The notes beneath the pieces were generated by a model. It did no database searches. It was given only the letters and a program-made list of their open reading frames with translations, and had not been told where the DNA came from. From Caldicellulosiruptor kronotskyensis 2002 (GTDB lineage: Bacteria > Bacillota > Thermoanaerobacteria > Caldicellulosiruptorales > Caldicellulosiruptoraceae), in contig NC_014720.1 in NCBI RefSeq assembly GCF_000166775.1, forward strand, positions 1-64,000: a stretch of 64,000 nucleotides of DNA, in the 5' to 3' direction. Both the position numbers and the translations under genes were made by a program. Shown here one piece after another: positions 1 through 64,000 of this stretch; the first letter of the stretch is position 1; each line of letters begins with the position of its first letter.

Positions 1-1
1 G

Positions 2-33
2 TTTTCCACAGTTGTTGATAACATTGTGGATAA
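2..33. promoter_or_regulatory. DnaA boxes upstream of dnaA
   Basis: A perfect DnaA box on the reverse strand, TGTGGATAA, lies at 25-33. A degenerate one (TTTTCCACA) is at 2-10. They sit just before dnaA, where DnaA autoregulation and origin activity are known in Firmicutes. More boxes probably lie left of the window. Confidence 0.7.
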
Positions 34-82
34 CACTTAAAAAGTGAGAATTTCAAACTACATAAAAAGGGTGGATATTCAC

Positions 83-1447
83 ATGGTAGAATATGACGTG
101 AATGAAGTGTGGGAAAAGATAAAGGAGGCTGTGAAAAAAGAAATAAATCCAAGTCCGACAGATATATCATATAACACATGGTTTGAATCGCTTGTACCTC
201 TTTGTTTTGACGACAATGATACATTGATTTTAAAAGCATTTGCTGATTTTCACAGGGATATAGTAATAAACAGGTATTCACTTGTCATTTTAAATGCTAT
301 AAGGCAGCTATTTTCACCGCATCTCAGCATAAAAGTAATTCTTCCTGATGAGGTTGAAAAGTACAAAAGGTTTCTAAAACCAAAGCAAGACGAAAAACCA
401 GAGATAGTAACACAGCTAAATCCCAAATATACTTTTGAAACCTTTGTTGTTGGGAACAACAACAGACTTGCACATGCCGCAGCACTGGCCGTGGCAGAAA
501 CACCACCGGGTGAGAGAACATATAACCCACTTTTTATTTATGGCGGTGTCGGGCTTGGAAAGACTCATCTTATGCATGCAATAGGTCATCACGTTTTAAA
601 GCTTTATCCTGGCACAAAGGTTATGTATGTTACATCAGAGATATTCACAAACGAGCTTATAGCCGCAATAAGAGATGAAAAGACAGACGAGTTTAGGCTC
701 AAGTACAGAAACGTCGATGTTCTTTTAATTGACGACATTCAGTTTTTAGGCGGAAAGGAAAGAACACAAGAAGAGTTTTTCCACACCTTCAACACTTTGT
801 ATGAGGCAAACAAGAAGATAATACTTTCATCAGACAGGCCACCAAAAGAAATAAACACCTTAGAAGACAGGCTCCGCTCTCGTTTTGAATGGGGACTTAT
901 AACAGACATTCAGCCGCCAGACTTTGAGACGCGAATAGCAATTTTGAGCAAAAAATGCCAGCTTGAAGGAACACCTGTACCACAGCATATTTTAGAGTTT
1001 ATAGCATCAAAGATTGAAACAAACATAAGAGAACTCGAAGGTGCTCTCAATAAAATTCTTGCATATTCAAAGCTAATGGCTCCTGACAAAGAAATAACAT
1101 TAGATCTTGCTGAAAAGGCTTTGAAAGAGTTTATCGACACAAACACAAAAAAAGAGCTCACAATAGAGGATATCCAGGCAGAAGTTGCAAGCTATTTTGG
1201 TATTCGGCTTGAAGATTTTAAATCATCAAGAAGGTCAAGAAACGTAGCATTCCCGCGACAGATAGCTATGTATTTAGCAAGAGAACTTACAAATGTATCG
1301 CTTCCTAAAATAGGCGAGGCGTTTGGCGGAAAGGACCACACTACAGTACTTCATGCCTGTGAAAAAATCAAGGAACTTATCAACACAGATTCAAACACAA
1401 AAAATACTGTTGAAACAATCAAAAAAAGACTTATCCACAGAGAATAA
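83..1447 (+). CDS. dnaA: Chromosomal replication initiator DnaA
   Basis: DnaA is the AAA+ ATPase that binds 9-bp boxes at oriC, melts the origin and loads the replicative helicase. The product is 454 residues, a normal family length. It has the N-terminal helicase-interaction domain, then a Walker A motif (GGVGLGKTH), Walker B (LLIDDIQFL) and a C-terminal box-recognition helix-turn-helix ending in the family signature GGKDHTTVLHAC. The reading frame is open from position 44, but the ATG at 83 is preferred because an AAAGGGTGG ribosome binding site lies about 10 bases upstream and because the homologous N-terminus (EVWEKI) starts there. DnaA boxes flank it on both sides, so it is probably autoregulated. 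The identification is secure; only the start is a judgement. Confidence 0.97.
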   Translation: MVEYDVNEVWEKIKEAVKKEINPSPTDISYNTWFESLVPLCFDDNDTLILKAFADFHRDIVINRYSLVILNAIRQLFSPHLSIKVILPDEVEKYKRFLKPKQDEKPEIVTQLNPKYTFETFVVGNNNRLAHAAALAVAETPPGERTYNPLFIYGGVGLGKTHLMHAIGHHVLKLYPGTKVMYVTSEIFTNELIAAIRDEKTDEFRLKYRNVDVLLIDDIQFLGGKERTQEEFFHTFNTLYEANKKIILSSDRPPKEINTLEDRLRSRFEWGLITDIQPPDFETRIAILSKKCQLEGTPVPQHILEFIASKIETNIRELEGALNKILAYSKLMAPDKEITLDLAEKALKEFIDTNTKKELTIEDIQAEVASYFGIRLEDFKSSRRSRNVAFPRQIAMYLARELTNVSLPKIGEAFGGKDHTTVLHACEKIKELINTDSNTKNTVETIKKRLIHRE

Positions 1448-1590
1448 TAACATGTGGATAACTTTGTGTGAATTTCAATTTTCACATGTGAATTTAGTTG
1501 AAAACTTTAAAATTTATCAACAGGAATATATACATCCAAAACCTCAAATTTCACAAGCTTTTGACACTGTTATTAACTTATCCACAGCTA
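1431..1590. other. Probable oriC segment between dnaA and dnaN
   Basis: The dnaA-dnaN gap is a common origin position in Firmicutes. Perfect DnaA boxes are seen at 1431-1439 (TTATCCACA, inside the last dnaA codons), 1453-1461 (TGTGGATAA) and 1578-1586 (TTATCCACA), with a one-mismatch box at 1514-1522. A 12-bp palindrome TTCACATGTGAA lies near 1481-1492. The stretch is very AT-rich, as expected of an unwinding element. Origin activity is inferred from boxes and position only. Confidence 0.75.
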
Positions 1591-1666
1591 TTACTGTGAA
1601 TACTACTGAAAGTTTTATTTGGTGGTATGTATTTGAAACTCCCACATAAAAAAAGGAGGGAAAAAA

Positions 1667-2773
1667 ATGAGGTTTATTGTGGATAAAGAAGTTTTACAAG
1701 ATAATATTTCCAAGGTAATACCTGCTGCAGCATCAACAAAGGTAACATCAATTTTAGAGTGTGTATTAATCGAAGCTGAAGATAGAATAATATTTACCAC
1801 AAACGATATGAAAATGCAGATGCAAACAGAATTTGAAGCAGAGATTTTAGATAGAGGATCAGCACTTTTAAAAGCAAAACTTCTTTCTGACATAGTCAAA
1901 AAACTGCCAAGCGGTGACGTGGAAGTTATAAGGGAAGAAAACGAGGTAAAAATCAGAAGCCAGAAGATAGAGTTTAGGCTTCCTACTCTTGACCCGCTTG
2001 ATTTTCCAAAGATGGATAGAAAACCTTCTGAGAGTTTTTGCGAGTTTGTTGCAAGCGAGTTTGTTGATGCTGTTGACAAGGTAATATTCGCAACCTCAAA
2101 AGATGAGACAAGACCAACATTTACAGGCGTGCTCTTTGAAAAAGAAGATGATGATTTTGTCAATCTTGTTGGGATGGACGGGCACAGACTTGCAATATGT
2201 AAAATAAAACCAGTTGCGGTTGAAGGAAGTTTTTCGAAGATTGTACCTGCAGAAAACTTGGATGATATCACAAAGATAGTGGACATTGAAGAGCCAGAAA
2301 AGGTAAGAGTATCATTTTTTGAAAACCAGGCAACATTTGAGATAGGTTCAACAACGGTGATACTTACACTTATTTCCGGAAAGTTTTTCGATTACAAAAG
2401 TGCAATCCCAACAGAGTATTCAACCAAAATTTCAATTTCATCTGATGTTTTAGAAAGCACACTTGAAAGAGCTTCAATAGTGTCAAAAGATGAAAAAACC
2501 AACATCCAAGCTGTCATATTTGAGACAAACGGTATGATGTTCACAGTAAAATCTGTGTCTGCTGATGGAAGGTATGAAGAGGATGTGCTTTGTTCAGTCG
2601 AGGGTAAAGACATCAGAGTTGGATTTAATGTCAAGTATTTCTTAGACGTTTTGAAAGAGCTTGATGGAGAGATAAACCTGTTTATAACATCGCAGACAAG
2701 CCCTTCAATTGTGCAAAAGCCAGACGACCCTAACTACATCTACCTTGTTCTTCCTATAAAGATGCCAGAGTAA
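1667..2773 (+). CDS. dnaN: DNA polymerase III beta subunit (sliding clamp)
   Basis: The beta clamp is a ring-shaped dimer that encircles DNA and tethers DNA polymerase III and repair enzymes to it. The 368-residue product has the usual length and the three-fold repeated clamp domain. Recognisable family segments include FTGVLFE, GMDGHRLA and the C-terminal end with LVLPIKMPE, which forms part of the protein-binding pocket. An AAGGAGGG ribosome binding site stands directly before the ATG. The gene follows the origin segment and precedes recF by 25 bases, the standard Firmicute order, so dnaN and recF are probably co-transcribed. Confidence 0.97.
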   Translation: MRFIVDKEVLQDNISKVIPAAASTKVTSILECVLIEAEDRIIFTTNDMKMQMQTEFEAEILDRGSALLKAKLLSDIVKKLPSGDVEVIREENEVKIRSQKIEFRLPTLDPLDFPKMDRKPSESFCEFVASEFVDAVDKVIFATSKDETRPTFTGVLFEKEDDDFVNLVGMDGHRLAICKIKPVAVEGSFSKIVPAENLDDITKIVDIEEPEKVRVSFFENQATFEIGSTTVILTLISGKFFDYKSAIPTEYSTKISISSDVLESTLERASIVSKDEKTNIQAVIFETNGMMFTVKSVSADGRYEEDVLCSVEGKDIRVGFNVKYFLDVLKELDGEINLFITSQTSPSIVQKPDDPNYIYLVLPIKMPE

Positions 2774-2798
2774 AGCATTTTTTAGAGGTTGTAAGAGT

Positions 2799-3860
2799 AT
2801 GAAGATAAAAAGCATTTACGTTGAAAATTTCAGGGGTTACAAACAAAGGTTTTTTGAGTTCAAAGATAAAATGAATTTAATTGTCGGTAATAATGCCTCA
2901 GGAAAGACTTCTCTTCTTGAGGCTCTATATTTTTGTATGTGTGGAAAATCTTTTAAAAGTCGAGATATAGATGCAATAAACTTTGATTCTTTCTATTTCA
3001 AGCTTGAGATGTTGGCCGAGGTTGGAGACACTGAATATAATGTTTTCTGTTATGTAGATAAAGCCTTAGATAAGAGAATAATGATAAATGATAAGAAAAT
3101 AAAGAAATTGTCTGAGCTGATAAGTACATTTAAATTTGTCTTTTTTGAGCCAGATGCGACAGAACTTATAAAACATCAGCCAAAACTGAGGCGCAGATTT
3201 TTAGATATGGAAGTTACAAAGCTTTACCCTTACATGACAAAAGTTTATTCAGAATACCACAGAGCACTTCTTTCACGAAACGCGTTTTTGAAAAGTTATG
3301 ATAAAAAGGATATAATAGATGTATACGATATGCAAATAAGTCAGCTTGGATTTTTAATTTTTCAAAAACGACAGGAGGTTATAAATAAACTATCCATTGA
3401 AGCGCAAAAGATATTTAGTTTAGTGTTTGAAAACAAATCAATGCTTGAACTTAAATATATGCCATCGATTATTGCTTCAAACGATAAAGAATATTACAAA
3501 GAGATAAAAAAGAATATTGATAAAGATTTGAGTTTTGGATATACAACAAAAGGTGTTCACAGAGATGACTTTGAGATTTTGATAGATAAAAAACCGGCAA
3601 TAAATTTTGCATCTGAAGGGCAGATAAAACTTGCAGCAATCTCAGTTGTGCTTGCAACTTCTCTTCTTTATCCAGAGCCTGTGCTAATTTTAGACGATGT
3701 GTTTTCTGAGCTTGATAGTTTTAAAAGAAAAAATCTTGTGAAATTTATAAGCCAATACCAGTCGTTTGTGACATCTGCAGAAGATTTAAGTGTTCTTGAA
3801 AGAGAAGGAATACTGGAGTTTGGCAGTGCAAACTTGATTTTTCTTGAACGAAGTATGTAA
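2799..3860 (+). CDS. recF: DNA replication and repair protein RecF
   Basis: RecF is an SMC-like ATPase that, with RecO and RecR, helps load RecA at gapped DNA and stalled forks. The 353-residue product starts with the family signature (IYVENFRGY), has a Walker A motif GNNASGKTS near residue 30, an ABC-type signature in the ASEGQIKLAA stretch, and a Walker B (LILDDVFSELD) near residue 300. Length and context between dnaN and gyrB fit fully. A weak GAGGTTGTAAGAG sequence precedes the ATG. Confidence 0.96.
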   Translation: MKIKSIYVENFRGYKQRFFEFKDKMNLIVGNNASGKTSLLEALYFCMCGKSFKSRDIDAINFDSFYFKLEMLAEVGDTEYNVFCYVDKALDKRIMINDKKIKKLSELISTFKFVFFEPDATELIKHQPKLRRRFLDMEVTKLYPYMTKVYSEYHRALLSRNAFLKSYDKKDIIDVYDMQISQLGFLIFQKRQEVINKLSIEAQKIFSLVFENKSMLELKYMPSIIASNDKEYYKEIKKNIDKDLSFGYTTKGVHRDDFEILIDKKPAINFASEGQIKLAAISVVLATSLLYPEPVLILDDVFSELDSFKRKNLVKFISQYQSFVTSAEDLSVLEREGILEFGSANLIFLERSM

Positions 3861-3888
3861 AAAATTTTTTTAAGGATGTGTAAAGAGG

Positions 3889-6122
<2,234 letters not shown>

Positions 6123-6139
6123 AAAAGAGGTGTTTCAAA

Positions 6140-6316
6140 GTGGAAGTTGCGAAAAAAATTTATGAAGAAGTTATAAAACTGCCTGAAGAGACTCAGAGAG
6201 AAGTTTTGGATTTTATTGAATTTAAAAAGATGAAATGGAAAAAAAATATAGAAGAAATAATTGATAAAGTTATTGAAGAAAATTACGAGATATTAAAGGA
6301 GTTAGCTGATAAATGA
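6140..6316 (+). CDS. Small antitoxin (DUF2281-like), partner of Doc toxin
   Basis: This 58-residue ORF starts at a GTG preceded by AAGAGGTG. The first half (KIYEEVIKLPEETQREVLDFIEF) looks like the DUF2281 family of small antitoxins. The second half is an acidic helix (IDKVIEENYEILKELADK), the sort of tail Phd-type antitoxins use to cover the Doc/Fic active site. The stop overlaps the start of the toxin gene by four bases (ATGA), the classical translational coupling of antitoxin-toxin pairs. Such antitoxins usually repress their own operon, but no separate promoter is obvious here. The gene call is good; the family call rests on motif reading. Confidence 0.75.
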   Translation: MEVAKKIYEEVIKLPEETQREVLDFIEFKKMKWKKNIEEIIDKVIEENYEILKELADK

Positions 6317-6693
6317 TAATGTTGAGTATTGAGGATGTATTGTTGATTGCTAAAAAGTTAATAGAAAGATTTGGAGGTACGTTTGGGATAAGAGACAAAG
6401 GTTTGCTTGAAAGCTCATTGAACAATGCATTTCAAACATTTGATGGAGAGGAGCTATATAAAACTGATGTAGAAAAAATTGCAGTTATATCTTACTCAAT
6501 AATAAGGAATCACCCCCTAATAGATGGTAATAAAAGATTAGGTATAAGTGTTTTACTAATATTATGTAAACTCAACAATATTATCTTAGAATATACAAGA
6601 GAAGGGGCAGTAGATTTAGCTATAAGAATTGCAGAAGGTAGTATTGATATTGAAGATGTTGTTGAATGGATAAAAAAGCATGAGAAAAAGTGA
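6313..6693 (+). CDS. doc: Doc-family toxin (death-on-curing, Fic fold)
   Basis: Doc toxins phosphorylate elongation factor EF-Tu and stop translation. The 126-residue product matches the family length. It has the Doc start (IEDVLLIAKKLIERFGG), the substrate segment GIRDKGLLESSL and the Fic-type active-site motif HPLIDGNKRLG near residues 71-81, with the catalytic His and the D-G-N-K-R loop intact. It is therefore probably active. It overlaps the antitoxin by four bases and ends 28 bases before gyrA, so the pair lies inside the gyrB-gyrA transcription unit. It is probably a later insertion into that operon. Confidence 0.88.
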   Translation: MIMLSIEDVLLIAKKLIERFGGTFGIRDKGLLESSLNNAFQTFDGEELYKTDVEKIAVISYSIIRNHPLIDGNKRLGISVLLILCKLNNIILEYTREGAVDLAIRIAEGSIDIEDVVEWIKKHEKK

Positions 6694-6721
6694 ACACTAT
6701 AAAGGGAGGAAAAATTAAAGC

Positions 6722-9151
6722 ATGGAAGAGCTCGATTTTAGGATAATTCCTGTTGATATACAGGAAGAGATGAAAAAAAGCTATATAGACTATGCAATGA
6801 GCGTAATTGTATCTCGTGCGCTGCCAGATGTGAGAGATGGCTTAAAGCCTGTTCACAGAAGAATTTTATATGCAATGAACGAGATAGGTCTTACACCTGA
6901 CAAGCCTTACAGAAAATCTGCAACAGTTGTCGGGCATGTTCTTGCAAAATATCATCCGCACGGCGATGCTGCTGTGTACGAAAGCCTTGTTCGAATGGCA
7001 CAGGACTTTTCAATGCGCCATCCTCTTGTTGACGGACATGGAAACTTTGGGTCGGTAGATGGAGACCCTCCAGCTGCTATGCGTTACACTGAAGCGCGTA
7101 TGAGCAAAATTGCTATCGAGATGCTTCGCGACATTGAAAAAGAGACAGTTGATTTCATGCCCAACTTTGATGAATCGGCAAAAGAACCAAAGGTTTTGCC
7201 ATCAAGGTTTCCTAATCTATTGGTAAATGGTAGCCAGGGAATTGCGGTTGGTATGGCAACAAACATACCGCCTCACAACCTTGCAGAAGTGATAGACGCA
7301 ATTGTGTACCTACTTGACAATGAAAATGCAAGTTTAGATGATATAATGAAAATAATCAAAGGACCTGATTTTCCAACAGGCGGGTATATCATCGGCAAAA
7401 AGGGTATAAAGGATGCTTATGCAACAGGAAAAGGGAAAATTATCGTACGGGCGAAAGCAACAATTGAGCAGACCTCCAAGGGAAGACAGAGAATAGTTGT
7501 TACAGAACTTCCATATATGGTTAACAAGGCAAGGCTTATTGAAAAGATTGCCGAGCTTGTTCATGAGAAAAGGATTGACGGAATTTCTGATATAAGAGAT
7601 GAGTCTGACAAAGAAGGTCTGAGGATTGTTATTGAAATCAAAAAAGATGCGGATGCAAATGTAGTGTTAAAACAGCTATACAAAAACACCCAGCTTCAGG
7701 ACAGCTTTGGCATAATCATGCTTGCGCTTGTTGACAACCAGCCAAAAGTTCTTACTCTTATGGACATGCTAAATCTTTACATTGAACATCAAAAAGAGGT
7801 AATTGTTAGAAGAACAAAGTATGATCTCAAAAAAGCAGAAGAAAGAGCTCACATTTTAGAAGGACTTAAAAAAGCTCTTGACCACATAGATGAGATAATC
7901 TCAATCATTAGGTCATCCAGAACAGTAAATGAGGCAAAAGAAAGGCTCATTAGCAGATTTCAGTTTACAGAGGTCCAAGCTCAAGCAATTCTTGACATGA
8001 GACTTCAGCGTTTAACTGGCCTTGAGCGGCAAAAGATTGAAGAAGAGCTTGCAGAGCTAATCAAGATGATAGAGTATTACAAAAACGTGCTTGCAAGTGA
8101 TGCAATGGTAAAAGAAATCATAAAAAAAGAGATTTTGGAGATAAAAGAAAAGTACAAGGATGAGAGAAGGACAAAGATAATCCAAGATGAGCATGAAGAC
8201 TTTGAGGAAGAAGAGCTGATTCAAGAGCAGGAAACTGTAATCACACTTACCCATTTTGGGTATATAAAACGGCTTCCTCTTGACACGTACAAGAGCCAAA
8301 AACGTGGAGGCAGAGGCATCACGGGAATATCAACAAGAGAAGAGGATTTTGTTGAAGATGTCTTTGTCACAACAACACACCACTACATTCTCTTTTTCAC
8401 AGACAAAGGAAGAGTTTTCCGTTTAAGAGCATATGAAGTGCCCGAAGGTTCGCGCCAGGCAAAAGGCACTGCAATTGTCAACCTTATTCAGATTGGCAAG
8501 GATGAAAAAATTACTGCTACTATGGCTGTGAAGGACTTCAAAGAAGGCTATCTTATGATGTGCACCAAAAACGGCACAATAAAGAAGGTGCTTTTGAGCG
8601 AGTTTGAAAATACAACCAAAGCAGGCAAAAAAGCAATAACCCTTGCCGATGATGATAGCCTTGTTGATGTAAAACTCACATCTGGAAACGATGAGATTGT
8701 GCTTGTATCGAGCAATGGATACTGTGTTGTATTCAATGAAAACGATGTAAGAAGTATGGGAAGGACTGCACAGGGTGTAAAAGGTATGACGCTGGAAGAT
8801 GGTGATTTTATTGTTGGGATGGAAAAAGCAAGCGATGGAAAGTATCTTCTTTGCGTCACAGAAAACGGGTTTGGTAAAAGAAGCGAGATTGAAGAGTATA
8901 GAAAAACAAAGCGCGGTGCAAAAGGTGTACTTACTTACAAGGTAACAGACAAGACAGGCAGGATTGTTGATATAAAGATGGTAAATGATGAGGATGAGAT
9001 AATGCTTTGCTCAACAGAAGGGATTTTTATAAGGCTTGAGGTTTCTCAAATTCCAGTTCAGGGAAGAAATACACAAGGTGTTAAACTTATGCGAATTGAT
9101 GGAGATAATATAAAAGTTTCATCAATTGCAAGGATAAGGGTTAATGAGTAG
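6722..9151 (+). CDS. gyrA: DNA gyrase subunit A
   Basis: GyrA is the DNA cleavage and rejoining subunit of gyrase. The 809-residue product has the family start ([32 protein letters not shown]), the catalytic tyrosine in [14 protein letters not shown], and the coiled-coil and C-gate region. A C-terminal six-bladed beta-pinwheel carries the GyrA-box-like QKRGGRGI segment, which marks gyrase rather than topoisomerase IV. A GGGAGG ribosome binding site lies upstream. A strong terminator follows, so it closes the origin gene cluster. Confidence 0.97.
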
Positions 9152-9176
9152 AAAAATTGAATAATATGCAACGTAT

Positions 9177-9222
9177 AAAGCCACAGATAGCTCCAAGTAA
9201 AAATTATCTGTGGCTTTTTTTA
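9177..9222 (+). terminator. Rho-independent terminator after gyrA
   Basis: A 13-bp perfect stem (9177-9189 with 9205-9217, core GCCACAGATA) is followed by a T-run. It ends the origin/gyrase cluster. Confidence 0.9.
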
Positions 9223-9440
9223 AATTCAATAATTTAAGTTTATTAATTTTGGTATTTTCAACTTAAGCATAAATTATTTTGCTATGGGTAACTTTTTTGT
9301 CAATAAAAAAGGCAAAATATTTCAACAAACCTTTTTTATTTTCTGATATAATGTTTGTAGTTATGTAATTGAATTGTAATAATAACAATTTAGCATTTTG
9401 TGCGTTTTAAAATTAAAAAAGTTTAAAGGAAGTGCTGTGG

Positions 9441-11360
9441 ATGATGAAAAAACGTTTTTTAGGAATGATGGTAGCTTTATTTATAATATTATCTATATTA
9501 TCTTCTGGTATTAATTTTGTCATGTCAGACCAGTCGAAACCAAAAAGCTTTCTACAAAAAGTAGGAACTTTTAGCAACTTTAAAAAACTTGTTGATGAAG
9601 CTCAGAAAAAAAATCCATACATGGGTTCAGGAGAAAATATAATGTATGAATCAGCACCAGATTTTGTTATAAAGGATGAAAATAAAGAGGGTTCTGAGTC
9701 TTTTTATTCACAGACAAATGTGCAGGTTATGGGCGTTGATGAAGCTGATATTGCAAAGACAGACGGGCAGTATATATACATTGCAAAACCATATCCAAAG
9801 ATAAAAGATAATGGAATTGTAATTGTTAAAGCTTATCCACCTGAGGAAATGAAAGTTTTATCTAAAATTAAATTGAGCGATGAGTTCTATCCAGAAGAAT
9901 TTTATGTTGATGGCAGGTATCTTGTTGTTATTTGTGAAAAAGAAAAGATTGTTGATAGGGAACCTGTTATTCAAAAAAATAATTTTCCTGATATCGATAC
10001 AAAGAAAATAAAAGTTTATGTGCCATATCAGTTATTGATAGAGACGTATTGTATTGTTTATGACATTTCTGACAAATCAAATCCTAAGGAAATAAGAAGG
10101 GTTTCAATTTCGGGAAGATATCTGACATCAAGGAAAATAGGAACAAGTCTTTACATTGTTACAGAAAAGCAATTCCCATATAGAATTTACGCTAATAAAT
10201 CCTACTCTGAGCAAGATTTCAAACCATACTTTTCAGATAGTATTACAGGTGATTCAAAAAAGATATATATAAGCTTTGACAGAATAAAGTATATTCCAGA
10301 TTTTATAAACTATGGCATTACTGTTATTGGGAGTTTTGATATTGAGTCAGAAGATGAAATTTGTGTTGAGTGTGTGCTTGGTGGAGGGGATATAGTTTAC
10401 TGTTCGCAAGAAAATCTTTATTTGTGCTCTGAAGTAATAAAAAAAGTTTACTGGCCTGAAAAATGGGAAGATAATACAAGACCATGGTATAGTTATGTAA
10501 GAAAAACAATGATTAGTAGATTTGAACTTTCAAAAGGGAAAATTAATCTTGAGGCAGCAAGTGTTATCAGTGGAAAAGTGTTGAATCAATTTTCAATGGA
10601 TGAACAAGATGGTTATTTCAGAATTGCAACAACTGGTGAAAGGCTTTATTTTTTAGAAAAAAATTACGATTATTTTAATGCTGTATATGTTCTTGATAAA
10701 AACTTGAGAGTAGTTGGGAAGATAGATAATATTGCAAAAGGAGAGAGAATATATTCAGCAAGATTTATTGGAAAAAGACTATACCTTGTTACCTTCAAAG
10801 AGCTTGACCCATTTTTTGTAATTGACCTTGAAGATCCTCACAATCCAAAAGTGCTTGGATATTTCAAAATTCCAGGATACTCAACATATCTTCATCCATA
10901 TGATGAAAATCACATAATAGGATTTGGCAGGGATGCAGAGGATTTAGATGAAAGATATGCAATACCTTTAGGACTGAAAATTGCAATGTTCAATGTTGAG
11001 GATGTAGAAAATCCAAAAGAGCTTTTCAAGGTCATAATTGGGGGCAAGGGTACCTATTCTGAACTTCTTAATAATCACAAAGCGCTTTTGTTTGATAAGA
11101 CTAAAAACATTTTTGCATTCCCTGTAGAGGTTTACGACAAAAAAGGGCATAACTTCACAGGTGCTTTTGTATATAGCATAGATTTGAAAGAAGGTTTTGT
11201 TTTAAGGGGCAAGATTTCGCATGAAATTGATGATGGATATTGTGAGAAAATAGACAGGCTTTTGTATATTGGGGATGTGCTCTACTCAGTTTCAAACTCA
11301 ATGATAAAAGCAAGCTCTCTTGAAAGCTTCAAGGAGATAGCAAGGTTGAGGTTGGATTGA
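9441..11360 (+). CDS. Secreted beta-propeller domain protein
   Basis: The product (about 639 residues) begins with an export signal (MMKKRFLGMM, then a hydrophobic core to about residue 25). Most of the rest matches the family described as secreted proteins with a C-terminal beta-propeller (Pfam Beta_propel). The hallmark segments are TNVQVMGVDEADIAKTDGQYIY near residues 95-115, repeated DISDKSNPKEI and DLEDPHNPKVLG blades, and the HPYDENHIIGFGRDA segment. No enzyme motif is visible and the family role is unknown. The frame opens at a GTG at 9432, but the ATG at 9441 has better spacing from AAAGGAAG. It stands alone between the gyrA terminator and a decayed gene. Confidence 0.85.
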   Translation: MMKKRFLGMMVALFIILSILSSGINFVMSDQSKPKSFLQKVGTFSNFKKLVDEAQKKNPYMGSGENIMYESAPDFVIKDENKEGSESFYSQTNVQVMGVDEADIAKTDGQYIYIAKPYPKIKDNGIVIVKAYPPEEMKVLSKIKLSDEFYPEEFYVDGRYLVVICEKEKIVDREPVIQKNNFPDIDTKKIKVYVPYQLLIETYCIVYDISDKSNPKEIRRVSISGRYLTSRKIGTSLYIVTEKQFPYRIYANKSYSEQDFKPYFSDSITGDSKKIYISFDRIKYIPDFINYGITVIGSFDIESEDEICVECVLGGGDIVYCSQENLYLCSEVIKKVYWPEKWEDNTRPWYSYVRKTMISRFELSKGKINLEAASVISGKVLNQFSMDEQDGYFRIATTGERLYFLEKNYDYFNAVYVLDKNLRVVGKIDNIAKGERIYSARFIGKRLYLVTFKELDPFFVIDLEDPHNPKVLGYFKIPGYSTYLHPYDENHIIGFGRDAEDLDERYAIPLGLKIAMFNVEDVENPKELFKVIIGGKGTYSELLNNHKALLFDKTKNIFAFPVEVYDKKGHNFTGAFVYSIDLKEGFVLRGKISHEIDDGYCEKIDRLLYIGDVLYSVSNSMIKASSLESFKEIARLRLD

Positions 11361-11445
11361 AAGAGTAGATGATAAAAAACAAGAAACCCCCTTGGGTATT
11401 CCTGCAAAGGGATGAAATTCGAAGTTGCAAGGAGGTAGAGGAATA

Positions 11446-12197
11446 ATGAAAGTTAAGAAAAAGAAGATAGGTAGTGTTATTATGATTTTTGCAATATTGT
11501 TGAGCGTTATTGCTCCAGTTTTAACGGCTACATATCAAAGTAAAAGTTATTTAGAAACTACATAATTAAGTAAATTAGAGAATAACATAATTCAAATTGC
11601 TGCTGTAGTTTTCATTCCTTAGCCCTAAAGAGAGATGGCACAGTTTGGGCTTGGGAAAGTAATAAAGATGGTCAGCTGGGGAATAGAGGTGCTGGTGTGA
11701 ATATTCCATTGTTCCTGTTCAAGTTAAAGGGTTAAAAGATATTGGGACAATTGCGGCAGGGGACAGTTATATCTTAGGGCTAAAAAAAGATGGAACAGTT
11801 TGGTGTTGGGGATTAAATGAAAGTATTCAATTCATAAATGGCAATAATAGAGATTTTTCTGTTCCTTTCCAAATCAGAGGTTTAAAAGATGTGGTTGCAA
11901 TTGGCGCTGGCAAAGATTATTCTTTAGCGCTGAAGAAAGATAGCACCGTTTGGGTGTGGGAATGTAAATATAATTATTACGAACAATTGAGGAAAGGTAC
12001 CGATGAATACTCCCCTGTTCCAGTCTAAGTCGAAGAATTAAAAAATGTGGTAGCAATTGCACCTGGTGAATGGCATTCCTTAGCACTAAAAAAAAGACGG
12101 CACAGTATGGGCTTGGGGAACAAATGGCAGAGGTCAATTGGGGAATGGTGGTGTTGGTGTCTATTCACCTATTCCTGTCCCAGTCGTTATTAAATAG
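11446..12197 (+). pseudogene. Decayed RCC1/BNR-repeat secreted protein
   Basis: An ATG at 11446 behind a GGAGGTAGAGG site opens a 39-residue ORF that is a good signal peptide (KKKKIG, then a hydrophobic stretch to ALTAT-like cleavage) and stops at 11563-11565. Beyond it, in shifting frames, come at least four RCC1-type repeats: HSLALKRDGTVWAWESN, YILGLKKDGTVWCWGLN, YSLALKKDSTVWVWE and HSLALKK, interleaved with VVAIGAG-type spacers. Stops and frameshifts separate them, for example near 11620, 11700 and 12028. In the intact family these repeats form a surface or secreted seven-bladed propeller. The gene is broken beyond expression as one protein. Confidence 0.8.
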
Positions 12198-12816
12198 TGT
12201 GAAATGATGTGATAATCATTGAATTAAAACCTTAGTATAATTGTATAATTAGCAAAATGGGGTAATATAATTTGTAGTTTATAATAAAGATTTTGCAATA
12301 AAATACAATAGAATCCTGGATAAAAACGAAATTTTAAAATTTTGTTTGCAATATATAGGTAAAACTCAATAGAACAAAAGCTATATATTGTAAAAAAGGG
12401 TTATCCAATTATTTTTTTGGAACAGCCCCTTAATTTTTTGTAGTACTTTCTTCTTCGTATTTTTAAGGTAACAAAATATAAAATTATTGAATAAAAGATA
12501 TAACCATTGAAAGAAAAAATAGTTAATACGAAAAATTAAAAAATATCCTTTCTCATTTTGCAACGGATACAGAATTGACGGGAGAGAAATATTTAGCCAA
12601 AGGGATATGTGCAGGCTATGGTTTTTAAAAGTGATAAAAACTTAATTTACTTGGTTACAGGAAAAGTGAAGAAAAATGACCTTGGCATGGGAATTTACAT
12701 TTGCGAATAAACATGATAGCCAACAATTTCTTTTCAAACATTTTCCCACTTTTTTTGTTACGGCAAATACTCTTCTAACTATGCAAGAAGTTAACGTTAA
12801 TTTAACAATAATATGG
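12198..12816. other. Gene-poor stretch with possible coding debris
   Basis: No convincing gene is seen. A 30-codon open stretch at 12618-12710 (MVFKSDKNLIYLVTGKVKK...) and the preceding frame at about 12560-12630 (TELTGEKYLAKGICAGYGF) read like protein and could be one decayed gene with a frameshift. On the minus strand, 12407-12430 reads GGGGCTGTTCCAAAAAA, which resembles the end of some insertion sequences, but no partner end was found. The stretch ends in the promoter before the giant surface-protein gene. Confidence 0.3.
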
Positions 12817-12845
12817 TTGACATTTTTTGCATTATTGTATAAAAT
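12817..12845 (+). promoter_or_regulatory. SigmaA-type promoter of the giant surface-protein gene
   Basis: TTGACA at 12817-12822 and TAAAAT at 12840-12845 are 17 bp apart; an overlapping TATAAA starts at 12838. It lies about 65 bp before the GTG start at 12909. Confidence 0.6.
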
Positions 12846-12908
12846 ACTACTCGAGTATACAAATTAGTTTAAATAATTCAATTATTTTTGGGGATAGGGG
12901 AGATACAA

Positions 12909-15900
12909 GTGAGATTTCCAAAGAAGTTGAAAGCATTATTAGCATTCTTCATACTTTTCGTCTTTGTTTTTAATACAAATCTATATGTCTTTTCACAAGG
13001 TAGTAGCCTTAAAGATCAAAATCCAAATTACAAAGATTTAAGAGGACACTGGGCAGAAAATGAATTTAGATGGATGATAGAGAAGGGAATTATTAGTGGA
13101 GTGAAGGTAAATGGAGTAATGTTAGCAAAGCCAGATGAGAAGTTAACAAGAGCTGAAGCTGTTGTGATTTTACTTAGGACAATATTTGAGAAAGAGCTTC
13201 TTGAGGAGGAAATAAAGAAATTAAGAGAAGATAGTTTTAAAGATATTTCAAATCATTGGAGTAGAGATTACATAAATGTAGCTGCGAGATATGGTTTGGT
13301 TAAAGGTTATTCTGACAAAACATTTAGACCAAACCAAAAAGTTACACGTGAAGAGTTTGTTTTAATGCTAATAAGAGTGAGTAAATATAGGGAGCAAGCA
13401 GCAAGTGAGAGCAAGCAAAATGATAAGAAGATAAAATTTAAAGATGTGAGTGTTAACAATTTTGGATATAAAGAAATAATTTTTGCGGTTGAGAAAGGCT
13501 TGATCAAAGGTTATAACGATGGCACATTTAGACCAAGAAGTTATATTAGCCGAGCAGAAGCGGCAGAGATAGTTGCAAGGGCATTGAAAGTAGATGTATT
13601 TATTACCTATAAAGCAACAGATCATCAAATAACTAAAGAGAATGCGAGCGAATTTTTTGAACTTGTTGTTGATAAAGAGGAAGTAGGTATAATAGAAAAG
13701 GCAAAGCTCACGCTAAAGAGCAAAGTAAAGGGTGTCAAGTTTACGGCAGAGTGGAAGGCAAGTGGTGGTAAGCTTGAGGTAGCAAAAGATAACCAGAGTG
13801 CGATTTGGAGTCCGACAGATGCAGAAGAAGGCAAGGATTATATTGTGACTGTTGAAGTAACTGTTCTGACAGATGATGGGGATAAGATAAAAATACAAAA
13901 GATTGCAAGGATAAGAGTGAACGAGTGTGTACAACTGACAAAGAATGAAAACATAGAGGGACCAGTGAATGAAATAGATCCGTTATTTACCAAAAGAGAG
14001 TCAAACAATTTAGTTCAAGAAAATTCTAGTTATAATCCACTGGAAGAAAAACTTACAGCACCGGTGTTGAAAATAGCAAAAAAAGGGGAATATGTAGAGC
14101 TTACTTGGAATGAGGTAAAAGGTGCAAGGAGTTACATTGTAAAAAGAGGGAAGGTAAGCGGGGAGTATGAGGTATTAGCAAGCGGAGTTATTACAACAGC
14201 GTATGTAGATGGTCCTATGGATGGGAAGACAACGTATTACTATGTGGTTGCGGCAGTGGGAGCAAATGGAACTACCAGTATGAATTCGAATGAGGTAGTG
14301 TACAAAGCACTACCACAGTCACCAAAGTTATTTGGGACATACAATGGGACGAGTGCACGGCTTACATGGACGAAAGCCAATGGAGCAGAGAGGTATACCC
14401 TTTACAGGAGCACAGTCAGTGGAGGACCATACTATGCAATTGCAGAAAATTTACTTACAAATGTATTTGAAGATACTAATTTGACATCAGGTACAGTGTA
14501 TTACTATGTAGTGAAAGCCATTAACGAATTAGGAGAAAGTGAATACTCAAATGAGGTAGCCATGGGGGAAGGAGTTACAGTTGCAGCAAAATTTAATCCA
14601 GATGATGACGAAGATGGAGATGGATTGACAAATGTAGAGGAGTTAAAATATGCGACAAGTTTGAAGAAGAACGATAGTGATGGAGATGGGTTGAGTGATG
14701 GTTATGAAGTAAAGAAAGGAACAAATCCATTAGTGCCGGATACTGATAATGATGGGATATATGATGGATCAGAGGTTGTGATGGGGACAGATCCATTGGC
14801 AAAAAACCCTTTGACAAGTGCCGAGAAATATGCAGTCTCGGAAGATGGTAAAGTTTTTGTAAAAGCACTTTCTGATGCGAATATTTTAATAGCTCCCTTA
14901 CAGGTAAAGAGGTCTGACAATGTGTTTATTAACTCATTGAAAGGGATAGTAGGTAAAGCGATAGAGATAACTGCTGGGGGGTTTGATATAAAGAGGGCAG
15001 AGATAGTAGTGAACTATGATGAAGCAGAACTTAATGGTGTAGACGAGAATAATTTGATGTTGTATTATGTCAATTATGACAAGAAGATATTAGAGCCACT
15101 TGAAGATGTTGTAGTAGATACAGTGTATAATCGAGTTTCGGGTAAGACAGAACATTTCAGCACATTTTTGCTTGGCGATAAGAATATGCCAGTTGATCTA
15201 TCCAAAGTAGACATTGTGTTTGTACTTGACAACTCAGGTAGTATGTCGTCTAATGACCCAAATTATTACAGAATAGAAGCAACAAAGAAATTTATACAAA
15301 ATATAGACGAACTTAATAATAGAGTTGGGTTAGTAGATTTTGATAGCTCTGTATATGTTAGATCGAATTTGACATCTGACAAGAACAAATTGCTCCAAGC
15401 ACTAAATGCGATGAGATGGACAGGTGGTTCTACGAATATAGGGGGAGGATTGAAAGCTGCGCTGGAATTATTTGACCAAGAGCAATCTAAAAAGATAATA
15501 GTACTTTTGTCAGACGGATATCACAACACAGGGATTCATCCAAATGATGTACTACCAGAGCTAATAAAACAAGAAATAGTAGTAAATACTATCGCATTGG
15601 GCAAAGACTGCGATAGGGAGTTATTACATGATATAGCTGATAAGACAAAAGGAGACTATTTTTACGTTGATAATACAGGAGGACTTTCTCAGGAAGATGT
15701 AGACAAGCAAATAGAGCTAATATATGAGAAATTGACTAAATGGATAACTCTTCAAAAGGAAGCAGAAAAGAATCTAAAACCTCAAGAAGTGTTAAGTATA
15801 GAGTACAATGATGTAGGTTTAGACAATGAGGAGTTTCATAAGTGGATAACCACAGCTATGACCAATTTACTTACGGGAAATTACATGGAAGAGTTTGAGG

Positions 15901-18900
15901 ATATTAGCATAGAAGGGAATGGTCCTGAGTTTAAATTTGTGAGGTATTACAATTCGTTTGCTAATCAACAAAAGACGATAGTAGGTAAAGGTTTTAGAAC
16001 CAATTTTGACAGCAAACTTACAAAGGTAGCGGGAGTCGGGATAGTCCAAGCAGGGGTATTGAATGTAAGAGAAGGACCGAATGTAAATACCAAAAAGATA
16101 GGGTATTTGACTAAGGGGACAAAGGTGCAAATTGAAGAGGATGGTAACAAGAACGGCAGTGGTTGGCACAGAATTGTATATAAAGGTAAATCTGCATATA
16201 TTTGCGCAGCATATGTCAAAGAGCTAAACAATGGAATTGAAGTAACATATCCAAGTGGTAGTACGATAGTATTTGTGGATGATAATGGAGATGGAATTTA
16301 CTTATCAGACAGTAACAAAGCTGACAAGGTAGTTTTGTCAGGTAGTGAATATGTATTGATACAAAGAGATTTGACGAGATATGTTTTTGACAAGAGTGGA
16401 AAGCTTATCAAAATTGGTGATAGGAATGAAAATTACATTATTATTGAGTATTCTGGTGACAAGATATTTGCGGCAAGGGATGTATTCGGCAGAAAGTTAG
16501 AATTTATCTTTCAAGGGGATAACCTGGTATGTATAAGAGAGAACATCAAAGGTAAAATAGGTAGGAAAGTAGAATTTGTATATGATAACAAGGATAGACT
16601 AATAAAAGTAATTGGGGTTGATGGCGCAGAGACAAAATATGAATATGATGAGAAAGATAGGCTCAAGAGGATAATTGATGCAAACGGGCACCAAGTGGTA
16701 AGGAATGAATATGATATTTTAGGTAGGATAGTAAGGCAATATGATGGGGAAGATATAATCAGATTTTTAATATACGATGATGAAGACAGAGTAAGATATT
16801 ATATAGACGAAAATGGTAATGAGAGTATGATAGTATTCAATGAAGAACTAAAACCAATAAAAGAGAGAAATGCATTGGGTGGGGGTTGTGACTACAAGTA
16901 TGAGATTTATGACGGTTCAAAGTGGATAGATGTGACAACTCCTGATTTGGATAAGGATGTGGTTGTGAGCGATCTTACACGCGAGAAATACCAGGAGCTG
17001 AAAGAGAAGGGTAGTATGACAAAGCAGGTTACAATTCAGATAATAAAGACTTCTCCTAGTTTAGAAACAGCAAAGACTACACAAATATACGATGGACGTG
17101 GCAATATTATCCAGGTGATAGATGCTTATGGTAATTCAATAAAAATGAAATATGACAACAATAATAATTTAATTGAGCAGACAGATAGAATTGGTGCTAC
17201 TACCAAATATGTTTATGATGCCGAGGGTATAAATTTAATTGAGAAGATTGATCCACTTGGAAACAAGGAAAGATATGAATATTATTCTATAAATTCGGGC
17301 ATAAAACTCAAAGGTTTACTTGCAAAGTATATAGATAAAAATGGTAATGAGACGAGATACTATTATGAAGATGAATATAACAATTTAACACGAGTGGTTG
17401 ACGCAGAAGGTTATGAGACAAAATATGAATATGACCAGTTAGGCAGAAAAATAAAAGAAATAAATGAAAGAGGATATGTAACAAGGTTTGAGTATGATCC
17501 AGAAGGCAGAATTACAAAAGAAATAGACGCGTTTGGTAAAACAAAAGTATATGTATATGACAAAGTAGGTAATTTAATAGAAGAAATCGATCGCCTTGGC
17601 AACAAAACAAGATATGTATACGATGATAAAAACAGGCTTATAAAAGAAATTGATGCGATGGGTGGAGAGTATCAATACTTTTATGATCCTGTAGGGAACA
17701 AGATAAAGGAGATAGACCCTGAAGGAAGAGTAACCAAATATACTTATGATGAGCTTAACAGACTTGTTGAGGTAGAAGATGCAGAAGGTAATAAAACCAA
17801 ATTCAAATACGATTTAGCAGGAAGAAAAATATCGGAGGTAAATGCCTTAGGAAAAGAGACAAGATATGAATATGATTTATTAGGAAGACTTACGAAAGTG
17901 ATTGATCCTTTAGGTAAAACCCGAAGTTACCAATACAATGCTGAAGGATATAAAATATCAGAGACAAATAAAAACGGTGCTACTACTTCATATGCATATG
18001 ATTTAGCAGGAAGGTTAATAACGGTATATTATCCAGATGGAACTAGAAGGAGTTATAACTATGATGATAATGGTAATGTAATCAGTATCACCAATCCAAG
18101 AGGATATGTGACAAAATACTACTATGACAAACTAAACAGGGTAATCAAGGTAGAAGACAGCAACGGCAAAGCAGTAACATATGAGTATGACGGTTGTGGA
18201 AATGTAATTTGCTTTAAAGACAAAAAAGGAAGAGAAACAAGGTACGAATATGATGCTCGTGACAGAGTAAAAAGAGTAATAGCGCCAAACAGAGCACAAA
18301 CAGAGTATGAGTACGATGCAGAGAGCAGAGTTGTCAAGGTCACAGATGCAAAAGGAAGAAGCGAGGAATATATGTATGATGAGCTTGGTAGAGTTGTTGT
18401 ATATAAGGACAAGTTAGGAAATGTAATCAAATACGCATATGACAAGATGGGTAATAGAACACAGCTTATTGATAGAAGAGGAAATGCAACAAAGTATGAG
18501 TATGATAAATTGAATAGGGTAGTAAAGGTAATTGACGCGTATGGAAATGAAAGTAGGCTGGAGTATGATGCTGTTGGGAATAATATAGCAAAGACAGACA
18601 GAAGAGGAAACACAACAAAGTATGAATATGATGCAAATAACAGACTAGTGACAATAATTGATCCATATGGAAATAAGATTAGATTTGAGTATGATGGAGA
18701 AGGCAATGTAATATGCAGAATAGATGCAAGAGGGAACAGAATGTATTATAGTTATGATGGATTGAACAGGTTGAGAACTGTCCAAGACAACGATGGCAGG
18801 AAAACTATTTATGAATATGATGAGAATGGGAATATAGTAAAGATAATACGACCAGACGGCAAGTATGTAACCTACAGGTATGACAATTTGGACAGGTTGG

Positions 18901-21893
18901 TAAGAGTTACACAAGAGAATGGAGCTGTGACAGAGTACAGGTATGACGAAGAGGATAATTTAATTGAGGTCAAGGATGGGAATGGCAATATAACAAGGTA
19001 TGAATACAATGAGATAGACAGGCCTGTCAAAGTAATAGATGCAATAGGCAATGAAGAAAGATATAGCTATGACTTGGTAGGGAATATAGTATATGCAATA
19101 GACAAGAATGGAGTTAGGATAGAGTATAGCTATGATCAACTTGACAGGGTAGTGCATGTCAAAGCTGGTGGAGTAGAAGTGAGATATAGTTATGATGAAG
19201 AAGGCAACAGAATTCAGATGTCAGACAAAACAGGGATAAACAAATATGAATATGATAAGCTAAATAGGTTGATAAGGAAAATATATCCAGATGGCAAGAG
19301 TATAGAATATGAATACGACCAAGAAGGTAATGTAATAAAGGTAAAGGACCCGAGCGGATATGTGACGCAATACAAGTATGACAAGATGAATCGACTTGAA
19401 GAGGTGATAACCTCAGATGGTAGCACAAGATATTCATACGATGAGAATGGAAATGTGAAATCAATAGAGTATCCGAATAAGTTGAAGTTTGAGTACGAAT
19501 ATGATAGCAGGAACTTACTTAAAGGATTAGTGGTTACAGCAAGAGATGTTGTAAGGAATGAGATAGATAAGTATTATACTCCTAGCAGCGTGATAGAACA
19601 AGGTGGTGGTACAAGCACATATATTTACAAGTATGAATATGGATATGATGACAATGGCAATATGATATACAAACAGGAGCCTATAGGTAGGACAGAGTAC
19701 AAGTATGATGAGGTAGGTAGAGTAGCTGAAGTCAAAGATAGATTTGGGCGATTAACTCGATATGAATATGACAATGTAGGCAATAGAATAAAGGAGATAG
19801 TTGAGGTCCCGACAGGTATAAGCAGAGATAGTCTTAATTCTGAAGGGCTGAATATTAGATACGATTATGGAGAAGTATACAGCGTTGAGAAGACTTACAC
19901 ATATGATAAATTAAATAGACTATTGAGCATTGAATCTCGAGACGGAGAAGGGAATATTGTAGGTGTTAACAACTACAGCTATGACAACAACGGGAATTTG
20001 ATAAGAGCAGAGGAAAGATGGCGCGCAAGGGTATACAAGGGTCAGGAAAGCAAAGTAGTTGCAAAAGGGATAGAAAAGCAAGATTTACAGACTGTATATC
20101 AGGATGCATATACTGCAGAGAATGTTCAGGTACAGACAAGCGTATATAACTCAGCATATAGTTCGAACAATAGCACAGTAGTAGTTTCAGTATATGATAG
20201 TGTACACGGCAGTGCATACGATTCGCAAAATTCAACTTATGACCAAAGTATTGCTGTAAAAGAGGTAGTTTACGAGACGGTATATGAAGATGTTTATGAG
20301 ATAGAAGAGAAGATTAAGGTAAGTGAATTTAGATATGATGAGCTTGGCAGGATGGTATGGGCAAAGATTGACAATAATGTGGTAGAATTTGAATACGACG
20401 GAGATGGGCTCAGAACAAAGAAGATAACAGCAAATGATGTAAAAACATACTACTGGTCTGGCAGCAATCTTATATATGAAAGCGATGCAACGGGCAAAGG
20501 ATTCAGCAGCATATGGGGCTTGAGTATGATAGGAAGGACGGACGGTAGTAATACAGAGTATTTTATGAAAGATGGGCATGGAGATGTACTTATCACGTTT
20601 GACAAAAGCGGGCAGAGGAAGAATATATATGAATATGATTTGTATGGTAATGTAATAAAAGAAATAGAGACAGGGCAAGAGAACCCGATAAGATATGCAG
20701 GATACTACTATGACAAGGAATTGGAGTGGTATTATTTAAAGACAAGGTATTATGATAGTAGGATAGGGAGGTTTGTGAAAGAGGATAGTATAAGGGGAGA
20801 TATAACAGACCCCGAGAGTTTGAACCTATACACTTACTGTACAAATAATCCTGTGAATTTATATGATCCGGATGGAGAGCTTGCGATAGTGCCACTGTTA
20901 GTCCTTGTAGGAGGATTAGCCTTGCAGACTGCAATTGGGGTGGGTTTGGATACTTTAGTGCATAGGATTGAACACAAGGGGAGTTTGAAAGGGTTCAACT
21001 GGAAGAGAAGTATTTTGACAAACTTAGTTGTGTCAGCAGCAGGAGTATTAATAGGAGGATCGTTTACTGCAATAACGTATAGTGCAAAAGCAGTAAAAGC
21101 AGCAAAAGCAGCAAAAGCAGCCACAGTCGCTGCCAAAACCTTAAGTTCACAAGCCATCAAAGAATCTATAAAGAATGGTGCAAAGAAATTAATTGATCCA
21201 AAAACTCACTTCAAAGCTGCAATAAAAGCATTGCCCTCAACAGTGGAAGAAACCTTGAGGAACAAAAAACCAGATGAACCAGTCTATAAGACTTTCTTGA
21301 AGAATTATTTAGCTAACGTAGCTGCTTCGGCAGTGAGTGTAAATTGGGATAGAAAAGTTGAGAAATATGTCGGACAATATTTTCAAAATGTTTCAAAGAA
21401 ATCTGCTATATTTTACCAAAAACTTGTAGAGGAAGCAGCAAAGGGTATTAACTTAGGAAGGATAATTGTACGAGGAATCAAAAAGGGTATATCAAAATGG
21501 AGGGAACTTGGCTCGCAAGAGCCTTTAATACCAAATGTAATTAGTGAAACAAATCAGAGAACAGAACGAGTAAAAGAACTAGAACCAAAACCTTATATAC
21601 AAGATAATGTAAGAACAAGTGAAGATAACGTATGGTTAAAAGAAAGCAAAAGAATTATTCCAGAGAATGTAGTAAGCAGGAATGTCATAAGAATTGTTCC
21701 AAATGGGCCAAGTATAGTGGAGCAAATCCAGAATTTTAGTTGGAGTCTGCAATCAATGTTGGGGGCTGATTTTAACTTAGGGGCGGTAAGAGGAGGCGAG
21801 CCGAGAGTACCGGGAGTAGATTTAACATTTGGCTATATGGCACCTGTGAATAGGATGATAGTGCCGAGGGTAGGCAGGGTATCAGCATATTGA
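12909..21893 (+). CDS. Giant S-layer-anchored VWA/RHS-repeat surface protein
   Basis: The product is about 2994 residues. In order it has a signal peptide (1-30), three SLH domains for cell-wall anchoring (about 40-92, 109-158, 176-226), an Ig-like stretch, two fibronectin-III-like domains (383-553), thrombospondin-3-like Ca-binding repeats (562-632, DxDxDGL motifs), a VWA domain (764-944) with the MIDAS motif DNSGS, an SH3b domain (1039-1107), over 1400 residues of YD/RHS repeats, and an RHS core ending in PVNLYDPDG near residue 2655. The RHS shell normally encloses a C-terminal toxin released by self-cleavage after that motif. The 338-residue tail here has two hydrophobic segments and a Lys/Ala-rich helix and matches no toxin I recognise. 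The frame opens at a TTG at 12888, but the GTG at 12909 has a GGGGAG site six bases upstream. Confidence 0.9.
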   Translation: MRFPKKLKALLAFFILFVFVFNTNLYVFSQGSSLKDQNPNYKDLRGHWAENEFRWMIEKGIISGVKVNGVMLAKPDEKLTRAEAVVILLRTIFEKELLEEEIKKLREDSFKDISNHWSRDYINVAARYGLVKGYSDKTFRPNQKVTREEFVLMLIRVSKYREQAASESKQNDKKIKFKDVSVNNFGYKEIIFAVEKGLIKGYNDGTFRPRSYISRAEAAEIVARALKVDVFITYKATDHQITKENASEFFELVVDKEEVGIIEKAKLTLKSKVKGVKFTAEWKASGGKLEVAKDNQSAIWSPTDAEEGKDYIVTVEVTVLTDDGDKIKIQKIARIRVNECVQLTKNENIEGPVNEIDPLFTKRESNNLVQENSSYNPLEEKLTAPVLKIAKKGEYVELTWNEVKGARSYIVKRGKVSGEYEVLASGVITTAYVDGPMDGKTTYYYVVAAVGANGTTSMNSNEVVYKALPQSPKLFGTYNGTSARLTWTKANGAERYTLYRSTVSGGPYYAIAENLLTNVFEDTNLTSGTVYYYVVKAINELGESEYSNEVAMGEGVTVAAKFNPDDDEDGDGLTNVEELKYATSLKKNDSDGDGLSDGYEVKKGTNPLVPDTDNDGIYDGSEVVMGTDPLAKNPLTSAEKYAVSEDGKVFVKALSDANILIAPLQVKRSDNVFINSLKGIVGKAIEITAGGFDIKRAEIVVNYDEAELNGVDENNLMLYYVNYDKKILEPLEDVVVDTVYNRVSGKTEHFSTFLLGDKNMPVDLSKVDIVFVLDNSGSMSSNDPNYYRIEATKKFIQNIDELNNRVGLVDFDSSVYVRSNLTSDKNKLLQALNAMRWTGGSTNIGGGLKAALELFDQEQSKKIIVLLSDGYHNTGIHPNDVLPELIKQEIVVNTIALGKDCDRELLHDIADKTKGDYFYVDNTGGLSQEDVDKQIELIYEKLTKWITLQKEAEKNLKPQEVLSIEYNDVGLDNEEFHKWITTAMTNLLTGNYMEEFEDISIEGNGPEFKFVRYYNSFANQQKTIVGKGFRTNFDSKLTKVAGVGIVQAGVLNVREGPNVNTKKIGYLTKGTKVQIEEDGNKNGSGWHRIVYKGKSAYICAAYVKELNNGIEVTYPSGSTIVFVDDNGDGIYLSDSNKADKVVLSGSEYVLIQRDLTRYVFDKSGKLIKIGDRNENYIIIEYSGDKIFAARDVFGRKLEFIFQGDNLVCIRENIKGKIGRKVEFVYDNKDRLIKVIGVDGAETKYEYDEKDRLKRIIDANGHQVVRNEYDILGRIVRQYDGEDIIRFLIYDDEDRVRYYIDENGNESMIVFNEELKPIKERNALGGGCDYKYEIYDGSKWIDVTTPDLDKDVVVSDLTREKYQELKEKGSMTKQVTIQIIKTSPSLETAKTTQIYDGRGNIIQVIDAYGNSIKMKYDNNNNLIEQTDRIGATTKYVYDAEGINLIEKIDPLGNKERYEYYSINSGIKLKGLLAKYIDKNGNETRYYYEDEYNNLTRVVDAEGYETKYEYDQLGRKIKEINERGYVTRFEYDPEGRITKEIDAFGKTKVYVYDKVGNLIEEIDRLGNKTRYVYDDKNRLIKEIDAMGGEYQYFYDPVGNKIKEIDPEGRVTKYTYDELNRLVEVEDAEGNKTKFKYDLAGRKISEVNALGKETRYEYDLLGRLTKVIDPLGKTRSYQYNAEGYKISETNKNGATTSYAYDLAGRLITVYYPDGTRRSYNYDDNGNVISITNPRGYVTKYYYDKLNRVIKVEDSNGKAVTYEYDGCGNVICFKDKKGRETRYEYDARDRVKRVIAPNRAQTEYEYDAESRVVKVTDAKGRSEEYMYDELGRVVVYKDKLGNVIKYAYDKMGNRTQLIDRRGNATKYEYDKLNRVVKVIDAYGNESRLEYDAVGNNIAKTDRRGNTTKYEYDANNRLVTIIDPYGNKIRFEYDGEGNVICRIDARGNRMYYSYDGLNRLRTVQDNDGRKTIYEYDENGNIVKIIRPDGKYVTYRYDNLDRLVRVTQENGAVTEYRYDEEDNLIEVKDGNGNITRYEYNEIDRPVKVIDAIGNEERYSYDLVGNIVYAIDKNGVRIEYSYDQLDRVVHVKAGGVEVRYSYDEEGNRIQMSDKTGINKYEYDKLNRLIRKIYPDGKSIEYEYDQEGNVIKVKDPSGYVTQYKYDKMNRLEEVITSDGSTRYSYDENGNVKSIEYPNKLKFEYEYDSRNLLKGLVVTARDVVRNEIDKYYTPSSVIEQGGGTSTYIYKYEYGYDDNGNMIYKQEPIGRTEYKYDEVGRVAEVKDRFGRLTRYEYDNVGNRIKEIVEVPTGISRDSLNSEGLNIRYDYGEVYSVEKTYTYDKLNRLLSIESRDGEGNIVGVNNYSYDNNGNLIRAEERWRARVYKGQESKVVAKGIEKQDLQTVYQDAYTAENVQVQTSVYNSAYSSNNSTVVVSVYDSVHGSAYDSQNSTYDQSIAVKEVVYETVYEDVYEIEEKIKVSEFRYDELGRMVWAKIDNNVVEFEYDGDGLRTKKITANDVKTYYWSGSNLIYESDATGKGFSSIWGLSMIGRTDGSNTEYFMKDGHGDVLITFDKSGQRKNIYEYDLYGNVIKEIETGQENPIRYAGYYYDKELEWYYLKTRYYDSRIGRFVKEDSIRGDITDPESLNLYTYCTNNPVNLYDPDGELAIVPLLVLVGGLALQTAIGVGLDTLVHRIEHKGSLKGFNWKRSILTNLVVSAAGVLIGGSFTAITYSAKAVKAAKAAKAATVAAKTLSSQAIKESIKNGAKKLIDPKTHFKAAIKALPSTVEETLRNKKPDEPVYKTFLKNYLANVAASAVSVNWDRKVEKYVGQYFQNVSKKSAIFYQKLVEEAAKGINLGRIIVRGIKKGISKWRELGSQEPLIPNVISETNQRTERVKELEPKPYIQDNVRTSEDNVWLKESKRIIPENVVSRNVIRIVPNGPSIVEQIQNFSWSLQSMLGADFNLGAVRGGEPRVPGVDLTFGYMAPVNRMIVPRVGRVSAY
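16430..20650 (+). repeat. YD/RHS repeat array inside the giant gene
   Basis: Dozens of imperfect units of about 21 codons (63 bp) carry the pattern G-N-x-T-x-Y-x-Y-D-x-x-G-R/N. In known RHS proteins they fold as a beta-strand spiral that makes a hollow shell. Units diverge at nucleotide level, so this is a protein repeat rather than a recent DNA duplication. A non-repeat insert rich in Val, Tyr and Ser interrupts it at about 20010-20320. Confidence 0.85.
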
Positions 21894-21904
21894 TAAGGAG
21901 AGGT

Positions 21905-21945
21905 GCTCTCCTGCAGACTCATTTGAGCTGTAGGAGAGCGTTTAT
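21905..21945 (+). terminator. Hairpin after the giant gene
   Basis: A 12-bp stem (21905-21916 with 21928-21939, arms GCTCTCCTGCAG and CTGTAGGAGAGC, one G-T pair) lies between the giant gene and the next ORF. The following T-stretch is interrupted, so termination may be partial and allow read-through into the membrane-protein genes. Confidence 0.55.
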
Positions 21946-21971
21946 ACATTTTTGTTTTTAGGGGATTTAGT

Positions 21972-23312
21972 TTGGAATTAAAAGAAGAAGAGGCGAAGAG
22001 TATGGAGAGTAGAGAAAAGGTAGAAAGAGCTGTAAATAAGCTAATAAAGGCTTTGTTGATATCTGTGCTAATATTGTTTGTTCTGAGGTTGATATTGTAT
22101 TTTGCAGACATAGTGTATGTGAGCAAAAGAATAACAGGGGATGTGTCAGATGGTATTTTACTGTTTTTTAAGCAGGTATTTTTGTACATTCTTTTTTTGG
22201 GTGTGGTAGGAATAGGATTATCAACTCTTGTTTTTTTTGGGGGAGGGTATATTTCATATTTAGCATTGTATGAACTGTTGACAATTTTTAAAAAAATAGT
22301 TGTGGTAATTGTAGCAGTTGTGATAAGAAAGTTTTGGGTTGTAAATAAATATTTTGAGACAACAGCGTTTAAAAGGGATTTTTTAGTGTATAGTAGCGAA
22401 AAAGAAATAGCACTAATATTAAAATGTAACGAATCAAATTGTAAATATAAAACAGATGAGGAGTTTTATATTTTTAAGAGAATTGTGACAGAAGGAGGAG
22501 AAGAGATATATTTACCTTACTCTGTAAAAGAAGATAGATATTTAGATGGATATGTTGTAGGCAAAAATATAAGGTATCATGAAGAAGATTCAGGTAGAAA
22601 AATATTGATAGAGGAATTATTAGAAGAAGAAATAGTAGAAAATAATGAAAATAAAAAGGAACAAGCTGAAGAGAGAATTAATGAAGAAATATTAGCTGAA
22701 AAAGTGGCGAGAGCTGCTATAAAATTGCTTAAGTTAAGAAGGCAAGAGAAGACAATAGTCAGTTGTAGCAATATTTCACCCATTTATTATGTAACAGCTT
22801 TAGGTAATTCAAGAGGTTTTTTTGGGAAAATAGTTCCGTCGTTAATTGTAGGTTCGTTAATTGCGGGGATATTTGTAACAATAGAATTTACATATTGGTT
22901 AATACAGGATATAACGAATAGTAGTCGTATAACCGTACTCAAAATCATATGGATTATGAGTATGCTACTAATGGTAATGCTATTAGCAATTTTTGTGGTC
23001 AAAGGTTTTTATGAAAGAGAAAAAAAAGATGAAGAAAAACTTAGCATAGAAATAGTAAAGATACCAATGATACTATACAGGGAAAATAAAAAAGCTGAGG
23101 TAAAAGAAGGAGGTATATTTGTAAAAGACGAGGAAAATATAGTGTTAGTGAAAAAAGGGGACAAAGAAGATGAAGAGCTTTTGAGTGAATTAAAAATAAA
23201 AAAAGAAAGGGTAGAAGGATTGTATGAGGTGAGATTAATAAGTAAGAATTCTTCTGATGAAGAAGTAAAAAGCACGCTAGGGTGCTTGGTAAGAATAGGT
23301 GGTGAAGCTTAA
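21972..23312 (+). CDS. Membrane protein of unknown function (446 aa)
   Basis: I do not recognise this family. The start is a TTG nine bases after AGGGG. The N-terminus is charged, then hydrophobic spans lie at about residues 27-50, 65-90 and 100-125. A long, strongly charged soluble part follows (Glu/Lys-rich helix about 210-255), then two more spans at about 290-315 and 328-350, and an acidic/basic C-terminal domain. It directly follows the giant RHS surface gene and is three bases from the next gene. It could be an immunity, anchoring or export partner of that protein, but position is the only evidence. Confidence 0.75.
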   Translation: MELKEEEAKSMESREKVERAVNKLIKALLISVLILFVLRLILYFADIVYVSKRITGDVSDGILLFFKQVFLYILFLGVVGIGLSTLVFFGGGYISYLALYELLTIFKKIVVVIVAVVIRKFWVVNKYFETTAFKRDFLVYSSEKEIALILKCNESNCKYKTDEEFYIFKRIVTEGGEEIYLPYSVKEDRYLDGYVVGKNIRYHEEDSGRKILIEELLEEEIVENNENKKEQAEERINEEILAEKVARAAIKLLKLRRQEKTIVSCSNISPIYYVTALGNSRGFFGKIVPSLIVGSLIAGIFVTIEFTYWLIQDITNSSRITVLKIIWIMSMLLMVMLLAIFVVKGFYEREKKDEEKLSIEIVKIPMILYRENKKAEVKEGGIFVKDEENIVLVKKGDKEDEELLSELKIKKERVEGLYEVRLISKNSSDEEVKSTLGCLVRIGGEA

Positions 23313-23315
23313 AAG

Positions 23316-24077
23316 ATGAATAGGATAGTAGTAAGACATATAGAAGACAAAAAAGAAAAAAGCACTATTACGAAGATTAGTACATTGCAAAGAACTGTAG
23401 TGGTAGTTGTTGCTGTAATTTTTACTTTCTTATTATTCAAGTACGCAAAAGAGGTAGTTAATAGGAATGAGCTAAATGTGGATGATAGGATAAGGCCTAT
23501 TACAAAAACATTAGTTTTTGGATTATCAATAGAACCTGGGTTTATAGGTAATGAACTTTTTGACTTTCCTGCTGTGGGATGTTATAGTTTGATTGCGCTT
23601 ATATGGCGGCATATAATGAAAGATGACAATATTACTCTTTCGGAGAATTTAGTAGAATTGACTTCAGAAGAAAAGCGATCAATAGAAATGGCGTTGGGAA
23701 AACTTAAGTATATTTTATTGGATAATCCAAAAGAGGGTTTTATGAGATGGATTAAATCAGAGGATTTTAAAATATACAAAAAAGAATATGAAGATGATGT
23801 TTTAGAAGATTTTTGGGCATTTCATTTTTTAGATATGAATGTAATATTTATCGGAGTTAGTATTATAAGTTTTATTTTTTGGGCTACATATATATTTTGC
23901 AATATGTTATTTTTAATTATAGTAACTATGGTGGAGTTTGTAATAAACTTGAGGGCAGTAATTTTGAAGAAAGAAGAAAGAGTAGAGGATGAAGAAGAAA
24001 AAGAGATATATGAGAATATAAAAGAAAAAATAAGAAGAATAATTTATGATGGAGAAGAAGCAAGAGGATTAAGATAG
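23316..24077 (+). CDS. Membrane protein of unknown function (253 aa)
   Basis: No family is recognised. The protein has one hydrophobic span near residues 28-45, a soluble part in the middle (about 55-165) and a double hydrophobic region at about 170-215, then a highly charged tail (EERVEDEEEKEIYENIKEKIRR). It starts three bases after the preceding membrane-protein gene, so the two are surely co-transcribed. Its topology and charged tail resemble that neighbour and suggest a joint function at the membrane, possibly with the giant surface protein upstream. Mobile-element debris begins just behind it. Confidence 0.7.
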   Translation: MNRIVVRHIEDKKEKSTITKISTLQRTVVVVVAVIFTFLLFKYAKEVVNRNELNVDDRIRPITKTLVFGLSIEPGFIGNELFDFPAVGCYSLIALIWRHIMKDDNITLSENLVELTSEEKRSIEMALGKLKYILLDNPKEGFMRWIKSEDFKIYKKEYEDDVLEDFWAFHFLDMNVIFIGVSIISFIFWATYIFCNMLFLIIVTMVEFVINLRAVILKKEERVEDEEEKEIYENIKEKIRRIIYDGEEARGLR

Positions 24078-24125
24078 AAAAGTTAACAAAATGAGAATAA
24101 GAAAATAAGAATGAGGTGAAAAGCG

Positions 24126-24276
24126 GTAAATATACTAAAGAAAATGACTGGAGAATCTGCTTTGAAGCAGATAGCTGGTAATGGTGATGTGAACCACCCT
24201 GTGAGAATAAGGGTGGCATAGCTGCTATCAAACTTCTTTACGTCCCCACCACCTCTTCAGGTGGATGGTAGTTCAC
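24126..24276 (+). mobile_element. Probable remnant of an IS200/IS605-type tnpB 3' end
   Basis: A 31-codon open tail ends at the TAG at 24219-24221 (…ESALKQIAGNGDVNHPVRIRVA). It reads like the end of an IS605-type TnpB, but there is no upstream gene in frame (stop at 24117-24119). Four short hairpins follow one another: TCTGCTT/AAGCAGA near 24155, CCACCCT/AGGGTGG near 24195-24217, CCACCT/AGGTGG near 24249-24264 and TTCACTCAGTGAA near 24272-24284. The sequence ends in a GGTAGTTCAC-like terminus common at right ends of such elements. This is pattern memory, not a match to a database. Confidence 0.4.
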
Positions 24277-24538
24277 TCAGTGAATTTAAGAAGAAGAAGC
24301 AGCAGGAAATGGAATGGTGAGAATATAAATGTGTGGTAAAATTTTAAAAGGTATAAGGGTCTGTAAATAATCTTGTGTATTTAAATTAGACCAACCTTCT
24401 TGGTAAGAGATCATTCAGGATAAACTTGTCTACTTTCTATTTTTTAGTATTACCATTTTAAAAATTTTTATGCACAAATTTTTAAAATCCTGGACAAAAT
24501 TTAATACTGGGTTATAATACTCTGTTTTTGATTTATTG

Positions 24539-24570
24539 TTTTAAACTGCTTCCATGGAAGCAGTTTAAAA
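24539..24570. repeat. Perfect 32-bp palindrome
   Basis: A perfect palindrome centred on CCATGG, with arms TTTTAAACTGCTTCC, lies inside the left end of the IS256 copy just after the transposase stop. On RNA it would form a terminator-like stem in both directions and could block read-through into or out of the element. Confidence 0.7.
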
Positions 24571-24590
24571 TACGAACTGCTGATTGCTAT

Positions 24591-25631
24591 CTACTTTATA
24601 TACTCTCTCAAACGCTCAGGATACATTATCAAAAGCTGATTTAATATTATATCCCAATTTCTATACCTCTGTGTCCACTTTCTTACAACATTTTTTGTTG
24701 CAAGATAAAGCATTTTCTCTAACGCTGTATCGTTTGGAAATACTGATTTTGTCTTTGTCACTTTTCTAAATTGTCTATGAACTCCTTCTATGATGTTTGT
24801 TGTATAAATTATCTTCCTTATTCTGTCGGGGGAAACTTAAAAAACGATGTAAGTAGCTCCCAGTTGCTTTCCTAACTCCTGAACGCATAAGGATACTGTT
24901 TCCCCCATTTTTCTTTTACATGATAAAAATTTTCCAGTGCTTCTTCTTCATTAGTTGCCTGATACACTTTTTTAAAATCCTTTGAAAATTCTTTTATATG
25001 CTTGTATGAAACATATTTGAACGAATTTCTGAGCTGATGAATAATACACCTTTGAATATCGCTTTTTGGGAACACTGCTTCTATTGCTTCCTTTAAACCT
25101 GTCAACCCATCAACACAAAATAGTAGTACCTCTTCTACTCCTCTTGTTTTCAAGTCATTCAAAACGCCCAACCAGAATTTAGAGCTTTCACTTTCTCCAA
25201 TTCATATTCCTAAAACATCCTTATATCCTTCAATGTTAATACCTAAAACAACATAGGCAGCTTTATTCACAATTTTACCCTCATCTTTTATCTTGTAATG
25301 GATCGCGTCCATGAAAATAAATGGATATATCTTTTCCAATGGTCTATTTTGCCATTATCTCATCTCAGGAATAATTTTTTCTGTAATTTTGCTAACCATT
25401 TCAGCAGATATTTCGATACCATAAATATCTTTAATTTGCTCATGAATATCTCGTGTTGTCATTCCTGCAGAAATACAGGACTATGATTTTGTCTTCAATC
25501 TCTGCTTCTAAAAAACATTGTAGCACATCCTTAAATAGGTCCTTTAAGCTTTCATAAATGTCGCTTACACTTTGGATGTTATTTTTTCTTATGAATTCAA
25601 GTAATTGCTCTTTTGTTAAAACATTTTCCAT
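24591..25631 (-). pseudogene. Broken IS256-family (mutator-type) transposase
   Basis: The gene reads from an ATG at 25631 (MENVLTKEQLLEFIRKNN) to a stop at 24591. It has several in-frame stops and shifts, for example near 25470, 25345, 25200 and 24880. The longest intact piece (25171-24872) carries the family's core: LFCVDGLTGLKEAIEAVFPKSDIQRCIIHQLRNS, including the second catalytic Asp region, and the FYHVKEKWGKQYP helix. The end reads YPERLREYIK. In the intact family this is a DDE transposase. Nothing functional remains. Confidence 0.85.
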
Positions 25632-25872
25632 AACAAAAACCTCCCTCTTGGATATTTTTGTTTATATTCTGATTCTTACCAAGAAGGAGGTCATTATACT
25701 TTTCACAAAATTATTTATAGTCTCTTGGAAATTGCAAAAAATCGAACTTGGGATCGCGAGAAATTTTCTGAAAAATATTTTGAATATTGACCAACCCAGC
25801 CCTCCCAAGCTTTTTGAGCTTCAAACTGACAAAGTCAAGAGAATCCCACCTTTTATTTTTGAAAGGGAAAAG

Positions 25873-28332
25873 TTATCTTTTTTTCCTCATCACGCCGACA
25901 ACTTTTCCAACTATCCGAAGTTCTCCTTCTTTAATATTGATTGGCTCATATTTGCTGTTTTCAGGAATGAGCAGGACTGTGCTTCCCATTTTGCAAAATC
26001 TTTTCACAGTTATTTCTCCGTCAAGCCATGCAATAACAATATCTCTATTTTCTGCAGTATTGCATTTTTGAACAATTGCAATGTCTCCGTCTTTTATATT
26101 TGCTTCCACCATGCTGTCGCCCTTAACTTTAATAGCAAAATATCTTTCAGGATCAGAGATAATAGATGTTGGCAGAGCAACCTTACCAATTGCCTCATCA
26201 GATGTTTCCACGGGCACTCCTGCTGAAACCTTTTCATACAGGTTTATCTTAAGAACATCTTCTGATTTTATCTCTATTAAATGTCCATCTTGAACTAAGT
26301 CAATATGTCCTGTGTCTACCAATTTTCTAAGTCTGTAAGTTTTCGACCTTCTGAAATCTACAACTTCATATTCTTCAATTTGAGAAGGAAGCATACTTAT
26401 ATCAAAGTGTGGAAAATCATCAACATTTTCAAATCTGCTATCAAATATTAAAATGCTGTTTCCATCTGTCACAACTCCAAAAGAGCATTTTGGAATTATA
26501 TTCAAATAGCTTTTGAGCTGTTCAGCCCCATGGTTTATTCCAGAAAGATATGGCTTTACCTCAAAAATTATAAATGGTACTTTTTCTTTATTTTGGTCAT
26601 ACCTGAACACAACAACGTCCACAAATGCAGGTTTTGAAAATACGTTTATCCTGTACTCAACATCAATCAATTCTTCTGGGTATTTATAAGTTTCAATAAG
26701 TTCATTTATAAGCCACTGGCGAACCTCTTCTTCTTTGCAGTAAATGTCTCTGATTTTGTTTATGTATCTGTAATCATCAATCCTTAGCTTGTAAAAACTG
26801 CGAAGACTACATTTAGAATCAATTCGAAGAAGTTTTGTATTCAGCTCACTCAAAAATTTTGATGGTTTTCTTGAGCAGCACAGATACAGCCTTTCGTTTG
26901 CTCTTGTCATACCAACGTAAAAGAGCTTTTTGTCAGTTGTCTCCTGTAGCTTTGCAACCTCATTGTCTTCACATGATGAGTATGGGATGATGTTGCTATT
27001 AAGTCCAATGATAAAAACTACTTTAAACTCTAAACCTTTTATAGAGTGCATGGTGATAAGTCTTATACCCTCTTCTTCAAAGTTTTCACCCGAATCTGAG
27101 TTTAAAAATATGGCTTTTATCCCTTTTGAAGAAGCATAATTATAAAAAGACTCCAGATACCTTCTATTTTTACAAATCACTGCTATATCTTTTAATTGAA
27201 ATTCACATGCCAATTTGTTTGCAATTTCATTGCAAACAAATTCTGCTTCTTGTTCTTCGGTTTGGAAAATCTTTAGTACAGGCAGAGGACCTTGTTTGTC
27301 TATTAAAGCAGGTTTTACAAAATTTTCATTTTCTATTATTTCTGGTGTCTTTTCTATTAAGCTATATGCAAGATTTGCAATCTGAACAGTTGTCCTGTAG
27401 TTTTTAGACAGCGTATAACTTTTTCCTGTCATGTCAAATCCAATGCTTGCAAACGACCTTCCCCTGACAAGCCATGAGTGGGTGTAAATGCTCTGGGCTG
27501 TGTCTGCAATGAACATTATGCTGGAATAGCTTTTTTCGGAGTTATAAAGAAGCTTTAAAATTTCTAATTGAACCTTTGTGAGGTCTTGGCTTTCATCTAT
27601 TATGATATGTGTATATTTTGTAATCTTGTGTTCATTTGTTTTCAAATAATCCAGTACAATCAAGGCCATATCTTTAAAGTCAACAAGTTTATTTTCTTTT
27701 AAAAGCGAGGTATAAAGCTGCATGAGTTCAAATATAGCTTTTCTTGTCTCTGAATTCTTTGCTATCTTCTGAGGCATATCCTTTTGATTCTGAACAGTTC
27801 TACCTATCCTATCGGTGCTTTGATATTCCTCCAATTCTCTAATATTACATGATTTTATCCACTCAATCTCATCTAAAAGAAAATTGGCAAAAGAAAGGTC
27901 TATATATTGAACCTTTGGGTATTTTTCTTTAATCTTAACAATTGCCTGATTTAAAAAATTATATTTTATTGCCTTGTTGTTGACAATCTCAAGATTTTCG
28001 CCAGAATATTCTTTGTATTCCTGAAAAAATCCATAAATTATGCTGTCAATTGAAGCTATCTTAACCTTATCCTTGTTGTCATTTACCAGAGAATCAAATG
28101 AAATATATGCATCTTCCAACTTGTTATAGAGATATTTTAAATAATTTACAAGCGTTTTATTAAAAGTTACCATTAAAATTTTGTCATCTGGCGCAAAGCA
28201 ATATTCATTCAGAAGATAGACTAATCTATATATTGCAACAGTTGTTTTTCCTGAGCCTGCAACACCTTTTACCAGCATATGCCCGTTTGGCTTTGCCTGA
28301 GATAACTTCTTCTGCTCAATGTTCAAATTCAC
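25873..28332 (-). CDS. SF1 helicase-nuclease-LexA/S24 peptidase fusion
   Basis: The product is about 819 residues with three parts. Residues 1-540 are a UvrD/Rep-type helicase: Walker A GVAGSGKTT (about 23-31), IIIDESQDLT, LSKNYRTT, ITMHSIKGLEFKVVFI and YVGMTRANERLYL. Residues about 560-680 look like an HsdR-N/PD-(D/E)XK-type nuclease domain (VDVVVFRYD… IIFEVKP). The last 120 residues are a LexA-type S24 peptidase: Ala-Gly at about 704-705 (SAGVPV), Ser 740 in KGDSM and Lys 777 in ITVKRF. The Ser and Lys lie 36 and 73 residues after the Ala, nearly identical to LexA spacing, so self-cleavage is plausible. The frame is open to 28458, but the GTG at 28332 follows GGGGG by seven bases. It has its own promoter and appears single-gene. 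Confidence 0.9.
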   Translation of the reverse strand: MNLNIEQKKLSQAKPNGHMLVKGVAGSGKTTVAIYRLVYLLNEYCFAPDDKILMVTFNKTLVNYLKYLYNKLEDAYISFDSLVNDNKDKVKIASIDSIIYGFFQEYKEYSGENLEIVNNKAIKYNFLNQAIVKIKEKYPKVQYIDLSFANFLLDEIEWIKSCNIRELEEYQSTDRIGRTVQNQKDMPQKIAKNSETRKAIFELMQLYTSLLKENKLVDFKDMALIVLDYLKTNEHKITKYTHIIIDESQDLTKVQLEILKLLYNSEKSYSSIMFIADTAQSIYTHSWLVRGRSFASIGFDMTGKSYTLSKNYRTTVQIANLAYSLIEKTPEIIENENFVKPALIDKQGPLPVLKIFQTEEQEAEFVCNEIANKLACEFQLKDIAVICKNRRYLESFYNYASSKGIKAIFLNSDSGENFEEEGIRLITMHSIKGLEFKVVFIIGLNSNIIPYSSCEDNEVAKLQETTDKKLFYVGMTRANERLYLCCSRKPSKFLSELNTKLLRIDSKCSLRSFYKLRIDDYRYINKIRDIYCKEEEVRQWLINELIETYKYPEELIDVEYRINVFSKPAFVDVVVFRYDQNKEKVPFIIFEVKPYLSGINHGAEQLKSYLNIIPKCSFGVVTDGNSILIFDSRFENVDDFPHFDISMLPSQIEEYEVVDFRRSKTYRLRKLVDTGHIDLVQDGHLIEIKSEDVLKINLYEKVSAGVPVETSDEAIGKVALPTSIISDPERYFAIKVKGDSMVEANIKDGDIAIVQKCNTAENRDIVIAWLDGEITVKRFCKMGSTVLLIPENSKYEPINIKEGELRIVGKVVGVMRKKR

Positions 28333-28378
28333 AAATGTTACCCCCACACAAAAACAAATGTTTATTATTTTTGATATT

Positions 28379-28407
28379 ATTATAAACCAATTTTGTATTC
28401 TTTGCAA
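28379..28407 (-). promoter_or_regulatory. Promoter of the helicase-peptidase gene
   Basis: On the minus strand TTGCAA (28407-28402) and TATAAT (28384-28379) are 17 bp apart, about 47 bp before the GTG start. I see no standard LexA/DinR operator around it. Confidence 0.7.
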
Positions 28408-28488
28408 ACAAAATCCATAGCAATAAAGAAATATTGCCAATAAAAAGAGAAAAGTCATTTCAATTTTGCAATTTATACAAATTTAGAG

Positions 28489-28551
28489 TTAATAAAAAAT
28501 AAAATTTTATTTATTAATTTGTGTTTATAAATCTTTTTAAGATGGTATAAG
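28489..28551 (+). promoter_or_regulatory. Near-palindrome and weak promoter before the peroxiredoxin gene
   Basis: An AT-only near-palindrome (28489-28517, arms TTAATAAA…TAAAA and TTTTATTTATTAA) is followed by TTTATA (28524-28529) and TATAAG (28546-28551), 16 bp apart. Peroxide genes are often controlled by PerR at AT-rich palindromes, but this one does not match the PerR box well enough to claim. Confidence 0.35.
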
Positions 28552-28588
28552 TAAATTGGGCAAAAAAAGTTTTAAAGGAGTGGTTATA

Positions 28589-29251
28589 ATGGAAAATATA
28601 AACAGAATTCCATTGCTTGGTGAGAAGTTCCCGAGCATGACGGTAAAAACAACTCACGGTATGAAAAAACTTCCTGATGACTATGCAGGAAAATGGTTTG
28701 TGCTCTTTTCGCATCCAGGAGACTTTACACCTGTTTGCACAACAGAGTTTGTGGCATTTGCAAAGAAGGCAGAGGAGTTTAAAAAACTTAACGCTGAGCT
28801 GATTGGACTTTCGGTTGACCAAGTTTTTGCTCACATAAAGTGGATTGAGTGGATTGAAGAAAAGCTTGGTGTAAAAATTCCGTTCCCTGTTATTGCAGAT
28901 GAGCTTGGCAAAGTGGCAACCACTTTAGGAATGCTTCATGAGGCAAAAGGAACAAACACAGTCAGGGCTGTTTTTATAGTAGATGATAAAGGAATTTTAA
29001 GGCTTATGATGTACTATCCTCAAGAGGTTGGAAGAAACATTGATGAGATATTAAGAGCGCTAAAGGCACTGCAAACATCAGACCAAAACGGTGTTGCTAC
29101 TCCTGAGAACTGGCCAAACAACGGGTTGATTGGCGATAAAGTAATAATTCCACCTGCTGCAACAGAAGATTTAGCAAAAGAAAGGCTTCAAAAAGCCAAA
29201 GCTGGCGAGATTGAGTGTTTTGATTGGTGGTTTTGTTATAAGAAGCTGTGA
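28589..29251 (+). CDS. Peroxiredoxin (Prx6-like, AhpC/TSA family)
   Basis: The enzyme reduces hydrogen peroxide and organic peroxides at a peroxidatic cysteine. The 220-residue product has the active-site segment [14 protein letters not shown] with that Cys near residue 50, and the conserved Arg in the [17 protein letters not shown] segment. Its C-terminus, with two more cysteines in [10 protein letters not shown], is typical of the long archaeal/thermophile type related to Prx6, in which those cysteines may resolve the intermediate. The frame is open from 28556, but the ATG at 28589 has AAAGGAGTGG just before it. It is a single gene with its own terminator, fitting oxygen defence in an anaerobe. 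Confidence 0.93.
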
Positions 29252-29266
29252 GGATAAAAAAGAACA

Positions 29267-29305
29267 GGCTGCCCCCAAAAAATGAATGGGACAGCCGTTT
29301 TTTAT
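29267..29305 (+). terminator. Terminator after the peroxiredoxin gene
   Basis: A stem of GGCTG-CCC with GGG-CAGCC (29267-29296, one internal mismatch) is followed by a T-rich run. Confidence 0.8.
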
Positions 29306-29382
29306 TTTATTATAAATATTACCGATTTAAACTATATATGTTCAACAATAACTTGCTTTATTAATTAATAAAACCACAACTA

Positions 29383-31653
29383 TCAAAGTTTGCCTTTTTC
29401 TAAGAGTTTAAAATGTTTATTATAAAAATTGAAATTATCTATTTGTTTAATCCAGTCTAAAAAAGATGTTATTGTATTACGATAAATATTATTTTCCCTT
29501 CTATTATTTGTTTTTAGTATTATCAATTCTCGTGCTCTTGTAATGGCCACATAATATACTCTCAACTCCTCTTCAAATTGCTTTTTTATTTCATCGGTTA
29601 CCATAGAAGAAAAGTCTAAGTCATCTTCTATATTATTATAAATTTTCAATTTATGTTTATTAAAGCCAATCATCATTTCTTTTTCAGTTTTCCTGTAAGT
29701 AATTAATGGCTCAGTGTCACTTATCACTATTGGTTCATCTATAAAAGGAATGATTACAATATTGAATGCTAATCCTTTTGATTTGTGAATAGTCATTACT
29801 TGAATGCTATCTTGTTGTTTATCCTCAATAAAATCTGCATTTTCTTCTTTTTGTCCGGTCAGTATCATATTATTTAGATATTCAAAGAAGGAAAGAGGAT
29901 GCAAAAATTCTTGATTATGGATATTTCTAACTATCTCTCGTAATTTATATAAGTTATATAATTCCTGATGTTGGCTTGTCGAGATATAATATTCTTCTAT
30001 ATTTGTATTTTCAAATACAAAATTTAGAATGTCAGCTACAATATTGCTTCTTGCATAAAGAGAAAGTTCGTTTAAAAATTTTTCTAAATCGTTTCTGCCT
30101 GTTGATAACATAGCAAAATAATAATCTGTATTTTTTACTTCATGTTTTGTAATTTCAGAAGGGTAAGATATATACTCGAACAATTTACATGTACTAATTA
30201 TTGCGTTACTTTGAAAAAAACCGCCTCCACCATAGATTTTTACTGGTATTTTGTTTTTCTTTAATTCATCTGCAATTTTTTCAACTTGTCTATTTTTTCT
30301 ACATAATACCGCAATATCTGAATATTTAATATCACTGTTGTCTGAATAACACATTTCATTTTTAATCTTTTTTATAATTGTTGAGATATCCATTTCTTCA
30401 ATTGTTAAAGTGTTTTCTATTTTTGAGGTTTTCCCCTTCCATTTATATTGTGGGAAGCTTCTTTGGTCAACGTAAGATTTGTTTATCTGCGGAAATATTA
30501 ATGGTTGATAATTATCAAATTTAATTTGATATAATTTACCTTTATATGTAGCTGAATAGCTTTGCGAGAAAATTTTGTTAATTACCTCTATCACATTCTT
30601 GTTACTTCTAAAATTATCTGTCATTTCTATCAATGGGCTGTTACACTTATTAGCAATAATATTCCCCATTTCTATTGAGCTTTGGATGTCTGCACCTCTG
30701 AAAGAGTATATAGATTGTTTTTCATCCCCTACAAGGAATATATTAACCCCTTTTTCCAGTAATGTATTTACCAATTCAAATTGACTGCGGTTAGTATCTT
30801 GGAATTCATCTATAAAGAGATACTTGTATTTTGAAGCAAGTTTAGTTGCAACAAAATCATTTCCTTTAACAAGTTTTGATGCATATTTAATCAAATCATT
30901 TGGAGTCAAGATATTGTTTTCTTTTTTAAAATTTTCAATTTCTCTTCCTACTTCTAAAAATAGATCCAAAAAGGAATCTTTAAAGTTAGACCAAAAATAT
31001 TGTTCTTGATTTTTCCTAAACTTATTTTTAATGTCTTTTTCAGTTATTTCGTCACCTTTATTATCGCATTCTTCATAAAGTGTTCTTACAAGTTGATGCA
31101 GTCGATAAGAAGGTAAAACATTTAAAAATTCATTTTCTGCATAATTGTCAATAGCCTTTCTAATAATTTCATTTAACTTCCATGTAACACTTTTTATTTC
31201 AAATTTAGGAGATATACCTATAAGATATCCATACTGTCGTAAAATAATTTCGCAAAAACCGTGGATTGTATAGACATTTAACATAGATGTTAAATCTACA
31301 AATTTTCTTTTCTCATCTTCCTGTCTATTCATAATATTTCTATTATCAGCTAATAATGAGGAAAGAGATGACAATTTCTTATGATTTAAAGAATAATCGA
31401 AATATAATCTTTCAACTAATCTCCTCTTGACTTCTGATGTTGCCTTGTTAGTAAATGTAATAACTACAAAATTTGATATAGATGCCTTAGGATTTTCATT
31501 TAAACATTTGATTATTAACTCCACTAATAATTCAGTCTTACCTGTTCCTGCTCCAGCCTTAAGATAAAAGGGAAAATTTACCTTCAAAATATTTTGTTGA
31601 GTCTCAGTTAATGGAGATTTTGAAAACTTTTCAGCATAGTGCATTATATTCAA
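29383..31653 (-). CDS. AddA-like UvrD-family helicase lacking a nuclease domain
   Basis: The 756-residue protein has all SF1A helicase motifs: Walker A AGAGTGKT (33-40), TFTNKATSEVKRRL, DEFQDTNRSQF, GDEKQSIYSFRGAD, MTDNFRSNKNVI, MTIHKSKGLAFNIVIIP and YYVAITRARELI. The layout resembles AddA/RecB. However, it ends about 50 residues after motif VI, where AddA has a C-terminal PD-(D/E)XK nuclease of several hundred residues. The TTG start overlaps the stop of the AddB-like gene (TTGA) behind GGGGGG, so translation is coupled. It is the last gene of a three-gene minus-strand operon and probably unwinds DNA for partners in that operon. Confidence 0.85.
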   Translation of the reverse strand: MNIMHYAEKFSKSPLTETQQNILKVNFPFYLKAGAGTGKTELLVELIIKCLNENPKASISNFVVITFTNKATSEVKRRLVERLYFDYSLNHKKLSSLSSLLADNRNIMNRQEDEKRKFVDLTSMLNVYTIHGFCEIILRQYGYLIGISPKFEIKSVTWKLNEIIRKAIDNYAENEFLNVLPSYRLHQLVRTLYEECDNKGDEITEKDIKNKFRKNQEQYFWSNFKDSFLDLFLEVGREIENFKKENNILTPNDLIKYASKLVKGNDFVATKLASKYKYLFIDEFQDTNRSQFELVNTLLEKGVNIFLVGDEKQSIYSFRGADIQSSIEMGNIIANKCNSPLIEMTDNFRSNKNVIEVINKIFSQSYSATYKGKLYQIKFDNYQPLIFPQINKSYVDQRSFPQYKWKGKTSKIENTLTIEEMDISTIIKKIKNEMCYSDNSDIKYSDIAVLCRKNRQVEKIADELKKNKIPVKIYGGGGFFQSNAIISTCKLFEYISYPSEITKHEVKNTDYYFAMLSTGRNDLEKFLNELSLYARSNIVADILNFVFENTNIEEYYISTSQHQELYNLYKLREIVRNIHNQEFLHPLSFFEYLNNMILTGQKEENADFIEDKQQDSIQVMTIHKSKGLAFNIVIIPFIDEPIVISDTEPLITYRKTEKEMMIGFNKHKLKIYNNIEDDLDFSSMVTDEIKKQFEEELRVYYVAITRARELIILKTNNRRENNIYRNTITSFLDWIKQIDNFNFYNKHFKLLEKGKL

Positions 31654-34600
31654 TCTGATACCCCCCAGCTAACTTTGTCAAGCTTACAAATATTTTTTAT
31701 TTCACAAGCATTGCATTTTAATAGTGGAATTGAAATATCGGAAAGTTTTAAACTAAAATCTTGTATGGAATTTTTATCTATTTGCCTGTTATAGTATCTG
31801 TCAAATATTCTTTTAGCATCATTTGGATTATTTTGTTCCCAAATAGTTAACATTATTACAAATTCTAAGTAACTGAATAAAGGTATTTGTATTGTGCTTT
31901 TTTCGTTTGCTATTGATGTTATTATATATTTATCGTAAACAGACATAGCATTAAAATTGTTTATCTTCTTTTGAGCAATTCTTTTTATAAGTCTATAAAT
32001 ATAACCTTTTGTAAACTTAATGCAATCATCAAATTCTTTTTCATTCAATAAGGAGAAATAGCTTTTTAATCGAGCTTCATTATTTTTCATAATATTTATT
32101 AAATCGAGACAGTATTCATTATCGTGTATGCTATATACTTTTCCTGAGTATATTTGTGAGTGTTCATATAAGCAACTTGAAAAATAAAACCACGAAGAAA
32201 ATCTTCCTAATTGATAAGTGTCAAAATATGCAATATGTTTGCCATCACTTAGAAGTTTCTTATAGAAAAATAATTTTTTACAGTAATTATACAATACTAC
32301 TTCATTTCTTATAATTTTCTCTTTAAATTTACCCTTGCAGATTACTATGTTATTTTTATCAATGTTAATAGAACTTCTATTAATTCTTGGTTGATATTTA
32401 GGGCTTAAAGCAACTTCTTCTATGTTTTTGCCTTCTTTGCCCAAAATAGATATTAAATCTTCTATAAAGATTGAATGTGTTAATTCTTTATCTCCTTCTC
32501 TTTGAGAATAAGTAAAATATATTCTTTCTTGAGTAAAATCTAAAACGTTTTTGAAAAGATATTTTTCTAATTGCAAATGATAATCAAGTGAGTGAATATG
32601 CGCAGGTTTTTCGCATATTTTGTAATTCTCAATAATTTCTATAATCTCCTCTGAAAATGGAAATTCAAGTCTATATGGTCTTGGGTATTTATCATCTTCC
32701 GCCATTACAAAAAAGACATATTTAAATTTATGCATGTTCTCTAAATTTTCTACATTGAGGTAAAGCTCATCGTTTTCAAATTCTTCTGGTTCGTTTTTAA
32801 ATTCGTCTATTATGTTTATAATATTATTTGCAAAATATTCAACATCTGTAGTTAAAAACGAAGAAATACTTATTTCTTTTAAAGTCTCACTTATTTTCAA
32901 AATCAACTTTCTCTCAAAATCAGTTTCTGGATCTCCTACTTTTAAGATGTCATCAGAATCAAAATCGAGTAAATAATCCCTTATTTTTTCAATAAAGTTT
33001 TTTATACTTGTCTCTTCATCTTTCAATTTGTTTTTTATTTCATTTAATAGCAGGAGTATGTCTTCCATAACATTTAAAAAATCATCGGACACAGCTAAGA
33101 AAGGATGCCCGCTATATTTATTTAGCAATGATTTTTTTTCTTCTTTAATTCTCAGAGTAATTGCTATCCACTCAGAAATATCATTGCTGTTTCTAAAATA
33201 CTCTTGGATTATTCTAAATTGGAACAGGTAGTCACTCCACTTATCACTGTTATCAGTAAAATATTTCCAGTTAGAAAATAGTATAATTTTAAACTTATCT
33301 ACATCTATTCCTTTTACAATAAGTTCACACAACTGAATGATGAATTGAGCTACGGGGTAAGAAGAAATTGGTCTTTTTGCTTTTATAACATTAATCCTTT
33401 TAAAACATTTATCAAATAACTCTAATTTTTCTTTAAAGGACAGTTCAGAACCATTAATCTTTTTTATTTCTGTTCGAAAGAAATCGAATTTACTATAGTA
33501 GATCTTATTAAAAGAATTAATATCAATTGTTTTTAATTCTTCTTCAGACATCATCTTTTGATCAAACAAAAATACTCCATATTGGCGCAAAAGTGCATCT
33601 ATCATTTCTTCATGTTTATCCTTTTCGATACCTATTACAATAGCAATTTCATTTAAAATATTATTTATTTGATTTTTTAGGTCTTCTTTTTCTGGATCAA
33701 TTTTTTCTCTGATTAACTCTCCGATTTTCTTTATAACAAATATAAGTTCTTCTTCTCTGTTAGAAAATGGTTTGTAAATTATTATGGAATGGTCTTCTTG
33801 GTCTTTTTCAAAAGAAGTATCTTTTAAGAAATTATTGCGCACAGTAACTAACCATTTTTTTGGATTTTCAGGGGATGTATGTTCAGAATCAGTTGGTTTT
33901 GATAAATAAAAATTTTTACTAAAGTTTATAATTTCACTCAATTCAATATTAAACAGTGTTTTATAATATTGCAAAATAATTCCTTCAGTTTGATCCAAAA
34001 TGTTTGATTTAGAAATTAGGTATACTTCTTTATTAAGTTTTATAGCCTGTTGGATGATGAAATACTGGATATCATCAAAGAACAGAAAACCATCAAAAAA
34101 TATTACATTGTATTTGTTTAATACCTCCAACACTTTGCTTTTTAATTTATTAATGTAAACATCTTTTCCTATCAATTGATTTAACTGTTCACTATTGATT
34201 TTTATAGTAGGTGTATTTCCGATCCTTATATTCTCTAATTCATCCAAAAATTTATTAAAAAGTTCAAAAACGTTATAAAAAAAAGAGGGATATTTATCCT
34301 TTATATTGCTTAAAATTGATTGAGGAATTTTTGTAACCTCTCGAAAGATTAGAAATTGATATAATTCAAACAACTCATTTAACAAAGAATGATAAATATG
34401 ACACTCATCAGAAGTTTTGCTAAAATAGAAGTTTTTTATCAACTCATATAAAATTATCTTTTGGTCTAGTGTAGAAATATACTTTCCTTCTTTGTGAATT
34501 AAAAATCTTAAGTATTCTTTAAAATCTTCAAATGTACATAAGTTAAAGTCATCACAAGGTATTTCAGACGATTCATTATTTATGTGTCTGTATTTAACAA

Positions 34601-34760
34601 AATTAATGTTCATTTTTTTTCCTTGGATTAGCCTTAACCTTTTTAGATTTACGGTTGCAGTAATAAGAAGGAAGTTGCCTTTACTTTCTTCTATTTTATT
34701 TTTTAATCCTTCTATATTTTCATGACTTAATAATCTTACTTTATTATGTGTCTCTAACAT
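31650..34760 (-). CDS. AddB-like protein with an iron-sulfur staple
   Basis: The product is about 1036 residues. The tail has CNACEIKNIC (three Cys spaced 3 and 6 residues, about 12-21 residues from the end), and a further Cys lies in NYCKKLFFYKKL about 200 residues earlier. This C…CxxCx5C pattern is the 4Fe-4S staple of AddB-type helicase-nucleases. Unlike AddB, it has no Walker A motif near its N-terminus, and I cannot find the nuclease signature (GxIDRxD…DYKxG) between the cysteines. It may be a structural, DNA-holding subunit of the AddA-like helicase encoded next. The frame opens at a GTG at 34775; the ATG at 34760 is eight bases after a GTGAGGT site. Compared with the chromosomal core it is unusually AT-rich. 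Confidence 0.7.
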   Translation of the reverse strand: MLETHNKVRLLSHENIEGLKNKIEESKGNFLLITATVNLKRLRLIQGKKMNINFVKYRHINNESSEIPCDDFNLCTFEDFKEYLRFLIHKEGKYISTLDQKIILYELIKNFYFSKTSDECHIYHSLLNELFELYQFLIFREVTKIPQSILSNIKDKYPSFFYNVFELFNKFLDELENIRIGNTPTIKINSEQLNQLIGKDVYINKLKSKVLEVLNKYNVIFFDGFLFFDDIQYFIIQQAIKLNKEVYLISKSNILDQTEGIILQYYKTLFNIELSEIINFSKNFYLSKPTDSEHTSPENPKKWLVTVRNNFLKDTSFEKDQEDHSIIIYKPFSNREEELIFVIKKIGELIREKIDPEKEDLKNQINNILNEIAIVIGIEKDKHEEMIDALLRQYGVFLFDQKMMSEEELKTIDINSFNKIYYSKFDFFRTEIKKINGSELSFKEKLELFDKCFKRINVIKAKRPISSYPVAQFIIQLCELIVKGIDVDKFKIILFSNWKYFTDNSDKWSDYLFQFRIIQEYFRNSNDISEWIAITLRIKEEKKSLLNKYSGHPFLAVSDDFLNVMEDILLLLNEIKNKLKDEETSIKNFIEKIRDYLLDFDSDDILKVGDPETDFERKLILKISETLKEISISSFLTTDVEYFANNIINIIDEFKNEPEEFENDELYLNVENLENMHKFKYVFFVMAEDDKYPRPYRLEFPFSEEIIEIIENYKICEKPAHIHSLDYHLQLEKYLFKNVLDFTQERIYFTYSQREGDKELTHSIFIEDLISILGKEGKNIEEVALSPKYQPRINRSSINIDKNNIVICKGKFKEKIIRNEVVLYNYCKKLFFYKKLLSDGKHIAYFDTYQLGRFSSWFYFSSCLYEHSQIYSGKVYSIHDNEYCLDLINIMKNNEARLKSYFSLLNEKEFDDCIKFTKGYIYRLIKRIAQKKINNFNAMSVYDKYIITSIANEKSTIQIPLFSYLEFVIMLTIWEQNNPNDAKRIFDRYYNRQIDKNSIQDFSLKLSDISIPLLKCNACEIKNICKLDKVSWGVSD

Positions 34761-34781
34761 TTTTATAAACCTCACTTTGTT

Positions 34782-35759
34782 TTAGTGATTTGGATGAAAT
34801 ACTTTAAATAATATTTTATCTCCTAACAATGAAACTCTATCTTTTATTACAGTTATGTTGAATTTTTCTTTTATTTTTATTGCTAATTCCTCAATGCTCT
34901 CTTGAGGAATTTTGGGATTTTCTAAATCTACTTTTTCTCTGTAAATTTTGTTTTTAAGCTTATATAGCTTCACTAAGTTTTCAAAGGGTCTATGGAGGGA
35001 AAATTCATTTCTATCTAAATCAATAATATAATTTCTAAACCATTCATTGTACTGGATAAATTTATAAAGTGCTCTCTCTTCTAAAGGGATTTCTTCTAAA
35101 AAGTTATGAGGTGACTTTTTTATTATTTGCAATAAAACTTTCTCAATGTCCTGGGATTCTTCTTTATTAATAGTAACAGCCGTTTTATTAATTTTTTTCA
35201 AGAGCAATGACTTTTTTAATTCGCTATCTAATTCTTCTACTTCAGATAATGTTTGTTTTTCTTTAGACTGGTTAATGAAATTATCTAATATTGTGGCTAA
35301 TGTTTCATCCACTTCAATAGAACTTTTGATTACCTCTTCTATATATTGCAACATACTCGAAGTTAAATTACACACAATTCCGCTTTCTTTTATATTACTC
35401 TCGCCTACTTTTACTAATCCGATACCGCTTTTTGTCAGATTGTGACTTCCTATGATTGCAAATTTATCATCGAAGTAATAGTTTTTCGAATGCATATCAA
35501 AATTAATATATACCTTCCATTTGTATTTTTTGATACTTTCTTCAAATTTAAATTCACTTACAGAATTATAAAAGTCTTTTAAATCAAACCTCAAAACAAT
35601 TACTTTTTCTATGTTGTCTTTTTTATTTTTTATCAATTCATTGTTTACAAACAGGAAAGCCTCATAGGTTACATATGCACTCAATATTGTTATCTTTTTC
35701 TCTAAAGTGGGAATGTACCTAATAAACTCATCTTTCAATGTAGTAACAAAATGTAACAT
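34782..35759 (-). CDS. Phospholipase D-family (HKD) nuclease-like protein
   Basis: The 325-residue protein has one HKD motif: His 90, Lys 92 and Asp 97 in HSKNYYFDDKF, followed by the typical GSHNLTKSG turn. Single-motif PLD proteins such as Nuc and the restriction enzyme BfiI work as dimers with one shared active site. The N-terminal 60 residues (ITILSAYVTYEAFLFV) fit the PLD fold; the C-terminal 170 are helical and unknown. It is the first gene of the minus operon, with GGGGAG nine bases before the ATG, and probably supplies the nuclease that the AddA- and AddB-like proteins lack. Confidence 0.8.
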   Translation of the reverse strand: MLHFVTTLKDEFIRYIPTLEKKITILSAYVTYEAFLFVNNELIKNKKDNIEKVIVLRFDLKDFYNSVSEFKFEESIKKYKWKVYINFDMHSKNYYFDDKFAIIGSHNLTKSGIGLVKVGESNIKESGIVCNLTSSMLQYIEEVIKSSIEVDETLATILDNFINQSKEKQTLSEVEELDSELKKSLLLKKINKTAVTINKEESQDIEKVLLQIIKKSPHNFLEEIPLEERALYKFIQYNEWFRNYIIDLDRNEFSLHRPFENLVKLYKLKNKIYREKVDLENPKIPQESIEELAIKIKEKFNITVIKDRVSLLGDKILFKVFHPNH

Positions 35760-36131
35760 CTCATTTGTCTCCCCATCTGTCGTTGTGAGAGTTATATGTA
35801 TACTTCAACATATTTTAATTTGTAGATTAAGTAAGTCAGATATTGAAGTAGAAATAAACTGAGTACTTAATATAATATTACCATAGATTATGAAATTTTG
35901 CATTACCTTTTATGGATATTAAATTATAATAAATCCATGATGAAGTTAATTTAGCCTAAATTTATTTGTTTTTTCTTCATTGAGCTTAGTGATTCAAAGA
36001 GTACTAATATAGTGCTTTGAAATTTATTCTAAGAAGAGTTTTCAGAAAACTGTACAAACATAAGTTGGTGTGATATAATTATCTTTAAACATAAATTGAC
36101 TTGAATAAAGGTAAGTAATTGAGGTACAAAA
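35760..36131. promoter_or_regulatory. Divergent regulatory region between the two defence operons
   Basis: This 372-bp AT-rich stretch has no ORF. For the plus operon TGTACA (36051-36056) and TATAAT (36074-36079) are 17 bp apart, about 50 bp before sspD. Minus-strand promoter elements are less clear. Shared control of both operons from here is inferred from the layout. No operator repeat was recognised. Confidence 0.6.
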
Positions 36132-37835
36132 ATGATTATAAGATATTGTGAGAACTGTAAGGTAGAATACTATGACTTGTATTCATCTGCGTGTCCAAAG
36201 TGTAATCAAAAGATGTCTTTAACTTCAAAAATATACTATTGTGAAAAGTGCAATGTACCCATTTATTCAGAAAGATGCGAAGTATGTGGGTCAGAAGGAA
36301 AATATCTAGCAACAGATGTTCGCCCGGTTTTTCTAAAAGAAAGGTTACTAATGGAGTTAATCCTTAACAAACCTTTTGAATTAAAATATTCGTCAGTTTG
36401 GGCTGATATTAGTGGTAATAGATATTTCATAGATGGTAAAGAATTGCGGATAAATAAAAAACAAGTTTACAATAATCTCTCAGAATCAGACTTAAAAGAA
36501 ATTAGTGGGAAACTGAGAGAAGTAGAAGACGAAGAAGAAAAAGAAAAATTTGATGAATCAATCAAAAAATTTATTGTGGCAAATAGTTCTCACTTTCAAA
36601 AAATATTATTTGAAGCAAAAAATTTTATAAAGGAAAATACAAAAGGATATAATTTGGACGAAATATTTATATCTTTTAGCGGTGGCAAGGACTCTACTGT
36701 TGTTAGTGATTTGGTAATGAAAGCTTTGAGCACGTCAAAAATAATACATATTCACGGGGACACTACACTAGAATTTCCTTTTACTACTGAATATGTAAAT
36801 AGGTTTAGAAAAAATAATCCATATACCCCACTAATTATTGCAAGCAATAAAGATGCGAACTTTTTTGAATTGTGTGATATTTTAGGACCGCCAAGTAGAG
36901 TGATGCGATGGTGTTGTACAGTCTTCAAAACTGGTCCAATTACTAAAAAAATTAATATGCTTTTCAAAAATAAAGAAAAAGTATTAACATTTTATGGAAT
37001 AAGAAGCAGCGAAAGTAATAGCAGAAGTAAGTATAGTGAAGTTACTATAAGCCCTAAAATTACAAGGCAAGTAGTAATTTCTCCTATATTTAATTGGACA
37101 GATTTTGATGTATGGCTTTATATTCTAACTACAGGAATTGATTTTAATGAAGCATACAAATTAGGCTATACAAGAGTAGGTTGTTGGTGCTGTCCAAATA
37201 ATAGTGAATGGTCGCAATTTTTGTCGCGTATATATTTGACAGAGATGACAGAGAAATGGGAAAAGCTGCTTGTAGATTTTGCAAGAAGATTGGGAAAAGA
37301 AGATGCAGAAATTTATGTTAAAGAAGGTAAGTGGAAGGCAAGGCAAGGTGGAGAGGGATTAGAATATAGTAATAACTCAATTATCAGTTATAAACCTTGC
37401 AGCAATGAAGAAAATACTTTTTATTATGAACTTAAAAAGCCGATTTCTAAACAACTATATGAATATTTCAAACCGTTTGGAGAGTTGAATTTTGAAATAG
37501 GGAACAAATTATTGGGAGAAGTTTATGTGCTCGATAGTAACAAAAATGTTGTATTAAAGTTGCAAGGTATTGAAGGTGATACAAATTTAAAAGTCAGTGT
37601 TTATGGCAGTAAATCAAAAATAATGAAACAAAAAATAGATGCCCAAATTACAAAATATCAGATGTGTATAGGATGTTTGGCTTGTGAGAGTATATGTCCT
37701 CTGGGTGCGATAAAAATCATTGAAAATGAATACAAAATAGATGACAATAGATGTGTAAGATGCGGAAATTGTATTCATTATTTTGATGGGGGCTGTTATA
37801 TAAGAAAAGTGTTAACTATAAAAAGAGGTGTTTAA
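36132..37835 (+). CDS. sspD: SspD-like PAPS-reductase/ATP-pyrophosphatase (phosphorothioation)
   Basis: SspD, like DndC, is thought to activate the DNA backbone with ATP for sulfur insertion. The 567-residue product has two N-terminal zinc-ribbon pairs (Cys 6/9/21/24, then CEKC…CEVC), then the PP-loop domain with SGGKDS at 183-188, the WCCTVFKTGP segment and the GCWCC cluster region near residues 353-357. Its C-terminus is a two-cluster ferredoxin (CIGCLACESIC and CVRCGNC). The ferredoxin may deliver electrons or stabilise iron-sulfur chemistry. It opens the plus operon and is five bases from sspB. The family is secure; SspD rather than a generic PAPS reductase follows from the DUF4007 and desulfurase neighbours. 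Confidence 0.85.
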   Translation: MIIRYCENCKVEYYDLYSSACPKCNQKMSLTSKIYYCEKCNVPIYSERCEVCGSEGKYLATDVRPVFLKERLLMELILNKPFELKYSSVWADISGNRYFIDGKELRINKKQVYNNLSESDLKEISGKLREVEDEEEKEKFDESIKKFIVANSSHFQKILFEAKNFIKENTKGYNLDEIFISFSGGKDSTVVSDLVMKALSTSKIIHIHGDTTLEFPFTTEYVNRFRKNNPYTPLIIASNKDANFFELCDILGPPSRVMRWCCTVFKTGPITKKINMLFKNKEKVLTFYGIRSSESNSRSKYSEVTISPKITRQVVISPIFNWTDFDVWLYILTTGIDFNEAYKLGYTRVGCWCCPNNSEWSQFLSRIYLTEMTEKWEKLLVDFARRLGKEDAEIYVKEGKWKARQGGEGLEYSNNSIISYKPCSNEENTFYYELKKPISKQLYEYFKPFGELNFEIGNKLLGEVYVLDSNKNVVLKLQGIEGDTNLKVSVYGSKSKIMKQKIDAQITKYQMCIGCLACESICPLGAIKIIENEYKIDDNRCVRCGNCIHYFDGGCYIRKVLTIKRGV

Positions 37836-37840
37836 GTATT

Positions 37841-38740
37841 ATGGAAAATGTGAAATATAAATTGAAAGGACACGGTTCGTTTTACATCAGAGAAGGCTGG
37901 CTTCAGAAAGGATTAAAGAAATTTCAAGCAGAAGGACCTGATTTGTTCAGCAAAAGAGAAGCAAATGAAATTTTAGGTGTTGGAGCAAATATGGTCAGTG
38001 CAATAAAGTATTGGCTTATCTCGACTGGATTATTGGAATATAGCAATGATAAAAAAACTTTATGTATTAGCTCATTGGGAGAAAAAATACGCCAATATGA
38101 TCCGTATTTTGAGGACTATTTTACACTTTGGATACTTCATTATAATATTGCAACTAACAAGGAATATTGTACATTATGGTACTTATTTTTTAATAAAATA
38201 GATGTCAAATATTTTTCAAAGCAAGAGCTATTCGAACTTATGAAGGAGAAATTTGAGGAAATTTTCAAACCTACCAAATATTCAACTCAGTCTTTAGAAG
38301 ACGACTGCGAATGTATCTTAAAAATGTATTTGTATAATAAGTACGAAGAAGTTTCACCAGAAGATAATTTGATCTCTCCATTTGCAAAATTAGGTTTAAT
38401 TAAATTTAAAGACAGAAAAAAGGGTGTGTATGAAAAAGGAAGTCCCAATTTCAATTTATTGCCTCCATTAGTTATTTTGTATGCTCTCGTGGACTATTTG
38501 AACGGAAAAACAGCTATTGATTTAGAGGAAGTTGTCTTTGGAAGCAATGCAATTGGCAAAATATTCAATATTGATAATTTTGCTTTTTACAGATATTTGG
38601 ATATTTTGGAAAAGCAAGGGTATGTCAAAATAGTAAGGACTGCAGACCTGAATACCCTTTATGTAAATTTAAATAGCAAAAATGACGTTTTGGAGGAGTA
38701 TTACACTCATGAAGCAAGGAATAGATATGTCTATAACTAA
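37841..38740 (+). CDS. sspB: SspB-like DUF4007 protein (DNA nickase)
   Basis: The 299-residue product is a DUF4007 protein. It has the typical start GHGSFYIREGWLQKG, then DLFSKREANEILGVGANMVSAIKYWLISTGLLEY, which is the conserved N-terminal winged-helix-like block. In studied Ssp systems the DUF4007 protein SspB nicks DNA so that sulfur can enter one strand. Here it lies between sspD and sspC as part of the same transcription unit and overlaps the next gene by a few codons. The family is clear; nickase activity is taken from the characterised homologue. Confidence 0.88.
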   Translation: MENVKYKLKGHGSFYIREGWLQKGLKKFQAEGPDLFSKREANEILGVGANMVSAIKYWLISTGLLEYSNDKKTLCISSLGEKIRQYDPYFEDYFTLWILHYNIATNKEYCTLWYLFFNKIDVKYFSKQELFELMKEKFEEIFKPTKYSTQSLEDDCECILKMYLYNKYEEVSPEDNLISPFAKLGLIKFKDRKKGVYEKGSPNFNLLPPLVILYALVDYLNGKTAIDLEEVVFGSNAIGKIFNIDNFAFYRYLDILEKQGYVKIVRTADLNTLYVNLNSKNDVLEEYYTHEARNRYVYN

Positions 38741-41700
38741 ATATAGTGATTTCATTGAAGTAGAAGAAGCTTATAATTACTCGATAAATTTGAGATATGA
38801 TTTAAACAATTTACAAAAGGTAAGAGCTTTTATACCAACAGAAAAGAACGTAACTTTATTAAAAAATTTATTGTCGAATGTGTTGAGTAAAAATAAGAAA
38901 GCTAATATTGTTATTGGACCTTATGGGAAGGGAAAATCTTATGTATATCTTATTCTCCTTTTTATTTTGTCATTGCCTAAAGAAACTAGTAATGAAAACA
39001 GTGCAAAGATAACTGTTTTAAATGAATTAGTTGAGAAAATAGGCAGAATCGATTCACAAGTTGTTGAAATGATTGATGAAATTATAAAGAAAAAAATTTC
39101 TTATCTACCTGTGATAATAAATTACTCATATAAGGATATTCAACAAATGTTTTTTACAGCCTTGAATGAAGTAATTGAAAGAGAAAATCTTTCAAGGTTA
39201 AAGATTTTTACTTCGTTTGATGCGGCAATAGAAAAAATAAATTCATGGAGTAATGAGTATCCAGAGGCATCAAAAAAATTTGAGGAATATTTAGAACAGT
39301 TGAACATTTCAAAAAAGGATTTTGTAAACAAATTAAAAGAATGCGATTTTGAGGCGTATGACTTATTTATCACAATATATAGAAAAGTCACAGCAGGTGC
39401 AGAATTTAATCCTTTTCTTAATGATGATGTAGTAAATACATATAAAACATTTTCGTACAAGCTTAGAGAAACAGGACTATACAATGGGATTTATATTGTT
39501 TTTGATGAGTTTAGTAAGTTTATTGAAGAAGCTGTAAACGAAAAAAGGAATCCTCAGCTGAAAATAATTCAGGACATAGCTGAAGCGGTTGAGAGAGATG
39601 ACGAAGGTTTAATTTACTTTGATGGAATTATGCATAAACCGTTTGACCATTATTTGAAAAATGCCTCATCAATACGGCAGGACCAATTCAGAGCAGTAGA
39701 GGGAAGGTTCCGAGAAATTTATTTTATAAATACAATGAAAGATGATTATAGTTTAATAGAACAAGTAATAAAGAAAGATGAGACAAGGTTCAACATTATT
39801 TGGAATAGACAAAAAAGCAAGATTGAAGAGATATTTTTACAGGCTAAAAGTTTGTTTTCACCTATATATAGTGAAGAAGAACTGAAAGAATTGGCTAAAA
39901 AAAGTTTTCCGCTAAATCCAGTAACGTTATTTGTATTGCCTAAATTATGTGAGTTAGTAGCCCAGAATGAAAGAACACTTTTTACTTTTTTGACTGGACG
40001 AGAAAGAGGAGGCTTTTTGCATTTTCTTGAGAAAAAGCTTAATGGGGATAATATTGAGTTACTGAATGTGGATATGCTTTTTGACTATTTTGAATTTTCA
40101 TTCAAAAAAGAAATTTTTAACAAAAAGATAATAGAAATTTATTCAATTGTCCAAAGAGCTTTGCAATTAACAGATAGCGATGATGAAAGAAAGATATTGA
40201 AAGCATTGGCAATATTCTATATGGTAGACGAGATGGAAAGATTGCCACCGAAAGAGGAGTTTTTAAAATGTGCTTTGCAAATTGATGAAGATAAATTTGA
40301 TCAAATTGTTCAAGATTTACTTAAAAAGAAAGTCATAATAAGGAGAAAGAGTAATCAATTTTTGGATTTTTTGGCTTCACGAATAGAAGATTTAGATGAA
40401 AAAATTAATCTGTACAAAACTTTGAAAGTAAAAGAGATAAATGTAGGACAAACAATTGAGAAGATAAGAGGTTTAGAGTTTAATTTGCCTCGAAGATATA
40501 ATGATGAATTTGAAATGACAAGATACTTTTACAAAATATTTATGGAATTGAATGAGTTAGAACGTATCAATAGATATAAAGACATAGAAAATATAAGATT
40601 TGCAGATGGATATGTAATATACTTAATATGGTACAATAAAGAGGATATAGCAAAGGCAATAGAAAAAATAACACAAATAAATGATAAGAGAATTGTTCTT
40701 TGTGTGCCCCAGAGGTCATTTGAAAGGATAGAGGATTTAAGGGAATATTTAGCACTACAACTTTTAATAGAAGAAGCAAAAAAAGAACAAGATGAAACGC
40801 TCATATATAACTTAGAAATTTTGTTAGAAGATATTGAACAGTTATTGTACAATTATTTAGAAGGATTATTTGATTACAATGAATGTCAGTTTTATACTTG
40901 TGAAAAAGGTTTTCAAAAAATAGAGACTGAAAAACAGCTAAGTTCTTTTTTGTCTGATATCTGTGAAGAAGTATATTGTTTAACTCCCATAATAAATAAT
41001 GAAATGATTAATAAAAACAATTTAACGCCACAAATGCAAAAGGCTTTAGCGTCGGCGATTGAGCATATTTTAAAAGGCAATTATGATATAGAAGGAAATA
41101 AGCCAGAGAAAACTATAATAAAGTGTGCTATCATAAACAAGGGTTTGTTACGCCAAGAAATTAAAGATTCAAACCTAGAAAAGGTGTTAAAAGAAGTGGA
41201 AATCTTTCTCCAGAAAGCCTGTGGTTATAAAAAATCATTTTGTGAGTTGTATGAAACCTTGCAAAACCCACCGTATGGTCTTAGAAGGGGAGTTATACCT
41301 TTATTCTTAGCTTTTAAAATAAAAAATTTACTTTCTAACACTGTGTTTTACTATAATGACAAAGAAATAGAGTTTAATCCTGCCATCTTTAATGGAATAA
41401 ATGAAAATCCTGGCCAATATTCTTTACTTGTTGATGAGAATGCAGTCGAAAAAGAAAGTTATCTTGAGAAGTTAGAAAGTCTATTTAGTGATTACCTGAT
41501 GGATAACAACAAAAGCAGATATGCAAAAATTTATCAAGCTATGAAAAGATGGTATTTTTCGTTACCTCCTATAACCCAAAATACTGACAAAATTGAAATA
41601 AAAGAGGTGTGTTCTGTAGAACAGTTGAAAACATTCAAAAGAGAAATTTCTAAAATAGACCAAAATCCCTTTGAGTTCGTTAGTTATAAACTTCTGAAAA

Positions 41701-42293
41701 TTTTTGGCAGTAATTCATATAAGGAAGTTGCTGAAAAAATAAAAAAGCTTAAGATAATTCTTGATAATTATCTGGAAAATATAGTTGTAAATGTTGTTAT
41801 AGAAATTAAAAATATCTTGGGTATAGAAAGTGAAAATACTTTTGCAAGTGGTTTGAGGAAATGGTATTTGTCATTACCCGAGATGACTAAAAGCAGATTT
41901 ATTAATGATACAGTTAACTCTTTTTTAAGATATCTGAAGAAGTTAGAGGATTATGAAGATAAAAAAATTGTTTCTGATTTATCCTCAATTTTGCTGGGTA
42001 TCGATATTTATAATTGGAATGACAATAGCTATAAAAATTTTATTGAGAAAATCAAGGATATAATTCGAACCCTGCAAGAACAAAAAAATAAATCTATCTC
42101 CGATTTTATAAAAATTTCATATAACAATGGTGACAGGGAAGAGAACAAAATAATAGAAAAGGTTGAGATTTCAGAAATAGGGAATACATTAAAAGATGCT
42201 CTTGAGGAGATATTAAATGAATTTGGAAATTCAATTGATGATACTGAGAAACTTAACGTGTTAGCTTCAATAATATTAGAACATCTAAAATAA
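38727..42293 (+). CDS. sspC: SspC-like large P-loop ATPase
   Basis: The product is about 1188 residues. A Walker A motif GPYGKGKS lies at 64-71 and a Walker B-like YIVFDEFSKFIEE near residue 255. The rest is a long helical protein resembling the large ATPases of defence systems (BrxC/PglY-like and SspC). In Ssp, the ATPase is required for modification. Three starts are possible: ATG 38682, ATG 38709 (GGAGG 12 bases upstream) and ATG 38727 (AAGGA six bases upstream), all overlapping sspB. I chose 38727. It sits 18 bases before sspA in the operon. Sequence alone gives the ATPase; the SspC role is from context. Confidence 0.8.
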   Translation: MSITKYSDFIEVEEAYNYSINLRYDLNNLQKVRAFIPTEKNVTLLKNLLSNVLSKNKKANIVIGPYGKGKSYVYLILLFILSLPKETSNENSAKITVLNELVEKIGRIDSQVVEMIDEIIKKKISYLPVIINYSYKDIQQMFFTALNEVIERENLSRLKIFTSFDAAIEKINSWSNEYPEASKKFEEYLEQLNISKKDFVNKLKECDFEAYDLFITIYRKVTAGAEFNPFLNDDVVNTYKTFSYKLRETGLYNGIYIVFDEFSKFIEEAVNEKRNPQLKIIQDIAEAVERDDEGLIYFDGIMHKPFDHYLKNASSIRQDQFRAVEGRFREIYFINTMKDDYSLIEQVIKKDETRFNIIWNRQKSKIEEIFLQAKSLFSPIYSEEELKELAKKSFPLNPVTLFVLPKLCELVAQNERTLFTFLTGRERGGFLHFLEKKLNGDNIELLNVDMLFDYFEFSFKKEIFNKKIIEIYSIVQRALQLTDSDDERKILKALAIFYMVDEMERLPPKEEFLKCALQIDEDKFDQIVQDLLKKKVIIRRKSNQFLDFLASRIEDLDEKINLYKTLKVKEINVGQTIEKIRGLEFNLPRRYNDEFEMTRYFYKIFMELNELERINRYKDIENIRFADGYVIYLIWYNKEDIAKAIEKITQINDKRIVLCVPQRSFERIEDLREYLALQLLIEEAKKEQDETLIYNLEILLEDIEQLLYNYLEGLFDYNECQFYTCEKGFQKIETEKQLSSFLSDICEEVYCLTPIINNEMINKNNLTPQMQKALASAIEHILKGNYDIEGNKPEKTIIKCAIINKGLLRQEIKDSNLEKVLKEVEIFLQKACGYKKSFCELYETLQNPPYGLRRGVIPLFLAFKIKNLLSNTVFYYNDKEIEFNPAIFNGINENPGQYSLLVDENAVEKESYLEKLESLFSDYLMDNNKSRYAKIYQAMKRWYFSLPPITQNTDKIEIKEVCSVEQLKTFKREISKIDQNPFEFVSYKLLKIFGSNSYKEVAEKIKKLKIILDNYLENIVVNVVIEIKNILGIESENTFASGLRKWYLSLPEMTKSRFINDTVNSFLRYLKKLEDYEDKKIVSDLSSILLGIDIYNWNDNSYKNFIEKIKDIIRTLQEQKNKSISDFIKISYNNGDREENKIIEKVEISEIGNTLKDALEEILNEFGNSIDDTEKLNVLASIILEHLK

Positions 42294-42310
42294 TTTAGAG
42301 GAGAGAAAAA

Positions 42311-43480
42311 ATGAAAAAAATTATATATTTAGATAATGCTGCAACAACATATCCTAAACCTCAGATAGTTTATGATCAAATGGATTATGTCAATCGATAT
42401 TTAGCTTTTAATGCAGGTAGAGGATTGTATAAAGGTGCAAAAGATGCTGAAGAAATTATTGCTGAAACCCGAGAGTTAATTGCTAAATTAGTGAACGTTA
42501 ATAGAAGTGAGTATGTCATTTTATTTCCATCTGCAACAGTGGCCTTAAACGTAATCATTAATGGATTGAAATGGGATAAAGCTTTTAATGTCTATGTTTC
42601 TCCGTTTGAACATAACTCTGTCTTGAGACCTCTTTACAAGGTATCCAAAAAGGAAAATATCGAAATAAAAGAATTACCATTTAATAAAGAGACGTTTGAA
42701 TGGGATATTGATAAAACTAAGAAACTTTTTGAAGAGAATAAACCTGATTGTGTTTTTATAACTCACATCAGTAATGTGACAGGTTTTATTTTGCCAGTTA
42801 AAGAAATTAGTACTTTAGCAAAACAATACGAAGCGAAAGTTATTTTAGATGCTGCACAATCAATGGGGCTTATAAATTTAGATTTGTACGAAGTGAATGC
42901 AGACTTTGTAGTTTTTGCTGGACACAAAAATTTATATGGGCCTTTTGGAGTGGGAGGCTTTATTGCGAATCCAAAAAGTTTTTCAATAGAAGCATTAGAG
43001 CCATTTGTTGTTGGCGGCACTGGTAGTGATTCACTAAACCTTGAGATGCCAGATAGCCTGCCTCAGCGGTTTGAGGCAGGTAGTCCTAATATTGTGGCAA
43101 TCGCTGGATTGAATGCTGCTCTCAAATGGATATCAGAGAAAAAAGGAGAAATGGAAAGAAAGGAAAGAGAACTTACACAAATCTTAGTAAGGGAATTAAA
43201 AGATTTAGAAATCGAGTTATATTTGCCTTCAGATTTACAAAATCACATAGGAATAGTATCTTTAAATTTAGATGGATATAGAGCTGATGAAGTCAGTTAT
43301 ATTTTGGACAGGAGATTTAATGTTGCGACCCGGGCAGGTTTTCATTGTGCAGCGTTTGTTCATAGATTTTTAGGAACAGTTGAAAGAGGCGGAACAGTAA
43401 GAATAAGTGTGGGATATTTCAATAATGAAGATGAAATCAAATATCTTGTTGACTGCTTGAAAAAAATCATTGCTTATTAA
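42311..43480 (+). CDS. sspA: SspA-like cysteine desulfurase
   Basis: This PLP enzyme strips sulfur from cysteine and passes it on as a persulfide. The 389-residue product has the class V aminotransferase start YLDNAATTYPKP, the PLP lysine at residue 206 in AGHKNLYGPFG, and the active cysteine at 346 in RAGFHCAAFVHR. Both catalytic residues are present. The GAGGAG ribosome binding site is good. In the context of SspB, SspC and SspD it would be the sulfur donor for DNA phosphorothioation rather than a housekeeping IscS, although housekeeping use cannot be excluded. Confidence 0.88.
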   Translation: MKKIIYLDNAATTYPKPQIVYDQMDYVNRYLAFNAGRGLYKGAKDAEEIIAETRELIAKLVNVNRSEYVILFPSATVALNVIINGLKWDKAFNVYVSPFEHNSVLRPLYKVSKKENIEIKELPFNKETFEWDIDKTKKLFEENKPDCVFITHISNVTGFILPVKEISTLAKQYEAKVILDAAQSMGLINLDLYEVNADFVVFAGHKNLYGPFGVGGFIANPKSFSIEALEPFVVGGTGSDSLNLEMPDSLPQRFEAGSPNIVAIAGLNAALKWISEKKGEMERKERELTQILVRELKDLEIELYLPSDLQNHIGIVSLNLDGYRADEVSYILDRRFNVATRAGFHCAAFVHRFLGTVERGGTVRISVGYFNNEDEIKYLVDCLKKIIAY

Positions 43481-43510
43481 AATTTTGATATCGAAGGTGA
43501 AAAAAGAAAA

Positions 43511-45700
43511 ATGGGTTTTGATGAATTGAACTTGAAAATGGTTTACAGGTCATCTAATGATGATATTGTGAGAGATTTCTTGATACCTGTTTTAGAAAAA
43601 GCAGTAGTATATAAAAGGGCAGTTGGCTTTTTTTCTTCTACATCTTTAATTGAAATAACAAAAGGTTTATATGGGCTGGTGAAAAACAATGGAAAGATAT
43701 ACATTGTTGCTTCACCAGCTTTGACTGAAGAAGATATTGAGGCAATTAGAAAAGGATATGAAAAAAGAGCTATTATAGAAAAAAGGATATTAGAATCATT
43801 TCAAGAGCCGAAAGACTATTTTGAAGAAGAAAGACTTAATCTTTTAGCACATCTTATAGCAAAGGGTTATTTAGATATTAAGCTCGCCTTTATGGAGGAT
43901 GAAAATGAAATAGGAATATATCATGAGAAGATAGGAATTATTATAGACAAAAAAGGAAACAAAATAGCCTTTACAGGGTCTTTGAATGAAACAAGGACAG
44001 CTTATATGAACAATTTTGAATCGATAGATGTTTTCATGTCTTGGATGGGAGAAGACTCAAGAATAAGAGTGGAAGAGAAAGAAAAGAATTTTGACGATTT
44101 GTGGCATGATAGAACATATAAAGTTAGAGTTATTGATTTTCCAAAAGTAGGATATGAGAGATTGAAAAAATATATGAAACCAACTCTTGATTTAGAACTT
44201 GATAAAAAACAATTCTTTGTAAATTATAAACCTGAAAAAAGAGAAAGTATATTTGTAAAACCCCAAGATTTACAATTTCGAGATTACCAACTTGAGGCTA
44301 TTGAAAACTGGCTTTCTAACAATGGGCATGGAATTTTCAATATGGCAACAGGTACAGGAAAGACTGTAACTGCTCTGGGTGCTATAAGTAGACTTGCAGA
44401 AAAATTGAATTATAAAATTGCAGTTGTAATTGTTTGTCCATTTCAGCATTTGGTCGACCAATGGGCTGAAGAAGTTTACAAGTGGAATGTAAAACCCATC
44501 ATTGGTTATTCGGGTTCATCTCAAAAAGAATGGTTAAGCAGGTTGAGGCAGACAGTGAGGAACTATAATTTAGGCTTCGTTCAAAATTTTTGTTTTATTA
44601 CCACAAATTCGACATTTTCAAGTGATGAGGTACAGAATCAACTTGCTAAATTAAAATGCAATTCTTTATTAGTAGCTGATGAGGTCCATTATTTTGGTGC
44701 AGAAAAACTTTCAAAAAAATTGTTAGACAATTTTACATATCGATTAGGTTTATCAGCAACTATAGAAAGGCACTTTGACCCTGAAGGCACAAATAAAATT
44801 TATGATTATTTTGGAGATGAATGTATTAATTATCCGATTGAACTTGCTATTAAAAATGGAATGTTAACTCCCTATTACTATTATCCAATAGTAGGATATT
44901 TAACAGAAAAGGAACTTGTAGAGTACAACAGATTGTCCAGAGAATTAGGGAAATATATAGAAATTGATGAAGATAAATATAGAAATTATGATATAATACT
45001 AAATGAGAAGGCAAAACAGATAGCACTAAAGAGAGCAAAGATTATAGCAGGTGCCAAAATGAAGTTGGATTTATTGAAAGAGCATATAAAAGATTATGTC
45101 AATGAAAGACATATACTGGTGTATTGTGGCGTATCAAATCCATCATATGAAGATGCTGAAGTGGAAAGAGATTCAATAAATTTTGGTGTTAAACAGATTG
45201 ACAAGGTGACAAAGATATTAGGTAAAGAGTTTGGCATGAAGGTTGCACGGTTTACATCTAAAGAAACCATTCAAGAAAGAGAATGGATTAAAGAAGAGTT
45301 CGAAAAGGGAGAAAAACTACAAGCGATTGTAGCTATAAAGTGTTTAGATGAAGGTTTTAATATTCCAGCGATAAAGACTGCATTTATACTTGCAAGTTCT
45401 ACTAATCCAAAGGAATATATTCAAAGAAGAGGAAGAATTTTGAGATTAGCAAGGGACAAAGTATATGCTACCATTTATGATTTTGTGATATTACCAAGAC
45501 AACTTGAGGAGGTTAAGCATAAAACTTGGGAAGAGATAAAATTGGATATTTCTCTGGTTAAACGTGAAATTGCAAGAATAGAAGAGTTTTGTAGAATAGC
45601 TTTAAATTCAAGTGAAGGGTATAAACTTATTGATAGGATAAAAGAAGTGTATGATTTAGATAACATAAAAGGAGCTGATAGTGATGGAAGAATATATTGA
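43511..45700 (+). CDS. PLD-domain plus SF2 helicase
   Basis: The 729-residue protein starts with a PLD-like domain (residues 1-230) carrying H138, K140 and D146 in HEKIGIIID and the GSLNET turn. A superfamily 2 helicase follows: DYQLEAIENW, Walker A ATGTGKT near 278, DEVH near 389, LGLSATI, and motif VI QRRGRILRL near 640. This domain pair is found in phage-defence and restriction proteins. It lies 30 bases after sspA and overlaps a tiny ORF downstream. It may be one of the restriction partners (the SspFGH type) of the modification genes, but I cannot say which subunit it matches. Confidence 0.85.
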   Translation: MGFDELNLKMVYRSSNDDIVRDFLIPVLEKAVVYKRAVGFFSSTSLIEITKGLYGLVKNNGKIYIVASPALTEEDIEAIRKGYEKRAIIEKRILESFQEPKDYFEEERLNLLAHLIAKGYLDIKLAFMEDENEIGIYHEKIGIIIDKKGNKIAFTGSLNETRTAYMNNFESIDVFMSWMGEDSRIRVEEKEKNFDDLWHDRTYKVRVIDFPKVGYERLKKYMKPTLDLELDKKQFFVNYKPEKRESIFVKPQDLQFRDYQLEAIENWLSNNGHGIFNMATGTGKTVTALGAISRLAEKLNYKIAVVIVCPFQHLVDQWAEEVYKWNVKPIIGYSGSSQKEWLSRLRQTVRNYNLGFVQNFCFITTNSTFSSDEVQNQLAKLKCNSLLVADEVHYFGAEKLSKKLLDNFTYRLGLSATIERHFDPEGTNKIYDYFGDECINYPIELAIKNGMLTPYYYYPIVGYLTEKELVEYNRLSRELGKYIEIDEDKYRNYDIILNEKAKQIALKRAKIIAGAKMKLDLLKEHIKDYVNERHILVYCGVSNPSYEDAEVERDSINFGVKQIDKVTKILGKEFGMKVARFTSKETIQEREWIKEEFEKGEKLQAIVAIKCLDEGFNIPAIKTAFILASSTNPKEYIQRRGRILRLARDKVYATIYDFVILPRQLEEVKHKTWEEIKLDISLVKREIARIEEFCRIALNSSEGYKLIDRIKEVYDLDNIKGADSDGRIY

Positions 45701-45833
45701 CAAAGAAAAAGCTATAAGGATGTTGTTAAAAATCATCGATAAGGAAAGAGAAAATTTAAAAACAAAAAAATACAAAGATAGAGATATGGTGGAGAAATTA
45801 AAAAAGATTATTGAGGAGGAGCTAAGAAAATGA
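45684..45833 (+). CDS. Small 49-residue ORF between helicase and DndD-like ATPase
   Basis: A 49-residue, highly charged helical protein (EEYIDKEKAIRMLLKIIDKERE… KKIIEEELRK). Its ATG, or the GTG at 45681, lies inside the end of the helicase gene behind AAAAGGAGC. Its stop overlaps the ATG of the next gene by four bases (ATGA). Tight overlap on both sides argues that it is translated and couples translation of the two large genes. No family is recognised. Confidence 0.65.
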   Translation: MEEYIDKEKAIRMLLKIIDKERENLKTKKYKDRDMVEKLKKIIEEELRK

Positions 45834-47865
45834 TATTGAAGCAGTTAAGAATCAAAAATTTTAGACAATTTAAAGGCGAGCAAGTTATTTCGTTTCCTGT
45901 TGATGGAGATAAAAATGTAATTGTAGTTCTTGGGAATAACACTGCGGGAAAAACAACATTAATTCAAGCATTTTATTGGGTTCTGTATGGAAAAACAAAT
46001 TTTAAAAATAAAGAAACTTTGCTAAATTTAGAAGAGGCTAACTCAATGAAACCGGGAGAGAAAAAAGAAGTGATGGTTTCTCTTATTCTTGTAGATAGGG
46101 GAATTGAATATACAATAACAAGAAGGCAACAATATGAGTATATTGGAACACGAAATTTAAGAGTTTCAAATTCTAAAATTGAAATGGAATATAAAGATGA
46201 GCAAGGGAATATAAGACTAATAATAAACGAACTTGATATTAAAGATTCTATAAATAAAATCTTACCTGAAGAACTTTCTGAATATTTTTTCTTTGATGGA
46301 GAACGTATTGGCAACCTTGCTAAGAGAGATAAAGATGGTAAAAAAGAGTTAGCTACAGCAGTGCGCAATATTCTTGGATTAGCAGAAATTGCAAATGCAA
46401 TTGAACATTTGTCAGGTAAGCCTAAGTATAGCGTTCTTGGAATGTTAAGAAATAGCTTAGATGAGGAAGGAGAAGTGACTATAAAAAGATTAAAAATTGA
46501 AATAGATGATTTAGAAGATAGAAGAGAAGAAGTAAAAAATTTAATAAAGACATTAGAAGATGAAATAAAAAATTGTGAAAAAAAATTGACGAGATAGAGG
46601 AATTTTTGAGAGAAAACCAGGAAACAATTATATATCAGACAAAAATTGATGCTAATAAAAAGTTAATCGCTGAACTTGCTAAAACAATAGAAGAAAATAA
46701 AAAAAGAATTGAAAAATTAATTCAAGAAAAGGCATTTAATTTTCTACTTTCCCCGTTTGTTGAAAAATTGGAAACGAAGTTAAATAGTTTTTGCTTATCT
46801 TTTGAAATTGTTCCTAAAATAAGTACAGAAACCATTGACTACATAATTGAACGTGGTGAGTGTTTATGTGGAACTAAGATTTTAAAGGACAGCAAAGAGC
46901 ATAGAAAACTAATAGAACTGAAAGAATATTTGCCTCCGAAGTATATTGGTACAGCAGTAAGTAATTTTTTAGGAGAAGCTTCTGTTTATAAAGATAATGG
47001 AAGGAACTTCTTTGAAGAAATAAAGGATTTATATGGGAGGATTTTGGAAAACAAAGAAGAGATAAGAAGATTAGAAGATGAAAATGAAAAAAATATGAAA
47101 GAAATAGCTGACAAGAAGAATTTAAAGGCTTATGCACAAGATAAGGAAAGATGGGAAAAATTGAAAAGAGAAAAGGAACAAGAAAGAAATGTAAGATTGA
47201 TGGAGCTTGGTGCAATCGAGAAAGAAATTAGGGAAAAAAGTAAAGAATTAGAAAATCTAAGCGATAAAACTGATAAAAATAGATTTATAAAGTTGTGTAT
47301 TAAGTATGTAGAATATCTTTCTGATTTTTTAGAGAAGTTTTATAAGCAAAAAGAAGAAGAAATCAGAAAAAAACTAAACGAAAAAGTAAACGACATATTT
47401 TCAAAAATGTATCATGGAGAAGATAGAAAAATATTTATTGATTCTAATTATGACTATCAACTAATAACTGAATACTTGAGTGACCAATTAAAAGATAGAG
47501 CAGATGAATCAAGAGGATTAGAAACTATAATGAGTTTTGCCTTTATTGGTGGAATAATACAATTGGCACGAGAAAAAATAATAAATACTGGTAAATCTGA
47601 TTCTTCAGTTAAAAAGGATGATTTAAATTTAGAATTGGATACTGAACCATATCCATTAGTGATGGATGCTCCATTTTCAAATGTAGATGAAATTCACGTA
47701 GAAAATGTTTCGAGAATTCTTCCTGAAATAGCAGAACAGGTTATCATGTTTATAATGAATAAGGACTGGAATTATGCTCAAAGAGTATTAGCAGACAAAG
47801 TGGCAGCTAAATACGAGTTAGAAAAAGTAAGTGAAACCTATACAATTATAAAAGAAATAAGATAA
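45830..47865 (+). CDS. DndD-like SMC ATPase, split by a frameshift at an A8 run
   Basis: The first frame (45830-46597) has the DndD/Rad50-like start MILKQLRIKNFRQFKGE, Walker A GNNTAGKTT (35-43) and FFFDGERIGNL. It stops soon after an A8 run at 46578-46585. The second frame (to 47865) continues the same coiled coil (IDEIEEFLRENQ), with a hook-like CLCG, the ABC signature region DESRGLETIMSF and Walker B PLVMDAPFSNVDE. Reading one A twice (-1), or adding one A in transcription, gives a complete protein of about 678 residues, close to the DndD length. So it is either a slippage-expressed gene, a fresh mutation or a sequencing error. In Dnd systems DndD is an ATPase of modification; here it probably serves restriction. 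Confidence 0.8.
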
Positions 47866-47893
47866 ATGTTGAAAAAGAATAGGAGGAAAGTAT

Positions 47894-48424
47894 ATGTTTG
47901 AAAGAGAATATGCTTTTAAAGGGAGACACGCAAAATATGTGAAAAAATTGTGCGAAGTTTTGTTCCCACGATATGTTGATGTATATATCTTAGCTCCAAT
48001 TGTAGGCTTATACTATAATAAAAAAGCTTCAGTTGATAACAATCAAAATGAAACGGCTAAGATATTTGCAGAGCAGTTAGTAGCAGAAAAGCATCGCTTA
48101 GAATTTGCCTATAGATTGGTTATTCTTTGCGATAAAAATTTTCTAAAAGATGAAAGCCTTGAAGAAAGGATAAAGAGAGCTTTTTCTAATGATGAGAACA
48201 TTATTAATGAAAATATGCAAATATTTGAAGAGTATGTATTAGGGGGAATAGAAGTTTTATATGAAAAAATTATTGAGGAAGATAAAGAAGATAAAGATGA
48301 ATACATAGGTAAATTTATAGAGTTCATTGCTGACTTTGCAGAAGACTTTATGGCTTATGGAATTGACAACGAATTAACCAATTCAACACTTATTAAAGAA
48401 ATTTTGGAGACTTTGAAAGATTAA
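47894..48424 (+). CDS. Small acidic protein of the Ssp-linked operon (176 aa)
   Basis: I do not recognise a family. The 176-residue protein is helical and acidic toward its C-terminus (IIEEDKEDKDEYIGKFIEFIADFAEDF). A conserved-looking start (FKGRHAKYVKKLCEVLF) may bind DNA or a partner. It has a strong AGGAGGAAA site, follows the DndD-like ATPase by 28 bases and precedes sspE by 23. Small proteins in this position next to DndD-like ATPases are common in phosphorothioation-linked loci, so it probably forms a complex with the ATPase. It is not the short DndE by length or motif. Confidence 0.7.
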   Translation: MFEREYAFKGRHAKYVKKLCEVLFPRYVDVYILAPIVGLYYNKKASVDNNQNETAKIFAEQLVAEKHRLEFAYRLVILCDKNFLKDESLEERIKRAFSNDENIINENMQIFEEYVLGGIEVLYEKIIEEDKEDKDEYIGKFIEFIADFAEDFMAYGIDNELTNSTLIKEILETLKD

Positions 48425-48447
48425 ATTAATAAAGGGAGATGATAAAA

Positions 48448-50583
48448 GTGGGGACTACTTTAAGAGAAATATTTAAAGCGATAGAAGAAAATAAACTTGT
48501 CTTGCCAGATTTCCAAAGGGAATTTGTATGGGAAATAGAAAAACAAAAAAGGCTTTTAGCATCATTATTAGTGAAGCTTCCGATAGGCTCATTTTTGATT
48601 TTAGAAGGAGAAAGAGGAATGTTCCCAGCTAAAAAAGTTTGTTATGTCTCAGAGTATATTAACTTGAATGAAGTAAAAGAAGAATGTGGATATATTTTAG
48701 ATGGTCAACAAAGAATTTCCACATTATGTAGCGCTTTCAAAGACTATGGCAACGATATAGAAAAAATTTATAAGAATCTTAGATATCGATGGTTTTTAAG
48801 AATAAAACCGCAGGATGGAGAAGAAGATATATTTGGCTGGACAAGATTAAAATTTAACGGCTTAGATAAATATGAACCAGAACAAGTAATTGATTTTATT
48901 GAGTGTAAAAAGATAAATGAAAGAGAAAAGAATAAATGGTTTCATCCCAAATATAAAATGGAACTATTAGAAAATGACGAAATGAATAAAAGATTAAATG
49001 AAATTGCAGAGAAAGCAGCTGAAGAATACTTTGTGCCATTATATTCGATTTGGCAGTACACAGCGCATGATAAAGATCAAGACTTACATAGACAAGTCTT
49101 ATATAAAATTGCAGAGAAAAGAAGAGACGAATTGAAAGCAGATATGAAAGATGGTAAGATAAAGCCAGAAGATATATTATCAAACATAAATCCTTTAATA
49201 CGTCAGTATATTGAAAGTGGACTAGAAGAGAAAATTAATGATGCATGGGCATCATTAGTTGCTCGTTGGGTTGAATCGGTAGCTAGTTATTTGGAAAATT
49301 TATTTGATACAGAAATAAATTTGATTAAATTAGATAAAGATCAAATGCCACGTGCTATATCAGTTTTTGAAAGTATTAATGAGGGTGGAACTCAGTTAAG
49401 TGTTTATGATTTAGTAGTAGCTAAAGCTGCCACTCCAGATTTGATTTCTTTAACAAATAGAATTAAGGAAATTGTAATTACAAAAATTGATATATCAGAT
49501 GCATTATGGGGGAATAATATAGGATCAAAACCAACAAATTGGCAAGCTAATAGAATAGGTTTAATTGAGGATAATAATATTTCAAAGTTTTTTAAAAATC
49601 AATATTTGAATTTACTCTCATTATATTCTAATGTAAAATATGGTAATGTAGACGAACTAAAAGTTGAATTAATCAAAAAATCAAAACAGTTATCCATTGA
49701 AAGAGATAAAATTAATACTAACACCGAAAAAGTAGTCAGAGCTCTGATAAAAGCAGCAGCATTTTTACATTTTAGATGTGGTGTAATAGGTGTCACTAAT
49801 ATTCCATATGATTTAATGATTTTGCCAATAGCTTATGTTTTTATTCATGATGATGAATTTCAATATAATAGCTTCAAAGTATGGGATGATAGGAAATCAC
49901 TAAATAAAATTGAGTACTGGTACTGGGCTTCATTATTTGGTGGCGCTTATAGAGAAAGACAAAATGAGCAATGTATAAGAGATATAGTTACTTTATACAA
50001 ATGGATATTTGAAAAAGACAATGAGGAGATTAATAAATATTTTAAGAGATATTATGATCGTATTTTGGAAGAAGAAGGTTACTCTAATCTGCAGGTTTTA
50101 CTTAGAGAAGATCCTATTCATGATACTATTCCAAAGGCAATTGAGAAAGCAATTTTGCAATATATTATAAGTTTGCAACCACTTGACTTTAAACCAGACA
50201 AAGATATTTATATTACTGCATGGGATATTGCCGAGAACAAGATTCAAGTAAACATTCATCATATATGTCCCTTAGCAAGTGGAAAGGATATTAAGATTGG
50301 ACAATCAACTAAAGCGATACGTGAGAAAAAAGACCATATATTAAACAGTCCTTTAAATATGACGTATATAAGCAAGGAAGCAAATAACGCAATAAAAGAA
50401 ATGGACTTACGTATATATTTAGAGAAAATTAATCAATTAGCACGCCATGAACATTTAATGCCAGATATAAATATGCACTCAGAATACCGAGGAGAAGAGG
50501 CCTTTTTCAAAGAATTTTTAAAGAAAAGATACGAAAAGTTGAAAGATTGTATAAAAAGGGAATTAAATAGATTGTTAACTTAA
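48448..50583 (+). CDS. sspE: SspE-like DUF262/DUF1524 restriction effector
   Basis: SspE senses phosphorothioated host DNA through an N-terminal NTPase and damages DNA with a C-terminal HNH-type nuclease. The product is 711 residues. The DUF262 domain shows LPDFQREFVW and DGQQR at 85-89. The DUF1524 part has HHICPLA at about 604-610 and a downstream NSPLNMTYISKEAN segment that fits the HNH/GmrSD fold. The frame opens at ATG 48439, but GTG 48448 has eight bases from GGGAG and is preferred. As last gene of the operon it provides the attack on unmodified or phage DNA. GmrSD-type restriction of modified DNA is the alternative reading. Confidence 0.88.
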   Translation: MGTTLREIFKAIEENKLVLPDFQREFVWEIEKQKRLLASLLVKLPIGSFLILEGERGMFPAKKVCYVSEYINLNEVKEECGYILDGQQRISTLCSAFKDYGNDIEKIYKNLRYRWFLRIKPQDGEEDIFGWTRLKFNGLDKYEPEQVIDFIECKKINEREKNKWFHPKYKMELLENDEMNKRLNEIAEKAAEEYFVPLYSIWQYTAHDKDQDLHRQVLYKIAEKRRDELKADMKDGKIKPEDILSNINPLIRQYIESGLEEKINDAWASLVARWVESVASYLENLFDTEINLIKLDKDQMPRAISVFESINEGGTQLSVYDLVVAKAATPDLISLTNRIKEIVITKIDISDALWGNNIGSKPTNWQANRIGLIEDNNISKFFKNQYLNLLSLYSNVKYGNVDELKVELIKKSKQLSIERDKINTNTEKVVRALIKAAAFLHFRCGVIGVTNIPYDLMILPIAYVFIHDDEFQYNSFKVWDDRKSLNKIEYWYWASLFGGAYRERQNEQCIRDIVTLYKWIFEKDNEEINKYFKRYYDRILEEEGYSNLQVLLREDPIHDTIPKAIEKAILQYIISLQPLDFKPDKDIYITAWDIAENKIQVNIHHICPLASGKDIKIGQSTKAIREKKDHILNSPLNMTYISKEANNAIKEMDLRIYLEKINQLARHEHLMPDINMHSEYRGEEAFFKEFLKKRYEKLKDCIKRELNRLLT

Positions 50584-50760
50584 CTACTACCTTCAAAACA
50601 AAACATTTGCAACCCTCATAACTTAAATATAAAATAAAACTATCAACCAAAACTCAAGATGAGAGGAGAAAGATAAGATGAGAGAGGAGTTTTTCAAGGT
50701 CTTTTTAATGAGTTTTTCGCAAGAAGTCTCCATCTTCTATAAGATAGAGATGAATTGCGG

Positions 50761-50789
50761 TTGACAAATATTCAGTTTCGGTATACAAT
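50761..50789 (+). promoter_or_regulatory. Strong promoter before the trpB fragment
   Basis: TTGACA (50761-50766) and TACAAT (50784-50789) with 17 bp between them, 24 bp before the open frame of the fragment. It could still drive the fragment. Confidence 0.6.
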
Positions 50790-50812
50790 AAAACTGGTAA
50801 TGATTATGAAAT

Positions 50813-51289
50813 TTGACTCAAATAAACATTCAGTATTTATCAAAAGGTAAGTATACATATGACTTTGGAGATGTTGCAGGGCTCACACCTCTTCTTAAGA
50901 TGTACACGGTAGGAAGCCAATTCGTTCCGCCAAGTATTCATGCAGGTGGGCTACGATATCACGGTGATTCGCCAATTGTCAGCAAGCTTTATAAAGATGG
51001 AATAATTGAAGCAAGAGCATATAAACAAAGAGAAGTTTTTGAGGCGGCAATTTTATTCGCAAGATCAGAAGGTATTATTCCAGCCCCTGAATCTGCTCAT
51101 GCTATCAAAGCTGCAATAGATGAAGCAATCAAAGCACGTGAAGAAGGTGCCAAAAAGACAATTTTAGTTTCCTTGAGCGGGCATGGTAACTTTGATTTAG
51201 CTGCATATGATGATTATTTAAGCGGCAGGCTTGAGGATGTTGAGATTTCTGATGAAGACATTAAAAAATCATTGATCAAATTGCCATAA
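50813..51289 (+). pseudogene. trpB: C-terminal fragment of TrpB2-type tryptophan synthase beta
   Basis: The 158-residue frame (TTG start) matches only the last third of the TrpB2 family: [53 protein letters not shown] and [18 protein letters not shown]. About 300 residues with the PLP lysine are missing, and the sequence upstream has no trace of them. It cannot make tryptophan by itself. It lies directly right of the defence island, so island insertion or a deletion may have cut the gene. A promoter just before it suggests that it may be transcribed. Confidence 0.85.
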
Positions 51290-51305
51290 AACAGCATAAA
51301 AAACC

Positions 51306-51336
51306 AAGAGGGCAAGGTTATTTTCCTTGCCCTCTT
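51306..51336 (-). terminator. Terminator of the WG-repeat gene
   Basis: A perfect 12-bp stem (arms 51306-51317 and 51325-51336, AAGAGGGCAAGG) is followed on the minus strand by a T-run. It overlaps the last codons of the minus gene and may also stop transcripts of the trpB fragment. Confidence 0.85.
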
Positions 51337-52841
51337 AATACAAGTCCAACTTTTTTTGTTTTTTTATCAATCACAACATAGCCAAATTTGGGGAAGTTAA
51401 GTGTATATTTATAGATCGAATAACCAGAGGAATTTAATACGGAATCTGGTGCATATCTAAACCTGTAGGTTTCAGTGTCAACAAACATGTATTGGGAGTT
51501 CTTTGCTGAAAATTTCAAAACAAAACTGCCTTTTGTATCTATAAGCCCTACATAATCCTTTGTGGCAACAGCAGCCATCTGAGCAAAAAATGGACCTGCT
51601 TGAGTATATTGAGGTTTTATAACAAAATTTCCAGAAGAATTAATATATCCCCATAAATTTGACTTCATTACAGCTGCATATCCTTCAGAGAAATTTTCTG
51701 CTTTGTCAAATTGAGGTTTTATAGCAACTTTAAAGTTTTTGTCCATAAATCCCCATTTTCCATTTTGTTTAAAAGCTATTTTTCCTTCGCTGAGTTCTTT
51801 TATATCATCAAGTTGAGGCTTAACTACGTATTTTCCGTTTATATCAACAATTCCCCATTTTTTATTTTTACAAACTGCAATGAAATTGGTAAACCCAATA
51901 TTTTTGACATTATCATAGTATTCTTTGCTTTTAGTTTGTGTATAACCTTTACTGGTTGCTTTTTGAAACACAAGGAAGTATTTATTGCCACTAATTTCGC
52001 TGGAAATATAATCAGGTGATGTTTTGTTTGTCTCATTTTTGTTCAAAGATGTTGCAGGCTTTGATTCATTTGCTAACATATTCTGCACAGCTTTTGTAAA
52101 CTTGCTGTCTGATAAAACTTCTTCGAAAGAATTATATTTAAAGTCTACAAATACATTTCCAAAAGTATCAACAGCTCCGCACTTTCCGTCTTTAGAAGCA
52201 AGAACATATTCCAAATAAGAATTTTGCCAAACTCCATCTTTCAAGTCAAGGGCATAAAGACAGAATTCTTTTTTGTCTTCATTTGGTAAAGTGCATTTTA
52301 TATAAGGATTAGGATATTTTGCGATTGGGTTGTATGAAGACACAACAACAAAGTACATTTTGTCAAACTGAGGGCTTATATAGGCTTTTTTATCCAGATT
52401 CAAAAAACCGTATTTTCCCTCTTGTTTGCAAAAATATAAATTTAGCCATGGATTTAAAACCTCAAGAGAATCTAACTCTGGTTTTACAAGAATTTTAGCG
52501 CTTGTATCCACAAACCCTGCTCTGCCATTTTGCCAGACAACAAAGATATCTTTGTAAAATTTATCCTCAATACCCATTATTGAAGGACCGTCGTAAACTA
52601 CAGGCTCTATCTTATCAAACTGAGGCTTTAAAAGAACATTGCCAGATGAGCTAAGAATTCCCCATTTGCCACCTTGAAGATAAGAAATCCAGCCGTTTTC
52701 CCAGAACATCACATTTTCAAACTGCGGTTTTATATACACAAACTTTTGAGAAGAGGCTTGCTGAGAATATGCCATGGTCAAACTGCCAATGAGCCAAATA
52801 AATACCAGCAGAAAGCAAACAAATCTTTTAATTCTTATCAC
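51318..52841 (-). CDS. Secreted WG (KWG)-repeat protein
   Basis: The 507-residue product begins with a signal peptide (VIRIKRFVCFLLVFIWLIGSLTMAYSQQ). It consists of about eight WG repeats of the type GKWG(I/F)hD..G..(V/A)(I/L)KPQFD, for instance GKWGILSSSGNVLLKPQFD and KKWGIVDINGKYVVKPQLD. The repeats occur in secreted and surface proteins of unknown role, probably as beta-rich binding modules. A Lys/Asn-rich linker (about residues 255-310) separates two repeat groups. The GTG at 52841 has GGGAGG seven bases upstream and is preferred to the frame's start at 52856. It is a single gene with its own terminator. Confidence 0.87.
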   Translation of the reverse strand: MIRIKRFVCFLLVFIWLIGSLTMAYSQQASSQKFVYIKPQFENVMFWENGWISYLQGGKWGILSSSGNVLLKPQFDKIEPVVYDGPSIMGIEDKFYKDIFVVWQNGRAGFVDTSAKILVKPELDSLEVLNPWLNLYFCKQEGKYGFLNLDKKAYISPQFDKMYFVVVSSYNPIAKYPNPYIKCTLPNEDKKEFCLYALDLKDGVWQNSYLEYVLASKDGKCGAVDTFGNVFVDFKYNSFEEVLSDSKFTKAVQNMLANESKPATSLNKNETNKTSPDYISSEISGNKYFLVFQKATSKGYTQTKSKEYYDNVKNIGFTNFIAVCKNKKWGIVDINGKYVVKPQLDDIKELSEGKIAFKQNGKWGFMDKNFKVAIKPQFDKAENFSEGYAAVMKSNLWGYINSSGNFVIKPQYTQAGPFFAQMAAVATKDYVGLIDTKGSFVLKFSAKNSQYMFVDTETYRFRYAPDSVLNSSGYSIYKYTLNFPKFGYVVIDKKTKKVGLVLRGQGK

Positions 52842-53080
52842 AAAATTTCCTCCCATTTCACAATTTTTCTTGCTAAGTTTTTCTCACTTGACATTCAAAT
52901 CTACCCAAATCAAAACTATTGAAATAAAAAATGACTCCAAAGATATTATAAACAATTTTTCAAATACATTCAACTAAAGAGTAAAAAAAGTACATAGTTA
53001 ATTTTTAGCATGAGATTTAGTACAATTAAATAGTGGGTATATATATCCTTGTAGCCAAAAAATATATTTAGGGAGGAGAA

Positions 53081-53659
53081 GTGAAAAAATTGAAGAAAGG
53101 CACAAAGATCCTTTTAGCTATTTTAGTTTTGGTTGTAGTAGCTGTGGTCTACACCTTTTCGACATACAATAGCCTTGTGCGCTTTAAAGAGAATGTTGAC
53201 AGTAAATGGAGCCAGGTTGAAAATCAGCTTCAAAGAAGGGCAGACCTCATACCCAATTTAGTTAATACTGTCAAAGCTTATGCAAAACATGAAAAAGAGA
53301 TTTTTGAAACTCTTGCTCAGGCAAGGTCAAAACTTTTGAGTTCAAATACAGTAGAAGATAAAGCAAAAGCAAACGATGAGCTTTCATCTGCAGTTTCAAG
53401 GCTTTTGATGATAGTAGAAAACTACCCAAATCTTAAAGCCGATAGAACATTTGTGCAGCTTATGGATGAGCTTGCTGGAACAGAAAACAGAATTGCGGTT
53501 GCAAGAAAGGATTACAATGAGGCAGTAAAACAGTGCAACATGAAAATAAAAGTATTTCCGAACGTTTTGATTGCAAGGATGTTTGGGTTTGAAGAAAGAC
53601 AGTATTTTCAAGCATCAAGCCAAGCAAAGAGTGTGCCTTCGGTTGACTTTTCAAAATGA
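53081..53659 (+). CDS. lemA: LemA family protein
   Basis: LemA proteins are small membrane-anchored helical proteins. The 192-residue product has one N-terminal membrane helix (ILLAILVLVVVAVVYTF) followed by the family core: YNSLVRFKENVDSKWSQVENQLQRRADLIPNLVNTVKAYAKHEKE, and the ENRIAVARKDYNEAVKQCN segment. Its GTG start follows GGGAGGAG closely. The next gene, a TPM-domain protein, starts within four bases of its stop; this LemA-TPM pair recurs in many bacteria. Role unknown, probably in envelope maintenance. Confidence 0.93.
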   Translation: MKKLKKGTKILLAILVLVVVAVVYTFSTYNSLVRFKENVDSKWSQVENQLQRRADLIPNLVNTVKAYAKHEKEIFETLAQARSKLLSSNTVEDKAKANDELSSAVSRLLMIVENYPNLKADRTFVQLMDELAGTENRIAVARKDYNEAVKQCNMKIKVFPNVLIARMFGFEERQYFQASSQAKSVPSVDFSK

Positions 53660-53676
53660 AAGGGAGAAGATTAGCA

Positions 53677-54540
53677 ATGAAAGTAAAACAGGGTTTAGTT
53701 TGCAAAACACTTGCATTGGTGTTTATAATTGCAGTTTCAAGCCTTCTGTTTGTATCTTTTGCTGAAGCCTCCGCCCAGATTCCCAAAAAACCTGTTGAAA
53801 ATGTCTACATTTTTGACTATGCAGACTTGATTGATAGCTCTGATGAAGAAGAGATGAGGGCTTTGGCAAAAGAGATAGAGGACAAATCGAAAGCAGAGAT
53901 AGTGGTTGTAACAGTAGAAAGTCTTGGAAACTACACAATAGAAGAGTATGCAAATGAGCTATTCAATAGCTGGGGAATTGGCGACAAGGAACTTAACAAT
54001 GGAGTTTTGATTCTTGTCAATAAGGAGAATTTACTTTCAGGCAAAAAAGGAAGAATAAGAATAGAAGTTGGATATGGTTTGGAAGGTGCAATTCCAGATG
54101 GAAAGGCAGGCTGGATATTGGATACATACGCTATTCCTGCCTTTGAAAACAAAGAATATTCGAAGGGAATAAAAGATACATTTTTTGCAGTGGCAAGCGA
54201 GGTTGCAAATGAGTATGGGATAAAAATAAATGGGCTTTCGGAATATAGTACTTCTGAAGATTTTACCCAAAATGACAGCTCTTCTACAACAGTCCATGTA
54301 GGGGATGAAGAGAAAGATATATCTGGATTTGGTGTTTTTATTGTTGTATTTCTGATAATAATCTTTTCACTTATAAACAGAAGACAAAGAAGAACATACT
54401 GGTGGGGACAAGACCCTTGGGATAAAGACCATCACCATTTTGGCGGATTTGGTGGTTTTGGTGGCGGTGGTGGTTCTTCTGGTGGTGGCTTTGGCGGATT
54501 TGGTGGAGGGTCATCTGGCGGTGGCGGTGCAAGCAGGTAA
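53677..54540 (+). CDS. TPM-domain (YgcG-type) membrane protein
   Basis: The product is 287 residues from the ATG at 53677, which has AAAGGGAGAAG before it; the frame is open from 53656. It has a signal peptide (LALVFIIAVSSLLFVSFAEA), a TPM domain (VYIFDYADLIDSSDEEEMRALAKEIEDKSKAEIVVVTVESLG… RIEVGYGLEGAIPDG), one membrane helix near residues 215-235 (GVFIVVFLIIIFSLI) and a Gly/Ser/Phe-rich tail. Such tails are common in the family. It is encoded with lemA, and the pair probably acts together at the membrane. Confidence 0.9.
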   Translation: MKVKQGLVCKTLALVFIIAVSSLLFVSFAEASAQIPKKPVENVYIFDYADLIDSSDEEEMRALAKEIEDKSKAEIVVVTVESLGNYTIEEYANELFNSWGIGDKELNNGVLILVNKENLLSGKKGRIRIEVGYGLEGAIPDGKAGWILDTYAIPAFENKEYSKGIKDTFFAVASEVANEYGIKINGLSEYSTSEDFTQNDSSSTTVHVGDEEKDISGFGVFIVVFLIIIFSLINRRQRRTYWWGQDPWDKDHHHFGGFGGFGGGGGSSGGGFGGFGGGSSGGGGASR

Positions 54541-54557
54541 AAAGCCTGCTTTTTTTG
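54531..54557 (+). terminator. Terminator after the TPM gene
   Basis: Stem AAGCAGG/CCTGCTT (54531-54551) with a T-run; it includes the stop codon. Confidence 0.8.
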
Positions 54558-54579
54558 TTTTAGAAAGTTCGCTTCTTCT

Positions 54580-55212
54580 CTAAGCATGGGACTTTAATCT
54601 ATCAATAGCACTTCTCAAGCCCGGGATAAAGGATATTATCAAACACACGGCAAGATCAGGACCAAGATAAGTTGCATTGTAGATGGCAGAGTATACAACC
54701 GGACTTGTACCTTTTGGCGCGTATGATGCAAAAAACACAACTCCAGATATAAAGTGAAAAACAAACCTTCCAAAGCCACCTGCTAAGATTCCAAGTGCTA
54801 AATTCTTCTTGAAAAACCCAGAAAGTCCAAGAGCACCAAAGGCCAGTGGATAGTCTAAAAGTAGCTGTGCCCAGTGAACAACATATGGGTCTTGAATCAG
54901 CTGCAGTATTCCATAAGCCATGCCTGCGACAATTCCTGCAAATGGTCCAAACATATAAGCATATGCAAAAAGTGGCAGCATGCTTGCAGGTGTGATTGAA
55001 CCGCCCTGTGGCATTCTGTAGAGTTTTATAAATGAAAGTATAAACGATAGTGATATAGCTACCCCACCATATACAAGAGCTTTTGTTGTGAACTTTTGTC
55101 GTTTTTGCGCAAGGTACACGAAGATACTAATAAATATCAAAACAGCAATTATCGCAAAAGAGTACCATTTCATTTTTTCAAAGTCTTTAAATATATTTTC
55201 AAGGTACTTCAT
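54580..55212 (-). CDS. thiT: Thiamine ECF-transporter substrate protein ThiT
   Basis: ThiT is the membrane protein that binds thiamine for the energy-coupling-factor transporter. The 210-residue product has six hydrophobic spans and the family motif GGSITPASMLPLFAYAYMFGPFAGIVAGMAYGILQLI, then HWAQLLLDYPLAFGALGLSG. No ECF ATPase genes are near, as usual for group II ECF systems. A GGGAGATG site precedes the ATG. A TPP riboswitch was looked for upstream and not found, so control is unclear. Confidence 0.9.
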   Translation of the reverse strand: MKYLENIFKDFEKMKWYSFAIIAVLIFISIFVYLAQKRQKFTTKALVYGGVAISLSFILSFIKLYRMPQGGSITPASMLPLFAYAYMFGPFAGIVAGMAYGILQLIQDPYVVHWAQLLLDYPLAFGALGLSGFFKKNLALGILAGGFGRFVFHFISGVVFFASYAPKGTSPVVYSAIYNATYLGPDLAVCLIISFIPGLRSAIDRLKSHA

Positions 55213-55266
55213 TTAATTTCATCTCCCAAGCATATTTTTCAATTAATTATATCACAAAATGAATAC

Positions 55267-55295
55267 TTAAAAAACTTACTTCATTCTGATATAAT
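55267..55295 (+). promoter_or_regulatory. Probable purA promoter
   Basis: TATAAT at 55290-55295 with a weak TTAAAA 17 bp upstream, about 70 bp before purA. Confidence 0.5.
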
Positions 55296-55345
55296 ATTAA
55301 AGGACTTTTAATATTTTATTTAAGGTAAATAATCTTAGCCTATAA

Positions 55346-56647
<1,302 letters not shown>

Positions 56648-56662
56648 AAGTTATTGCCAATA

Positions 56663-56702
56663 AAAAGCCATCCGAGAATGTAGTTGATTCGGGTGGCTTT
56701 TT
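56663..56702 (+). terminator. Terminator after purA
   Basis: A stem of GCCATCCGA with TCGGGTGGC (one G-T pair) flanked by A- and T-runs; it could act in both directions. Confidence 0.88.
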
Positions 56703-56746
56703 GTGTTACTTTGGCAGCAGAAAAAGTGTTTTTTTGTGGGAATAAC

Positions 56747-56775
56747 TTAACTTTTTTTGAGATTGGGTGTATAAT
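56747..56775 (+). promoter_or_regulatory. Promoter of the ABC exporter genes
   Basis: TTAACT and TATAAT 17 bp apart, about 37 bp before the first transporter gene. Confidence 0.6.
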
Positions 56776-56811
56776 AAAATTAAATTTTTGAGGAAAAGAG
56801 GATGAGAAAAG

Positions 56812-58554
56812 TTGGACTATCTTAAAAGACTCATGAAGTATTTAGACGACTGCAAACTATTGGTAGCGGTTGGCCTAATCTTGGCGCTGGCAGGGATATT
56901 TTGCAGTATGGCAGTGCCAAAAGTGTCAAAGCATATCATTGACGATGTTCTTGTTGCAAGGCACTTTGAAAAGCTTTACTATTTTGCTCTAATTTTGGCA
57001 GGGCTTGTGCTTTCTAAGGCAATTTTGAGTTATTTTCAGAGCTACATATTCGAATACACATCTCAAAAAGCCATCTATAAGCTCAGAGAGCAGCTCTACA
57101 CAAAGCTTCAATACCAATCTTTTGAATATTTTGACAGAGCATCAACAGGAGCTATTATGAACAGAATGGTAGGTGACCTGGAGGCTATTCGAAACTTTTT
57201 AAATCAGGGCTTTGTTCAGGTAATTAGCATAGTCATTACATTAATATTGGCACTTTCTATAATGCTTTCAATGAACCTTTTACTTTCGTTTTTGAGCTTA
57301 GCAACAACACCTCTTATTTACTTTAACGTCAAAAGCCTTGCCAAAAAACTTCAACCTACCTTCAGGGAAATAAGAACATCCTTTGAAAAGCTCACATCAA
57401 AGGTGCAGGAGAACATAACAGGTATAAGAGTTGTCAAAGCGTTTGGAAATGAAGAGTTTGAAAAGAAAAGTTTTGAAAAAGTTGCATTTGAGTTTACAAG
57501 CAAAAATATCCAGGCTGCTGATATAAGGTCGGTGCACAATCCTCTTGCAAATTTCTTAAATGGCTTAAACTCAGTCATAATTCTTGTTGTTGGAGGGTAT
57601 TTGGCTATAAAAGGGAAGCTGTCTATTGGCACGCTTTTTGCATTTGTGAGCTATGTTAACTTGTTCTCTGCACCCATTGGTAACATTCAAAACCTTGTGA
57701 ACCAGTGGCAAAACGCCTTTGCATCCTTAGAAAAGGTGTTCGAGGTGCTTGACAGTGAGGTTTTAATTCATAGTCCAAAAAATGCTATTCATCTTAAAAA
57801 CATTAAAGGTGACATAAAGTTTGAGAATGTGTATTTCAAGTACAAAGATAAGTTTGTTCTAAAGGGAATAAACATTCATATTCAGCCAGGTGAGGTTGTT
57901 GCCATTTTAGGTCAGGCAGGTTCTGGTAAGTCATCTTTAATAAATCTTCTTGCCAGATTTTACGACCCGACATCTGGCAGGATACTCATTGATGATGTTG
58001 ATGTGAAAAATGTAAAGCTTTGTTCACTCAGAAGAAACATTGGAATAATAATGCAGGAGACATTTATTTTTTCTGACACCATAGCTGCAAACATAGCGTT
58101 TGGAAAGCCAGATGCAAAAGAAGAAGAGATAAAATGGGCTGCAAAGCTTGCCCGGGCAGATGAGTTCATTGAAAGGCTTCCAGAAGGGTACTCTACCGTT
58201 GTTGGTGAGAGAGGGATAGGACTTTCGGGCGGTCAGAAACAGAGAATTGCAATTGCCAGAGCGCTCATATACAACCCAAAAATTTTAGTGCTTGATGATG
58301 CGACCTCAAGTCTTGATTTTGAAACAGAGGCTGAGATTCAGAATACTTTGAAAGAGGTGATAAAAGGAAGAACAACAATTATCATAACCCACAGAATTTC
58401 TCAGCTTGTTGTTGAGGCAAACAAAATTTATTACATGCAAGATGGCAGAATTGTTGAACAAGGAACACATGAAGAGTTGATGAGACACAAAGGTAGATAT
58501 TACACAACATTCAAAAAACAACTGCTCGAGCGCGCAAACTCACTTCCTGCTTAA
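56812..58554 (+). CDS. ABC exporter half-transporter A (degenerate catalytic site)
   Basis: This 580-residue half-transporter has six N-terminal membrane helices and a C-terminal nucleotide-binding domain. Walker A is GQAGSGKSS, the signature LSGGQKQR is canonical, and Walker B reads LVLDDATSSLD: the usual catalytic Glu is Asp. In heterodimeric exporters such as TM287/288, LmrCD and BmrCD exactly one partner has this change. It starts at a TTG behind AGAGGATGAG and is 31 bases from the second half. The pair probably exports drugs, lipids or peptides; the substrate is unknown. Confidence 0.92.
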   Translation: MDYLKRLMKYLDDCKLLVAVGLILALAGIFCSMAVPKVSKHIIDDVLVARHFEKLYYFALILAGLVLSKAILSYFQSYIFEYTSQKAIYKLREQLYTKLQYQSFEYFDRASTGAIMNRMVGDLEAIRNFLNQGFVQVISIVITLILALSIMLSMNLLLSFLSLATTPLIYFNVKSLAKKLQPTFREIRTSFEKLTSKVQENITGIRVVKAFGNEEFEKKSFEKVAFEFTSKNIQAADIRSVHNPLANFLNGLNSVIILVVGGYLAIKGKLSIGTLFAFVSYVNLFSAPIGNIQNLVNQWQNAFASLEKVFEVLDSEVLIHSPKNAIHLKNIKGDIKFENVYFKYKDKFVLKGINIHIQPGEVVAILGQAGSGKSSLINLLARFYDPTSGRILIDDVDVKNVKLCSLRRNIGIIMQETFIFSDTIAANIAFGKPDAKEEEIKWAAKLARADEFIERLPEGYSTVVGERGIGLSGGQKQRIAIARALIYNPKILVLDDATSSLDFETEAEIQNTLKEVIKGRTTIIITHRISQLVVEANKIYYMQDGRIVEQGTHEELMRHKGRYYTTFKKQLLERANSLPA

Positions 58555-58585
58555 AAAAGTTTTGTAAAAGGGGGAATTTTTCAAA

Positions 58586-60382
58586 ATGGCAGACCCTGTG
58601 GCCAAAAAGCAAATTTTTTCTCAAGAAGAGACAAATTACGAATTAAAGATACCATATTTGAAAAGGCTTTTTAAGTTTCTTCTTCCATACAAAAAATGGC
58701 TGGTTTTAACTTTGATTTTCATGTTTGCAGCAACAGTTGCTGACTTGGTTTCTCCTTATCTTCTAAAGCAGGCAGTTGACCACTATATCCCCAAAAAAGA
58801 TTTCAATGGAATTTTGATAATTGGAGCTTTGCTTATCTTAATGCTTTTTGTTAACAAAGAGTGCTCAAAAAACAAGATAAGGCTTGCAAACAGAACAGGA
58901 CAGATGGTTTTGTTTGATATCAGAAAAGCTCTTTTTGACCACGTTCAAAGCCTTTCTTTCAGCTTTTTTGACAAAAACTCAACAGGAAGAATTATTGTTA
59001 GAATTGTCAATGACGTCAATACCTTGAACAACCTATTTACAAACGGCATTGTGAATGTGATAACGGACATGTCAAGCTTAGTTTTGGCAGCAATAATAAT
59101 GTTTTCTATAAATCCTAAACTTGCAATGGTGACATTTGCAGCTTTGCCAATTTTTTTAGTAGTTCTTTTTACAACCAGAAACGCCATAAAAAGAAACTGG
59201 AGGGCTGTGCGAAGGAAAATTGCGAACTTAAATGCGTATATACACGAAAACATAAGTGGCATCAGGGTGATTCAGGCATATGTCAGGCAAAAGGTCAACA
59301 GGGCTATTTTCAAAGATGTCATAGACGATGTATTTTTGTCATGGATGAAGGCGGTCAGGATTAACGGTATATTCTCACCTGCGGTTGAGGTATGTTCAAT
59401 GATAGGAACGCTCATCATCTACTTTTACGGTGTAAAGCTTCTTAAAATAAACGGTGTTACAGTTGGAACTTTAATTGCTTTTGTTAGCTATTTAGACAGG
59501 TTTTGGCGACCGGTTGTTACACTTTCGAACTTTTACAATCAGCTTCTTGTTGCAAGCGCATCGTCAGAAAGGATCTTTGAGGTGCTTTCTATTCAGCCCG
59601 AAATAAAAGAGGATAAAAATCCGGTAGAGATATCTACTTTTAGAAATTCAATTGAATTTAAAAATGTATGGTTTGCGTACAAAGATGAAGAATATGTTTT
59701 AAAAGATGTGTCGTTTGAAATCAAAAAAGGAATGATGGTTGCGCTTGTGGGTGCAACAGGCTCTGGCAAAACCACAATTGTAAATCTTCTTGCAAGGTTT
59801 TACGACCCGCAAAAAGGTAGTATCCTTATCGATGGCATTGATCTTAAGAAAATTAGCTTTAAAAGTTTAAGGAAACTTATAGGTATTGTCCAGCAGGAAC
59901 CGTTTTTGTTCTCAGGCAGCATCCTTGACAATATTCTGTATGGAAAACCAGATGCCAAGCTTGAAGAGGTTATAGAGGTTTGCAATTTTTTAGGTGCACA
60001 TGATTTTATATCGCAGTTTGAGGATGGTTACTTTACACAGGTAAATGAAAGAGGAAACAGGCTATCTACTGGACAAAAACAGCTGATAAGTCTTGCGAGG
60101 CTTTTGCTTCAAAACCCCCAGATTCTTATTTTGGATGAGGCAACGGCATCGCTTGACACACATAGCGAGCTTATGGTGCAAAACGCTTTAAACAAGGTGA
60201 TGAAAGACCGCACTTCAATTGTGATTGCTCACAGGTTATCTACCATAAAGGATGCAGATTTAATAATTGTAATGGACAAAGGGAAAATAGCTGAAATGGG
60301 TACACACGAAAGCTTGATAAGGAAAAAAGGCATTTATTATGAACTTTGTGCAAGCCAGATAAGATTTGTAAAGGCAGGGTGA
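58586..60382 (+). CDS. ABC exporter half-transporter B (catalytic partner)
   Basis: The 598-residue partner has the same six-helix plus ATPase layout. Walker A is GATGSGKTT and Walker B LILDEATASLD keeps the catalytic Glu, but the signature reads LSTGQKQL rather than LSGGQ. Paired with half A, whose signature is intact and whose Glu is lost, this gives one working and one degenerate ATP site, as in known heterodimers. GGGGGAA precedes the ATG. It lies between half A and the tRNA pair and has no clear terminator of its own. Confidence 0.92.
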   Translation: MADPVAKKQIFSQEETNYELKIPYLKRLFKFLLPYKKWLVLTLIFMFAATVADLVSPYLLKQAVDHYIPKKDFNGILIIGALLILMLFVNKECSKNKIRLANRTGQMVLFDIRKALFDHVQSLSFSFFDKNSTGRIIVRIVNDVNTLNNLFTNGIVNVITDMSSLVLAAIIMFSINPKLAMVTFAALPIFLVVLFTTRNAIKRNWRAVRRKIANLNAYIHENISGIRVIQAYVRQKVNRAIFKDVIDDVFLSWMKAVRINGIFSPAVEVCSMIGTLIIYFYGVKLLKINGVTVGTLIAFVSYLDRFWRPVVTLSNFYNQLLVASASSERIFEVLSIQPEIKEDKNPVEISTFRNSIEFKNVWFAYKDEEYVLKDVSFEIKKGMMVALVGATGSGKTTIVNLLARFYDPQKGSILIDGIDLKKISFKSLRKLIGIVQQEPFLFSGSILDNILYGKPDAKLEEVIEVCNFLGAHDFISQFEDGYFTQVNERGNRLSTGQKQLISLARLLLQNPQILILDEATASLDTHSELMVQNALNKVMKDRTSIVIAHRLSTIKDADLIIVMDKGKIAEMGTHESLIRKKGIYYELCASQIRFVKAG

Positions 60383-60421
60383 TAAAAGGAAGGAAAAGAT
60401 ACTGCGAATATATTTTTGGTA

Positions 60422-60450
60422 TTTACAAATAACAAGAAAGGTCTTATAAT
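60422..60450 (+). promoter_or_regulatory. tRNA promoter
   Basis: TTTACA and TATAAT exactly 17 bp apart, 23 bp before tRNA-Lys. Confidence 0.75.
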
Positions 60451-60473
60451 ATTTAACCGTGTTTAATTTGTGT

Positions 60474-60549
60474 GGGCCATTAGCTCAGTAGGCAGAGCAC
60501 CAGCCTTTTAAGCTGGGTGTCCCGCGTTCGAGTCGCGGATGGCTCACCA
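60474..60549 (+). tRNA. tRNA-Lys (TTT)
   Basis: A complete cloverleaf with encoded CCA: acceptor GGGCCAT/ATGGCTC (one G-T pair), D arm AGCTCAGT, anticodon loop with TTT between CCAGC and GCTGG, and T arm GCGTTCGAGTCGC. Confidence 0.95.
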
Positions 60550-60571
60550 TTTAATTTTAAAAGTCACAGGT

Positions 60572-60646
60572 GGCCCCGTGGTCAAGTGGTTAAGACACAG
60601 GCCTTTCACGCCTGTAACAGGGGTTCGAATCCCCTCGGGGTCACCA
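60572..60646 (+). tRNA. tRNA-Glu (TTC)
   Basis: A complete cloverleaf with encoded CCA: acceptor GGCCCCG/CGGGGTC, anticodon stem CAGGC/GCCTG around TTC, and T arm GGGGTTCGAATCCCC. It lies 22 bases after tRNA-Lys and is probably co-transcribed. Confidence 0.95.
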
Positions 60647-60773
60647 TTTTGTTTGTGTAAAGTTGAGTAAGTTTTTGGATGCAAAAGATAAAAGCTTTAA
60701 GGTGTATTGAGCTTACTTAGCTAATGAAGGCAGCTGGAATATGGATAATTTATAATATGATATAGGATTTTAG

Positions 60774-60812
60774 TGGGCAGGTAGTAAAATTATCCTGCCC
60801 ATTTTGTTTTTT
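60774..60812 (+). terminator. Terminator after the tRNA pair
   Basis: An 8-bp stem TGGGCAGG/CCTGCCCA (60774-60781, 60794-60801) with a T-rich tail. The preceding 60647-60773 shows no gene. Confidence 0.8.
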
Positions 60813-60924
60813 GTTTAAATTTTTCAATTTATTTTGTGAACTTTTACTACTTGCTGAAACAATAAAAATATTTATAAAATAATTAAGTAAACGATTACAC
60901 AAGCTTTGAAAGGGGAAAAGAAAA

Positions 60925-62058
60925 ATGCTTTACAGAAGGTTTGGAAACACAGGGGTTATGATATCAGCCTTAGGTTTTGGTGCTATGAGGCTTCCGCAAA
61001 AAAGAGTAAATGACAAAATGATATATGACGAAGATGAAAGTATAAAGATAATACATCGAGCAATTGAGCTTGGTGTAAACTACATTGACACAGCTCCATA
61101 TTACTGCGATTCACAGAGCGAAATAATTGTTGGAAAGGCTATAAAAGGTATAAGAGACAAGGTTTATATCTCAACAAAGAATCCCATTGAAGATGATTCT
61201 GGAGACAATTTCTTAAAAAGACTTGAAAGCTCTCTCAAAAAACTTGATATTGATAAGATTGATTTTTATCACATGTGGGGTATAAACTATGAAACATTCA
61301 AAGAAAAAATTATCAAAAAAGGAGGACCGCTTTCTGCAGCAAAAAGGGCAAAAGAAGAAGGATTAATTGGTCACATTTCATTTTCCTTCCATGACAGGCC
61401 TGAGAACATGATAAAAATAATTGACGAAGGAGAGGTATTCGAGACAGTTCTTTGCCAGTACAATCTACTTGACAGGAGCAATGAAAAAGCAATCGAATAT
61501 GCAGCCCAAAAAGGGCTTGGGGTTGTTGTGATGGGACCTGTCGGTGGTGGAAGGCTTGGTGCACCGTCGCCTGTCATCCAGAATCTTCTTCCGGGGAAAG
61601 TTGTGTCAAGCGCAGAGATTGCTCTGAGGTTTGTTTTGGCAAACCTGAATGTATCCTGTGCACTTTCTGGTATGTCTACTATTGAGATGGTTGAGCAAAA
61701 TGCATCAGTTGCGTCTAATCCAAATCCGCTCAGCACTGAGGAAGTTGAACTTATTAAAAAAGCCATGGAAGAAAATAAAAAACTTGCAGACCTTTACTGC
61801 ACAGGTTGCAACTACTGTATGCCATGCCCGCAGGGGGTAAATATTCCACTTAATTTCCAAATAATGAACTATCACAGGGTATATGGACTGACTGAATTCG
61901 CGAAAGCTGAGTATGCGAGGATTGGGACTGTTCAGTGGTTGCCCGGGAAAAAAGCTGAGGAATGTATAGAGTGTGGAATTTGTGAAGAAAAATGTCCGCA
62001 GAAGATTCAAATTAGAAAACAATTAAAAGAAACTGCTCAGACGCTTGGATCAAAATAA
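60925..62058 (+). CDS. Aldo/keto reductase with C-terminal iron-sulfur domain
   Basis: The 377-residue product has an aldo/keto reductase barrel (residues 1-280): GFGAMRLPQ, the catalytic Asp and Tyr in YIDTAPYYCDSQSE, and the KIDFYHMWG strand. A C-terminal ferredoxin-like part follows with CTGCNYCMPCPQGVNIP and CIECGICEEKCPQ, enough for 4Fe-4S clusters. This fusion is common in anaerobes; the substrate is unknown and iron-sulfur electron flow is inferred. AAAGGGGAAAAG precedes the ATG. A two-way terminator follows. Confidence 0.92.
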   Translation: MLYRRFGNTGVMISALGFGAMRLPQKRVNDKMIYDEDESIKIIHRAIELGVNYIDTAPYYCDSQSEIIVGKAIKGIRDKVYISTKNPIEDDSGDNFLKRLESSLKKLDIDKIDFYHMWGINYETFKEKIIKKGGPLSAAKRAKEEGLIGHISFSFHDRPENMIKIIDEGEVFETVLCQYNLLDRSNEKAIEYAAQKGLGVVVMGPVGGGRLGAPSPVIQNLLPGKVVSSAEIALRFVLANLNVSCALSGMSTIEMVEQNASVASNPNPLSTEEVELIKKAMEENKKLADLYCTGCNYCMPCPQGVNIPLNFQIMNYHRVYGLTEFAKAEYARIGTVQWLPGKKAEECIECGICEEKCPQKIQIRKQLKETAQTLGSK

Positions 62059-62075
62059 AAGTAAAAAATAGCAAC

Positions 62076-62121
62076 AAAGAGCTGGCGCATTTTTAACTAT
62101 TTTTGTTTGCCAGCTCTTTTA
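62076..62121. terminator. Bidirectional terminator
   Basis: An 11-bp perfect stem (AAAGAGCTGGC/GCCAGCTCTTT) with A- and T-rich flanks serves the converging aldo/keto reductase and SpoIIM-like genes. Confidence 0.85.
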
Positions 62122-62700
62122 TTTTGCGAAAATCGGAGTTATAAAAGCTTCTATAAAGGCTGCAAAGACTACAAGTAAAGCGCCAGCGATTGAAAGAGCA
62201 AAAAATTTTTTGAATGCTTCTTTCAAATTTGGCTGTTTTTTCGAGATAGCTTCTTTTAAAAATATTGCCGATGCTACACTTCCAATTACAAATGCGCTTA
62301 TTTCAAATATCCCATGAGGCAAAATTAAAAGCAGAGTTTTTAATATAGATGTCTGTTTTGCATATATTGTTGATACAATTCCTACAATTAGTCCATTTGT
62401 AATCAGAATAAAAGCAGAGACAAGTCCAAATGATATTGTTCCTAAGGTTAATATTACTAAATATACTCTTAGATTATTTTTTAAAATTACAAAGAACAAA
62501 TCAGATGAATTAGAAACATTTTTGAGAAGGTTTTGAAAGAACTTTCTAATAACCGTATTAAATAGCTTAGTTATTTGTGGTTCAAATGCTAAGGCTAAGA
62601 GAATTCCAAGTATACATGAAAGAATAAAAATTAATAAGGCTATTAATAGAAGCTTTTTCTCAGATTTAAAAGTGCTAATGATATATCTCAAAAGAAGCAT
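62119..62700 (-). CDS. spoIIM: Stage II sporulation protein M-like membrane protein
   Basis: SpoIIM is part of the DMP complex that thins septal peptidoglycan during engulfment. The 193-residue product has about five hydrophobic spans and the family's central motif FGLVSAFILITNGLIVGIV and LILPHGIFEISAFVIGS. Many non-sporulation members share this domain, so the sporulation role is probable rather than certain. It stands alone on the minus strand. Confidence 0.85.
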   Translation of the reverse strand: MLLLRYIISTFKSEKKLLLIALLIFILSCILGILLALAFEPQITKLFNTVIRKFFQNLLKNVSNSSDLFFVILKNNLRVYLVILTLGTISFGLVSAFILITNGLIVGIVSTIYAKQTSILKTLLLILPHGIFEISAFVIGSVASAIFLKEAISKKQPNLKEAFKKFFALSIAGALLVVFAAFIEAFITPIFAK

Positions 62701-62789
62701 CTCCCATTTTCAAGAGTCTCTATTTAGAATGATACCAGAAATGTAACGAGTATGCAAATATTAAAAAACAATTTTTCACAAAATTTTAA

Positions 62790-62818
62790 TTAACACTGCT
62801 TTCAATTTGATATATAAT
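62790..62818 (+). promoter_or_regulatory. Promoter of the metallo-hydrolase gene
   Basis: TTAACA and TATAAT with 17 bp between them, about 32 bp before the ATG at 62850. Confidence 0.7.
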
Positions 62819-62849
62819 TATGATGATGCAAAAAAGAGGAGGGTTTGCC

Positions 62850-63482
62850 ATGAAGGTAACATACCTTGCACATGCAAGCTTTTTGATAGAGACAAAATCA
62901 GGGGTAAAAATTCTAACAGACCCATACGATGCTTCTGTTGGATACACGGTGTTTGATGTATCTGCTGATGTGGTGCTCACATCTCACAAGCATTTTGACC
63001 ATGGCTACACAGGCAGCCTAAAAGGGAATTATGTTCTTGTCGACAAGGAAGGCGAATTTAACGTCAAAGGTGTTAAAATAAAAGGCATAAAGACCTTCCA
63101 CGACAAAGAAAAAGGGCAAAAACGAGGAGAAAATATTGTGTTTGTCATTGAGGATGAGTTTTCAATTGCGCATCTTGGCGATTTGGGGCATGAACTTTCA
63201 TCCCCTGAGCTTGAAAAGATGGGGAAAGTTGATATTCTTTTAATTCCTGTTGGCGGCGTATATACAATTGATGCGAAAGAGGCTTTCAATGTTGCAAAGG
63301 CTGTAAATCCAAGGGTTATAATTCCTATGCATTACAAGACAGAAAAGCTCAAGTTTGACCTTGGGAAGGTAGAAGAGTTTACAAAGTATTTTGAAGAAGT
63401 TGAAGTGCTGCAGACAAGTGAGATTGAAATCAATTGCCTTCCAGAAAAACAGAAGGTTATGCTGCTTAAATACAAAGGATAA
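62850..63482 (+). CDS. Metallo-beta-lactamase-fold hydrolase (UPF0173-like)
   Basis: The 210-residue protein has the fold's start (VTYLAHASFLIET), the metal site TSHKHFDHGY, the second His in AHLGDLGH, the Asp segment LLIPVGGVYTID and the final His in IIPMHYKT. All metal ligands are present, so it should be an active metal-dependent hydrolase; the substrate is unknown. The frame opens at 62820, but the ATG at 62850 has AGGAGGG nearby. The last gene of the window follows 15 bases later and is probably co-transcribed. Confidence 0.9.
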   Translation: MKVTYLAHASFLIETKSGVKILTDPYDASVGYTVFDVSADVVLTSHKHFDHGYTGSLKGNYVLVDKEGEFNVKGVKIKGIKTFHDKEKGQKRGENIVFVIEDEFSIAHLGDLGHELSSPELEKMGKVDILLIPVGGVYTIDAKEAFNVAKAVNPRVIIPMHYKTEKLKFDLGKVEEFTKYFEEVEVLQTSEIEINCLPEKQKVMLLKYKG

Positions 63483-63497
63483 AGGAGAAATTGCGAG

Positions 63498-64000
63498 ATG
63501 GCAAAAAAAAGTGATAAGAAAAGTATATATCAAAGTGCAAATAAATTTGGTGAAAGTGGAACTTCAATTTTTCCAGACAAAACACTTGTGGCATACAAAG
63601 CATTTGTACTTTTTGCCTTTTGTGTGCTTGTTTTGATGAGTCCATATTATAGAGGACTTTATTTTGATTATGAACTAAGTGTATTTCAAGCAGTTATGGC
63701 TGGGATATTTATCCTTTTTGCAATATATCTTTATCTTTCAAAAGAGGGTTTTTTAATAAATTCAAAACTTGAACTTATTCTGCTTCTTTTTATGGTTGCA
63801 TATATTGTTCCCTACTTTTTTGCAGCAAACAGAAGGCTTGCTCTTGGAGAATTTTTCAAGTATGCATTTTACTTTGCAGTTTTTTATGTGGCGTCAAGAA
63901 TTTCAAAAGGCAAAGCAGAAAAACTTGCTATTTTGAATACTCTTTTTCTCTCAACAGTAGGTGTTGCATTTTTTGGGTATCAAGCAGCGGTAAAGTTAAT
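63498..64000 (+). CDS. O-antigen-ligase-like membrane protein (partial)
   Basis: The frame starts at an ATG behind AAAGGAG and is open to the window end, so only the first 167 residues are seen. A charged N-terminus (MAKKSDKKSIYQSANKFGESG) is followed by hydrophobic spans at about residues 36-52, 62-82, 92-112 and 118-135. The PYYRGLYFDYE and FAANRRLALGEFFKYAFYF segments recall O-antigen ligase/polymerase proteins (Wzy/WaaL type). The catalytic loop lies outside the window, so the call is tentative. Confidence 0.6.
   Translation, partial: MAKKSDKKSIYQSANKFGESGTSIFPDKTLVAYKAFVLFAFCVLVLMSPYYRGLYFDYELSVFQAVMAGIFILFAIYLYLSKEGFLINSKLELILLLFMVAYIVPYFFAANRRLALGEFFKYAFYFAVFYVASRISKGKAEKLAILNTLFLSTVGVAFFGYQAAVKL

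What the first reader, a model, noticed from the sequence alone, without database searches (positions are those of the whole stretch)
25873..28332. Helicase-nuclease fused to a LexA-like self-cleaving peptidase
One gene joins an SF1 helicase, an HsdR-N/PD-(D/E)XK-like domain and a complete S24 domain. The S24 part keeps the Ala-Gly cleavage site, Ser 36 residues after that Ala and Lys 37 residues after the Ser; E. coli LexA has 35 and 37. The protein lacks the LexA DNA-binding domain. This suggests a repair or defence nuclease that is switched on or off by RecA-stimulated self-cleavage, a direct SOS sensor built into the effector. I know of no described protein with this three-part design.
Basis: partly seen in the sequence, partly recalled or inferred. 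Interest (0 to 1): 0.85.

Follow-up and report, generated by a model that had tools for sequence, protein, structure and literature searches.

The report
Helicase-nuclease with LexA-type self-cutting switch
One bacterial gene joins a DNA-unwinding motor, a DNA-cutting domain and the self-cutting half of the DNA-damage sensor LexA; related species carry the same gene with every active site kept, which suggests a DNA-cutting enzyme controlled directly by the cell's damage alarm.

Summary
The gene (25873-28332, minus strand, GTG start, 819 aa) encodes a UvrD-type helicase, an HSDR_N_2 PD-(D/E)XK nuclease (533-640), a variable linker and a LexA-type S24 domain (698-812) with A704-G705, S740, K777 (spacings 36, 37) and no HTH. 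It is a real family: 16 full-length members (41-97% identity) from 10 genera of the window's phylum plus Ilyobacter (Fusobacteriota). Helicase motifs, nuclease residues (E, D, ExK, QxxxY) and the Ser-Lys dyad are invariant in all 16; Ala-Gly in 15. The fused S24 domains form one clan apart from their hosts' own LexA proteins (100/99 support); a predicted S24 model matches LexA (Z 19.8). The gene is accessory, solitary, often absent or broken, and often near defence genes (Zorya II, McrBC, GmrSD). Most likely it is a defence-type helicase-nuclease whose LexA module senses RecA filaments and cuts itself, parting an 82-kDa helicase-nuclease from a 13-kDa dimerisation domain. Whether that turns it off (slightly favoured) or on is open. 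Cleavage, RecA response and nuclease activity are inferred, not shown. I found no description of this architecture in the open papers searched.

The parts
25873..28332 (-). whole gene, GTG start, 819 aa plus stop
28379..28407 (-). sigma-70-type promoter-like site TTGCAA-17-TATAAT
   Evidence: consensus match only
28351..28364 (-). weak LexA-box-like palindrome TAAACATTTGTTTT between the -10 box and the ribosome site; inconclusive
   Evidence: compare recA TAAACATATGTTCG and lexA TAAACAAAAGTTTG
26869..28326 (-). UvrD/PcrA-like SF1 helicase, residues 3-488 by Pfam; Walker A K29, DESQ 246, QSIY 280, YRTT 312, HSIKG 429, YVGMTRA 472; only about 115 residues between motifs IV and V, so a PcrA-type 2B domain is probably reduced or missing
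26413..26736 (-). HSDR_N_2 PD-(D/E)XK nuclease, residues 533-640; E559, D572, E591-x-K593, Q605xxxY609
26245..26409 (-). variable linker, residues 642-696, 22% mean identity, no invariant column
25897..26241 (-). LexA-type Peptidase_S24 domain, residues 698-812
26218..26223 (-). predicted scissile bond A704-G705
26113..26115 (-). predicted catalytic Ser740
26002..26004 (-). predicted catalytic Lys777

Best explanation
An accessory, defence-type helicase-nuclease with a built-in LexA switch. The SF1 motor and HsdR-like nuclease act on DNA as a dimer held by the S24 domain. When RecA filaments form on single-stranded DNA, the S24 domain docks on them as LexA does, cuts its own Ala704-Gly705 bond, and parts the 82-kDa helicase-nuclease from the 13-kDa S24 dimerisation body. 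I think this most likely turns the enzyme off, as a built-in form of restriction alleviation: the nuclease attacks invading DNA but is disarmed once host DNA is damaged. Shown by sequence or model: architecture, intact and conserved active sites, LexA-type fold, one clan of fused S24 domains, defence-type genomic setting. Inferred: cleavage, its stimulation by RecA, dimerisation, nuclease activity, and the off direction (only slightly favoured over on).
For: Domain order and active sites conserved in 16 full-length members of 11 genera; Ser-Lys dyad 16/16 and Ala-Gly 15/16; S24 as conserved as the nuclease while the linker before the cut site is free to drift; S24 nearest to LexA then UmuD by profile and by predicted fold, RecA-bound LexA included; the genome has RecA and LexA; fused S24 domains one clan against LexA; nuclease motif complete and HSDR_N_2 in 14/14; defence neighbours in many loci; patchy and broken copies. 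LexA docking and self-cleavage on RecA filaments (PMC3834820); ClpX clearing of cut LexA and CI N-terminal fragments (PMC10584840); ClpXP removal of HsdR in restriction alleviation (PMC4231737, abstract).
Against: No biochemical data. Ilyobacter's member has Ser-Gly-Asp at the cut site, and Gly-to-Asp at this Gly is the classic non-cleavable LexA change (LexA G85D structure; non-cleavability from general knowledge), although a Ser-Gly bond one residue earlier would still be possible. Ilyobacter and L044 loci lack obvious defence neighbours. Neighbours were picked by eye, so enrichment is not quantified. Loss of the S24 domain leaves helicase and nuclease whole, so an off switch needs dimerisation or degradation to matter.
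Confidence: 0.45

Rival explanations
1. On-switch: the intact protein is autoinhibited through the S24 dimer, and RecA-triggered cleavage frees an active helicase-nuclease during SOS or infection (abortive or DNA-degrading response), as UmuD is activated by cleavage to UmuD'.
For: Same anatomy as the best explanation; UmuD is the second-nearest S24 relative; defence neighbours.
Against: Any DNA damage would then free a nuclease in the cell; no partner or immunity gene recurs.
Confidence: 0.25
2. Recruitment module: the S24 domain mainly targets the motor to RecA (or phage recombinase) filaments, so that it strips and trims them, with cleavage as release or of little importance.
For: S24 domains of LexA, UmuD and CI are solved bound to RecA filaments (entries listed); UvrD/PcrA-type helicases are known to dismantle RecA filaments (general knowledge); Ilyobacter may be uncleavable.
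Against: Ser, Lys and Ala-Gly would not need such strict conservation.
Confidence: 0.13
3. S24 self-cleavage responds to something other than RecA (for example a phage protein, a nucleotide or the helicase's own DNA binding), or is constitutive processing.
For: The fused S24 domains form a clan separate from LexA, so the trigger may have diverged.
Against: Closest folds and sequences are RecA-responsive LexA and UmuD.
Confidence: 0.13

Closest known systems
LexA (S24 repressor)
   Same: S24 fold, Ala-Gly site, Ser-Lys dyad and spacing; NCBIfam lexA model is passed (114.3 vs 110.95 bits)
   Different: No HTH; an 82-kDa helicase-nuclease in front; own clan apart from host LexA.
UmuD / MucA-type S24 proteins
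   Same: S24 dyad; effector rather than repressor
   Different: UmuD has a short N-terminal arm and a polymerase partner; here cleavage would remove the S24 domain from an enzyme.
HsdR of type I restriction enzymes
   Same: HSDR_N nuclease with E, D, ExK, QxxxY, together with a helicase motor on one chain
   Different: SF1 UvrD motor in front of the nuclease; no HsdM/HsdS noticed beside the gene; S24 tail.
GajB and NERD+UvrD (C3a187) defence helicases
   Same: UvrD-like helicase core (139 and 133 bits)
   Different: No GajA partner noticed; the nuclease here is HSDR_N_2 behind the helicase; S24 tail added.
AddA/RecB helicase-nucleases
   Same: SF1 helicase followed by a PD-(D/E)XK-type nuclease on one chain
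   Different: Only weak whole-protein scores (recB 60 bits of 696, addA 58 of 708); other nuclease family; no AddB partner inferred; S24 tail.

Membership tests
LexA / Peptidase_S24 domain | S24 fold | tested here: met
   107 bits in Pfam; model pLDDT 87, Z 19.8 to Thermotoga LexA
LexA / Peptidase_S24 domain | Ser-Lys dyad and Ala-Gly cleavage site | tested here: met
   A704-G705, S740, K777; 16/16 dyad, 15/16 Ala-Gly
LexA repressor (whole protein) | N-terminal helix-turn-helix DNA-binding domain | tested here: not met
   No HTH family in Pfam; helicase and nuclease instead
LexA repressor (whole protein) | RecA-stimulated self-cleavage | not testable with these tools
   needs purified protein and RecA
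HSDR_N / PD-(D/E)XK nuclease | profile match and catalytic residues E, D, ExK, QxxxY | tested here: met
   14/14 members match HSDR_N_2; residues invariant in 16/16
HSDR_N / PD-(D/E)XK nuclease | nuclease fold in a structure model | tested here: inconclusive
   single-sequence model failed, pLDDT 36
Type I restriction enzyme | HsdM and HsdS genes alongside | tested here: inconclusive
   no recurrent neighbour family in the gene tables of relatives; hsdM/hsdS not searched for by model
SF1 UvrD-type helicase | helicase motifs | tested here: met
   Walker A, DExQ, QSIY, YRTT, HSxKG, VGMTRA kept in all 16
Gabija (GajB) | gajA gene next to gajB | tested here: inconclusive
   no recurrent neighbour family; GajA not searched for specifically

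The most novel reading that the evidence does not exclude
A new class of effector: a DNA-attacking motor-nuclease that carries its own SOS sensor, so that RecA filaments switch a defence enzyme directly by self-proteolysis, without transcription.
Probability: 0.4. Interest if true: 0.88.

Novelty: new variant of a known kind. Interest (0 to 1): 0.72.

Why it matters
RecA-stimulated self-cleavage is known (to my knowledge) for repressors such as LexA and phage CI and for UmuD. A conserved enzyme with the same module would extend SOS signalling to direct control of a nuclease, and would link DNA-damage state to antiphage defence or restriction alleviation in one testable protein.

Tried and rejected
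Assembly or gene-calling fusion: rejected by conserved full-length homologues. Ordinary LexA: NCBIfam lexA passes its cut-off but the HTH is lacking. Phage gene: viral-contig scans gave helicase-only matches or HTH/UmuD-type S24 proteins with at most 166 aa before the S24 match, none fused to an enzyme. Classic SOS box CGAACN4GTTCG: not found upstream of any member tested; a weak AT-rich palindrome only. Obligate partner gene: none found. Structure of nuclease+S24 from a single sequence: pLDDT 36, useless. Nuclease profile against PDB sequences: no significant hit. Nuclease profile in viral contigs: none. Distribution elsewhere: 0 of 398 genomes in the phylum of G404 (a Magnetococcales genome) and 0 of 392 in the phylum of G405, without a positive control in those sets. 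Literature: nine full-text searches, six of them for such a fusion or near it, found no description; subscription papers are not held.

Full report
Observation. The ORF on the minus strand at 25873-28332 encodes 819 aa from a GTG start. Pfam finds, in order, a UvrD helicase, HSDR_N_2 and Peptidase_S24, all well above cut-off, and no HTH. A704-G705, S740 and K777 give spacings 36 and 37. PADLOC ranks the protein nearest GajB and NERD+UvrD helicase models; a PDB sequence search gives PcrA, Rep, UvrD, LexA and UmuD.

Family. In 398 genomes of the window's phylum 14 (the window's own included) carry a full-length homologue, with further split or truncated copies. In the window's own family 5 of 13 genomes have it intact (four of the genus and one of a sister genus), two have broken or partial copies and six lack it. 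A 43% homologue sits on the Ilyobacter polytropus megaplasmid, annotated only as 'S24 family peptidase'. The 16 aligned members (41-97% identity to the window) keep every helicase motif, nuclease E/D/ExK/QxxxY, Ser and Lys; Ala-Gly is kept in 15, and Ilyobacter has Ser-Gly-Asp. HSDR_N_2 matches 14 of 14 nuclease segments. Mean pairwise identity among distinct genera is helicase 50%, nuclease 48%, linker 22%, S24 45%.

S24 domain. Profile search against PDB gives LexA first, then UmuD and CI. A model built with 34 viral-contig S24 relatives has mean pLDDT 87, with low confidence mainly at the N-terminal end and around the cleavage loop. It matches Thermotoga LexA (Z 19.8, 1.7 A over 122 residues), E. 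coli LexA, RecA-bound LexA and UmuD'. In a tree with 15 LexA proteins of the same genomes, the 17 fused domains (16 members and one paralogue) fall on one side of a 100/99 branch, which fits one fusion event followed by long retention. All 17 genomes searched also hold other S24 genes, in 15 of them an evident LexA of about 200 aa. Among 80 viral S24 loci none has an enzyme in front.

Context. There is no constant partner, but defence genes recur. In L048 a NERD-HRDC gene and then Zorya II ZorA/B/E follow directly downstream. In L055 McrBC lies upstream and a GmrSD gene 62 bp downstream. GmrSD and a ResIII/HIT pair occur in L049, an overlapping PLD-ResIII helicase (type-IV-restriction-like) plus HIT in L047, a GmrSD_N gene in L053, PDC-S06 in L050 and L054, and a DUF3427 helicase next to a gene that looks like NUDIX in L056. 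These neighbours were chosen by eye, so enrichment is not quantified. Ilyobacter (L008) and L044 lack such neighbours. In the window an SspABC/PbeA/PbeC-type island begins at 36132, about 8 kb from the gene. In relatives without the gene the neighbouring peroxiredoxin is conserved, but homology to the window stops close upstream of the gene's promoter, at 28434-28495. This is the pattern of an accessory gene.

Regulation. No canonical LexA box was found. A weaker palindrome TAAACATTTGTTTT lies between the -10 box and the ribosome site; recA and lexA of this genome have related sites. About one to three such sites are expected per window by chance, so this is inconclusive.

Mechanism. LexA is a dimer through its C-terminal domain and docks on RecA filaments, which trigger its self-cleavage (PMC3834820). 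The cut N-terminal fragments of LexA and phage CI are then handled by ClpX in S. aureus (PMC10584840). HsdR, a helicase-nuclease, is itself targeted by ClpXP in restriction alleviation (PMC4231737, abstract). By analogy, cleavage here would part an 82-kDa helicase-nuclease from a 13-kDa dimerisation body. I favour inactivation slightly, because a nuclease freed by any DNA damage would be dangerous, but activation as for UmuD is open. None of the biochemical steps is shown.

Novelty. The parts are known; the combination, with all three active sites under long conservation, was not found described in the library searched. I file it as a new variant of a known kind: a LexA-type S24 switch on a new kind of protein. 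It is not a LexA repressor, because the HTH was tested for and is absent.

Noticed in passing
window 36132-50583: Phosphorothioation-type defence island: SspD/BrxP-like sulfurtransferase, SspB-like DUF4007, SspC-like, SspA/DndA-like cysteine desulfurase, PbeA, PbeC, and a GmrSD/HEC-05-like gene. PbeC is split into two ORFs, 45830-46597 and 46606-47865.
   Followed up: partly
window 29383-35759: Three-gene cluster on the minus strand: RecB/AddA-like helicase (756 aa), a 1041-aa protein with no family match, and a PLD-domain protein (weak DrmC match). Possibly an undescribed defence operon.
   Followed up: no
L034 1480-2979; L060 7834-9321: Paralogue in genome G359 (500 aa): degenerate helicase N-terminal part joined straight to an S24 domain with Ala-Gly, Ser and Lys kept; the rest of the helicase and the nuclease are lost. 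Perhaps a regulator or decoy of the full-length copy.
   Followed up: partly
window 25873-28332: The NCBIfam lexA equivalog model passes its cut-off on this protein (114.3 vs 110.95 bits), so automatic annotation could call it LexA.
   Followed up: no
L040, L024/L033, L023/L036, L025/L035: Split or truncated copies of the gene in G401, G204, G050 and G393.
   Followed up: partly
window 24872-25171: 99-aa ORF that reads like a fragment of an IS256-type transposase, next to the gene (judged by eye).
   Followed up: no
window 12888-21893: Very long ORF of 3001 aa upstream; not examined.
   Followed up: no
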